Origin: Fidelibacterota bacterium | Lineage (GTDB): Bacteria; Pseudomonadota; Alphaproteobacteria; Rhodospirillales; Rhodospirillaceae | NCBI GenBank assembly: GCA_947481595.1 | Contig: CANKHC010000003.1 | Span: 1-42,368, forward strand | Direction: 5' to 3' | Length of the DNA: 42,368 nt | Position numbers and translations under genes: made by a program | Notes under the pieces: generated by a model | Databases searched by the model: none | What the model was told of the DNA's origin: nothing | Seen by the model: the letters and a program-made list of their open reading frames with translations, nothing else | Shown here: positions 1-42,368 of the stretch, one piece after another | Layout of the letters: every line of letters begins with the position of its first letter | How positions within the stretch are numbered: position 1 is the stretch's first letter

Positions 1-423
1 AAGTTTCAGATCGCCGTTGGCTCGTTGATTGCCGCGGGCTTCGCGTTCAGCAGCGCTTTCGCCGCCGAAACCAAGCTGAAAGCCGCGCTGTCCGGCGCGC
101 AGGAAGTCCCCGCCAACACCACTGCCGGCAAGGGCATGGCCGAAATCACCGTCAACGACACCACTAAAGAAGTCAGCTGGAACGTCACCTTCGAAGGCCT
201 GACCGGCGACGCCGTTGCGGCGCACATCCATGGTCCGGCCGCGGCTGGCGCCAACGCCGGCGTGCTGGTCAACTTCGGCGCCGGCCCGCTCAAGAGCCCG
301 GTCACCGGCAAAGCCACCGCCACCGACGCGCAGATCGCCGATATCCTGGCGGGCCGCGCTTACGTGAACGTGCACACCGCCGCCAACAAGGGCGGGGAAA
401 TCCGCGGCCAGCTCGCGAAGTAA
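1..423 (+). CDS. CHRD-domain secreted protein (5' end outside window)
   Basis: The frame is open from base 1 and reads KFQIAVGS before a hydrophobic stretch ending AFA/AETK, a typical Sec signal peptide with cleavage just before AETK. The real start codon is therefore probably immediately upstream of the window, and an internal TTG at 25 is unlikely. The mature part of about 120 residues has the CHRD pattern: LSGAQEVP near the N-terminus, AAHIHGPA in the middle and a final YVNVHTAANKGGEIRGQL. CHRD domains occur in secreted bacterial proteins of unknown function and in animal chordin. No enzymatic residues are evident. It is followed by a strong terminator, so it is the end of its transcription unit. 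Family call is firm; function is unknown. Confidence 0.88.
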   Translation, partial: KFQIAVGSLIAAGFAFSSAFAAETKLKAALSGAQEVPANTTAGKGMAEITVNDTTKEVSWNVTFEGLTGDAVAAHIHGPAAAGANAGVLVNFGAGPLKSPVTGKATATDAQIADILAGRAYVNVHTAANKGGEIRGQLAK

Positions 424-464
424 TCCGCCAGCTGCCTCTGGCCCGCTTGCCTCTGGAATGACGG

Positions 465-498
465 AAAGGCCGGGGTTCGCCCCGGCCTTTCTGCTTTT
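465..498 (+). terminator. Rho-independent terminator with UUCG tetraloop
   Basis: An 11-base perfect stem, AAAGGCCGGGG paired with CCCCGGCCTTT, closes a TTCG loop (476-479) and is followed by CTGCTTTT. It lies 42 bases after the CHRD stop codon and ends that transcript. The A-run at the 5' side also gives the opposite strand a short T-run, so it may work in both directions. Confidence 0.88.
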
Positions 499-555
499 GG
501 GGATATTGTTTGCGACTCTTGCGCCGGACGGGGTTAGGCCCCAAGACTTGCACCC

Positions 556-2382
556 ATGCCTGATGATTCCGCCGCCGGCGCCGCGCGCGCTCCTAGCCAA
601 ACATCTGCGCTGCCCGCTGCCACCGCTCCCCACATTCCCACCACGCCTTATGCCCTGATCTGGAATCAGGTGAAGCGTCATGGCCATTGGCGAATCACGG
701 CGATCATCGCCCTGGTCGTGGCAGGCGCTTTGGTCGAAAACCTTCAGCCCTATGCCCTCGGCGCCCTGGTGAATGCGCTCGCCGAGATTCCCACCACGGG
801 AGCCGCCGGCAAGGACGCGATGCTGTGGTTTGTCGTTCTTTGCGCCATCTGGACCTTCGCGCCGGTGATGGGCCGCATCCATACCCTGACCAGCACGACC
901 ACCATGTTGCGCCTGCGCGCCCACATCCAAGACGATCTTTTCATGTACGTGCACGGTCACGCGCCGCGCTTCTTCCTCGACCACATGTCAGGGGCACTCT
1001 CAGCCAAAGTGCGCAGCGCCGCTGGGGCGGCGACCACGGTCATGGAATACATCTTCTCGGCCCTGCCGCGCCTGGCCATCCTCTTTGTGGTCTCGGCGGT
1101 GTTGATCTCGCACCAGGCGCCGAGCTTTCTCCTGCTGTTCGGCGCCTTCGCGCTGGTCTTCACCATCGTCGCCGCGACGCTGGCGCAACGTTCGCGCAAA
1201 TACGCCAAAGCCAGTTCGGTCGCCGCCACGGCCTACACCGGACGCCTGGTGGATTCGCTCAACAACTGGGATCTGGTACGGGCTTTCGCCCGGCGGGCCC
1301 TCGAGCGCGCCACACTTGCGCCGCTCGGTGAGAAGGACCACGACGCCGGTGTGACCTTGCGTCTGGTGCTGTTCCGCATGCGGCTGGCCCTGCACGCCAT
1401 CGGTGTCGTGTTCCTGATCGTCGTGGTGTGGTGGGCGTTTCAAGAAGCCTTGGCGGGCCGCGTCTCGGTGGGCACGTTCACCATGCTGATGTCGCTGGCT
1501 TTGCTGATCTCGGCGCACGTCAACACGCTCGGCGATAACCTCCTGGGATTTTTCGAACACCTCGGCGTGCTGACCGACAGCTTGGAGACTATCACCAAGC
1601 CGCACGACATTGTCGATGCGCCGGATGCCGTGCCGCTGCACGTCACCGGTGGCCGCGTCGACGTCCATGACGTGACCTTCAACTACCCCGACGGTACGCC
1701 GGTGTTCACCCATCTCAACCTCGCCATCGCGCCGGGTGAAAAAATTGGCGTCGTCGGCCCTTCGGGGGCCGGCAAGAGTACGCTGCTCCGGCTTTTGCGC
1801 CGCCAGTTCCCGATCCAAAGCGGGCGTATCGTCATCGACGGCCAGGACATCGCCGAAGTCACCTGGGACTCGTTGCATGAGGCTTTCGCCGAAGTCCCTC
1901 AGACGCCCAGCGTCTTCCACCGCTCGGTGCGCGACAACATCGTCTACGGCCGCCCCACCGCCAGCGACGATGAACTGTTTGAGGCCGCGAAGCTCGCCCA
2001 TTGCCACGACTTCATCAGCGTGCGCAAAGGCGGCTACGACGCTGTTGTCGGCGAAAAGGGCATGAAGCTCTCGGGCGGCGAAAGACAACGCGTCGCCATC
2101 GCGCGCGCCTTCCTCAAGGACGCACCGATCCTGATTCTCGATGAAGCCACATCGTCGCTGGACAGCGAGGCCGAGCACCTGATTCAAGACGGCATCCTCA
2201 AGCTGATGGAAGGGCGCACGGTGATCGCCATCGCTCACCGCCTCTCGACCATCATGCACCTCGACCGCATCATCGTGCTGGAGGAGGGGCGCATCGTCGA
2301 GCAAGGCAGCCACGCCCAACTGCTATCCCTCGGCGGCACCTACGCCCGCCTCTGGCACCGCCAAGCCGGGGGGTTCATGTGA
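556..2382 (+). CDS. ABC exporter, fused permease-ATPase half transporter
   Basis: A 608-residue half-size ABC exporter of the MsbA/AtmA-like type. The first 40 residues are Ala/Pro-rich and soluble. About six hydrophobic segments follow (roughly 45-330) as the type 1 exporter membrane domain. The nucleotide-binding domain starts near 365, with Walker A GPSGAGKST around 400, the signature LSGGERQ around 506, Walker B ILILDEATSSLD around 530 and the H-loop AHRLST around 560. It should act as a dimer in the inner membrane and export a substrate that cannot be deduced. Start is ATG at 556; no strong ribosome site is visible. The stop overlaps the GTG start of the next gene (ATGTGA), so the two are translationally coupled. 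Confidence 0.9.
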   Translation: MPDDSAAGAARAPSQTSALPAATAPHIPTTPYALIWNQVKRHGHWRITAIIALVVAGALVENLQPYALGALVNALAEIPTTGAAGKDAMLWFVVLCAIWTFAPVMGRIHTLTSTTTMLRLRAHIQDDLFMYVHGHAPRFFLDHMSGALSAKVRSAAGAATTVMEYIFSALPRLAILFVVSAVLISHQAPSFLLLFGAFALVFTIVAATLAQRSRKYAKASSVAATAYTGRLVDSLNNWDLVRAFARRALERATLAPLGEKDHDAGVTLRLVLFRMRLALHAIGVVFLIVVVWWAFQEALAGRVSVGTFTMLMSLALLISAHVNTLGDNLLGFFEHLGVLTDSLETITKPHDIVDAPDAVPLHVTGGRVDVHDVTFNYPDGTPVFTHLNLAIAPGEKIGVVGPSGAGKSTLLRLLRRQFPIQSGRIVIDGQDIAEVTWDSLHEAFAEVPQTPSVFHRSVRDNIVYGRPTASDDELFEAAKLAHCHDFISVRKGGYDAVVGEKGMKLSGGERQRVAIARAFLKDAPILILDEATSSLDSEAEHLIQDGILKLMEGRTVIAIAHRLSTIMHLDRIIVLEEGRIVEQGSHAQLLSLGGTYARLWHRQAGGFM

Positions 2383-3101
2383 ACACGCTCACGCTCTATC
2401 AGTTCAGGCCGATGTTCGGGCTGCCCAATGCCAGCCCCTTCTGCATGAAGCTCGAGACCTATCTGCGTCTGGCGAACCTTCGCTATCAGACCGTCACGCT
2501 CAAATCCCTGCGCGCCTCGCCCACGGGCAAGGCACCCTTCATCGACGACGGCGGCCAAGCGATCGCGGACTCCGGTCTCATCATCGCGCACCTCGAGGCC
2601 AAACATGGTCATCCGGTGGACGGACGACTGACGCTCGCCCAGCGCGCGGAGTCACTCGCCCTGCAACGCATGATGGAAGAACACCTCTATTGGGTCGCGG
2701 TCTACATGCGCTGGGTTGATCCCGAGACACGCGCCGCCTGGAAGCCGCACCTGCGCGAGATGTTCGGCTTGCCGGCCTGGCTGACACCACTCATCGCGAG
2801 GTTATCCGCACGCGGCATCGCCAAGGTCCTGCGCAGTCAGGGCGTGGGACGGCATCCGCCGGAAGGCATCTGGCGGATGGGCATCGCCGACGTGCAGGCG
2901 ATGGCGCATTGGCTGGGTCAGCGCCCGTGGGGTTTCGGCGAAACACCGACGGTCATCGATGCCTGCCTCGCGGCCTTCATCGGCAATATCTTGAAGACTC
3001 CTTGGGAGAATCCGCTGACGGCGGCAACCCGCAAGCACACCAACCTCGTGTCCCACACCGAGAGGTTGATGGCCCGTTGTTTTCCGGAACTCGCAGACTG
3101 A
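2379..3101 (+). CDS. Glutathione S-transferase-fold protein (Fax/metaxin-like)
   Basis: A 240-residue protein with an N-terminal thioredoxin-like domain (about 1-75) and an all-helical C-terminal domain. SPFCMKLETYLR at residues 21-32 matches the conserved N-terminal motif of the 'failed axon connections'/metaxin-type GST subgroup, with Cys as the likely redox or glutathione-activating residue. KAPFIDDGGQAIADS is the cis-Pro/Ser glutathione-binding segment. The start is GTG, overlapping the exporter stop codon by four bases, with a G-rich stretch upstream. Coupling to an ABC exporter may mean conjugation or stress handling of an exported compound, but this is inference. Substrate unknown. Confidence 0.85.
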   Translation: MNTLTLYQFRPMFGLPNASPFCMKLETYLRLANLRYQTVTLKSLRASPTGKAPFIDDGGQAIADSGLIIAHLEAKHGHPVDGRLTLAQRAESLALQRMMEEHLYWVAVYMRWVDPETRAAWKPHLREMFGLPAWLTPLIARLSARGIAKVLRSQGVGRHPPEGIWRMGIADVQAMAHWLGQRPWGFGETPTVIDACLAAFIGNILKTPWENPLTAATRKHTNLVSHTERLMARCFPELAD

Positions 3102-3150
3102 GTCCGTTTTGTGTACAATGGGTGGTGTAGAGACCGGGGGATTTCACCAC

Positions 3151-3602
3151 ATGCTGTATCGTCATTTAACTGTTTTGGCCGCCGTCTTGACCCTGGGGCT
3201 TGCGCGACATCACCCGCCGATGAGGGCGCGGTGACTTCCAGCGCGGCAGCATCGGAATCCTCAGCTTTGGCGCCGCCCATCGCCGCCGGCACCGCGCTGC
3301 CCGCGGGATACAAGGTCGATTCCGCCCGCACCATCATTTTCGGCACCAATGAATCTTGGACGGGGCGTCTGTCCTACAGCACTGCGTCCAGCGCCGACGA
3401 GGTCTTCGATTTCCTGCACAAGGAAATGCCCAACTTCGGCTGGTCGGAAGTCACGGCCATGCGTTCGGACCCCAGCGTGTTCACCTTCAACTCCGCTTCG
3501 ACCGGACGCACCGCGACCATCACCATCGCGCGTAGCGTGGCGTTGAAGAACACCAAAGTTGATATGGTGGTGGCCACCAGCAACGCCGGCGCCAAGCCTT
3601 AA
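3151..3602 (+). CDS. Small lipoprotein, signal peptide out of frame with body
   Basis: The body (3198-3599) reads ACATSPADEG, a Ser/Ala-rich linker, then a compact domain of about 95 residues with GWSEVTAMRS and GRTATITIAR. I do not recognise its family. In this frame the ORF opens at 3111 with an improbable cysteine- and arginine-rich N-terminus. In another frame, ATG 3151 has a GGGGA ribosome site 9 bases upstream and encodes MLYRHLTVLAAVLTLG, a classic lipoprotein signal, but then reads into a stop at 3232. One extra G in the GGGG run at 3195-3198 would join the two into LTLGAC, a usable lipobox with Cys+1. So this is a frameshifted gene or a sequencing error. The stop overlaps the stop of the next, opposite gene. 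Confidence 0.7.
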
Positions 3603-5869
3603 CGCGAATTCCACAACGGCGAGATTTCAGCAGGATCGAAGTCGTCCACCGTGATGACCGCGCGCGTCAGCGTGGCGGCGCGGTCGATCATTTCCTTCTC
3701 TTTCGGACTGATGGCTTTCTGGGCCAGCGCGGTGGCCACATCCTTGATCTTCAGGCGCTTGATGCGCGCGGTGATGGCGTCGCCCTCGATCACCGCTTTC
3801 ATGGCGGCGTCGAGCTGGCCGATGGGCTGATCGGCGGGGCCTAAGTAAATCCCCGCGGTCAGGCGGTCGCGCGTCGCCGAGGGGGACAGCAGGATGTCGG
3901 CAATCTCGTGGGAGAGCTTGTCGGAGGGCGGACGGCGATGACGCCCCAGCGGAAAGACGATGATGCGCATCAGCAGCCCTAAAGGCCGATAGGGGAAGTT
4001 CGCCAAGGCGCCGTCGAGCGCGGTCTGGATTTCATTTAGGCAATGGGCGGCACACCACTTCAGCAGCGGCACATCGTCGGCCGGGCGGCCGTCGTCCTCG
4101 AAGCGCTTCAAAGCGGTGCTCAGCATATAAAGGTGCGACAGCGCATCGCCGAGGCGCGCCGACAAACTCTCTTTGCGCTTGAGCCCGCCGCCCAGCAGCA
4201 CCATCGCGACTTCCGCCACGTAGGCAAAGGACGCGCTGGCCCGGCTCAGCTGACGGTAGATCGCGGTTGCTTCGCCAGCGCGCGGCGCAGGGATGAACAG
4301 GCCGAAGGTGAGGTTGTGGAACAGGGCGCGCAGTTTCAGGCCGGCCATGTGCCCCAGGTGTTTCCAGATCAGGTCGTCGAAGTCGTAGAGGCTCTGCTTG
4401 GGATCGGGATCGCGCGCCGCTTTCATTTCCTTATAGAGGTAAGGATGGCAGCGGATGGCACCCTGGCCGAAGATGATCAGGCTGCGCGTGAGGATATTGG
4501 CGCCCTCGACGGTGATGCTCACCGGCATGGCGTGATAGATGTTGGCCAGGTAATTGCGCGGGCCTTCGATGATGCCTTTGCCGCCGTGGATATCCATGGC
4601 GTCGTTGATGACCTTGCGCATCAGCTCGGTGGCGTGGAACTTAATGATCGCCGAGATCACCGAAGGCTTCTCGCCCATGTCGATGGCCACCGCCGTCAGC
4701 CGGCGCATGGATTCCATCAGGTAGGCGGAGCCGGCGATGCGCGCCAGGCCTTCCTGTACGCCTTCGAACTTGCCGATGGGCAGCCCAAACTGCTTGCGCA
4801 CGCGCCCGTATGCGCCGGTCGCGCGGGCCGCCAGCTTGATGCCGCCGGCCGACAGCGCCGGCAACGAAATGCCGCGTCCCGCCGCCAGGCATTCCACCAG
4901 CATGCGCCAACCCTGGCCGATGCGCGCTTCGCCGCCGATCAGCCAGTCCAAGGGAATGAAAACATCCTTGCCGCTGTTAGGCCCGTTCATGAAGGCCTGC
5001 GACACCGGCAGATGGCGGCGTCCGATGGTCACGCCCGGCGTCGACGTCGGGATCAGAGCCACGGTGATGCCGCGCTCCTCTTGTTCGCTGAGGATGTGAT
5101 CGGGATCGAAGACCCGGAAGGCCAACCCCATCACCGTGGCGATGGGACCCAGCGTGATGTAGCGCTTTTCCCAGTTGAGCCTGAGTCCCACAACCTCTTG
5201 GCCCTCGAACATGCCGCGGCAGACGATGCCGGTATCGGGCATGCCCGAGGCATCCGAGCCTGCATCCGGCCCGGTCAGGGCGAAGCAGGGGATGTCCTCG
5301 CCGGTGGCGAGGCGCGGCAGGAATTTATCTTTCTGCGCGTCGGTGCCGTAATGCAGCAGCAACTCCGCCGGACCCAGCGAGTTGGGCACCATCACCGTCA
5401 CCGCCGCCGAGATGCTGCGCGTCGAGATCTTGCTGACCACGGCGGAGTGCGCCTGTGCCGAAAACCCCAGCCCGCCGTATGTCTTCGGGATGATCATGCC
5501 AAAAAAGCGGTGCTGCTTGATGAAGGCCCAGACCTCGGGCGGCAGGTCGTGCCACTCGTGATTGATGCGCCAGTCGTCGAGCATGAGGCAAAGTTCCTCG
5601 ACCGGTCCCGCCATGAAGGCTTCTTCCTCGGCCGACAGCTGCGCTTTTGGCGCGCGCAAGAGCTGCATCCAGTCGGGATGGCCGCTGAACAACTGCGCAT
5701 CCCACCACACCGTGCCGGCCTCGATGGCTTCGCGCTCGGTGTTGGACATGGGCGGAATGCGGCTTTTGTAGAAAGCCAGCAGCGGGCGCGAGAGCATATC
5801 GCGGCGCCACTCACGCCAGTTGCGTTTGGGCTTCTCGTCGGGTGCTGGGGTCTCCGGCGTATCGGTCAT
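3599..5869 (-). CDS. fadE: Long-chain acyl-CoA dehydrogenase, FadE type
   Basis: A 756-residue acyl-CoA dehydrogenase much longer than the usual 380-residue enzymes, matching the FadE family (core plus DUF1974-like C-terminal domain). It oxidises acyl-CoA to trans-2-enoyl-CoA with FAD in beta-oxidation. The core has FALTGPDAGSDASG for FAD/substrate binding and MDIHGGKGIIEGP near residue 440. TVEGANILTR at about 455 supplies the likely catalytic Glu. The C-terminal 250 residues carry the FadE-specific helical part. The frame stays open to 5896, but ATG 5869 makes an ATGA overlap with the matB stop and avoids a basic leader, so it is preferred. Transcribed with matB. Whether the chain is long or of another kind cannot be read here. 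Confidence 0.9.
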   Translation of the reverse strand: MTDTPETPAPDEKPKRNWREWRRDMLSRPLLAFYKSRIPPMSNTEREAIEAGTVWWDAQLFSGHPDWMQLLRAPKAQLSAEEEAFMAGPVEELCLMLDDWRINHEWHDLPPEVWAFIKQHRFFGMIIPKTYGGLGFSAQAHSAVVSKISTRSISAAVTVMVPNSLGPAELLLHYGTDAQKDKFLPRLATGEDIPCFALTGPDAGSDASGMPDTGIVCRGMFEGQEVVGLRLNWEKRYITLGPIATVMGLAFRVFDPDHILSEQEERGITVALIPTSTPGVTIGRRHLPVSQAFMNGPNSGKDVFIPLDWLIGGEARIGQGWRMLVECLAAGRGISLPALSAGGIKLAARATGAYGRVRKQFGLPIGKFEGVQEGLARIAGSAYLMESMRRLTAVAIDMGEKPSVISAIIKFHATELMRKVINDAMDIHGGKGIIEGPRNYLANIYHAMPVSITVEGANILTRSLIIFGQGAIRCHPYLYKEMKAARDPDPKQSLYDFDDLIWKHLGHMAGLKLRALFHNLTFGLFIPAPRAGEATAIYRQLSRASASFAYVAEVAMVLLGGGLKRKESLSARLGDALSHLYMLSTALKRFEDDGRPADDVPLLKWCAAHCLNEIQTALDGALANFPYRPLGLLMRIIVFPLGRHRRPPSDKLSHEIADILLSPSATRDRLTAGIYLGPADQPIGQLDAAMKAVIEGDAITARIKRLKIKDVATALAQKAISPKEKEMIDRAATLTRAVITVDDFDPAEISPLWNSR

Positions 5870-7401
5870 GGAGCGGCTTTCATTTCGGCGTCCCACTGCG
5901 CGCGGTAGGTGCTGCGCAGCAGGTTCTTTTGCACCTTACCCATGGCATTGCGCGGCAGGGCCTCGGCGACCACGATCATCTTGGGTACTTTGTAGTTGGC
6001 GAGGGCTTCTTTCAAGGCCGCGCGCACCGCGCTCACCTCCAAGGGCGGCGCGCCTGCGTTCATCGTCACAACCGCCAGTCCCGCCTCGCCGAAGTCCGGA
6101 TGCGGCATGCCGACGACGGCGGACTCAGCAACGCCCGGCAGCGCGTCGATCACCATCTCGATTTCCTTGGGGTACACATTGAAACCCCCGCTGATCATCA
6201 TATCTTTCGCGCGCCCGACAATGTTCACACTGCCATCAGGCTCGATCACCGCCAGGTCGCCGGTCTTGAAGAAGCCGTCGGCCGTGAAATCCTCGGCGGT
6301 TTTCTCGGGCTTCTTCCAATAGCCGGCGAACAGGCCGGGGCTTTTGATCTGGATCTCGCCGGTTTCACCGCCTGCCACGTCTTTGTTGTCGCCGCCCGCG
6401 AGACGCAACGTCACACCCGGCAGCGGCCAGCCGACGCAGCCCGCCCGGCGCGGGCGCTGTGGATCGGCGCTGGTGATCATGCCGGCTTCGGTCATGCCGT
6501 AACGCTCGACGATCTCCTTGCCGCTGGCGCGCTTGAAGGAGGTGAAGGTCTCCTCCAGGAGCGGCGCCGAGCCGCACAGGAACAGGCGCACAGTCTTGGC
6601 AGCCTCGGGCGTCATGCGCGGATGCGCGGCAAGGCGGCCGTAATAGGTCGGTACTCCCATGAACAGCGTCGTGCGCGGCAAATCGCGCAGCGCATCGTCG
6701 GCGGTGAACTTGGAATGGAAGATGATCGCGCTGCCGTTCATCAGCGAGGTATTCAACGCGACGAACAGGCCGTGGATGTGGAAGATCGGCAGCGTATGCA
6801 AAAGCACGTCACTGGGCACGAACTTCCATAGTTTGTGCAGCGTCAGGGCATTCGACGCCAGAGCGCCGTGGGTCAGCATCACGCCCTTGGGTTTGCCGGT
6901 GGTGCCGGAGGAATAGAGGATCACCGCCAGGTCGGAAGCTTCGCGCGGCACAGTGTCGAACGCTGCCGGCAAATCGGTACTGCGTTCCATCAGCGTCCCG
7001 CTACCATCGGCGGCCAAGGTCAGCTGATGCGCGACCTTGCGTGCCGCACACAGGGCGATCAGCGCGGTCGCCGACGGATCGCAGACCACCAGCGCCGGTT
7101 CGGCATCCTCAAGGAAATAGTCGAGCTCGTCGGCGCGGTAAGCTGTGTTGAGCGGCAGGAACACGGCACCCGCACGCAAACACGCGAGATACAGAAACAC
7201 CGCTTCCGGCGACTTCTCCACCTGCACGGCAACGCGGTCGCCGGTTTTCACGCCGAGGTCCTTGAGGAGATTGGCGAGGCGTCCCGCACTCGCGTCCAAC
7301 GCCCCATAGGTGACGCTGCGCCCATCGGGCAGCATCAGGAACGGGCGATGTCGGTCTTTGGGAAAACGCGAACGGAAAGTATCGAACAGATTTGCGGGCA
7401 T
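5866..7401 (-). CDS. matB: Malonyl-CoA synthetase (MatB-like acyl-CoA ligase)
   Basis: A 511-residue AMP-forming ligase of the ANL superfamily. It opens MPANLFDTF, close to the MNANLF start of Rhodopseudomonas MatB, and keeps the AMP-binding loop YSSGTTGKPKG near residue 165. ALPRNAMGKVQKN near the C-terminus holds the catalytic lysine. YGMTEAGMITS and GGFNVYPKEIE are also MatB-like. MatB makes malonyl-CoA or methylmalonyl-CoA from the free diacid, ATP and CoA. ATG 7401 is chosen over an earlier ATG at 7422 because AGAGGA lies four to five bases upstream and it matches the family N-terminus. It overlaps fadE by ATGA. A different acyl substrate cannot be excluded because specificity residues were not mapped. 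Confidence 0.85.
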   Translation of the reverse strand: MPANLFDTFRSRFPKDRHRPFLMLPDGRSVTYGALDASAGRLANLLKDLGVKTGDRVAVQVEKSPEAVFLYLACLRAGAVFLPLNTAYRADELDYFLEDAEPALVVCDPSATALIALCAARKVAHQLTLAADGSGTLMERSTDLPAAFDTVPREASDLAVILYSSGTTGKPKGVMLTHGALASNALTLHKLWKFVPSDVLLHTLPIFHIHGLFVALNTSLMNGSAIIFHSKFTADDALRDLPRTTLFMGVPTYYGRLAAHPRMTPEAAKTVRLFLCGSAPLLEETFTSFKRASGKEIVERYGMTEAGMITSADPQRPRRAGCVGWPLPGVTLRLAGGDNKDVAGGETGEIQIKSPGLFAGYWKKPEKTAEDFTADGFFKTGDLAVIEPDGSVNIVGRAKDMMISGGFNVYPKEIEMVIDALPGVAESAVVGMPHPDFGEAGLAVVTMNAGAPPLEVSAVRAALKEALANYKVPKMIVVAEALPRNAMGKVQKNLLRSTYRAQWDAEMKAAP

Positions 7402-7456
7402 GAATCCTCTGTGAGGACTCATAAACCATCAGAGTCTGCGCGCAAATGTGTGGAGC

Positions 7457-7648
7457 TTAGGCCGCGGTATTCAGATTTTGGCCGCGGAAAGGATGCGGGC
7501 TCGGCGCATCGACCACGCTGGGCTGGACCTGTGGTGCGGCTTGCTTGGGCGGCGGCGGCGGATTGGCGTCGACCGACGGGCCCGGGTCTTTAGCGCGGGT
7601 CGTCTGGGTCTGCTGGAAACCGAGTGCTTCGCCGGAGATGGGGTCCAT
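7457..7648 (-). CDS. Small proline-rich hypothetical protein
   Basis: A 63-residue ORF between the flavoprotein and matB, with a run of five prolines (NPPPPPKQ) in the middle and no hydrophobic segment. Codons use G or C in most third positions, like the neighbouring genes, which favours real coding. The frame stays open upstream to a TTG at 7732 overlapping the flavoprotein stop. That extension has atypical codons, so ATG 7648 is preferred, although its ribosome site is weak. It is probably co-transcribed with matB, 55 bases downstream. No family recognised. Confidence 0.45.
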   Translation of the reverse strand: MDPISGEALGFQQTQTTRAKDPGPSVDANPPPPPKQAAPQVQPSVVDAPSPHPFRGQNLNTAA

Positions 7649-7728
7649 GGGCTTTACAGTGCTGCGGAAAACGGCGCTTTGCAACCCCCGACTCAATGAG
7701 GGCTTGGTGTCTACAACCAATAGTATAG

Positions 7729-8937
7729 TCAAAGGTCCCGGAGGGCAATGCTGGGGTCGGCCAGGCGTGCCGAGTCGGGCTTGGCCCGGTCATGGATCAG
7801 TTTCTTGGACTGAATGAAGTCCTTGGCCAAGTTGACGGACTGACAGGCGACAAAGACGCCGTCGCGCAAATAGCAGGCCGAGAACTTGCGCTCCGCCATG
7901 CTGCCGCGAATCACGACCTGATCGCCGGGGCGCGACAGGCCGGTCATTTGCAGCTTGAGGTCATATTGGTCCGACCAGAACCACGGCACCTCGTGCATGG
8001 GCTCGGGTTTGCCGAGGATGGCGAGGGCTGCGGTCTTGCCTTGCGACAGCGCGTTGGGCACCGACTCAAGGCGCAGGCGCCCGCCGACAATCGCGTTGGG
8101 ATGATTGGTGCAGTCTCCGGCGGCGAAGATGTCGTGATCGGCGGTGCGTGCGCACTCGTCGACAACAATACCGTTGTCCACCGCGAGCCCTGCATCAGCC
8201 GCGAGCTCGATATTCGGAACGATACCGATGCCGACGATCACCAACTCGGCGTCGATCAGCGTCTCGCCACAGCGCACACGTTCGACCTTGCCGGCACCCT
8301 CAAAGGCGGTGACGGCGGTGGACGTGCGGATGTCTACACCCGCCGCCGCGTGTATCTCGGCGTAAAAGCGCGACATCTCGGGTGCGACCACGCGCCCCAG
8401 CACCACCGGCATCATCTCGAGCACCGTGACCTTGCAGCCGCGCTTGGCCGCCACGGCTGCCACCTCGAGGCCGATGTAACCGCCGCCGACGATCACCAAT
8501 TTGGTGCCGGGCTGAAGCAAGCCGCGGAAACCGCGCACGTCATCGATGTTGCGCAGGTAATGCACGCCAGGCAGATCAGCGCCGGGGCAGGTCATCTTGC
8601 GTACGCGCCCGCCTGTCGCAAGCACGAGCTTGCCGTAGGGCAACGTCGCACCGCCTACAAGGTGCACGGTACGGGCCGCGCGGTCGATGCGCGTTGCCGT
8701 CACACGTTGCACTAAATGTATGCTTTTCTCGGCATAAAACGCTTCCGGGCGCATGAACATGCGCTCTTCGCCGACATCGCCCGCAAGGTAGCTTTTGGAC
8801 AGCGGCGGGCGCTCGTAAGGGATATAGGGCTCGTCGCCGAGGACCGTAATCGCGCCCAGAAATTCGTGCTGGCGCAAGGTGAGTGCCACCTGCGCGCCCG
8901 CTTGTCCGCCGCCGATAATGACAACGTTGTCGGTCAT
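7729..8937 (-). CDS. FAD/NAD-dependent ferredoxin-type reductase
   Basis: A 402-residue class I pyridine-nucleotide-disulfide family oxidoreductase of the putidaredoxin/rubredoxin/BphA4 reductase type. It has an N-terminal FAD dinucleotide motif (IIGGGQAGAQ, residues 7-16), the PYERPPLSK segment around 40-48, a second Rossmann motif for NAD(P)H (VIVGGGYIGLE) around 148 and IFAAGDC near 275 for FAD. A C-terminal reductase domain contains WFWSDQYDLKLQMTG. It passes electrons from NAD(P)H to a small iron-sulfur partner. No ferredoxin or oxygenase gene is next to it, so the partner is elsewhere. ATG 8937 gives the normal N-terminus MTDNVVIIGGG. Confidence 0.9.
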   Translation of the reverse strand: MTDNVVIIGGGQAGAQVALTLRQHEFLGAITVLGDEPYIPYERPPLSKSYLAGDVGEERMFMRPEAFYAEKSIHLVQRVTATRIDRAARTVHLVGGATLPYGKLVLATGGRVRKMTCPGADLPGVHYLRNIDDVRGFRGLLQPGTKLVIVGGGYIGLEVAAVAAKRGCKVTVLEMMPVVLGRVVAPEMSRFYAEIHAAAGVDIRTSTAVTAFEGAGKVERVRCGETLIDAELVIVGIGIVPNIELAADAGLAVDNGIVVDECARTADHDIFAAGDCTNHPNAIVGGRLRLESVPNALSQGKTAALAILGKPEPMHEVPWFWSDQYDLKLQMTGLSRPGDQVVIRGSMAERKFSACYLRDGVFVACQSVNLAKDFIQSKKLIHDRAKPDSARLADPSIALRDL

Positions 8938-8991
8938 GCCAACGTTCTATGGGGAAACCTGCACAACGTCAAAGTGCGGGAGAGGGGCCTT

Positions 8992-9582
8992 TTAGCGGTC
9001 GCGGATGGCGTCGCCGGCGACCAGTTTGTCGATCTGCTCCTGCGTCAGGCCCTCGCGCGGATCCTCTTTGACGGTCGAGCGTGGTCCGCCCTTGCCGCGC
9101 TTGTCCTCGCCTTCGGCCATGACTTCCGAACGCCGGCGCCGGTCTGGGCCGAAGTAGATGCCGACGTCGACGAAAGGCCGGGGCCGTTCGATGACTTCCC
9201 GGATCCGCATAATCAGGCTTTTGGCGTTGAAGGGCTTGGCGACATATTCTGTTACACCCGAATTGCGCGCCGCGATCACGCGCTCGCGCCGGGTCTCCGA
9301 GGTGATCATGATCAGGGGTGTGAACTTGAGCGAACCCTTGTCGGCGCGGATGGCCTTGAGCAGTTCGACGCCGTTCATGGGGGCCAGCAAGGCCTCGGTC
9401 AGCACGATATCGGGCGGCCAGCTGCGCATGATCGACAGGGCCTCGCCGCCGTGATGGGCCTCGTCGATGCGCTTGCAGCCCAGCGTCTCAAGGATGCCCT
9501 TGATCACCCGACGCATATAGGCGCGGTCGTCCACGACCAAAAAACTGATCGGTTTCAGGTAGTCTGATGTGGCCGTAACCAT
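8992..9582 (-). CDS. Receiver-domain response regulator with Glu at the phospho-site
   Basis: A 196-residue single-domain response regulator with a basic, unstructured tail of about 60 residues and no DNA-binding domain. The receiver fold is clear: acid pair D18-D19, the T94-S95 switch and K116 in VAKPF. The phosphorylated Asp, expected 44 residues after the second acid-pair residue, is Glu63 (VLTEALL). Asp-to-Glu at this site often mimics the phosphorylated state or stops phosphotransfer. The C-terminal end EGLTQEQIDKLV is helical. The frame extends to 9645, but that leader has untypical codons; ATG 9582 is preferred with modest support. No histidine kinase is nearby. Confidence 0.85.
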   Translation of the reverse strand: MVTATSDYLKPISFLVVDDRAYMRRVIKGILETLGCKRIDEAHHGGEALSIMRSWPPDIVLTEALLAPMNGVELLKAIRADKGSLKFTPLIMITSETRRERVIAARNSGVTEYVAKPFNAKSLIMRIREVIERPRPFVDVGIYFGPDRRRRSEVMAEGEDKRGKGGPRSTVKEDPREGLTQEQIDKLVAGDAIRDR

Positions 9583-9723
9583 GCTGTCGTGCGCGTGTTG
9601 TTTTTCTTGGACAATAAGACCCCGTCCCCAAGGCCTTAGACCCATCCCATCTTCAAAGGATGCCGCCCAAACTTTAAGGTATTCTTTCCGTTGGGAAAAT
9701 TAAACCCGTTCTAAAGGATACCG

Positions 9724-10365
9724 GTGAAACAGCTAAACCTGACGGCCGCGACCGAACTGGCCAGCCATGCCCCCCGGACCTGGCAGCGCATGCTGTCGGG
9801 CCGGCGGCTGAACCTGGTCGAGCCCTCGCCGCTGGACATCGAGATCAGTGACATCGCCCTGGGCCTTGCGCGCAACACCCGCTGGAACGGCCAGACAGTG
9901 GGACCCCACGGCTGGAGCGTCGCCCAGCATTCTGACCTTGTGGTTGAGATCGTGCGGCGCTTAAAGCCGCGCGCCAGTGCCGCGCTGTTGATGGCGGCCA
10001 AGCTGCACGACGCCTCGGAATACGTCACCCACGACCTGATCACACCGCTGAAGGCCGTGGTGGGCGATGTCTTCAAGGAGGTCGAAGCGCGTCTCACCCG
10101 CGCCGTCTTTATCCGCTTTGGGTTGAAACCGGTCCTGGATCCCGCCGACAAGGCGCTGATCAAACGCGCCGATCGCATCGCCGCCGCGACCGAGGCCGTG
10201 CAGCTCGCCGGTTTTTCCGCCGCCGAGTGCAAAAGTGTGCTGGGTTTCAAGGAAAAGCCGCTGAAGGACATCAAACTTACCCCGCTTCCGGTAGCCGAGG
10301 CGGAGCGGACATTCCTCGAAGGCTTCCACGTCCTCGAAAAAGCGCTGCAACTGCAATCGCGATAG
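9724..10365 (+). CDS. HD-superfamily phosphohydrolase, YfbR-like
   Basis: A 213-residue protein with a metal-binding HD-domain pattern: an early His in SVAQHSDLV, the HD pair in KLHDASEYVTHDL near residue 95, and a later Asp in KRADRIAAATEA. HDASE followed by THDLITPLK resembles the HDASEVLTGDLPTP motif of YfbR, a dNMP 5'-nucleotidase, so nucleotide dephosphorylation is the likely reaction. Start is GTG 9724 with AAAGGA six bases upstream. It is followed after 12 bases by a DUF423 gene with a strong ribosome site and probably shares its transcript. Substrate is inferred from the family only. Confidence 0.82.
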   Translation: MKQLNLTAATELASHAPRTWQRMLSGRRLNLVEPSPLDIEISDIALGLARNTRWNGQTVGPHGWSVAQHSDLVVEIVRRLKPRASAALLMAAKLHDASEYVTHDLITPLKAVVGDVFKEVEARLTRAVFIRFGLKPVLDPADKALIKRADRIAAATEAVQLAGFSAAECKSVLGFKEKPLKDIKLTPLPVAEAERTFLEGFHVLEKALQLQSR

Positions 10366-10377
10366 GAGGAGATTCAC

Positions 10378-10785
10378 ATGGCCCCCAGCTTCTTTGCCGT
10401 CGTGATGTATGTGATCGGCGCCGTCTCGGGTTTCGTCGCGGTCGCGGCTGCGGCGCTCACGTCCCACGGCCTGCAAGGCTTGGCACCCACCGGTGAACAG
10501 GCAGTTGAGTGGTTCAAGATCGCCACCAATTTCCAGCTGACTCACGCGCTGGCCTTGATCCTGGTGACGGCGCTGGCGGAACGCTTCGGCGAAAGCCGCG
10601 CCCAGGTGGTCACGCGTCTCGCGGCAATCCTATTGGCCGCGGGGGGCATCTTGTTTCCCACGGCGCTCTATTCGCTGTCGTTCAACGGGCCAGCATTCTG
10701 GGCGCCTTTCGGCGGCACCGCGGCGATGGGGGGATGGGCCGTCTTTGCCGTTGGTGCGGTGATGGCCGGGCGGAAGAAAAAGTAG
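10378..10785 (+). CDS. DUF423 family inner-membrane protein
   Basis: A 135-residue, strongly hydrophobic protein with four predicted membrane helices (about 5-28, 45-65, 75-95, 105-128). It has the DUF423/YgdD features: an early AAAALTSHGL, WFKIATNFQLTHALALI in the second helix and GGILFPTALYSLSF before the third. Start ATG 10378 is preceded by AGGAGGAG, an excellent ribosome site. The function of the family is unknown. It follows the HD phosphohydrolase gene by 12 bases. It ends six bases before the stop codon of the opposite gene with no terminator visible between them. Confidence 0.9.
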   Translation: MAPSFFAVVMYVIGAVSGFVAVAAAALTSHGLQGLAPTGEQAVEWFKIATNFQLTHALALILVTALAERFGESRAQVVTRLAAILLAAGGILFPTALYSLSFNGPAFWAPFGGTAAMGGWAVFAVGAVMAGRKKK

Positions 10786-10791
10786 CGGGCC

Positions 10792-11409
10792 TCAGACTCT
10801 CGGGAGAATCTTGCGCGCCAGTTCTTCTTCCATCTTGCGCTGGTCTTCTTTCTCGCCGCCCTGCAAGAACACCGACATACCGATGCTGATCTTGCCTTTG
10901 CGCACGGCCGTGCCGTCGCCCCACCACAGGGCTTCATCGCCCATGGATTTGATCGCGATGGGGTCGTTGGGAATGATGTCCTGCTTGAAGGCATCGCGGA
11001 AGCTTTGCAGGAACCCCGAAGCGTCTTCCGTCTTCGGCCAGACCATGGCGTTGAGGATGGCGAAGCGCTTGCCGCCCATGGGCAGGTTCGGGTCGGCGTC
11101 GAAATGGGTATCGAGCTGGAACTGCCAGATGCAGGTCGAGGAATATGTGCCGGCCGGGGCATAGCCGCCTTTGCCGCCCACATCGCCGTCATCGCGGCGC
11201 TCGCCTTTGGTGACCGCCGCACCGACGGCCGCGGCCACTTCCTCTTGGCTCAACAAGGCGCAGGCATTGATCGGCGTGCCGTCCGCGGTTTGCACCGGAG
11301 CGGCGCCTGCGGCCTGCGCCGGCGTGCGCGCGCCGTTGTAGGCGAAAGCCGCGACGCCGACCAAGGCGACGGCGGCGATGACGGACAGGCTCTTGCTGGC
11401 GGCACTCAT
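10792..11409 (-). CDS. Secreted protein, DUF3558-like
   Basis: A 205-residue protein with an N-terminal hydrophobic segment (SLSVIAAVALVGVAAFA) and an Ala-rich stretch that fits a Sec signal peptide or membrane anchor. The mature part opens INACALLSQEEVAAAVG. This resembles the 'CALLT-EEV-ALG' start of DUF3558-type solute-binding-like domains, with a likely disulfide between that Cys and the Cys in SSTCIWQF. ATG 11409 is chosen because GGGAG lies eight bases upstream and the signal peptide starts there, although the frame stays open to 11475. No lipobox. Function unknown, and assignment to DUF3558 is tentative. Confidence 0.75.
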   Translation of the reverse strand: MSAASKSLSVIAAVALVGVAAFAYNGARTPAQAAGAAPVQTADGTPINACALLSQEEVAAAVGAAVTKGERRDDGDVGGKGGYAPAGTYSSTCIWQFQLDTHFDADPNLPMGGKRFAILNAMVWPKTEDASGFLQSFRDAFKQDIIPNDPIAIKSMGDEALWWGDGTAVRKGKISIGMSVFLQGGEKEDQRKMEEELARKILPRV

Positions 11410-11487
11410 GTGGTTTCTCCCGAAATGTGCTGAAAATGATATAGGGCCAAACCCGCCGCAAAGAAAGGTGGCCAAATCAAAGCGTGG

Positions 11488-12714
11488 TTATAAGGGTTTA
11501 CTGCGTCCGGCCAGCAGGGCGAAGGCGAAGGTGGCCAAGCCTGCCCCCAGCAGCGGCCAGGTGAATCCGAAGGCCGAGGCCAGTGTGCCAAGCAGGATTG
11601 CCCCCAACGCCAGGCCCGCGCGGGTGGCGGTGTACCAGATACTCAGCACGCGCCCGCGCATGTCCTCGGCCGACTGGGACTGGATAATTGTTTGCGACGA
11701 CGCCCCGCCCATCACCATGAACATGCCGTTGATGGCGTAGACTGGCACCGCCAGCCAAAAAACTTTCGTCAGCGCGAAGACGACGACCAGCAGGCCATTG
11801 GCCATGATGCAGCGGCGGAAGATCTTCTCGATCCCTGCGGAGTCCTTGCGCTGGACGAGAAACAGCGCCCCAAAGATCGCCCCCAGCCCTTGCGCTGAGG
11901 TGAAGGTCGCCAGCGCCGCGACACCGCGGCCGAACTCGTGATCGGCAATCCCCGCCATCAGGTCGCCGACCGGCCAGGTCAGCATGCCGGCGATGACGAT
12001 GGTGGGGATCACCCATTTCAGCGTGGGGTGCGAAACCGTGTAACGCCAGCCGGCGGCGAAGTCCTGCCACATGCTGGCCGCCAGCGAGACCCGGCGCGCC
12101 GGCGCCGGCTGATGCGGCGGCAGGCGCAGATGGAGCAGCGCCTTGATGACAAAAAGGTAGGAGGCTGCGTTGACGGCGAAGGAATACCCCGGCCCCACCG
12201 AGGCGATCAGCGCACCGGAGATGGCCGGGCCGATGATCCGCGTGATGTTGAAGACCATGGACGTGAGCGCGATGGCATGGCCGACGTTGGCACGCGGCAC
12301 CAAGGTCGGCGCGATCACTAGGCGCGCGGTCTGGATCAAGGGTTGAATGAAACCCTGAAAGGTCTGCAAGACCAGGATCAGCACGGGCGTGATGTTGCCC
12401 GAGATCGTCAACGCCGCCAGCGTTGCCGCCTGCAGTGTCGCCAGCACCTGGCCGATAATGGCGATACGGCGCCGATCGATGCGGTCGACCATCACGCCTG
12501 TGATGGGCGCCAAGAAAATTACCGGCAGGAACTCGGCCATGGCCACGGCTCCTAGCCAGGCGGCGGAATGGGTCAGGTCCCAGGTCAGCCAGCCGACCGC
12601 GACCTTCTGAACCCAGCTCCCCAGCAGCGACGCCGCATTGCCGGCGGAGAAAATCGCAAAGTTGCGGTTGGCTAACGTCGCGCGCAGCGCCGAGAAATCG
12701 AGGTCTAACGCCAT
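11488..12714 (-). CDS. MFS exporter, EntS-like (MFS_3)
   Basis: A 408-residue major facilitator protein with about 10-12 membrane helices. The N-terminal half has GSWVQKVAVGWLTWDLT and the loop 2-3 motif GVMVDRIDRRR typical of drug/siderophore exporters; the second half has FGALFLVQR and a conserved MRGRVLSIW segment. It likely uses the proton gradient to export a small molecule, substrate unknown. The frame is open to 13008, but everything before ATG 12714 runs antisense into the crotonase gene and is not membrane-like, so ATG 12714 (MALDLDFSAL) is taken. It diverges from the crotonase gene across 79 bases that must hold both promoters. Confidence 0.88.
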   Translation of the reverse strand: MALDLDFSALRATLANRNFAIFSAGNAASLLGSWVQKVAVGWLTWDLTHSAAWLGAVAMAEFLPVIFLAPITGVMVDRIDRRRIAIIGQVLATLQAATLAALTISGNITPVLILVLQTFQGFIQPLIQTARLVIAPTLVPRANVGHAIALTSMVFNITRIIGPAISGALIASVGPGYSFAVNAASYLFVIKALLHLRLPPHQPAPARRVSLAASMWQDFAAGWRYTVSHPTLKWVIPTIVIAGMLTWPVGDLMAGIADHEFGRGVAALATFTSAQGLGAIFGALFLVQRKDSAGIEKIFRRCIMANGLLVVVFALTKVFWLAVPVYAINGMFMVMGGASSQTIIQSQSAEDMRGRVLSIWYTATRAGLALGAILLGTLASAFGFTWPLLGAGLATFAFALLAGRSKPL

Positions 12715-12793
12715 GGTGAAAGCAAGATAGCGCGCGGCCGTTTCCGCGCCAGGGGAATATGGTCCAAGGTCAAAATTCAGGTTAGAAGGGAGA

Positions 12794-13576
12794 ATGACTG
12801 GGAACACCATACATCTCGCGCGCGCCGGCACGGTGGCGACCATCACGCTCAACCGCCCGGACAAACGCAATGCGCTCGACATCGCCATGTGGGCGCAGCT
12901 GATCGACGCCGTCGATGCGGCCGATGCTGACGCGGCAGTGAAGGTCATTGTCGTCACCGGCGAGGGCCGTACCTTCGCCGCCGGCCAGGACATCGAAGAA
13001 CTCGGCAAGGCTGCGCGCGATCCGTCCTGGGCGGAGACGGCGGCCGATGTGATCTATCGTTCCCAGAAACGTCTGCACACGGCAGCCAAACCCACCATCG
13101 CCAAGATCCGAGGTGCGTGCATCGGCGGCGGCAACGGCATCGCACTGTGCTGCGACTTTCGTTTCGCCGACACCACCGCGCTGTTCGGCATCACCGCCGC
13201 CAAGCTCGGCATCGCCTATCCGCTGCTCGACACCAAGCGCCTGGTGGATGTGGTGGGCGCGGCGCGCGCCAAGGATATCCTCTTCACCGGCCGCACCTTC
13301 GGCGCCGACGAAGCGCTGAGTTTGGGGATGATCGACCGGCTGGTGGCGCCGGAGAAGCTCGATGAAACCGTCGCCGCCTATGCCGCACAGCTCGGCGAGA
13401 ATTCGCAGTATTCCATCCGCGCCGGCAAACGCATGATTCAGGCGATCATCGACGGCGCCGCCGACGAGACGCCCGAGACGCGCCGCGCTTTTGTCGACGC
13501 TTTTGGCGGTGCGGATTTCAAGGAAGGCCAAGCCGCCTTCATGGGCAAACGTCCGCCCAAGTTCACCTTTTCATGA
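12794..13576 (+). CDS. Crotonase-fold protein lacking both hydratase glutamates
   Basis: A 260-residue crotonase-superfamily protein. The oxyanion-hole segments are present (AAGQDIEEL at 63-70 and CIGGGNGIA at 109-117), so it should bind acyl-CoA as a trimer or hexamer. In true enoyl-CoA hydratases the two catalytic glutamates lie in GGGCE and FGQPE; here they are Gly115 and Ala135. The segment KLGIAYP with Tyr142 and the C-terminal EGQAAFMGKRPPKF resemble ScpB, methylmalonyl-CoA decarboxylase, more than a hydratase. A decarboxylase or other CoA-thioester reaction is more likely than hydration. Start ATG 12794 with AAGGGAG close upstream. The TfoX-N gene follows by 25 bases. Confidence 0.85.
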   Translation: MTGNTIHLARAGTVATITLNRPDKRNALDIAMWAQLIDAVDAADADAAVKVIVVTGEGRTFAAGQDIEELGKAARDPSWAETAADVIYRSQKRLHTAAKPTIAKIRGACIGGGNGIALCCDFRFADTTALFGITAAKLGIAYPLLDTKRLVDVVGAARAKDILFTGRTFGADEALSLGMIDRLVAPEKLDETVAAYAAQLGENSQYSIRAGKRMIQAIIDGAADETPETRRAFVDAFGGADFKEGQAAFMGKRPPKFTFS

Positions 13577-13601
13577 GGACCCTTTAGTAGAGGATTGGCG
13601 C

Positions 13602-13994
13602 GTGGCTGACGTCTTTTTCCCCGATTACGTCATCGAGCAATTGACCGGCTTCGGTGCGGTCTCGTCGCGGCCGATGTTCGGGGGCAACGGCCTTTATAAA
13701 AGCGGTGTGATGTTCGCGGTCATTTTCGACGGCGAGCTTTACTTCAAAGTCGACGACACCAATCGCCCCGACTATGAGGCCAAAAAGTCAGAGCCTTTTG
13801 TCTATCAGGCGCGCGGAAAGTCCATCGTCTTGTCTTACTGGTACGTTCCGGAAGATGTCGTCGAAGATGCGCAACTGCTGTGCGATTGGGCCGCGAAGGC
13901 CTACGGCGCAGCGCTCGCCAAGCGCAAAGCGGATATCACCAAACCCAAATCGCGCCGCCGCGCTCTGGGCCAGCCTCAGCGCCGCCGGCGTTAA
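13602..13994 (+). CDS. TfoX N-terminal domain protein
   Basis: A 130-residue protein matching the TfoX_N domain: an early GFGAVSSRPMFGGNGLYKSG, then FAVIFDGELYFKVDD and a later LSYWYVPEDVVED. It ends in a strongly basic tail (RRRALGQPQRRRR). In Haemophilus and Vibrio, full-length TfoX/Sxy activates competence genes; stand-alone N-domain proteins are widespread and uncharacterised. The C-terminal TfoX domain is absent. Start is GTG 13602, set by AGAGG seven bases upstream; the frame runs back into the crotonase gene to 13491. The stop overlaps that of the convergent dehydrogenase by four bases (TTAA). Confidence 0.88.
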   Translation: MADVFFPDYVIEQLTGFGAVSSRPMFGGNGLYKSGVMFAVIFDGELYFKVDDTNRPDYEAKKSEPFVYQARGKSIVLSYWYVPEDVVEDAQLLCDWAAKAYGAALAKRKADITKPKSRRRALGQPQRRRR

Positions 13995-15079
13995 TATCCG
14001 CGTTTCACGTCCACTACCGACAACAGTTTGTCGCCGGCGACAAAGCGGCGCATGTTCTCGCGCATCACTAGCCAGCTCCGCTCCAAGCGCTGCTCCGAGA
14101 AGTTGCCGATGTGCGGGGTGATGATGATGTTGCCCGCTTTCCAGATGGGATTGGCGGCGGGTAGGGGATCGGGGATCACCACATCGAGACCGGCGCCGGC
14201 CAGTTGGCCTGAGGTCAACGCCGCGGCCAGGTCTTCGGTGATCACGCTTTCGCCGCGCCCGATATTGATGAAATAGGCCCCTTTTTTCATCTTCGCGAAC
14301 ATCGTCGCATTGAACATCCCCGCGGTTTCCTTGGTCAGCGGTGTGGCGTTCACCACCACATCGGCCTCGCCAATCATCGCCGGCAGTTCATTGGCCAGCC
14401 CGACCTTGGAGACAAACGGCGGGCCTTCCCGGCCCGTGGCGCGCGTGGCGATGATCTTCATGCCAAACGCATTGGCGCGCTTGGCGATGTCGGTGCCGAT
14501 CCCGCCGAGCCCAACGACCATCATGGTCTTGCCTTCAAGATCGAACACCTTGCGCATGTCACGGTCGTCCCAGCGCCCGGTCTGCTGATTGACCACCGCC
14601 ACATTGATCTTGCGCGTCAGCCCCAGCAGCAGCGCCATGGCGTGTTCAGAGACGTTGGGCCCGTTGATGCGCTGGGTATTGGTCAGCACTACGCTGCCGT
14701 TGGCAACATTGGGATTGGCGAAGCAATCCTCGACGCCCGCCTGCTGCGAGTGGATCCACTTGAGTTTCGGGCCTTTGCTGACCACGTTCGGCTGGCAGAA
14801 ACCCACGAGCGCGTCGGCGTCTTCGATCACTTCCAGCGCTTCGCGGGGGTTGCGCGCCGGGATCAGCTCCACGCCCTTAACGGTTTGCTCAAAGAACAGG
14901 ATGCGCTGCGGCGCGTCGGCCAGCACTACGATCCGCTTGGGCTTCACCCAGCCCTTCACGTCGCGCATCGCAACGCCGCCCTCGCGCAGGCCCATTTCCG
15001 CGAGGACCTTGGCATCTTCGGCCGCGAACACCGGAAGGCTCACGCACAGCACGCCGATCATCAAAAAACGCCGGATCAT
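13991..15079 (-). CDS. D-2-hydroxyacid dehydrogenase with signal peptide
   Basis: A 362-residue NAD(P)-dependent dehydrogenase. Residues 140-325 are the D-2-hydroxyacid dehydrogenase core: nucleotide loop GLGGIG at 190-195, Arg275 in NIGRGE and His323 in TPHIGN. The third catalytic residue, normally Glu, is Asp304. The second beta strand ends ATRAT rather than in Asp, which favours NADP(H). Unusually, the N-terminus is a signal peptide (MIRRFLMIGV, then VFAAED, with cleavage near 19-20). Its Arg pair could mean Tat export of a folded, cofactor-loaded enzyme. It is the last gene of a coupled operon and overlaps the preceding gene by ATGA. Substrate unknown. Confidence 0.88.
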   Translation of the reverse strand: MIRRFLMIGVLCVSLPVFAAEDAKVLAEMGLREGGVAMRDVKGWVKPKRIVVLADAPQRILFFEQTVKGVELIPARNPREALEVIEDADALVGFCQPNVVSKGPKLKWIHSQQAGVEDCFANPNVANGSVVLTNTQRINGPNVSEHAMALLLGLTRKINVAVVNQQTGRWDDRDMRKVFDLEGKTMMVVGLGGIGTDIAKRANAFGMKIIATRATGREGPPFVSKVGLANELPAMIGEADVVVNATPLTKETAGMFNATMFAKMKKGAYFINIGRGESVITEDLAAALTSGQLAGAGLDVVIPDPLPAANPIWKAGNIIITPHIGNFSEQRLERSWLVMRENMRRFVAGDKLLSVVDVKRGY

Positions 15080-15273
15080 GTTTTGTCCTCGTTCATCATC
15101 TCGCGCATGGCGCGCACCATCTGTTCACGCATCTGGGGATCGTCGAGCGCCGCCGACAGCTTGGCCTTGAGTTTGTCGATATTGCGCGCCGCACGGCGGC
15201 CGTCGGCTCCTTCGACCTTCATGACCGGCGGCTTCGCGGCCTTCGGTGTGTCCTTGCCCGGTTTCTTTTTCAT
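15076..15273 (-). CDS. Small basic hypothetical protein
   Basis: A 65-residue protein: a Lys/Pro-rich N-terminal half (MKKKPGKDTPKAAKPP) and a C-terminal amphipathic helix rich in Lys, Arg, Met and Glu (NIDKLKAKLS, MREQMVRAMREMM). Its start makes an ATGA overlap with the upstream 98-residue membrane protein, and its stop makes another with the downstream dehydrogenase. This double coupling is the best evidence that it is real. A larger open frame reaches 15573 but reads through the membrane protein gene out of frame. No family recognised; cytoplasmic and perhaps a partner of the membrane protein. Confidence 0.75.
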   Translation of the reverse strand: MKKKPGKDTPKAAKPPVMKVEGADGRRAARNIDKLKAKLSAALDDPQMREQMVRAMREMMNEDKT

Positions 15274-15566
15274 AGGCCCGGCCAGTCCTCCGGCGCCGGA
15301 TTCTCCAGCGGCTCCTTGTAGGGGCCGTGATAGGGCTTCACCCGCGCCACGATGATGCAAAAGATTCCGTGACTGACGGCAAAGCACAGCAGCACCGGCC
15401 ACGGCGGGATGCCGCCGAAGAACAGGGTCGCGAGCACCGTCAGCACAACGAATACGGCGATGGTCATCAGGATGATGACCTTGCGCGGGTTCATCCGGCT
15501 GCCTTGCACTTGCGCGCGCTGCAGGCGGCGGTTGAAGATATCGGGTTGCGGAAGTGGCGCGGTCAT
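15270..15566 (-). CDS. Small two-helix membrane protein
   Basis: A 98-residue protein with a soluble N-terminus of about 27 residues containing IFNRRLQRAQVQGSR, then two membrane helices (about 29-50 and 56-75), and a Pro-rich tail (KPYHGPYKEPLENP). It is the first gene of a three-gene coupled operon, with the 65-residue ORF and the signal-peptide dehydrogenase downstream. Start ATG 15566 has only a weak purine-rich ribosome site. The helix pair with a short GGIPPW loop is not one I can assign to a named family. Confidence 0.75.
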   Translation of the reverse strand: MTAPLPQPDIFNRRLQRAQVQGSRMNPRKVIILMTIAVFVVLTVLATLFFGGIPPWPVLLCFAVSHGIFCIIVARVKPYHGPYKEPLENPAPEDWPGL

Positions 15567-15608
15567 GGCGCAACTCTACTCCGCTCCCATGGCAGCGGGA
15601 AGGCAGCG

Positions 15609-15631
15609 CCTAACCGGCTGGCCGGGTTAGG
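15609..15631. repeat. Short inverted repeat after threonine ammonia-lyase gene
   Basis: CCTAACC and GGTTAGG form a 7-base stem with a 9-base loop just past the stop codon of the ammonia-lyase gene. No T-run follows on either strand, so this is at best a weak or Rho-assisted 3' end. Confidence 0.3.
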
Positions 15632-15634
15632 GCT

Positions 15635-16870
15635 TTAACCCTCGTTCGGATCGCGCACGGTGGGCGTGAAGCCCGCGGCTTGGATGCGCTTAATCACCTC
15701 GCCCGCGTGGGCCTCGTCGCGGGTTTCGATGGTGATGTTCAGGCGCGCGGCGCTGGCCGACAGGTCCAAACTAAAGCGGCTGTGGGAGACTTCCAGCACG
15801 TTGGCCCCCAGCTCGGCGCAGATCCCGGCGATGGCATAGAGCGAGCCGGGCCGGTCCGGCATCTCGATGGTCAAGGTCAGCACCTGGCCCACGCGCACCA
15901 GATCGCGCATCAGCACCGACGACAGCATGCGCGCATCGATGTTGCCGCCCGACAGCACGATGCCCACTTTGCGGCCCTTGAAGCGGTCGGGATGCTCGAG
16001 CATGGCAGCCAGCGGCGCGGCTCCGGCGCCTTCCGCCACCGTCTTCACGGATGAAGCAAAGATGCTGATGGCGCGTTCGATGTTGGTCTCCGAAACCGTC
16101 AGCGTCTCTTTCACCAGCGCCTTGACGACGGGCACGGCCATCTCGCCCGCAGTGCGTACGGCGATGCCCTCGGCGATGGTAGATCCCTGACACGGGCGGT
16201 TGCCGCGCGTCAGCGCGTTGATCATCGAGGGATAAAGTTCGGGCTCGACGCCGAAGATCTCGATGCTGGGCTTGATGTCCTTGGCCGCGAGTGCGACGCC
16301 TGCGATCAGTCCGCCGCCGCCGATGGGCACGACGAGCATATCGAGGTCCGGCACGGCTTCGAGCATCTCAAGGCCGATCACGCCTTGGCCGGCGATGACG
16401 TCGGGATCGTTGTAGGGATGGACGAAGGTGTAACCCTTCTCGGCCGCCAAGCGCTCGGCGGCGGCGGCGGATTCCACCAGCGTCTCGCCTTCAAGCACGA
16501 CCTTGCCGCCGTAGTCTTGGGTCTTGCGCGTCTTGTTGAAGGGCGTGCCTTTCGGCATGACGATGGTCGCGGGAATGCCAAGGCGTGTGGCGTGATAGGC
16601 GACACCTTGCGCATGATTACCCGCCGACATGGCGACGACACCGGCCTTCCTTTGCTCCGGTGTCAGTGTGGTCAGCTTCGCAATCGCACCGCGCGCCTTG
16701 AAGGCGCCAGTGTGCTGCATGTTCTCGTATTTCACATAGACCTCGCAGCCCAGCAGCTGCGACAGCGCCGGGCGCTGCAGACAAGGTGTGACGATGAACT
16801 GGCCCTGCGTACGTTCGCGCGCGGCGCGGATCAGCGCAGCATCAAGCTTGGGCAATGAGGAAGACGTCAT
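15635..16870 (-). CDS. ilvA: Threonine ammonia-lyase with ACT domain
   Basis: A 411-residue fold type II PLP enzyme. Lys58 in ENMQHTGAFKARGA is the Schiff-base lysine. SAGNHAQGVA near residue 95 binds the substrate carboxylate, and VPIGGGGLIAG near 185 binds the PLP phosphate. The last 85 residues form one ACT domain (LTLTIEMPDRPGSLYAI). One ACT domain with this length fits the shorter threonine/serine dehydratases found in many alphaproteobacteria, rather than the 510-residue E. coli IlvA with two regulatory domains. It makes 2-oxobutanoate and ammonia from threonine and is probably regulated by an amino acid through the ACT domain. It stands alone; the upstream gene ends in a terminator. 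The symbol could equally be tdcB. Confidence 0.9.
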   Translation of the reverse strand: MTSSSLPKLDAALIRAARERTQGQFIVTPCLQRPALSQLLGCEVYVKYENMQHTGAFKARGAIAKLTTLTPEQRKAGVVAMSAGNHAQGVAYHATRLGIPATIVMPKGTPFNKTRKTQDYGGKVVLEGETLVESAAAAERLAAEKGYTFVHPYNDPDVIAGQGVIGLEMLEAVPDLDMLVVPIGGGGLIAGVALAAKDIKPSIEIFGVEPELYPSMINALTRGNRPCQGSTIAEGIAVRTAGEMAVPVVKALVKETLTVSETNIERAISIFASSVKTVAEGAGAAPLAAMLEHPDRFKGRKVGIVLSGGNIDARMLSSVLMRDLVRVGQVLTLTIEMPDRPGSLYAIAGICAELGANVLEVSHSRFSLDLSASAARLNITIETRDEAHAGEVIKRIQAAGFTPTVRDPNEG

Positions 16871-16903
16871 GAGGATCGGATCCTTAAAAAAATCAGCGTG
16901 AAC

Positions 16904-16941
16904 AAAAAAATAGCTCTCCCGGCGTCGCTTAGAGCGCCGGG
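16904..16941 (-). terminator. Rho-independent terminator of the FkbM gene
   Basis: On the - strand CCCGGCG and its complement CGCCGGG form a 7-base GC stem around a 10-base loop, followed by AGAGCTA and a run of seven T (complement of 16904-16910). It lies about 55 bases past the FkbM methyltransferase stop and before the ammonia-lyase start, so it separates two transcripts. Confidence 0.72.
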
Positions 16942-16995
16942 GCTGTAATTCGTCCGCTGATGATCCGCCCGCTGTTCATTTAAAGGTGCATATCT

Positions 16996-17757
16996 CTAGC
17001 GCGGCTTGAAGATGAAGTTATTGATATAGCCGATGCGCGGCTTAAAAGCAGCCCGATTCTGGACCGGGTCGAACTCGGAGATGGGCCGCAAGATCCCGTC
17101 ACGCAGGAAAAACGCGTCCATGCCCAAGGCCTGCACTTCGGCCAGGCACTGTTCGATCGTCTTGCCGGTGTGCTGTTCCTCAAGTTCGATCTGCATCACT
17201 GGCCGCTCGCGCAGGATGGTCTCGCGCGCGCCGGCCAGCACGGCTGACTCAAAACCCTCGACGTCGATCTTGATGAAACCGACATTGTTGAAGCCGTAAG
17301 AGTCCAACGTGCGCTGCGCAACGCGCACGACGCCCGCACCCTCATTGCGCTTAAGTGGATTCAGCGACGCGGTCTGATTGGAAAAGCCGCCGCCGTACAT
17401 CGGCACGATCAGCTCGGCGGTGCCCACGCGGTCGGACAAGGCCACCTGATGCGCCACGACGTTGGCCGGCAGCGCACGGTTGAGAATGCGGTAAATCTTG
17501 GGATTGGGCTCAAATGCTTCCACCGCTTGCGCCACGCGCGCGAGCAGGTGGGTGTACACGCCCTTGTTCGCGCCGACGTCAATGGCGACACGGTCCCGCG
17601 GCACGATGTCGGGCAGGATCTTGAGTTCGGCCTCACCCTTGCGCAGGTGCTTGCGGATCAGCCGCCACATGTAAAGGCGCGCTGGTACGAAGGTGTACTT
17701 CAGCTTCTCCTCGAGCGTGTAAGGCGGCGTCCAGTCGGCGGGAAGTTCCGTGGTCAT
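16996..17757 (-). CDS. FkbM family methyltransferase
   Basis: A 253-residue class I SAM-dependent methyltransferase of the FkbM family. Motif I is VAIDVGANKGVYT near residue 60, motif II ends in AVEAFEPNP near 80, and FIKIDVEGFE near 160 is the FkbM signature. The N-terminal 50 residues are basic with an aromatic helix. FkbM proteins O-methylate sugars, polyketides or glycolipids; many lie in surface-polysaccharide loci, which suits the probable glycosyltransferase upstream. Its start overlaps the stop of a 48-residue membrane peptide (ATGA). A terminator follows. Confidence 0.9.
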   Translation of the reverse strand: MTTELPADWTPPYTLEEKLKYTFVPARLYMWRLIRKHLRKGEAELKILPDIVPRDRVAIDVGANKGVYTHLLARVAQAVEAFEPNPKIYRILNRALPANVVAHQVALSDRVGTAELIVPMYGGGFSNQTASLNPLKRNEGAGVVRVAQRTLDSYGFNNVGFIKIDVEGFESAVLAGARETILRERPVMQIELEEQHTGKTIEQCLAEVQALGMDAFFLRDGILRPISEFDPVQNRAAFKPRIGYINNFIFKPR

Positions 17758-17900
17758 GGCTTGGGCAACCCCTCGGGCAACTGGCGCATGACTTCCAGCG
17801 GTGACGGTGGCGGCTCATCCGGCTTGTCGCTGGGTACCGCCAGCATCACACCGAAAATCACCACCAAGGCCAGACCGAAATACAGCAGGATCGTAGGCAT
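17754..17900 (-). CDS. 48-residue single-helix membrane peptide
   Basis: A short ORF (MPTILLYFGL, then LVVIFGVMLAV) with one membrane helix at residues 3-22, followed by a Pro-rich, acidic cytoplasmic or periplasmic tail (PDEPPPSPLEVM). Third codon positions are G or C in most cases. Its TGA overlaps the ATG of the FkbM methyltransferase, so it is likely translated and coupled. The ribosome site is poor. It could anchor or assist the methyltransferase; this is inference. Confidence 0.62.
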   Translation of the reverse strand: MPTILLYFGLALVVIFGVMLAVPSDKPDEPPPSPLEVMRQLPEGLPKP

Positions 17901-17939
17901 GCAAGGGTCATAGTCCGGCGCGCGCGGACGTGCAAGGCG

Positions 17940-18968
17940 TTAGGCCAGCATGGCCGTCAGCACACGGGTTGCGGTGGGGGCGGGCGCATAGTGCTCCAGC
18001 GCCCAGGCGCGCCCGGCGGCGGCAATCGCCGGCCAATCCTTTTCCCGCGCCAGCAGGGCCTCCACCGACCCCGCGATATCGTCGAGATCGATCGGCGCAT
18101 AGTGCACCCAGGCCTCGGGTTTCACCGGCAGGGCGAAGCCGTACTTGTCGAAGTCGAGATGCACCGTCAGGCAGCCGGCGGCAAAAGACTCCCACAGTCG
18201 GAAGCTGTCCCAGCGCATCACCACGGCGGGGGCCTTCATCTCCTTGAAGCTGTGCTCCGCCGCAAGGGCCGGATCGTTCTTGGCGAACCAAGCATTGCGG
18301 GCGATGGGCGAATAGAGATCGCCTCCATAAGCCAGGCAAATCTGCGTCCCCAGGAGCGCCTTCAGATAAGCCTCGGGTGCCAGAATATTCTGATCGACGG
18401 GCATCGCGCGGGCCAGCGCCGGAACGTAGGTGAGATCGAGCAGCGCGCGCAGGCTTTGGTTGAGCGTGGCGCGGAAATTGCGCAAGGCCGCGCGGCGGCG
18501 CTGGGCGAAGGGCGTCGGATCTTGCGTCGCTGCGATCACGCCGTTGCTCAAACCAAAGGCGAGGGGAATGCGCCGGCCGTGCTGTACGGCGAATTCATTT
18601 TCATGGGCGGCGAACATCATGTGTTCGTCAGGAATGCGGCTGAAAGATGCCGCGTCGCTTTGATTGAGATAGGCGAGGCGCCCTGTGCCCAGACCTTCAA
18701 AGGGCGTGAACTGGTTGCTGTGGCTAATGTCGACGATGTAACCGTCGAAGCCCGCAAAGGGCTGCGAAACCAGCGGCGCCAGGTCCACGCCTTTGAACGG
18801 CATCGAAACCGGGCGCGATGTCACGCGCGCGGTGGAAACTTTAATCGGTATTCCCAGCGCCTGCACACCTTCCGCCAGGCAGCCGGAATTGTGCGTCAGT
18901 TGTCCGCCGACGGCATGGAAATAAACCGCGCGTTTGAAGGCTGCCCGAAGCTGATCGATGCTCCCCAT
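17940..18968 (-). CDS. Probable glycosyltransferase, exostosin-like C-terminus
   Basis: A 342-residue soluble protein. The C-terminal third has MRWDSFRLWESFAAGC followed by LTVHLDFDKYGF and a helix ending VEALLAREKDWPAIAAAG. This layout matches the nucleotide-sugar side of exostosin-like and group 1 glycosyltransferases, where Glu in WE-FAAGC is conserved. The N-terminal half is not recognisable to me. Start ATG 18968 has AGGA six bases upstream. A 39-base gap separates it from the membrane peptide and FkbM genes, so all three are probably one surface-glycan operon. Acceptor and donor unknown. Confidence 0.6.
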   Translation of the reverse strand: MGSIDQLRAAFKRAVYFHAVGGQLTHNSGCLAEGVQALGIPIKVSTARVTSRPVSMPFKGVDLAPLVSQPFAGFDGYIVDISHSNQFTPFEGLGTGRLAYLNQSDAASFSRIPDEHMMFAAHENEFAVQHGRRIPLAFGLSNGVIAATQDPTPFAQRRRAALRNFRATLNQSLRALLDLTYVPALARAMPVDQNILAPEAYLKALLGTQICLAYGGDLYSPIARNAWFAKNDPALAAEHSFKEMKAPAVVMRWDSFRLWESFAAGCLTVHLDFDKYGFALPVKPEAWVHYAPIDLDDIAGSVEALLAREKDWPAIAAAGRAWALEHYAPAPTATRVLTAMLA

Positions 18969-19031
18969 GCCCGCATCCTATGGGAAGTGTTGTTACGTGG
19001 GTAGTTGCTTGCGCAGCCGCGCTTAGGCAGC

Positions 19032-19307
19032 ATGGCACCCATGGCCAAGGTCTTTTTCACCCAGCACCTGCGTGACGTCGCCCCGCGCGGCGAGATCGCT
19101 ACGGACGGCGCCACGGTGCGCGCAGCCCTCAATGATGTTTTCGCTGCCTACCCGATGCTCAAAGGTTACGTCCTCGACGATCAGGAACGGCTACGGCTGC
19201 ACATCGCGGTTTTTGTCGACGGGGCGCAGGTGCGCCGGGATGTACTCGATCATCCGCTGCAGGCGGGCAGCGAGCTCTATATAATGCAGGCGCTTTCGGG
19301 CGGTTAA
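19032..19307 (+). CDS. MoaD/ThiS-like ubiquitin-fold protein
   Basis: A 91-residue beta-grasp protein ending in SGG. MoaD and ThiS end in Gly-Gly and carry sulfur as a C-terminal thiocarboxylate after adenylation. AALNDVFAAYPMLKGYVLDDQERLRLHIAVFVDG matches the MoaD/ThiS fold, though more weakly than the true molybdopterin subunits. ATG 19032 has AGG five bases upstream; ATG 19041 (MAKVFFTQHL) is equally possible, and the frame is open to 19005. Eleven bases later comes the Asp-box propeller gene with its own strong ribosome site, so the two are co-transcribed. No moaE, thiG or E1-like gene is near, so a molybdopterin or thiamine role is not supported. Confidence 0.75.
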   Translation: MAPMAKVFFTQHLRDVAPRGEIATDGATVRAALNDVFAAYPMLKGYVLDDQERLRLHIAVFVDGAQVRRDVLDHPLQAGSELYIMQALSGG

Positions 19308-19318
19308 CGGAGGGAGCG

Positions 19319-20410
19319 ATGGCGGACCGGCTTTATGTGGCCTCGAAGAAAGGCCTGATGATTTACCAGCGCGACGACCGTGCCGGCTGGCGCCATATCA
19401 ATACCGCCTTCATCGGCTCGCCCGTGTCGCTGGCGCTGGCGTCTCCCGACAACAAGACGGTCTTCGCCGCACTCAATCTCGGCCACTTTGGGACCAAGCT
19501 CCACCGCTCAACGGACGGCGGCACCTCGTGGACGGAGCTGCCGACACCGAAGTTCCCCAAGGTCGAAGGCGGCGAGAAGGACGAGAAGGCGCCGACCGTC
19601 AACGGTATCTGGGCTTTGGAATGGGCTGGACCCGATAAACCTGGCTGTCTCTGGATCGGCACCGGGCCTGCCGCACTGTTTTATTCGGCCGACAATGGCG
19701 ACACCTGGACGCGCAACGAACCGCTTTGGGATTTACCGACGCGCGGCAAGTGGATGGGCGGCGGCACGGTTGACACCGCGCTGCACTCGATCTGCGTCGA
19801 TCCGCGCAATTCCAACCGCATCGCCGTCGCCGTCTCTTGCGGCGGCGTCACCCTCACCGAAGACGGCGGTAAAAGTTGGCGTGTCGCCGGCCACGGCCTG
19901 CGCGCGGAATTCATGCCGCCCGATCAGCAATACGATCCCGACATTCAGGACGCGCACCTGATGGTGCAATGTCCGAAAGATCCCACAGTCTGGTGGATCC
20001 AGCACCACAACGGCATCTTCCGCTCGACCGACGATTTGAAGAGTTGGCAGGAGATCAAGACTGCGCCGGTCTCGCATTTTGGCTTCGCGGTGGCCGTGCA
20101 TCCAAAGAATCCCGACATCGCCTGGTTCGCGCCGGCGAAGAAAGATGAATTCCGTTACCCCGTGGACGGAAAGGTCGTCGTCCAGCGCACCCGCGACGGC
20201 GGCAAAAGCTTTGACGTATTGCGCAAGGGTCTGCCGCAGGAGAACGCCTTCGACCTGGTCTATCGCCACGCCCTCGCGGTCGACGAGACCGGCGAGCGCC
20301 TCGCCATGGGCTCGACCACCGGCTCGGTGTGGACATCGGACAGCGGCGGGGACTCCTGGACGCTGCTCTCGGCGCATCTGCCCCCGGTCAACGCGGTGAG
20401 ACTCGTTTAG
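19319..20410 (+). CDS. Asp-box (BNR) beta-propeller protein
   Basis: A 363-residue protein built of repeated Asp-box motifs: [40 protein letters not shown] and SDSGGDSW. These fit a six- to eight-bladed propeller like the sialidase/VPS10/sortilin group. There is no signal peptide, so it is cytoplasmic, unlike most sialidases, and the sialidase arginine triad is not obvious. It may be a binding or scaffold protein. GGAGGGAGCG is a strong ribosome site in front of ATG 19319. Paired with the MoaD-like gene. The stop overlaps the stop of msrA on the other strand. Confidence 0.85.
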
Positions 20411-21048
20411 GCTGCGCTAAACGCCGGGCAGGCGATCTCGGTGCCGCCGTGACCGCAGTAGCCGCCGGGGTTTTTGGCGAGATACTGCTGGTGATAGTCC
20501 TCGGCGTAATAGAACGTCGGCGCGTCGATGATCTCGGTGGTGATCGCCCCAAAACCTTCCTTGCCGAGCGCTCTTTCATAAACCGCTTTCGACGCTTCGG
20601 CAGCTTTGCGCTGCGCGTCGTTGTAGACATAAACACCCGAACGGTACTGCGTTCCGGCATCATTGCCCTGGCGCATGCCTTGGGTCGGGTCGTGGCCTTC
20701 CCAGAATTTCTTCAGCAGCGTCTCGAACGAAACTTTCTTCGGGTCAAAGTGCACGCGCACCACTTCGTTGTGCCCCGTCAAACCTGAACACACTTCGCGG
20801 TAGGTCGGATTCGGAGTCACCCCTGCCGCATAACCCACCTGCGTCGAATAGACACCCGGGATCTGCCAGAATAATTTCTCCGCACCCCAGAAGCAGCCGA
20901 GACCGAACATCGCGGTCTCGAGGCCGTCGGGGAAGGGACCCTTAAGCCGATTGCCGTTGACGAAATGCGTCTCGGGCACCGGCATCGCATCGGCGCGTCC
21001 GGGCAAAGCATCCTTAGCACTGGGCAATTTTGATTTTGTGAAGAACAT
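20407..21048 (-). CDS. msrA: Peptide methionine sulfoxide reductase MsrA
   Basis: A 213-residue MsrA reducing methionine-S-sulfoxide in proteins. GCFWG holds the catalytic Cys, with conserved [19 protein letters not shown] and [12 protein letters not shown], and a recycling Cys in [10 protein letters not shown]. The N-terminus aligns with the E. coli enzyme ([11 protein letters not shown]). Start is set to ATG 21048 because GGAG lies six bases upstream; the ATG four codons earlier has a poorer site. It begins 18 bases after the nodT-like gene, so it is likely the last gene of the efflux operon. No signal peptide, so the reductase is cytoplasmic. Confidence 0.95.
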
Positions 21049-21066
21049 CGCACGCTCCATATCTCT

Positions 21067-22476
21067 TTAGAGCGGAGCGTACACCCCGGACATGGGCGGT
21101 GCATCCGCCAATGTGCCGTCCCAGCCGCCGCCCAAGGCCAACGTCAATCCGATCACGGCGTTAAAGCGCGACAGGCGGTTCTGCACCAGCCCTTCCTGCG
21201 ACGAGAAGGCGGAATTCTGCGCGTTCAGCACGGTCTGGAAATCCACGACTCCGTTGCGGTAGCGTAGCTCGGCCAGACGGTAGGCGAGATCAGCCTGAGT
21301 CGCGGCTTCCACTGCGAGATCGTATTGCTGGCCGTATTCGTTGACCGCCGTCAGCGCATCCTCGACATCGCTAAAGGCATTGATGATCGCCTTTTCATAA
21401 TTGGCGGCGGTTTCACGGTAACGCGCCCGCGCCCCTTGTTCCTGCGCCTTTAGGCGGCCGCCCGCGAACAGCGTCTGCGCGATGGAGGCGCCGTAGGAGT
21501 ACGCGAAGGTGCCCGTCTGAAAGAGTCCACTCAGCGCCGCCGAGGCGGTGCCGCCATTGGCGGTCAGCTGAATGCCCGGAAACCGCGCCGCGCGCGCAAC
21601 TGAAACGTCGAGCTTGGCGGCGACCAGATTGGCTTCCGCCTGGCGCAAGTCGGGCCGGCGCACCAGCAATGTCGAGGGAATTCCAGAGGCGACCACCGGC
21701 AGCGCCAGATCGCTCAGCGAACGCGCGGTGATGTCGAATCCCTGGGGATTGCGCCCCATCAGCACGGCCAAGCTATTGAGCGCCTGGCGTTCGGCCAAGC
21801 GCAGCGCCGGCAGGGCGGCGCGCTGGTTGGCGATGGCCGCGCGCTGCTGCGATAGTTCCAGTTCAGAGAGTGTGCCGACACGGCGCTGGGTCTCCAACAG
21901 GCGCAGGATGGTCGTGGCGTTGTTCAGGCGCTCGGTGGTGATGCGCTGGCGTTCACGCGCGGCGAGCACCTGCAAGTAAGCCGTGACAACGTTGGAGATC
22001 ACGGTGACGGTCGCGGTCTCGCGGTCGTACAAACTCGCTTCAAGGCGTTTGCCCGCCGAGGCCGCGCTGTTGCGCGCCTCGCCAAATAGGTCGAGCTGGT
22101 AGGAGGCCTGAATGCCGGCGGAATAGCCCGTGCTGCCAGAGAAATCAGACGTACCATTCTGACGTTCGTTGCGGCTCACACCGCCGCTGGCACCCACCGA
22201 AGGCAGCAGCGCCGCACCTGCCGAACGCGCCGACGCTTCGGATTGCAGCACGCGGGCCGTCGCAATCTTGAGGTCGAGATTGCTCTGGATCGCTTGGGTG
22301 ATCAGCTGATTGAGTTCGCTGCTTTCAAAGCGGCGCCACCACAAGGCATCGAGCGGTGCACCGCTCTCGGCGGTGGCCGTGGCGAGGTAGGCCTCGGGTA
22401 CGGGCGCGTTGGGGGAGGGGACGGAAGCGCAGGCGCTGAGGGCCAACGCAGCGAACAGCGAGGCAGACCGGCGCAT
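21067..22476 (-). CDS. NodT-family outer-membrane efflux lipoprotein
   Basis: A 469-residue TolC-fold channel of the RND/NodT type. It has a lipoprotein signal with lipobox LSAC (MRRSASLFAALALSAC), so Cys15 becomes lipidated. Two similar halves of coiled-coil helices and outer-membrane strands follow; the conserved VRRPDLRQAEANLVAAK, YSYGASIAQTLF and LRYRNGVVDFQTVLNAQ are diagnostic. It forms the exit duct of a MacAB-type tripartite pump. ATG 22476 lies two bases after the MacB stop (TAGccATG), with GGAG about ten bases upstream. A larger open frame upstream is only a shadow of macB. Confidence 0.92.
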   Translation of the reverse strand: MRRSASLFAALALSACASVPSPNAPVPEAYLATATAESGAPLDALWWRRFESSELNQLITQAIQSNLDLKIATARVLQSEASARSAGAALLPSVGASGGVSRNERQNGTSDFSGSTGYSAGIQASYQLDLFGEARNSAASAGKRLEASLYDRETATVTVISNVVTAYLQVLAARERQRITTERLNNATTILRLLETQRRVGTLSELELSQQRAAIANQRAALPALRLAERQALNSLAVLMGRNPQGFDITARSLSDLALPVVASGIPSTLLVRRPDLRQAEANLVAAKLDVSVARAARFPGIQLTANGGTASAALSGLFQTGTFAYSYGASIAQTLFAGGRLKAQEQGARARYRETAANYEKAIINAFSDVEDALTAVNEYGQQYDLAVEAATQADLAYRLAELRYRNGVVDFQTVLNAQNSAFSSQEGLVQNRLSRFNAVIGLTLALGGGWDGTLADAPPMSGVYAPL

Positions 22477-22478
22477 GG

Positions 22479-24476
22479 CTACTCGGCTCCGAGGGCGACC
22501 ACGGGGTCGAGGTTGGCGGCTTTGCGCGCCGGCAGGTATCCGAACAGGATGCCGGTGACAAAGGCGCAGGAGAACGCCAGCAGAATCGGTCCCGGCGAGA
22601 ACATGATGGGTTTGCCGAAATACGAGAACGCAAGTGCGGTTCCCATACCGACGGCGACGCCGATCAACCCGCCGATGGCACAGACCACCAGGGCCTCGGT
22701 GTTGAATTGCAGCAGGATGTTGAGCTTGCGCGCACCCGTGGCCATGCGCACGCCGATCTCGCGCGTGCGCTCGGTGACGCTGACCAGCATGATGTTCATC
22801 ACCCCGATTCCGCCCACCAAGAGCGAGATCGCTGCCACCGCGCCGAGCAAGATAGTCAGGGTGTTCTGGGTCTCGGTCGCGGTTTCGAGCACCGAGACCA
22901 TGTTGCGGATCTGGAAGTCTTCCTGCTTGTGGCGCGCGATCAGAAGCTGACGCACGGCTTCTTGCGTCGCGTCGATGCGGCTGACGTCCTTTACCGCCAC
23001 GGTGATGGTGCGGGCATAGCGCTGGCCATAGATGCGCTGCGCGCCGGTGGTGATCGGCACGAAGATCTGGTCGTCGAGATCGTTGCCGTTGTTGTTCGCA
23101 CCCTTGGCCGCCATCACGCCGATGACCTGGAAGGGGTTGTTGTTGACGAGCACATACTGGCCCAAGGGATTTTCGCCGTTGGTGAACAGCGCCTTGACCA
23201 CGGTCTGTCCCAACACCACGACCGGGGCGTAATCCGCCACGTCGGCCTGGGTGAAGAACGCCCCCTCCGTCGTGTTCCAATCGCGCGCGGCGGGGTAGTC
23301 GGCGGTGGTGCCGTCGACGCTGGTCTGGGCATCGTTCTTGCCGTAGCGCACGGTCACCCCGTTGGGGAACTCGGGCACCGCCTGGTCGACATTGGGCAAA
23401 GTGGCGATGGCTTCGGCGTCGACCGGTACCAGCGAAGCGCGGAAACCGCCGGCAAAACGCTGGTTGGGCGCGCCGGGCCGGATCAGCAAGAGGTCCGTGC
23501 CCATGGCCGAGATGCTGTCGAGCACCTTCTGCTTGGCGCCGTTGCCGATGGCCAGCATGGCGACCACCGAGGCAACGCCAATGATGATGCCGAGCAGGGT
23601 GAGAAGCGTACGCATCCAGTTGTTGCGCAGCGACCGTACCGCCATCTTGGCGGCTTCGGTTACGTCCGGAAGGCTGGCGAAGGACGGCGCCGGGCCCAGG
23701 CCCTCAGGCGCGATCGCCTTCTCCAGGCGCGCGGCATCGGGGGCTATCGCGCCGGTGTCAGAGGTGATCACGCCATCTTTTATTTCGACCACGCGCTTGG
23801 CGCGTTTGGCCACGCTCGCGTCGTGGGTGATGATCAGAATGGTGTGGCCGGCGGCATTGAGCTCGGCCAGAAGCTTCATGACTTCTTCGCCGCTCTTGCT
23901 GTCGAGGGCACCCGTGGGTTCATCTGCCAGAATCACCGCCGCGCCGTTCATCAGCGCGCGGGCAATGGACACACGCTGCTGTTGGCCGCCGGAAAGCTGG
24001 TTCGGGCGATGGTGCAGACGGTCGCCGAGGCCAAGCTGTGTCAGCAAATCCTCGGCGCGGGCGATGCGTTCGGCATGGGAATGGCCGGCGTAAACCGCGG
24101 GCACCTCCACGTTCTCGGCGGCCGAGGACGTCGCCAGAAGATTGTACTGCTGAAAAATGAATCCGAAGGCGCCGCGGCGGAGCAGCGCGCGTTGGTCGGC
24201 GTCTAGGCCGGAGACTTCCTGGCCCGCAAAGAGGTAACTGCCCGAACTCGGCCGGTCGAGACAGCCTAAAATGTTCATCAACGTGGTCTTGCCCGAACCC
24301 GACGCGCCCATGATGGCGACCATCTCGCCGGGATAGATGTCAAGCGTGACACCGTGCAGCACCTTTACCGCGATCTCGCCGTTCTCATAGGTCTTGGTGA
24401 TATCGCTGAGGGCGATGATCGGCGTGACCGACGATTGCGTGTTAACTGTGTGTTTGGTCTGGCGAAGTTCGTTCAT
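22479..24476 (-). CDS. macB: MacB-type ABC transporter, ATPase-permease
   Basis: A 665-residue mechanotransmission ABC protein. The N-terminal ATPase has Walker [10 protein letters not shown] near residue 56, signature LSGGQQQR near 160, Walker [13 protein letters not shown] and ITHD. A linker leads to the first membrane helix near 290, then a periplasmic domain of about 230 residues, then three helices and the FtsX-like end with GVRMATGA. It does not move substrate through the membrane; ATP hydrolysis in the dimer drives efflux from the periplasm through MacA and the outer-membrane channel. It overlaps macA by ATGA. Substrates could be macrolides, peptides or other periplasmic compounds. Confidence 0.93.
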
Positions 24477-25906
24477 ATGCGCGGGCCTCCGCCACCGGGT
24501 CCGCCGAAGCGCCGCCCACCGCCCTGGTCCTGTTGCGGGCGTGCGCCACTCTGTACGCCGCCGTCCAGAACAACTTCATCGCCGGGCTGCAGGCCGGATT
24601 TCACTTCCGCCAGCATGCGGTTCATCACGCCGATCTCGACGTCGCGTGTGACCATCTCGCCGTCTTCCATCACATGTACCTGGTAGCGCACGGGGGCAAC
24701 GCCTGAAGCCATGCGTTCGCGCATGCGCAGGCCGCGCCCGCCGCCGGGAGAGGTTCCGGCCGCACCGCTGCCGTCGCCGCCTTGTCTGCGCGCACGCTGT
24801 TGGTCAGCAGGCGCCGCGCCTTGCGCGTCAGCCGTCGCTTGCTCCGGAGCGCCTGGTGTTGATGCGTTGGGACGGGGCCCGCGCACTGTGTGCAGCGCGG
24901 TCACCGGCACCACCGGCACGTTGCGCGCGCCGGCCACGACAAAGAACACCTGCGCGCTCATCTGGGTGAGCAGGTCGCCGTCGGGGTTCTCGACGTCAAA
25001 GAGTGAATTATAGAGCACGACGTTGTTGACCACGTCGGGTGTGGGAATGATCTTGCGCAGCTTGCCGTAGCGGCGCCGGTCAGATGTGCCGAGCGTGGTG
25101 AAATAAGCATCCATGCCGACCTTGAGCTTGGGCACATCGGCTTCCGACACCTGCGCCCACACCGTCATGGTGGAAAGGTCAGCAACGCGCAGCACGATCG
25201 GTGCGGTCTGGTTGGCGTTCAAAGTCTGGCCTTGCTTGGCCACCAGATTGACCACCGTGCCGTCCATCGGCGAATAGATTTTCGTATAACCCAGATTGGC
25301 GGTGTCACCCGCCAGCGTGGACTCGGTCTGCTGGATCTGCGCCTGCAATTGCGCGACCGTCGCCACGGCGACTTTCAAAGCCGCGTTCGCGCTGTCGAAT
25401 TCATTCTGGCTGGTGGCGTTTTCCTTGAGCAGTTCTTGTTGGCGTCCGAACTGCAGCTCGGCCAGCGTGCGTTGTGCCTGGCGCTGGGCCAGCTGAGCGC
25501 GCAGGTTAAGCAGTTGCGCCTGGTCGGCGCTCACACGTGATTGATAGATGGTCGGGTCGATCTCGGCGAGAAGGTCGCCCTTCTTCACCTGCTGACCGTA
25601 ATCGACATACAGGCTGCGCAACTGCCCCGACACCTGCGTACCGACGTCGACGAATTGCAAGGGCTGCAGCGTGCCCAAAGCGGTAACGGAGTCTTCCACG
25701 TCGCCGAGGACAATCGGCTGGGTCAGGGCGGTGGTGGAGGCCGTGTCGCGTCCGAACGTTGTCCAGATGCCATAACCCGCGATCGCCAAAACCACGACGG
25801 CCAGGGCCGGCACAACCCACCGCGGGCGCGGCCGCGCGGCGAGCCCCGCGAGCGGCGATTTGCTCGAAGGCGCTTTCTGCGGCGAAATATTGCGGGGTTC
25901 GAACAT
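24473..25906 (-). CDS. macA: MacA-type periplasmic adaptor (membrane fusion protein)
   Basis: A 477-residue HlyD/MacA adaptor. A short cytoplasmic N-terminus leads to a membrane anchor at about 30-50, then a barrel-lipoyl-hairpin layout: [26 protein letters not shown], a long hairpin helix pair rich in Gln and Leu, and [14 protein letters not shown]. The C-terminal 150 residues include an unusual Gly/Pro/Gln/Arg-rich insertion (around 345-395) and a Gly-rich tail. It links MacB to the outer-membrane channel. It is the first gene of macA-macB-nodT-msrA. Upstream 180 bases are AT-rich and hold the promoter. Confidence 0.92.
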
Positions 25907-26027
25907 CGCTGGTCACTCGGGCCAAGAGGGGCGGGAAAGGGGCGTGGTTTGGACCTAACGTTGTCACACGCATCTTTGATCGGTCGCGCAACGTGTAGAT
26001 TAGCGTAAGTCTTTAGCGGCGTTGCGT

Positions 26028-26033
26028 ATTATA
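26028..26033 (-). promoter_or_regulatory. Possible -10 element in AT-rich macA upstream region
   Basis: The 177-base gap between macA and the CDP-alcohol transferase gene is the most AT-rich part of the window. On the - strand it has a perfect TATAAT at this place, about 120 bases ahead of macA, but no good -35 box at 15-18 bases. The region must contain promoters for both divergent genes; this is the only clear hexamer. Confidence 0.25.
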
Positions 26034-26083
26034 TCTTAATTGTAACCCTGACGGGCACCGCCGCCCGCACTATAGATAGACGC

Positions 26084-26842
26084 ATGCCCTCACCAAATCC
26101 TGCGGCCCCAGCGTTAACCCGTGCCACGGCTTGTTTTGTCGTGCTGGGCGCGCTTGCCTTGGTGGGCGCTCTGTTTGCGGCGGACCTGCTCATAGTCGTA
26201 CGTGCGGAGTTCGTAGCCGGTGCCGCGCTGCCCTATGCCGTGGGCGGTCTCCTGGCGGTGACACAGATTGCGCGCCACCACCCCCACCCTACGTTCGGTG
26301 CGGCTAATCTGGTCACACTTTTGCGGCTGCTATTGACCAGCCTGTTCTCGGGCTTTGCCGTCGAGATGCTTTTCAACCCCGCTTCGCCTGCGGACGAGGC
26401 CCTGTGGGCCGCGTTCTTTCTCGCTCTTGCGGCGGTCTCGCTCGACGGGGTCGACGGCTTCCTCGCGCGGCGCTTAAGTATCAGCTCGGACTTCGGCTCA
26501 CGCTTTGACATGGAAACCGACGCCTTCCTGATCCTGATGCTCTCGCTGGCGGTCTTCGCTTTGAACAAGGCAGGCGCCTGGGTGCTGCTCGGCGGATTGA
26601 TGCGCTACATCTTCGTCCTCGCCGGTTGGTTCTGGCCGGCGATCGCCCGGCCTCTGCCGCCCTCGATGCGGCGCAAAGTCATCTGCGTGGTGCAGACCGG
26701 CGGACTGATCCTGCCGCTGGCGCCGACAATCGATCCGCCCACCGGCGCGCTGATCGCTTTTGCCGCATTTTTGCTTCTACTTTACTCCTTCGCCGCCGAT
26801 GCGCTCTGGAGCGTGCGCGCTGGCGCGCCACAACCGTCATGA
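26084..26842 (+). CDS. CDP-alcohol phosphatidyltransferase family protein
   Basis: A 252-residue integral membrane enzyme with about six helices. The family signature D-x2-DG-x2-AR-x8-G-x3-D-x3-D is intact: Asp121, Asp124, Gly125, Ala128, Arg129, Gly138, Asp142, Asp146. It binds a CDP-alcohol with Mg2+ and transfers a phospho-alcohol to an acceptor alcohol, as in phosphatidylglycerophosphate or phosphatidylinositol synthases. The N-terminal 75 residues, with two helices and a His-rich loop, are longer than in PgsA. Substrates are unknown. Its stop overlaps the ATG of the sulfatase-like gene, so the two proteins are made together. Confidence 0.88.
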   Translation: MPSPNPAAPALTRATACFVVLGALALVGALFAADLLIVVRAEFVAGAALPYAVGGLLAVTQIARHHPHPTFGAANLVTLLRLLLTSLFSGFAVEMLFNPASPADEALWAAFFLALAAVSLDGVDGFLARRLSISSDFGSRFDMETDAFLILMLSLAVFALNKAGAWVLLGGLMRYIFVLAGWFWPAIARPLPPSMRRKVICVVQTGGLILPLAPTIDPPTGALIAFAAFLLLLYSFAADALWSVRAGAPQPS

Positions 26843-28431
26843 CCGCATTTCCGCAACACACCACTATCCTGCGCTGGTTGGTAGCCCTTCTGGCGATCCA
26901 CGCCATCCTGCTTCTGCCTGACCGGCCCGAGGCGTTGGGGCTGCATCTGCTCAGACTGCTGCCGCTCGAGCTGCCACTGATCGTGCTCGGCCTCGTCGCC
27001 TTCACCGGGCGCACGCGCGACGTGCTGCGCATTCTTGTCGTCGCGCTGCTTGCTCTCATGCTGATCTTCAAGCTCGCCAGCATCGGCACGCGCTTCGGCT
27101 TCGACCGGCCCTTCAATCCGCTGGTCGATGCCGCGATGATCCCCGTCGCCTTCGATACCATTGCCAAGGGCGTAGGCTTCCTCGGCGCGGCGGCGGCGGT
27201 GCTCGCAGTGCTGTTGATCGTCGGCCTCGTGGTGGTGCTTCTCTATTGGGCGACGGGCGTGATCGCGCACAGCGTCACCGCCGAGGCTCGCATCTTCGTC
27301 TCGGGTGCCGCCTTCTTCGTCGCCATGCTGTCATTCATCCCGGCGCTGAGTGGAAATCTACACTGGGACTCCAGCGTTTTCATGCGCGACCAGGCCGTGG
27401 GCTTTGTGCGCAACATCGAAGACAGCGGGCGCTTCCGCGCGGCCCTTTTGGAAAAGCCCTTCGCCGATCTGCCGGCCGAAGGCCGCTTGGCCGGCCTCAA
27501 AGACACCGACGTACTGTTCATCTTCGTCGAGTCCTACGGCCGCTCGTCCCTCGACAATCCGCGTTTTTCGGACGCCGTGCGCACACGCCTCAAAGCCTTC
27601 ACCGCCGAGATGGCGGCCAAAGGCTTCACCGCCAAAAGTGCCTGGATGGACTCTCCCACCTACGGCGGCGAGAGTTACCTCGCCCACAGCACCGTGGTGT
27701 CGGGACTGTGGGTGGACAACAACCAGCGCTACGGCCAGCTCCTGAAGAGCCAGCACGAAACCCTTGTCGGCGATTTCGCTAAGGCCGGCTGGCGCACCGT
27801 CACGGTGATGCCCGAAATCACCATGCCCTGGCCCGAGGTGGACTTCTTCGGCTTTGACGCCGTCTACAGCGCCCTCAACCTCGACTATAAGGGCCAGTCC
27901 TTCGACTACATGACGATGTCGGATCAATACGCGCTGGCCGAGCTGCAGCGCCGCGAACTCGACCCCACGTCACGCAAGCCGGTGATGGCCCTCGTCGGGC
28001 TGATCTCCAGCCACATCCCCTGGGCGCCGCTGCCCAAGCTGGTGCCCTGGGACGCCGTCGGCGACGGCACCGTCTTCACCACCGCGCGCACGCCCGAAAG
28101 CGCCAACGACGTCTGGCGCGATCCCAAAACTGTCGATGCCTTCTACGCCAAGTCCATCGACTACAGCCTGGAAACCTTGGCTTCCTTCGTCAGCACCTAT
28201 GCCAAGGACAACACCTTGGTGTTCATCATCGGCGACCACCAGCCCATGAGCTTCATCTCCGGCGAGGGTGCGAGCCATGAGGTGCCGGCCCATCTCATCG
28301 CCCGCAACCCCGCGCTGATTACCGCGTTAGAGCAGGGCACCTGGACGCCCGGAATGGAGCCCACCCGCGACAGCCCCACCTGGCCTATGGACTCGCTGCG
28401 CGAACGCATACTAAAGGCATATACGCCCTGA
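26839..28431 (+). CDS. Membrane sulfatase/LtaS-like phosphotransferase
   Basis: A 530-residue alkaline-phosphatase-superfamily protein. About five membrane helices fill residues 10-180; a large extracytoplasmic domain follows. FIFVESYGRSS near residue 230 supplies the metal-binding Glu, TYGGESYLAHS near 275 probably holds the Ser/Thr nucleophile, and FIIGDHQP near 465 gives the Asp-His pair. This layout matches LtaS, OpgB and EptA-type transferases, which move phospho-headgroups at the outer face of the membrane. ATG 26839 makes an ATGA overlap with the CDP-alcohol transferase gene; the frame is open further upstream but antisense-like. It may modify a lipid or glycan made with that partner. 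Confidence 0.86.
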   Translation: MTAFPQHTTILRWLVALLAIHAILLLPDRPEALGLHLLRLLPLELPLIVLGLVAFTGRTRDVLRILVVALLALMLIFKLASIGTRFGFDRPFNPLVDAAMIPVAFDTIAKGVGFLGAAAAVLAVLLIVGLVVVLLYWATGVIAHSVTAEARIFVSGAAFFVAMLSFIPALSGNLHWDSSVFMRDQAVGFVRNIEDSGRFRAALLEKPFADLPAEGRLAGLKDTDVLFIFVESYGRSSLDNPRFSDAVRTRLKAFTAEMAAKGFTAKSAWMDSPTYGGESYLAHSTVVSGLWVDNNQRYGQLLKSQHETLVGDFAKAGWRTVTVMPEITMPWPEVDFFGFDAVYSALNLDYKGQSFDYMTMSDQYALAELQRRELDPTSRKPVMALVGLISSHIPWAPLPKLVPWDAVGDGTVFTTARTPESANDVWRDPKTVDAFYAKSIDYSLETLASFVSTYAKDNTLVFIIGDHQPMSFISGEGASHEVPAHLIARNPALITALEQGTWTPGMEPTRDSPTWPMDSLRERILKAYTP

Positions 28432-28446
28432 AGGAGTGCTGCCCCC

Positions 28447-29217
28447 GTGTTCGTCCGTTTCGGCCACCAAACCCAAGACAAAGCCCGCGCCGAGCGTGCG
28501 GTCGCAGTGCTGCCGTTGGCCGCCATGGAAGCGCACGGGCCGCATCTGCCGCTCGCTACCGACGCGCTGATTGCCGAAGGCATACTCGACCGCGCAGCGG
28601 AACTTGCGACCGGCTCCCAAGAAGTCCTGCGCCTGCCGGTCCTGTGGCTCGGTGCCTCCATCGAACACGCTGACCGCGCCGGCACCCTGTCGCAAGAGCC
28701 CGAGCAGCTCATCGCGCAGATCGTTTCGATTGGCGAAGGCCTTACCAAAAGCGGCATCAGCCGCATCGTTCTGTTCAACGGCCACGGCGGAAACATCGCG
28801 CCGGCCGCCATCGCCGCCCTCAAACTGCGCACGCGTTTCGGCATGCTTGCCGCCAGCGCCCATTGGCTCGACTTCGGATTGCCTGATGGTCTGGTCCCGC
28901 CCGCACCCGTCGCCATCGACGTGCACGGCGGCTGGGTCGAGACCTCGGTGCTCTTGCATCTTGAGCCTGATCTTGTCGTGCGCGGCGCTGTCGCCAATCG
29001 CCCCGCCGCACCGCCGGCATCGATGCTGTTCCCGTCAGGCCCGATCAACTGGGGCTGGAAGACCGACGACCTCGCCGACCAAGGCGGCGACGGCGGTTGG
29101 ATCGGCGAGGCCCGCCTGGCTGACCCCGCGCTCGGCGCGCAGATGGTCGATCACGCCGCGCGCGCGCTCAACAAACTGCTGGATGAGATTGCAAGCGCGC
29201 GCTGGCCGCGCGCTTAG
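28447..29217 (+). CDS. Creatininase-family metal amidohydrolase
   Basis: A 256-residue protein with creatininase metal ligands: Glu28 and His30 in AMEAHGPHLPLATD, Asp39, His in FNGHGGN near 115 and Glu in DVHGGWVETS near 165. The family hydrolyses amide or ring C-N bonds and includes creatininase, MftE and archaeal ArfB, which deformylates the GTP-derived FAPy intermediate in riboflavin/F420 synthesis. It lies beside RibA and a RibD-C reductase, so a pyrimidine- or pterin-type substrate is attractive, but this is inference. GTG 28447 has AAGGAG ten bases upstream. It abuts the ribA stop without spacing (TAGTTA). Confidence 0.87.
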   Translation: MFVRFGHQTQDKARAERAVAVLPLAAMEAHGPHLPLATDALIAEGILDRAAELATGSQEVLRLPVLWLGASIEHADRAGTLSQEPEQLIAQIVSIGEGLTKSGISRIVLFNGHGGNIAPAAIAALKLRTRFGMLAASAHWLDFGLPDGLVPPAPVAIDVHGGWVETSVLLHLEPDLVVRGAVANRPAAPPASMLFPSGPINWGWKTDDLADQGGDGGWIGEARLADPALGAQMVDHAARALNKLLDEIASARWPRA

Positions 29218-30342
29218 TTATTTACCGTTGAAGCCGGCCAGCATGTGGCCGGCGCGGTGGGCCTTGGTTTGCAGATAATCGTGATTGTGCGGATTGACCG
29301 TGCCCATGATGCGCTGGTGGCCGACGACATTGACCCCGAAGCTTTCCATCGCAGAAATCTTGTCGGGGTTATTGGTCATCAGCGTGATGCGCCGATATCC
29401 CAGCAACGCCAGCATCGCGCCCGCTACCGAATAGCGCCGCTCATCCGGGCCGTAGCCCAGCACGGCATCGGCATCCATGGTGTCGTGGCCTTGGGCCTGC
29501 AGACCGTAAGCGCGCATTTTATTGAGCAGCCCGATGCCGCGGCCTTCCTGGTCGAGATACAAGAGCACGCCGCTGCCGTGCGCCGCGATCTCGCCGACGG
29601 CGAGGCGCAGTTGATCGCCGCAATCGCACTTCAAGCTGCCGAAGAGATCGCCGGTCAGGCAGGCCGAGTGCAGGCGGGTCAAAACGGGTTCGCGCGGATT
29701 GGGCTTGCCGATGACGATGGCCACCTGGTCGCGCAAGCCGTCGCCGCCGCGGAAGATGACAAACTCGGCTTCGTCGGTGTCGGCCAGCGGCACGCGCGTG
29801 CGCGCGGCGATGGTCAGATCGCGCGCCGACTGTTCATGGAAGTCGGCCACGGCTGCCGCGTCGACTTCGATCAGTGCGGCCCGTTCGCCCGCCGCCGTCG
29901 GCAACACCACTGCCGCCGGCAGAAGGTAGGCGCGTTTGACCAACTCCAGCGCGGTGTCTTCGAGCGCGTTGGCGGGGCGGTATTCAAAAGCCGGCAGGAC
30001 GGGTTGTACCGCCGCCAGGATCTCGTCGATCTCGTCTCCCATCAATCCGGCGAGTGAAATGTGCGCAGCCCCCTCGGTCGCAAGGCCGATATGGGTCATG
30101 CGCGGCGCGGGCAGCACCAAGCCAGGCGCGCCGCCGGTGGCGCGGTGCCAGGCGGCAATGCGGTCGCCGGCCAGCATTTCGGCCGCGGCAACCGTCAGAC
30201 TGCCATGCTCGCCCCGCAGCTTCACCGGGCGACCGGCCCGAAGCTCGCCCACGGCACGCTGTACGCTCAACCGGCCGGGGTTGCCGAACCACCTTGCCAA
30301 GTCGCCGTCGACGGTACCAATCTTCACATGTTCATTAGGCAC
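29218..30342 (-). CDS. ribA: GTP cyclohydrolase II, long form with relic N-domain
   Basis: A 374-residue RibA. The C-terminal half (about 205-374) has the Zn cysteines C228, C239 and C241, YLDQEGRGIGLLNK, Tyr279 and the catalytic Asp300-Arg302 pair in PDERRY. It should convert GTP to the 2,5-diamino-6-ribosylamino-pyrimidinone phosphate, formate and pyrophosphate. Residues 25-190 align with RibB (DHBP synthase: AVGELRAGRPVKLRGEHG...TVAAAEML), but the acidic catalytic stretch (DDEDRENEGD in RibB) is missing, so that domain is not a DHBP synthase. Start is GTG 30342. Only 27 bases separate it from the divergent RibD-C start. Confidence 0.92.
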   Translation of the reverse strand: MPNEHVKIGTVDGDLARWFGNPGRLSVQRAVGELRAGRPVKLRGEHGSLTVAAAEMLAGDRIAAWHRATGGAPGLVLPAPRMTHIGLATEGAAHISLAGLMGDEIDEILAAVQPVLPAFEYRPANALEDTALELVKRAYLLPAAVVLPTAAGERAALIEVDAAAVADFHEQSARDLTIAARTRVPLADTDEAEFVIFRGGDGLRDQVAIVIGKPNPREPVLTRLHSACLTGDLFGSLKCDCGDQLRLAVGEIAAHGSGVLLYLDQEGRGIGLLNKMRAYGLQAQGHDTMDADAVLGYGPDERRYSVAGAMLALLGYRRITLMTNNPDKISAMESFGVNVVGHQRIMGTVNPHNHDYLQTKAHRAGHMLAGFNGK

Positions 30343-30369
30343 TGCTTATCCATCAGTCAGAAATCTGTC

Positions 30370-31146
30370 ATGCACACCATTGTGGACTGGGAGCCCAACA
30401 CTTCGCAATGGTCTCAAGTCCTTGCCGCAGCCCACGGTTGCGTCGTTTCCGATCGCATTAGTGACAACGCGCTGTGGCCGATTTATGGCCCATTGATCCC
30501 AAAATCGGGCCATCAAGCGGTTGTGATCGGCCAGCTCGGCCAATCCCTAGATGGGCGAATCGCCACGCCGAGCGGCCACTCTCATTATATCAACGGTGCA
30601 GCCGCCCTGGTGCACCTGCATCGCCTGCGTGCTTTGGTGGACGCGGTGGTGGTGGGAGTCGGCACCGTCGTCGCCGACAATCCGCAACTCACTATACGCC
30701 GCGCGAGCCTCGCGCCAGGCAAAACCCAGCCGGCCCGGGTCATCATCGATCCCCACGGCCGCATCCCGCCGGGGGCGCGCTGCCTCACTGACGACGGCGC
30801 GCGGCGCATCGTCATCGGCGCCAAAGCACCGGCGGGCACCGAGCGCATGGACCTTCCGCCTGAGGGCGACCCCGCCGGGATTCTCAAAGCGCTGGCTGAA
30901 CGCGGCCTTCCCCGCGTGCTGGTGGAAGGCGGGGCCAACACGCTCTCGCGGTTTCTGGCAGCCGGCTGCCTTGACCGGCTGCACATCATGACTGGGCCGA
31001 TCATCATCGGTTCGGGGCCAACGGGTGTAACGTTGCCAGCCATCGACACCCTCGACAAGGCGCTGCGCCCCGATGTCAGCACCTACGCCCTGCCGGGTGG
31101 TGACATTCTCTTCGACTGTGCATTTTCAAAGCGGAGCGGATCATGA
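30370..31146 (+). CDS. Stand-alone RibD-C/DHFR-like reductase
   Basis: A 258-residue protein of the RibD C-terminal (pyrimidine reductase) family without the N-terminal deaminase domain. IGQLGQSLDGRIATPSG opens the core, VVGVGTVVADNPQLT at 94-108 binds NADPH, and RVLVEGGANTLSRFL near 192 is the family glycine motif. Such enzymes reduce the ribosyl chain of the RibA product to ribityl. The 45-residue N-terminal extension is unrecognised. ATG 30370 is chosen; ATG 30328 in the same frame would overlap the divergent ribA start. The stop overlaps the cytochrome b561 start (ATGA). Confidence 0.85.
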   Translation: MHTIVDWEPNTSQWSQVLAAAHGCVVSDRISDNALWPIYGPLIPKSGHQAVVIGQLGQSLDGRIATPSGHSHYINGAAALVHLHRLRALVDAVVVGVGTVVADNPQLTIRRASLAPGKTQPARVIIDPHGRIPPGARCLTDDGARRIVIGAKAPAGTERMDLPPEGDPAGILKALAERGLPRVLVEGGANTLSRFLAAGCLDRLHIMTGPIIIGSGPTGVTLPAIDTLDKALRPDVSTYALPGGDILFDCAFSKRSGS

Positions 31147-31682
31147 TCGATGCAGCCTTGCGCTACAGCGTGCCGGCGAAATTCTTTCACTGGCTCTCGG
31201 CGGCCACGATCCTCACCGCGATTGTGCTCGGCTTCGCGATGCTGGAGTCAGATCCCGGCCCGCGGCAGAACCAATTCTACGACCTCCACCGCTCTTTCGG
31301 TTTCCTGATCCTGCTGTTGACCGCCGCGCGCTTGTCCTGGCGGCTCTACTCACCGCCGCCGCCGATGGTGGCGGGTCTGCCGGTTTGGCAAGAGCGCGCC
31401 GCGCGTGTGACCCACGCCGCACTCTATATTCTACTGCTGGTGATGCCGTTCGTCGGCTGGGCCGGAACCTCGGCCTTCGGCGCTCGCATTTCGATCTTCG
31501 GGCTTTTCGACCTGCCGATGATTCTGGAAAAGGACGAAGCGGTTTCCAAGGTGCTGCTGCCGCTGCACGGCGCCTTGGGGCTCACGCTGTGCGCGCTCCT
31601 GTTCATGCACATCGGCGCAGCGCTCTTCCACCACTTCGTGCGCAAGGACGATACGTTGCGCAGGATGTTGCCGGGCGGCTAA
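31143..31682 (+). CDS. Cytochrome b561, membrane di-haem protein
   Basis: A 179-residue four-helix membrane protein of the bacterial cytochrome b561 family. Haem-ligand histidines are in FFHWL (H16), DLHRS (H49), the LHGAL loop and the last helix (MHIGAALFHHF). It carries electrons across or along the inner membrane, often to or from quinone. It is translationally coupled to the RibD-C reductase, an odd pairing, since that enzyme is soluble and uses NADPH. The stop codon overlaps the stop of the convergent methyltransferase (CTAA). Confidence 0.9.
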   Translation: MIDAALRYSVPAKFFHWLSAATILTAIVLGFAMLESDPGPRQNQFYDLHRSFGFLILLLTAARLSWRLYSPPPPMVAGLPVWQERAARVTHAALYILLLVMPFVGWAGTSAFGARISIFGLFDLPMILEKDEAVSKVLLPLHGALGLTLCALLFMHIGAALFHHFVRKDDTLRRMLPGG

Positions 31683-32515
31683 TCCGAGATCATCGCCGCG
31701 AAAACATCGCGGTGGCCGATGGTCAAGGTCTTTCCCGGCAGGCACGTCTGCATCAGCCATTCCTGCAACGTGTCAGTCGGAATGTCGCCGGTCTCCGCGA
31801 CGGCTCCGGCGATGCCGGTGGCGGTTTCGGTCAGCAGCGATGAATACTTGAGCATCCACGGGCTCTCGCCTCCAACCGGGCGGTAGCCGTTCTCGGTCAG
31901 GATTTCCTCCAACAGCCGCGCCGCATCGGCGCCCGCCGAGGGTCCAAACCCTTTGTCGCGCGTCTGATGGCGGCGAAAGCTGGCGGCCACTTGTTCGTCG
32001 AGCCGATGATAAGGGTGCCCGCTGATCTCGCCGTTGGCGGTCAGCATGGCCAGCAGCGGCGTGCGCTCTTTGGCAAGGGCGGCGACAAAGCGTTCCAACC
32101 ACGCCGCCGAGACCAGATCGAACAACGCCGAGGCGGTGATGAGGTCAACGCTCTCCGGCCAATGGGCTTCACGTCCGAAATCCTGCTGCCACAAGCGCAC
32201 CGTGATGCGCTTGCCGGATTTTTCCAGAAGCAGACCTTCGCCCTGCGGTTTGGCGGTGTCGGCCCAAGCCGTCAGGACTTCGCGCGCGGCTTTGAGATTC
32301 GCCGCGTCATAATCGACGAGCGTCCAGTCCTGTTCAGGCGGCAGGAGTTCCGCCAATGCCCGGAGTGACGAGCCGGTCCCGGCGCCGAGATCGCACACCG
32401 ACACACGCGGTCGCGCCGCGAAATAAAGTGCGCTCACCGCCAGTACATCGCGGTTGCGCGCCAGCCGGTCAGCGGGTTCGCGAAGCGCCAGCCAATCGGG
32501 TGAAAAGCCACTCAC
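31679..32515 (-). CDS. Class I SAM-dependent methyltransferase
   Basis: A 278-residue methyltransferase. Motif I VSVCDLGAGTGSSLRAL is near residue 43, followed by TLVDYDAANL (motif II) and SVDLITASALFDLVS (motif IV). Substrate-binding residues could not be assigned. GTG 32515 overlaps the GT4 stop by four bases (GTGA); an upstream open frame to 32593 lies inside the GT4 gene and is ignored. It is the last gene of the long co-directional run that begins beyond the window, so it may modify the product of the PTPS/ADH genes or a sugar. Inference. Confidence 0.86.
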   Translation of the reverse strand: MSGFSPDWLALREPADRLARNRDVLAVSALYFAARPRVSVCDLGAGTGSSLRALAELLPPEQDWTLVDYDAANLKAAREVLTAWADTAKPQGEGLLLEKSGKRITVRLWQQDFGREAHWPESVDLITASALFDLVSAAWLERFVAALAKERTPLLAMLTANGEISGHPYHRLDEQVAASFRRHQTRDKGFGPSAGADAARLLEEILTENGYRPVGGESPWMLKYSSLLTETATGIAGAVAETGDIPTDTLQEWLMQTCLPGKTLTIGHRDVFAAMISD

Positions 32516-33552
32516 GGCAAAGCACTCCAAAGGGCCTCGGAAACCGCTGCGGCCGCGTCGTCCCAGCGCGGAAGGCTTTGGCCGTGTGCCCAAGCATTCT
32601 CGGCCATGCGCTTGCGGAGCGCGGTATTTGTGAGGATACGCCGCAGCGCCTCCGCCAGCGCCTCGGGATCATCGGGCGGAACCAACAGGCCAGCATCGGC
32701 GGGCACCGTCCCGGTCACCGCGCCTGCGGCACATGCGACGATAGGTAATCCATGCGCCATGGCCTCGGCGAAGACCATGCCGTAGCCCTCATGCCGCGAC
32801 GGCAGCACGAAGACATCCGCATTGTCATAGGCCGGTGCCAGATCAGTCATTTCGCCGCGCAAGACGACCCGGTCCCCCAGATCATGCTGCGTGATCAACG
32901 CGCGCACCTTGGCCGTCACCACCGGATCGCGGTCGGTGCTGCCCACCAGCACGCTGGTCCAGTTTAAATCCTTTATGCGCGCGAGCGCTTCTACCAAGAC
33001 ATCGGGCGCCTTGCGGTGAGTGAGCGTTCCCACCGTCAGCAGCACCGGCGCGCCGGTGCTGCCCCGCGCCCGCGGCGCCTGGTCGGTACCGGGCTCCGCC
33101 AGCGTGAGACGGTCGCGCGGCACGGCGTAATCGCGCGCGAGAGTCTCAAACGTGTGCCCGCTGGTGACCACGACCGCTTGCGCCAGCGCCAGCGCTGCGC
33201 GCTCGCTCGCCTTGAAACGCGCGACATCGGGCGCGCTCAGGCCGGTTTCTTCCGCCAATGGGTGATGCACCAGAGCGGTCAGGCTGAGATTGAGTTCGCC
33301 CAAGAGCTCCTGCGGCAATGCGCCGTAAGCCAGCCCGTCGAACAACACCGCGCTCTCCGGCGGCAATGCCGCTAAAATGTCGCTGGTGGCTTTCAAATCC
33401 GCCACGGCCGGATTGGGAAAGCTTCCCGGCAGCGGCACATGATGCGCCGTCCATCCCGCGCCGGGCAGCGCCGCCATCAGCCGGCGCGCATAAGCATAGC
33501 CGCCGGTCAGTGTCGTCAGGTCACCGGGAATGGCAAACCAGACGTCGGGCAT
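32512..33552 (-). CDS. GT4 family glycosyltransferase
   Basis: A 346-residue GT-B fold enzyme. The N-terminal half has the acceptor part (GGYAYARRLMAALP, HHPLAEETG); the C-terminal half has VLLTVGTLTHRKAPDVLVEAL, and RHEGYGMVFAEAMAHGLP holds the E-x7-E catalytic pair of family 4. It transfers a sugar from a nucleotide or lipid donor with retention. Its ATG follows the PTPS-like stop directly (TAGATG), and its stop overlaps the methyltransferase start. No signal peptide. Position inside the pterin-like run suggests glycosylation of a heterocycle or of a glycan, both unproved. Confidence 0.92.
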   Translation of the reverse strand: MPDVWFAIPGDLTTLTGGYAYARRLMAALPGAGWTAHHVPLPGSFPNPAVADLKATSDILAALPPESAVLFDGLAYGALPQELLGELNLSLTALVHHPLAEETGLSAPDVARFKASERAALALAQAVVVTSGHTFETLARDYAVPRDRLTLAEPGTDQAPRARGSTGAPVLLTVGTLTHRKAPDVLVEALARIKDLNWTSVLVGSTDRDPVVTAKVRALITQHDLGDRVVLRGEMTDLAPAYDNADVFVLPSRHEGYGMVFAEAMAHGLPIVACAAGAVTGTVPADAGLLVPPDDPEALAEALRRILTNTALRKRMAENAWAHGQSLPRWDDAAAAVSEALWSALP

Positions 33553-33951
33553 CTAGAGATCCGACTCAAAGGAGGCCAGGGCGTTGTGGGATTCGTTCAG
33601 CGTGATCTTCAACCGTGCGAGGCCCTTGGCCGAAGGTCCCAGTTTGCCCGCAGCGATGGCGGCTTTGACCTTGTCGAAAACCCAGCGCGCGACGACTTCC
33701 GTGGTCGTGCGCTTGCCTTTGAATTCGGCATGTTCGTCGAGGTTGCTGTAGTTGATGATCGCCAGGGTGCTCTTGACCACATCCAGCGCCAAGCCGATGT
33801 CGACGACAATGTCGTTCTCGTCCAGTTCCTTACGCATGAAACAGACATCGATGACATAGGTCGCGCCATGCAGTTTCTGGGCCGGGCCGAACACTTCCCC
33901 CGGAATGCTATGGGCAATCATCACGTGGTCGCGGACTTCAACGGTATACAT
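33553..33951 (-). CDS. PTPS/QueD-fold protein with altered active site
   Basis: A 132-residue member of the 6-pyruvoyl-tetrahydropterin synthase/QueD fold. Family His residues occur in IAHSI and KLHGA, a later NLDEH segment aligns with QueD LDHHYLND, and Glu in LNESHNA matches the pterin-anchoring Glu. The Cys of QueD CGRLHGH is Ala, and the second His of HGH is also Ala, so the standard catalytic Cys and one of three Zn ligands are absent. It may bind a pterin or act differently. Start ATG 33951 has TAGGA six bases upstream; an ATG two codons earlier has no spaced site. Confidence 0.85.
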   Translation of the reverse strand: MYTVEVRDHVMIAHSIPGEVFGPAQKLHGATYVIDVCFMRKELDENDIVVDIGLALDVVKSTLAIINYSNLDEHAEFKGKRTTTEVVARWVFDKVKAAIAAGKLGPSAKGLARLKITLNESHNALASFESDL

Positions 33952-33969
33952 CGTCATTCCTATTCGTCG

Positions 33970-34935
33970 TTACGTATAGCGCAGGACCGTCATCAGTCCG
34001 GCGCCGGTGAAAACCGAGGGCAATTGTGCGGGTGCATCGGCGAAGGCGATCTCGCCGGTGATCAAGGCATCGAACTTGTCGTCGCGCAGCAACGCCAGTG
34101 CCTTCGCCATGCGCCGTTGATAGGTCCAGCGCGCGCGTTGCGGGGCGGCGACGGCGCCGACCTGCGATGAGATCAGCGACAGGCGTTGCGAATGGAACGC
34201 ACCACCCAGCGGCACCGGCACGTCTTTGTCGCCGTACCAGCTCGCCTCGATGATACGCCCTTCGAAGGCAGCGCTGGCGAGGGCGAGCTTCAATCCTTCG
34301 GAACTGGCGCTGGTGTGGATGACAATATCCCGATCCTTCGGCGCGGCGGAGGGCAGTGCGAAGGACACCCCCAACGTCTCCGCGACCGCGCGGCGCGCGG
34401 GATCGATGTCGGTGATGGTCACGTCGGCGCCGGGAAGCTCCGCCGCCAGGGCGGCGATCAACAGCCCCAACACGCCGGCCCCGACGACGAGGATGCGGTC
34501 GCCGGCGGTGGCGCGCGAATCCCACAGCGTATTGAGCGCGGTCTCCATGTTGGCGGCCAATGCGGCGCGGCGCGGCGGCAAGCCGTCTGGCAGCACATTG
34601 AGCGCGCTCACCGGGACGAGGGCTTTGGTCTGATGCGGATGCAAAAGGAACACATTCCGCCCGACGACTTCCTTTGGTCCTTCCTCCACCACGCCCACCA
34701 GGCAGTAGCCGTATTTGACGGGGAAGGGGAAATCGCCCTCTTGGAAGGGGCAACGCATGCGCGTGTGCTCCGATGCCGGCACGCGGCCCTCAAGGATCAA
34801 GCGTTCGGTGCCCTTGCTGATGCCGGAGAACCGCGCCGCCACCAAAGCTTCGCCAGAGCTTGGCTGGGCGAGCGTGCCCGCGCGCCGTTCCACGCGTCCC
34901 GCGCCCGCGTACCATAAAGCTTCAACTTGCGGCAT
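33970..34935 (-). CDS. Zinc-type alcohol dehydrogenase family (MDR) protein
   Basis: A 321-residue medium-chain dehydrogenase/reductase. ISKGTERLILEGRVP replaces the usual catalytic Cys segment, and KYGYCLVGVVEEGP and the Rossmann motif ILVVGAGVLGLLIAALA near 160 are clear. The structural zinc loop with four Cys is missing, as in the compact 'zinc-binding alcohol dehydrogenase' group near bacterial PTPS genes. NAD(P)H-linked redox of an unknown alcohol or carbonyl is expected. ATG 34935 starts 14 bases inside the end of the TPR-transferase gene, with GAGGA close upstream. The longer frame to 35049 is inside that gene. Confidence 0.85.
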   Translation of the reverse strand: MPQVEALWYAGAGRVERRAGTLAQPSSGEALVAARFSGISKGTERLILEGRVPASEHTRMRCPFQEGDFPFPVKYGYCLVGVVEEGPKEVVGRNVFLLHPHQTKALVPVSALNVLPDGLPPRRAALAANMETALNTLWDSRATAGDRILVVGAGVLGLLIAALAAELPGADVTITDIDPARRAVAETLGVSFALPSAAPKDRDIVIHTSASSEGLKLALASAAFEGRIIEASWYGDKDVPVPLGGAFHSQRLSLISSQVGAVAAPQRARWTYQRRMAKALALLRDDKFDALITGEIAFADAPAQLPSVFTGAGLMTVLRYT

Positions 34936-36883
34936 TTCCTCGGTCCTCGGCGGCGATGTCGATGTGGTCGGGCGCCAAGCCCTGCCAATACCGTTCGCAC
35001 ATCTGGGTATAGGCGGATTCCATATGCCGCGCAAAGAGCCTCGGATCAAACAAGGGCTGCGTCAGGCGGTTGCGCGCAAGCTTGTCGCGGACGGCGCGCA
35101 GCATCCCCGGATTCTGCGCCAGTTCCCCGGCGCGGTCCTCGTACTCCTGCGTCGTCGTCGTCACTAACTCTGGAAGATCGAGCGCTGCCAGGAGGCCGGC
35201 CGCAACCCGTGCGGTCAAGGATTGCCCAGCTTGGGTGAGGAGCGGCAGGCCCATCCACAGGGCGTCACTCGCGGTGGTGTGGGCATTGCAGGGCAGGGAG
35301 TCGAGAAACAAATCGGCCAGCGGTTGACGCGCGAGGTGGACGCCCTGTGGCGCACGCCGCGCAAAGATCAGGCGGGCGGGATCGATCCCACGGGCGGCGG
35401 CTTCGCGGCGCAGGTTGCGAGACGCCGTCGCATTGTCCTCGAACAGCCACAGCACGCTGCCCGGCACGCGCGCGACGATGCGCATCCACACGTCGAACAT
35501 CGCCGGCGTGAATTTAAACGTGTTGTTGTGGCAACTGAAGACAAAGGCCTCTGCAGGCAGTCCTGCCGCGGCCCGGGTCGGTGCATGGTCATCAATCGCG
35601 CGGGTGGTATCGTTGGCCTGGTAGCTGTAAGGCAGGCGGACGACTTTCTCGGTGAAATACGGACGCGCCGCATCGGTGACGATCGTGGTGTCGGCGATCA
35701 CATAGTCGTAGTAGTCCGAACCCATGGTTCCCGGATAGCCGAGGTAGGTGGCCTGAATCGGCGCGGCCCCCGCGGCGAAGATGCCGGTGCGCGATCCGTA
35801 GGTATATCCCGCGAGGTCAACGGCGATATCGATCCCCAGTGCGCGGGACAAGGCGGCGATCTCGACATCGGTTTTCTCGCGTACATCGATGAATTGGTCG
35901 ACGCCGCATTCCACACGTCGGCGCAATGCGTCATGCGCCTCCGGCCCGAAAGACAACGCAATGGTTTCAAACCTGCTGCGGTCGTGGGCCTCGAAAAGGC
36001 CTGCGATCAACTGGGATGTGGGATGGGCGAAGTAGTCTTTGGAAAAATAGCCCACGCGGATCCGGGACTGGCGCGGCCTCGCCGGCACAGGACCGAGGGC
36101 AGTGTTGCGCGGGTGCATCGCATGCGCCCAGGTCTGCGCGGCTTTGTGCTGCGCTGCCGGTGCATCGGCCATAAGCAGCAAGGGAAAGGGCGAAGAGACT
36201 TTCTCACCCCGCGCGACGCGCGCGAGCAAATCGGCGAGAGCACTGTCAAGACCGGTCCAGTCGCAGATGGTCATGCGGGTGTGCAGCAGCGTCCCGGCGA
36301 GAAAGGGGTAGTCGGGTTTCAGTGCCGCCGCCCGTGCATAGGCTTCAATGGCCTCTTCGGTGCGCCGCAGTCCGGCCAGCACCACACCGCGATTGTGATG
36401 CGCCTCGGCGTAATCGGGGCTGAGGGCGGCGGCTTCGTCGAAGGCCTTGAGGGCGTCGGCCTCGTGCTTGTCCGCAAGCAGCGCCGCGCCGCGCGCGTTG
36501 TGACGTTCCGCCGCGTGCCGGGCCACGGCCTTTTGCAGCGCGTCGCGGTTGGCCATGGCATCGCCATAGTCGGGCTTCAAGGCGATGGCCTGCGCATAAC
36601 TGGCCAGGGCCTCGTCTGCCGCGCCGAGCGCTGCCTGCACATTGCCGAGATTGTAGTGCGCCACGGCATTGCTGGGATCGACCGCCAGTGCACGGCCGAT
36701 CAATGCCGCGGCCTCGTCCCGCGCGCCGGTCTGGGCAGCGGCGATGCCGCCGAGATGCAAAGCATCAAAATGCCGGGGATCAAGTTCCAAGACTTCGCGG
36801 TACAGCGCCAGCGCTTCGGCCGCCGCGCCGCGCTGGTGCGAAGCCCACGCCGCCTGGAATTTGACCTGGGCCGCCTCGGTCAT
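34922..36883 (-). CDS. TPR protein with OGT-type GT41 domain (third copy)
   Basis: A 653-residue protein: about five TPRs in residues 5-220, then a GT41 (O-GlcNAc transferase-like) domain to near 640. IRVGYFSKDYFAHPTSQL, FSCHNNTFKFTPAMF (Lys contacting UDP phosphate) and LPCNAHTTASDALW (HTT motif) are intact. Bacterial GT41 proteins add a sugar to a protein, glycan or lipid; the acceptor is unknown. Its start overlaps the previous TPR-GT9 stop (ATGA). An open frame to 37144 is a shadow of that gene. Last of the TPR-glycosyltransferase array, before the alcohol dehydrogenase. Confidence 0.9.
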   Translation of the reverse strand: MTEAAQVKFQAAWASHQRGAAAEALALYREVLELDPRHFDALHLGGIAAAQTGARDEAAALIGRALAVDPSNAVAHYNLGNVQAALGAADEALASYAQAIALKPDYGDAMANRDALQKAVARHAAERHNARGAALLADKHEADALKAFDEAAALSPDYAEAHHNRGVVLAGLRRTEEAIEAYARAAALKPDYPFLAGTLLHTRMTICDWTGLDSALADLLARVARGEKVSSPFPLLLMADAPAAQHKAAQTWAHAMHPRNTALGPVPARPRQSRIRVGYFSKDYFAHPTSQLIAGLFEAHDRSRFETIALSFGPEAHDALRRRVECGVDQFIDVREKTDVEIAALSRALGIDIAVDLAGYTYGSRTGIFAAGAAPIQATYLGYPGTMGSDYYDYVIADTTIVTDAARPYFTEKVVRLPYSYQANDTTRAIDDHAPTRAAAGLPAEAFVFSCHNNTFKFTPAMFDVWMRIVARVPGSVLWLFEDNATASRNLRREAAARGIDPARLIFARRAPQGVHLARQPLADLFLDSLPCNAHTTASDALWMGLPLLTQAGQSLTARVAAGLLAALDLPELVTTTTQEYEDRAGELAQNPGMLRAVRDKLARNRLTQPLFDPRLFARHMESAYTQMCERYWQGLAPDHIDIAAEDRGNAAS

Positions 36884-38736
36884 GCCAGAAACAACCGCTT
36901 GAGATCGGCTTGAGCGCGCGCAAACACGTCGCCCCAATCGCCGGGATGTTGCTGCCGGTACAACGTCGCACTCGGATACCATGGGCTGTCGCTGCGCCTC
37001 AGCAGCCAGCGCCAGTCGGGATTGCTGGCCAGCAAAATCCACACCGGCTTGTTCATGGCACCCGCCAGATGCGCAATGCTGGTATCGACGGTGATGACCA
37101 AATCCATCTCCGCGCACAGCGCCGCTGTGTCGCTGAAGTCGCACAAGTTGTCGGCAAAGCGGCGGATATCGGGCCGCGCGGCAAAGAAGGCTGCGTCCTC
37201 AGGCCGCTCGTCCTTTTGCAAGCTCACATGCTCGGCGCCCGGCAAAAGTAGTTTGGAAAACTCCGCCAGCGCAATACTGCGCTGCAGGTCCATGTTGTGT
37301 TTGGGATTGCCGCTCCAACTGATCCCGATCCGCGGCCCCCTGCGCGGCCCCAACCGCTCGGCCCAGGCTTTTTGCTTATCGGCAGCCGCATGCAGATAAC
37401 CCGATCGCGGCACGGTGGCGAGCGTCGTTCCAAACGCACGCGGCAGGCTGAGCAGCGGGCAGTGCAGATCGAAGGCCGGCAACGCTTCGCCTTTCGCCAC
37501 GACCTGCTCCGCCAGACCTTTGAGCAAAGGCACCAATGGCGCAGCCACTTCCAGGATCACGTGTGCACCACGCGCGGCCACCAGCAGCGCGTAGCGGCAG
37601 AACTGAATCGCGTCACCCAGGCCCTGCTCGCCGTGCAACAGGATGCTGCGCCCGGCGATGTTCTCGCCTTGCCACAAGGGTACGGGAAAATTGCGCGGGT
37701 CGAGCTTCAGACTGGCGACCTTCCAGCGCTCCTCATACAGGGGCCAACCGCGCGCAAAGTCGCCTTGCTGCAGCAGGCAGATCGCCAACGCCCAATGGGC
37801 TTCAGCGTGATCCGGTTTGAGTGCGATGGCCTTGCGCAGACTGGCTTCGGCCTCCGCGTGCCGGCCCAGGGCGCAAAGCGCCACTCCACGGCTATGGTGA
37901 GCATCGGCATTCCCGGGATTCAACCCCGCCGCCGTGTCGTAGTCTTTGAGCGCGTCGGCGGCATGGCCGAGGTCGGACGCCGCCGCACCGCGATTGATGT
38001 AAGCCTCGCCGTAAGCCGGATCGGCGGCGATCGCCCGCGTGTAAGCCTCAGCGGCTTCACCATGACGCTTGAGGGTGCGCAGGACATTGCCGCGGTTGTT
38101 ATGCGCCGGCGCATGGTGGGGAGCCAACGCCAGCGCGGCGTCGTAGCTTGCCAACGCCTGATCGGACCGCGTGAGGTCCGCGAGCACATTGCCGAGATTG
38201 TAGTGCGCTTCCGCAAGGCGCGGTTCGAGAGCGACGGCACGCGCGAAGCTCTCAAAGGCGGCGGCGAGATCACCGCTTTGCTTGAGCACAATGCCCATGT
38301 TGTTGTGAAAGGCGGCGCGGTTCGGCTGCAACGACAGGGCTAGCGTGAAATCGGCGCGCGCTGGTTCCACCAGCCCCAGACGGCGCAGCACGTCGCCGCG
38401 CGCGTTCAAGACATCGGCGGCGTGTGGATTGACCGCAAGTGCCGCATCATAACTAGCGCGCGCGCTCGCCAGCTCGCCAGCATCACGCAACACATTGCCG
38501 CGATTGAAGTGGGCATCGCCGTAGTCAGGTTTGAGCTCCAGAGCCCGCGCGTAGCTGGCGAGCGCCTCGCGGTTGCGGCCAAGGGCAGCCAAGGCGACGC
38601 CCAAGTTGTTATGCGCCGGAGCATGTTCAGGTTTCAGAGCGGCGGCGCGGGCGAAAAAATCCGCGGCTTCCGCGGTCCGGCTGCCTTGAAAGGCCTGCAC
38701 GCCCTTTTGCTGCAACTGTTCGAAGGATTCACTCAT
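36880..38736 (-). CDS. TPR protein with GT9-like heptosyltransferase-type domain
   Basis: A 618-residue protein: nine or ten regular TPRs (residues 3-330; repeated AHNNLGVAL-type units), then a GT-B domain. It has ILLHGEQGLGDAIQFCRY near 365, RIGISWSGNPKHN near 460 and ITVDTSIAHLAGAM near 545, the last being the conserved D-T-S-x2-H-L-A-G of family GT9 (ADP-heptose:LPS heptosyltransferases). It differs from its neighbours, which carry GT41 domains, although the TPR parts are alike. Overlaps both neighbours by ATGA. Donor unknown; TPRs probably bind the acceptor protein. Confidence 0.9.
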   Translation of the reverse strand: MSESFEQLQQKGVQAFQGSRTAEAADFFARAAALKPEHAPAHNNLGVALAALGRNREALASYARALELKPDYGDAHFNRGNVLRDAGELASARASYDAALAVNPHAADVLNARGDVLRRLGLVEPARADFTLALSLQPNRAAFHNNMGIVLKQSGDLAAAFESFARAVALEPRLAEAHYNLGNVLADLTRSDQALASYDAALALAPHHAPAHNNRGNVLRTLKRHGEAAEAYTRAIAADPAYGEAYINRGAAASDLGHAADALKDYDTAAGLNPGNADAHHSRGVALCALGRHAEAEASLRKAIALKPDHAEAHWALAICLLQQGDFARGWPLYEERWKVASLKLDPRNFPVPLWQGENIAGRSILLHGEQGLGDAIQFCRYALLVAARGAHVILEVAAPLVPLLKGLAEQVVAKGEALPAFDLHCPLLSLPRAFGTTLATVPRSGYLHAAADKQKAWAERLGPRRGPRIGISWSGNPKHNMDLQRSIALAEFSKLLLPGAEHVSLQKDERPEDAAFFAARPDIRRFADNLCDFSDTAALCAEMDLVITVDTSIAHLAGAMNKPVWILLASNPDWRWLLRRSDSPWYPSATLYRQQHPGDWGDVFARAQADLKRLFLA

Positions 38737-40910
38737 CGTGCGATCTCGATGTGGTCCGGCGGCAGCCCTGCGTGATGCCGCGCCGACATCTGTGTATAGG
38801 CGGCTTCAATGTATCCCGCAAAAGCCTTGGCATCGAACAGGGACGAATCGCGGCGGGCGAGTTTCTGCCTCAGCCCCGTCATGCGTCCCGGATCTTTGGC
38901 CAGCGCCACCGCAAGGTCCTCATAGGCCGACGGCGTCGTGGTGATCAACTCTGCCAGGCCCACCGTCTGCAGCAGGCTCGCGGCCACGCGCCCCGCATAG
39001 GACTGTCCCAATTGCGTGAGCACCGGCAACCCGGCCCACAAGGCGTCGCTGGCCGTGGTGTGGGCGTTGAAAGGCAGGGTGTCGAGGAACAGATCGGCTG
39101 CGGCCAGGCGCGCAAAGTATTCGGCCTGCTCACCCCGCGGCGCAAAGATAAGGCGCGCGGGATCCGCGCCGCGCGGGAGCGCTTCACGCCCCAAGTTCCG
39201 CTCTGCGTCCGCCGTGTCGGCCGGCAGCAGCAGCACGCTGTCAGGCACGCGTGTGAGGATGCGCATCCAGCTGTCGAAGACAGCCGGGGTGAACTTGTAG
39301 GCGTTGTTGAAGCAGCAATAAATAAAGCGTCCTTCAGGCAGCCCAAGCCCCGCGCGGCTGCGCTCGGCCCTAGGCCGGCTGCCGTCGTTCACCTGGAACC
39401 ACGGCAGCCGTACAATTTTTTCGCTGATCTCGGCCTCCCCCGGCAGCACCATGCGGTCGGCGATGATGTAGTCGATATACGCCGCCCCCGACGAGGCGGG
39501 ATAGCCGATATAGCTCGCCTGCACCGGTGCCGCGCGTAAGGCGAAGATGCCGCCGCGGCTGTCCATGGTGTGGCCGGCCAAGTCGATGGCGATATCGATG
39601 CAGCGTTCGCGCGCCAGCGCGGCAATCTCGACATCGGTTTTTGTGCGCACGTCGTGAAAGTGGTCAAAGCCCTTTTCAAGCCGCCGGCGCAGCGCATCGC
39701 CGGTGTTGGGGCCGTAAGAAAAGGCGTGGAGCTCGAAACGCTCGCGGTCGTGGGCCTCGAACAGCCCGGCAGTCAGCTGCGCCACTGGATGCAGGCGAAA
39801 ATCCATCGAGAAGTAGCCGAGCCTGATCTTCGCCGACGCCGCGCGCGGCGGGATCGGACCCAGCACCGGGTTCGGCGGACACTCCGCCGCCGTCTGGATC
39901 TCGGCGGCGCGGCGGTGCAGCGCCGGCGAGTCGGTAACCGCCACGGCGATAAACGCCGGTGCCGCGCGCTCGCCGCGCATGATGCGCGCCGTCATCTGCG
40001 CCGTCTGGGCAGCGAAGTCCGTCCAGTCGCACAGGCGCATACGGGTGAACAGGCGCTGGCCAAAGAGATAGTCATGGTCAGGTGCCAGCGCAAAAGCGCG
40101 GTCGAAGCAGGCCAGCGCCGCGCCGTGCTCCCCGCGCGCCGTCAAGTGCATGCCTTTATGATAGTGAGCGGCCGCCAAATCGGGATTGGAGCGGATGGCC
40201 TGCTCGAAGCACGCCAGCGCGGCTGTGGCGTCACCGAGCGCCGCCTGGGCGAGGCCGCGGTTGGTATGAGCTTCGGCAAAGTCCGGCCGCAACCGCAGGG
40301 CCGCGTCATAACACGCGAGCGCGTCCTGATGCCGGTGCAGGTCAGTCAGCACCGCGCCGCGCGCGGCATGAAACGCGGCGTCGCCGGGACGCAATAGTAA
40401 GGCGCGATCGCAATCCGCCAGGGCCCCGGTGCTGTCCTTGATCTCGCGGCGGACCAGGGCGCGGGCCAGCAAAGCATCGGCGTCGCGCGGATTGAAATCG
40501 AGCACGCGGTCGAAATTCGGCAAGGCCGCGTCGTATTGCTTTAATGCGCAATATGCCGCGCCGCGGTTGGCGTAGGCGGTCACATAATCCGGGCGCAGGG
40601 CAATGGCACGGTCGTAGGCCGCGATAGCCTCAGCAGGGCGCTGCAAACCCTCGAGCGCATAGCCCATATTATAATGTGCGGCGGCATTGTCGGCGGTGAT
40701 CGCCAGCGCCCGGCCAATGGCGTCGACCGCGCCGGCGAAGTCGCCTTGCGCCGCCGCGATCACTCCCAGCAGGTGCCAGGCATCGAATTGGCCGGGATCG
40801 CGCGCCAGCACCTCGCGGTACGCCGCCGCCGCCTCAACGAGCCGGCCCTTTTGCTGCAAGGCAAAGCCTGCCAGCAAGCGTTCCGCGACCGATGCGTCCG
40901 GCTGCGGCAT
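38733..40910 (-). CDS. TPR protein with OGT-type GT41 domain (second copy)
   Basis: A 725-residue protein: seven or eight TPRs (about 10-290) and a GT41 domain (about 330-715). Key elements are intact: IRLGYFSMDFRLHPVAQL with the His, CCFNNAYKFTPAVF with the Lys, and LPFNAHTTASDALW. Same overall design as the third copy, with longer TPR part. Its ATG shares one base with the stop of the first copy (TGATG) and its stop overlaps the TPR-GT9 start, so translation is coupled throughout. Role: soluble sugar transferase, target unknown. Confidence 0.9.
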   Translation of the reverse strand: MPQPDASVAERLLAGFALQQKGRLVEAAAAYREVLARDPGQFDAWHLLGVIAAAQGDFAGAVDAIGRALAITADNAAAHYNMGYALEGLQRPAEAIAAYDRAIALRPDYVTAYANRGAAYCALKQYDAALPNFDRVLDFNPRDADALLARALVRREIKDSTGALADCDRALLLRPGDAAFHAARGAVLTDLHRHQDALACYDAALRLRPDFAEAHTNRGLAQAALGDATAALACFEQAIRSNPDLAAAHYHKGMHLTARGEHGAALACFDRAFALAPDHDYLFGQRLFTRMRLCDWTDFAAQTAQMTARIMRGERAAPAFIAVAVTDSPALHRRAAEIQTAAECPPNPVLGPIPPRAASAKIRLGYFSMDFRLHPVAQLTAGLFEAHDRERFELHAFSYGPNTGDALRRRLEKGFDHFHDVRTKTDVEIAALARERCIDIAIDLAGHTMDSRGGIFALRAAPVQASYIGYPASSGAAYIDYIIADRMVLPGEAEISEKIVRLPWFQVNDGSRPRAERSRAGLGLPEGRFIYCCFNNAYKFTPAVFDSWMRILTRVPDSVLLLPADTADAERNLGREALPRGADPARLIFAPRGEQAEYFARLAAADLFLDTLPFNAHTTASDALWAGLPVLTQLGQSYAGRVAASLLQTVGLAELITTTPSAYEDLAVALAKDPGRMTGLRQKLARRDSSLFDAKAFAGYIEAAYTQMSARHHAGLPPDHIEIAR

Positions 40911-42368
40911 CAGTGCGCCTCCGCAATGGTGATGTCAGCCGGCGGCAGCCCGGCCAGCGCCCGCTCCTGCGCGCGGGCATAGGCATCTTCCAGGGTGCGG
41001 GTGAAGCGTTGCGGATCGAACAACAGCGACGCCGGTGTATTTTGGGCCAGCTTGCCGCGCAAAGACTTCAACCGCGCCGGATCGTGCGCCAGCGCAATCG
41101 CCAGCTGTTCAAAGCCGTCTTGCGACGTGGTGATGAGTTCGGGCAGGCCGGCCGCCGTGAGCAGGCTGGCGGCGATGCGCGCCACATAACTTTGGCCGGC
41201 GCGGGTGAGCACCGGCACGCCGGCCCACAAGGCATCGCTGGCGCTGCTCGCGGCGGTGAAGGGGAACGTATCGAGCATCAGGTCGGCAGCGCGCTGCCGT
41301 GCGAGATGCTCCTCGGGATCAAGGCGCGCGGCGAAGATCAGGCGCTCGGCAGCGATGCCCGCGTCTTTCGCGGCGCGGCGCAGGTTGGCGGCCGCGGCGG
41401 CATTGTGGTGCGAGAGCCACAGAACGCCGCCTGGCACGGCGGCCAGGATTCGCAACCACCCTGCAAAACAGTCGGGGCTGATTTTATTGGCGGAGGTGAA
41501 AGCGCCGAAGACAATTTCCGACTCAGGCAATCCCACTTCGGTCCGTGTGAAGCGGCGCGGCGCGATCACCCGGCGCTGGTCGCCCGCCTGATACCGCGGC
41601 AGATAAAGCACCTTCTCGGTAAAATGGGGCCGGCTCTCGGGCGGGATCAAGACAGGGTCGGCGACAATATAGTCGATGAAATCCGCACCCATGGTGCCGC
41701 CAAAGCCCAAATAGTTGATTTGCACCGCTGCCGCGCGCGCGGCGAAAGTGCCCGCGCGCGAGTCCGCCGTATACCCGGCCAGGTCGACGGCGATGTCGAT
41801 GCCCAGCGCCCGCGCCATGGTGGCGACATCCGCGTCGGACTTTTCCCGCACATCGATGAAACGGTCAAAGGCGCCACGCAGGCGCTGCTGCATCGCGTCC
41901 CCGGTGTCGGGCCCGAAGGAAAACGCGGTGCAGTCGAAGCGGGCGCGGTCGTGAGACTCAAAAACGCCGGCCATGAGTGTCGCCACCGGATGCTCGCAGA
42001 AATCGGGCGAGAAATAGCCGATGCGGATTTTCTCATGACGGGTCGCTGCCGGCGCCGCCGCCGTCATGGGATGCTTGGCGCGCGTCCAGATCTCGGCGGC
42101 TTTGCGGTGCAGATTTGGGTCGTCGATCAACGACAGGATCGGCCAGGGCGGTGTGACGGCCTCGCCGCGCTCCAGCGCGGCCTGCAGATTTGCCACGTCG
42201 CCCACGCGGTCATGCCAGTCGCACAGCCGTGCCTTGGTGTACAGCCGCGTACCTTCGACAAAATCAAGGTCCGGCTGTAGGCGCAGCGCCTGCGCGAAAT
42301 TCCTCGCGGCTTCTTCCAGACGGCCCGCATCGCTCGCGACCACGCCGCGGTTCTGCCAGGTTGCGGCA
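40910..42368 (-). CDS. TPR protein with GT41 domain, partial (first copy), altered HTT motif
   Basis: The frame is open to the window edge, so the N-terminus is missing. The edge still shows the end of a TPR (NRGVVASDAGRLEEAARNFAQAL), and GT41 follows. IRIGYFSPDFCEHPVATL and FTSANKISPDCF (Lys) are kept. The HTT motif that binds the UDP diphosphate is changed to Ala-Ser-Ser (TAASSASDALW, bases 41243-41251), so activity may be weaker, altered or lost. First visible gene of a tandem array; its stop overlaps the next start. Confidence 0.88.
   Translation of the reverse strand, partial: AATWQNRGVVASDAGRLEEAARNFAQALRLQPDLDFVEGTRLYTKARLCDWHDRVGDVANLQAALERGEAVTPPWPILSLIDDPNLHRKAAEIWTRAKHPMTAAAPAATRHEKIRIGYFSPDFCEHPVATLMAGVFESHDRARFDCTAFSFGPDTGDAMQQRLRGAFDRFIDVREKSDADVATMARALGIDIAVDLAGYTADSRAGTFAARAAAVQINYLGFGGTMGADFIDYIVADPVLIPPESRPHFTEKVLYLPRYQAGDQRRVIAPRRFTRTEVGLPESEIVFGAFTSANKISPDCFAGWLRILAAVPGGVLWLSHHNAAAAANLRRAAKDAGIAAERLIFAARLDPEEHLARQRAADLMLDTFPFTAASSASDALWAGVPVLTRAGQSYVARIAASLLTAAGLPELITTSQDGFEQLAIALAHDPARLKSLRGKLAQNTPASLLFDPQRFTRTLEDAYARAQERALAGLPPADITIAEAH

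Follow-up and report, generated by a model that had tools for sequence, protein, structure and literature searches.

Gene content of the locus

Ten genes occupy positions 26084–34935 of the window, by which we mean the whole 42,368-nucleotide stretch analysed, and Pfam and NCBIfam matches place there all ten families named in the original prediction. Members labelled core or optional are so classed from the comparison of loci described below.

26084–26842, plus strand: CDP-alcohol phosphatidyltransferase (CdpT; PF01066, 63 bits)
26839–28431, plus strand: LtaS-like membrane sulfatase-fold protein, optional (PF00884, 34.4 bits, cut-off 25)
28447–29217, plus strand: creatininase-family amidohydrolase, optional (PF02633, 191 bits)
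29218–30342, minus strand: GTP cyclohydrolase II (RibA), 374 aa with an N-terminal extension of ~180 aa, optional (PF00925, 173 bits from residue 182)
30370–31146, plus strand: stand-alone RibD_C reductase with an N-terminal extension, predicted start codon (PF01872, 136 bits)
31143–31682, plus strand: cytochrome b561, optional (PF01292, 116 bits)
31679–32515, minus strand: class I SAM methyltransferase (MT), core, predicted start (PF13649)
32512–33552, minus strand: GT4 glycosyltransferase, core (PF13692, 117 bits)
33553–33957, minus strand: PTPS-IV, T-fold (PF01242, 74.8 bits)
33970–34935, minus strand: BchC-like MDR dehydrogenase, core, predicted ATG at 34933–34935 (TIGR01202, 58 bits)

The four minus-strand genes MDR, PTPS, GT4 and MT are compactly arranged, with gaps of 12 and 0 bases followed by a 4-base overlap (open reading frame coordinates, with the MT start predicted). 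CdpT carries intact what we take to be its family motif, DGxxARx8GxxxDxxxD, and the GT4 retains an EX7E motif, presumably that of its family. The LtaS-like protein is matched by the general Sulfatase model alone and by no NCBIfam family. Modelling of the MT (pLDDT 96) and a fold search returned generic class I methyltransferases, giving no lead to its substrate, and the 60 matches listed for the GT4 were general GT4 enzymes, hence it was not assigned as a known tetrahydropterin glucosyltransferase.

No ribB, ribE, ribH or RibD deaminase domain was found among the ten proteins in Pfam and NCBIfam scans, and the second rib set sought by the original prediction is present, as a separate ribD-ribE-ribBA operon on contig C134 with a third RibA also encoded in the source genome. 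A riboflavin operon was rejected on these grounds, as had been predicted.

Conservation of the cluster

Relatives of the window PTPS were detected at no fewer than 580 loci (at least 580) in 84,980 species genomes. We analysed the best 80 of the 580 (named loci), which are biased towards the window and often cut by contig ends, and 398 genomes drawn evenly across the phylum, where PTPS-IV occurred in 26 besides the source and 371 gave no match. The core, MDR, PTPS, GT4 and MT with a stand-alone RibD_C, was found in Alpha-, Beta- and Gammaproteobacteria, in Actinomycetota and also on plasmids, so the predicted neighbourhood recurs in other genera, families and classes and in one other phylum. 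Near the 26 even-sample PTPS-IV genes we found MDR (26), GT4 (25), MT (24), RibD_C (22), CdpT (12), RibA (11) and creatininase (6). At 23 of these loci and at 62 of the 80 named loci MDR, PTPS, GT4 and MT follow each other in this order, on the same strand and in no more than 4.5 kb. The view of all ten genes as one set therefore holds for the core, the RibA, creatininase, LtaS-like, CdpT and b561 genes being only optional.

The MDR family was present in all 26 carriers (0/20 non-carriers), the MT family in 24 (0/20) and the CdpT family in 14 (0/20), the non-carriers being 20 listed of the 371 genomes without a match and not drawn at random. Fisher values ignore kinship, with closely related genomes at full weight, and the HMMs were trained on loci L035–L134 and tested partly on the same sequences. 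RibA and FkbM profiles also matched control stretches (413, 59 and 51 bits; the C120 RibA of the source genome scores 413), therefore their counts are of general family members.

RibD_C was present at 64 of the 80 named loci, creatininase at 32, the LtaS-like gene at 21 and cytochrome b561 at 15; the last three occurred at six, five and seven even-sample loci. RibD_C was not found in the stretch at 16/80 and 4/26 loci, nor RibA at 40/80 and 15/26, some stretches being cut short. Both CdpT and the flippase-like LPG_synthase_TM gene were present at 34 named loci, CdpT alone at 17, the flippase alone at none and neither at 29 (11, 1, 0 and 14 in the even sample), and genes of the FkbM, CdpT, LPG_synthase_TM and LtaS-like kinds accompany the cluster. 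GT4 and MT share a single reading frame at 19/80 and 6/26 loci, the continuous frame being seen in Halomonas- and Marinobacter-type genomes. The locus counts leave out L136 from the plasmid group, and some contigs, judged by their length, appear under two ids (e.g. L038/L055, L039/L056, L043/L058, L044/L057, L046/L059, L075/L177 and L130/L188).

Departures from this layout include a Streptomyces fungicidicus cluster with no RibD_C in the stretch scanned, a Rhodobacteraceae SC52 cluster with no GT4, and three Streptomyces plasmids carrying PTPS-IV alone. Phage records gave only three distant matches (28–31% identity), all unannotated. Plasmid records mostly give the PTPS-IV proteins the name of a queuosine enzyme, 6-carboxytetrahydropterin synthase.

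A degenerate PTPS and a zinc-free MDR

The window PTPS is degenerate, as predicted, with FGPAQ and LHGAT motifs, no catalytic Cys and HGA in place of HGH; the lack of a Cys before LHG and the HGA were invariant in 16/16 aligned PTPS-IV proteins. It scored 38.8 bits against the QueD model (cut-off 89.25), outside the catalytic PTPS/QueD families, and its FGPAQ signature and PF00925 and PF01872 neighbours place it in the PTPS-IV subfamily (COG0720). Lacking the PTPS catalytic residues, it could be a binding protein. Its closest structure is 3d7j, the crystal structure of S. coelicolor SCO6650, a PTPS-IV that is reportedly inactive as a PTPS. The S. coelicolor GTP cyclohydrolase II homologue SCO6655 is said to leave the formyl group on owing to Met120. 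As S. fungicidicus encodes a PTPS-IV and a Met120 RibA ~4 kb apart in one cluster, we infer by analogy with this relative that SCO6650 and SCO6655 belong to the same type of cluster.

The AGeNNT study describes PTPS-IV with FGPAQ and with PF00925 and PF01872 neighbours in a 561-sequence cluster (PMC5445326). In its passages on this subfamily PF00925 is labelled GTP cyclohydrolase I/FolE2, the pathway is not given, and the GT4, MT, MDR, CdpT, flippase, creatininase and LtaS-like genes are not named (PMC5445326). This was the only literature we found noting the link. The description of the pathway as uncharacterised thus stands for its product, the neighbourhood itself being in print and the 3d7j structure available.

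The dehydrogenase is an MDR as predicted, to be corrected to a BchC-like one without the usual zinc ligands: where zinc enzymes would have the Cys and GHE segments, at what we take to be the ligand positions, the alignments show S(K/R)GTE and PVKYGY. TIGR01202 (BchC) matched residues 47–274 of the 359-aa frame at 58.1 bits (cut-off 291.25). With the model (pLDDT 94), the 50 structural matches listed include polyol and secondary-alcohol dehydrogenases (TM 0.73–0.81) and zinc-free quinone oxidoreductase types (~0.7). Because the zinc ligands are absent, no firm reaction can be assigned, and oxidation of a side-chain alcohol is less certain.

RibD_C, RibA and creatininase

In BsRibG, Lys151 selects the deaminated intermediate AROPP, while Thr (fungi) and Asn (archaea) go with the 2-amino compound DAROPP (PMC3631187). 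At this position the cluster RibD_C proteins carry Gln (68), His (7) or Lys (1; n = 76), the window protein having Gln and the source genome's own RibD keeping Lys. Loss of the substrate-selecting Lys in 75/76 implies reduction of a 2-amino intermediate. The Thr, Asp, Glu and Gly required by yeast RIB7 (PMC3631187) are invariant in 7/7 aligned cluster proteins, and the window RibD_C scored 100.2 bits against the archaeal equivalog TIGR01508 (cut-off 186.45).

The window RibA keeps the zinc Cys motifs (CLTG/CDCG) and the switch Tyr (RAY), as do most relatives, and belongs to the GTP cyclohydrolase II subfamily (NF001591, 218.8 bits, cut-off 148), falling below the TIGR00505 equivalog (193.4 bits, cut-off 205.85). 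Since RibA is missing from many stretches, the link to GTP comes mainly from RibD_C, plus RibA where present. Both Streptomyces cluster RibAs observed have Met at the switch position (Met120 in L135), and each shares its cluster with a creatininase. Met at this position reportedly leaves the formyl group on, hence these two are predicted from sequence to do so. Most proteobacterial cluster RibAs keep the Tyr, therefore a separate deformylase should be unnecessary there, and a creatininase was nonetheless present at 44 of 65 Tyr loci, a tally with duplicates, some contigs being entered twice under different ids. A formyl-retaining RibA as the reason for the creatininase thus fits the two Streptomyces clusters only and is unsupported for the window. 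Pairing of RibA and creatininase (both, RibA only, creatininase only, neither) reached significance in the named loci, biased towards the window (27/13/5/35), though not among the 26 even-sample loci (4/7/2/13, p 0.35).

We propose that the creatininase deformylates the GTP ring-opening product. BrbF, of the same family, is a proven deformylase of such an intermediate in Sinorhizobium (PMC9478397). The predicted parallel with ArfB held for the family but not for the ArfB model (window 27.8 bits, Streptomyces cluster member 37.0, cut-off 180).

Proposed pathway and alternatives

Probably, this conserved and widely transferred cluster diverts the first riboflavin intermediate to a glycosylated, methylated 2-amino-4-oxo-pyrimidine or pterin, and the best reading is that in many lineages the product is lipid-linked or exported. 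The set, its conservation, the motifs and the Lys-to-Gln exchange are read from sequence, and from these we infer every reaction. RibA would open GTP to 2,5-diamino-6-ribosylamino-pyrimidinone 5′-phosphate (DAROPP), with the creatininase removing the formyl group where RibA is predicted to leave it on (two Streptomyces clusters), and clusters without ribA would use another RibA of the cell. Next, RibD_C would reduce DAROPP, not yet deaminated, giving the ribityl compound. In the third step the zinc-free MDR may transfer hydride on the side chain, in the most economical form taking ribityl C2′ to a ketone, with PTPS-IV, a T-fold without a metal site, binding the 2-amino-4-oxo ring. This ketone would have the skeleton of the GTP cyclohydrolase I Amadori intermediate, and closure onto the 5-amino group would give a dihydropterin; this third step as a whole is the weakest, and we consider it doubtful. 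The GT4 and MT would add a sugar and a methyl group. In many lineages CdpT, the LPG_synthase_TM flippase-like protein and the LtaS-like protein might lipid-link, flip or further decorate the product, a step whose chances are evenly balanced. Joint action on a new compound, as originally predicted, is thus supported in part, as far as a coherent non-riboflavin set goes, and "glycosylated, methylated or lipid-linked" fits the core GT4 and MT and the CdpT/flippase pair. An improbable extension is a membrane-anchored pterin, its ring formed without GTP cyclohydrolase I by RibA, RibD_C, MDR and PTPS-IV (C1′ reduction, C2′ oxidation, metal-free T-fold closure), decorated by GT4 and MT. Attached and exported by the CdpT, flippase and LtaS-like proteins, this pterin would serve as a lipid-linked carrier in redox reactions and at the membrane would encounter cytochrome b561 or YceI.

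The GT4, CdpT, flippase and LtaS-like proteins could instead build a phosphoglycolipid, with RibD_C, PTPS-IV and RibA as folds recruited to a non-GTP substrate. Such a lipid or surface-glycan cluster agrees with the co-occurring lipid and FkbM genes and the missing PTPS catalytic residues, but CdpT lies near the core far less often than RibD_C (12/26 vs 22/26) and the RibA and RibD_C catalytic motifs are intact in most members, hence we regard it as unlikely. RibBA serves flavin secretion in Sinorhizobium, and RibA, RibD_C and a BrbF-like deformylase are all riboflavin-pathway activities (PMC9478397), so an accessory module raising riboflavin, or making a glycosylated or methylated flavin, might be imagined; the missing ribB, ribE and ribH, the ribD-ribE-ribBA operon elsewhere, the lost AROPP-selecting Lys and the persistence of the core without RibA nearby make this less credible still.

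Synthesis of ordinary pterins, destined for folate or tetrahydrobiopterin, by a route independent of GTP cyclohydrolase I would account for the PTPS fold, and on paper RibA, RibD_C and MDR reach the dihydroneopterin skeleton. However, FolE (PF01227) is encoded in 26/27 cluster genomes, the source included, which disfavours this route, the ten genes include no further folate gene, and the core holds a GT4 and MT; we judge it very improbable. That common families became neighbours by chance has a negligible probability, as order and content are kept across two phyla and plasmids and co-occurrence is exclusive in the tested genomes.

For the favoured diversion of the riboflavin intermediate, the PTPS-IV subfamily, uncharacterised, and its PF00925/PF01872 neighbourhood were already known (PMC5445326); new here are the full cluster, its exclusivity, the GT4-MT fusions, the co-travelling lipid genes and the RibD Lys loss. 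An old puzzle becomes testable, namely the role of PTPS-IV and of the Streptomyces GTP cyclohydrolase II homologue that reportedly stops at a formylated product. Given the number of loci, cultivable Halomonas, Marinobacter and Variovorax included, a common bacterial metabolite, possibly lipid-linked, may be going unseen.

Comparison with known systems

The proposed chemistry resembles that of ArfA-ArfB-ArfC in archaea and BrbF in Sinorhizobium, which act in riboflavin biosynthesis, in that GTP ring opening, deformylation by a creatininase-family enzyme and 2-amino reduction by a RibD_C-type enzyme would follow one another. Unlike those systems the cluster has MDR, PTPS-IV, GT4 and MT genes and not ribB, ribE or ribH, and its creatininase and RibD_C fall under the ArfB and archaeal reductase cut-offs. 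Arf-type steps also serve F420 biosynthesis. BchC is the nearest named family of the MDR, but the cluster MDR adjoins PTPS-IV and occurs in Halomonas and Marinobacter, too, among other genera. In toxoflavin-type clusters RibA and RibD homologues feed a methylated natural product; to our knowledge, the RibD there includes the deaminase and these clusters are without PTPS, GT4, MDR and lipid genes.

Gene layout of the locus

All ten genes named by the original prediction were found in place at 26084–34935, in the following order from left to right.

Plus strand: CDP-alcohol phosphatidyltransferase (CdpT), LtaS-like gene and creatininase, in that order
Minus strand, after creatininase: GTP cyclohydrolase II (RibA)
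Plus strand, after RibA: RibD_C and cytochrome b561
Minus strand, after b561: methyltransferase (MT), GT4, PTPS and BchC-like dehydrogenase (MDR)

CdpT and the LtaS-like gene overlap by 4 bases. On the minus strand, 12 bases separate MDR from PTPS, PTPS and GT4 adjoin (0 bases), and MT, whose start is inferred, shares 4 bases with GT4; given this tight packing, MDR–PTPS–GT4–MT appears to form a single coupled operon. CdpT, creatininase, RibA, RibD_C and GT4 were checked residue by residue and kept their family motifs. PTPS lacks a Cys ahead of LHG and carries HGA instead of HGH, features invariant in 16/16 aligned members. In MDR, S(K/R)GTE and PVKYGY stand at the ligand positions of zinc enzymes; among named families it comes closest to BchC, scoring 58 bits against that model's cut-off of 291.

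Just left of CdpT (22479–25906, minus strand) lie a MacB-type ABC exporter and a HlyD-type adaptor. Directly downstream of MDR (34922–42343), the minus strand carries four genes in a row: one encodes a TPR-only protein, and the other three have GT41 (O-GlcNAc-transferase-like) domains, combined with TPR repeats in two of them.

Conservation of the cluster

PTPS was detected in 28 of 61 related genomes, the window's own included (19/19 of the same genus, 6/18 other family members and 3/24 other order members). Twenty of the 27 loci besides the window were fetched, and all ten genes were seen in eight; among those fetched, L037 and L051 stop at contig ends, and the L038 stretch stopped early, with L055 on the same contig holding all ten genes. 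At least 580 loci with PTPS relatives were present among 84,980 species genomes, and the best 80 were kept (Halomonas, Marinobacter, Variovorax, Xanthobacter, Azospirillum and others). As a fairer sample, 398 phylum genomes were drawn evenly; 27 of these, including the window's own, carry PTPS-IV, the COG0720 subfamily to which the window PTPS belongs (26 of the 337 good-quality genomes).

The core of the grouping put forward by the original prediction recurs in both samples. In the 26 other loci of the even draw, two of which are stretches under 20 kb, we found MDR in 26, GT4 in 25, MT in 24, RibD_C in 22, CdpT in 12, LPG_synthase_TM (flippase-like) in 11, b561 in 7, creatininase in 6, LtaS-like in 5 and YceI in 4. 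RibA (11) and FkbM (8) count general family members, as their profiles also match control stretches. In those controls, window 1–25000 and the two other rib contigs, the only matches were to RibD (125 bits), RibA (413 and 59 bits) and, once, FkbM (51 bits). Among the best 80 of at least 580 loci, tblastn found GT4 in 79, MDR in 77, MT in 73, RibD_C in 64, CdpT in 51, RibA in 40, creatininase in 32, LtaS-like in 21 and b561 in 15. The order MDR>PTPS>GT4>MT, confined to a single strand and to 4.5 kb, was present in 23/26 loci and in 62 of these best 80.

In whole-genome searches the MDR family occurred in 26/26 carriers but 0/20 non-carriers, MT in 24/26 but 0/20, and CdpT in 14/26 (2 of the 14 genes lying away from the cluster) but 0/20, the non-carriers being the 20 listed out of 371 genomes with no PTPS-IV match.

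Spread on plasmids

Plasmid records yielded 22 PTPS matches, 20 at ≥40% identity and two weak, and 11 of the 20 were examined. Annotated clusters were present in Streptomyces fungicidicus (RibD_C not found in the plasmid cluster), Microbacterium (on a mobilizable, 59-kb plasmid), Methylosinus trichosporium OB3b, Agrobacterium, Thiodictyon and a Rhodobacteraceae strain (cluster without GT4). In unannotated records, HMM searches detected CdpT, MDR, PTPS, GT4, MT, flippase, RibD_C, creatininase and RibA in S. globisporus, and MDR, PTPS and GT4 in Arthrobacter. Counter-evidence comes from three Streptomyces plasmids (L136, L200 and L201), where PTPS-IV stands alone, without MDR, GT4 or MT. Its neighbours there are cupin, MEKHLA, MBL-fold or discoidin-domain genes and a BTAD regulator.

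RibA, RibD_C and the 2-amino group

The original prediction had set these genes apart from a normal riboflavin operon, and the host genome (2.84 Mb, 220 contigs, 84.8% complete, the window being contig C3) does hold a second rib set: ribD–ribE–ribBA adjoin nrdR on contig C134, and a further RibA lies on C120. RibA-family genes occur in 27/27 carrier genomes, hence clusters without ribA retain a possible RibA source. FolE is also encoded in the host genome; a role of the cluster as FolE substitute was rejected because FolE is present in 26/27 carriers.

The window RibA retains its zinc-binding cysteines as well as the RAY-motif Tyr. Over 69 loci, duplicates included, this position is Y in 65, M in 2, I in 1 and L in 1. 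Both M are Streptomyces cluster RibAs (Met120 in S. fungicidicus, counted on the protein). Spoonamore and colleagues reportedly found that SCO6655 of S. coelicolor, which has Met120, does not go beyond the formylated product and that it gains deformylation when Tyr takes that place. Creatininase is present in both Streptomyces Met loci, and the S. fungicidicus protein shares 32% identity with that of the window; in Proteobacteria, however, a creatininase also occurs in 44/65 Tyr loci. BrbF, a creatininase-family protein of Sinorhizobium, deformylates exactly the formylated intermediate at which SCO6655 would stop, according to PMC9478397. A second creatininase-family protein, unlike the cluster copy, is encoded on contig C21 of genome G000 (L146, 1477–2484, minus strand); judged by eye, its N-terminal region includes a membrane segment or one resembling a signal peptide.

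In RibD-type reductases one position picks the substrate, as set out in PMC3631187: Lys (BsRibG K151) goes with deaminated AROPP, Thr in fungi or Asn in archaea with use of 2-amino DAROPP (2,5-diamino-6-ribosylamino-pyrimidinone 5'-phosphate, the RibA product), and T35K in yeast RIB7 switches the preference. The window RibD_C has Gln there, aligned with the Asn of 2azn and one place ahead of the aligned stretch of 2b3z, where equating the position with K151 presumes that a tag shifts the numbering by 12 residues. Across 76 non-identical cluster RibD_C proteins the residue is Q in 68, H in 7 and K in 1; the host's own RibD has K at the matching place, before SLDG. The residues on which RIB7 depends (Thr, Asp, Glu and the Gly that follows) are invariant in 7/7 cluster RibD_C. 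The best sequence evidence that the cluster path would keep the 2-amino group, as in pterins, is this replacement of the substrate-selecting Lys, mostly by Gln.

Decoration, lipid and membrane genes

GT4 and MT share a single reading frame in 6/26 loci and in 19 of the best 80 of at least 580, 18 of the latter titled Halomonas, Vreelandella, Marinobacter or Halovibrio and one a bin titled Rhodovulum. This fusion suggests that the two act in consecutive steps. CdpT and LPG_synthase_TM occurred together in 34 of these best 80 loci (CdpT only 17, flippase only 0, neither 29) and in 11 of the 26 (1, 0 and 14, respectively). In a Marinobacter, YceI neighbours CdpT; in the window, b561 is adjacent to RibD_C.

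FkbM-type matches, from a general profile, lie near 24 of the best 80 of at least 580 loci as well as the 8/26; in Halomonas (Vreelandella) titanicae (L121, 16412–18826) an FkbM-type methyltransferase and MdoG (periplasmic glucan) stand beside creatininase. Five loci (L084, L085, L101, L104, L114) have an MT match ~5 kb from the core on the opposite strand, beside an ABC exporter gene in L104.

Structural comparison

The closest solved PTPS relative is 3d7j, SCO6650 (profile E 2.3e-57), which is reported to be inactive as PTPS and to contain no zinc, while keeping the pterin-binding residues. The MT model (pLDDT 96) has a generic class I fold. Among the structural matches listed, the MDR model (pLDDT 94) most resembles threonine, polyol and secondary-alcohol dehydrogenases.

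Proposed pathway and relation to known systems

We interpret the cluster as a putative pathway that starts from GTP, runs through RibA and a RibD_C lacking the deaminase, and yields a compound with a 2-amino ring. This compound would be glycosylated and methylated and, in many lineages, lipid-linked or exported. RibD_C would reduce C1'; if C2' were then oxidised, the result would be the Amadori skeleton known from GTP cyclohydrolase I, from which a dihydropterin could form by ring closure in the pocket of PTPS-IV.

Searches of the openly licensed literature, directed at the cluster or its members, turned up no published account of the cluster. PTPS-IV itself is already described with PF00925 and PF01872 neighbours in PMC5445326, and PMC5041015 gives background on COG0720. 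Within the literature covered, what is new is the full membership and core (MDR–PTPS–GT4–MT–RibD_C), the exclusive co-occurrence, the fusions, the lipid genes, the plasmid spread, the loss of Lys in RibD_C and the Met–creatininase pairing in Streptomyces.
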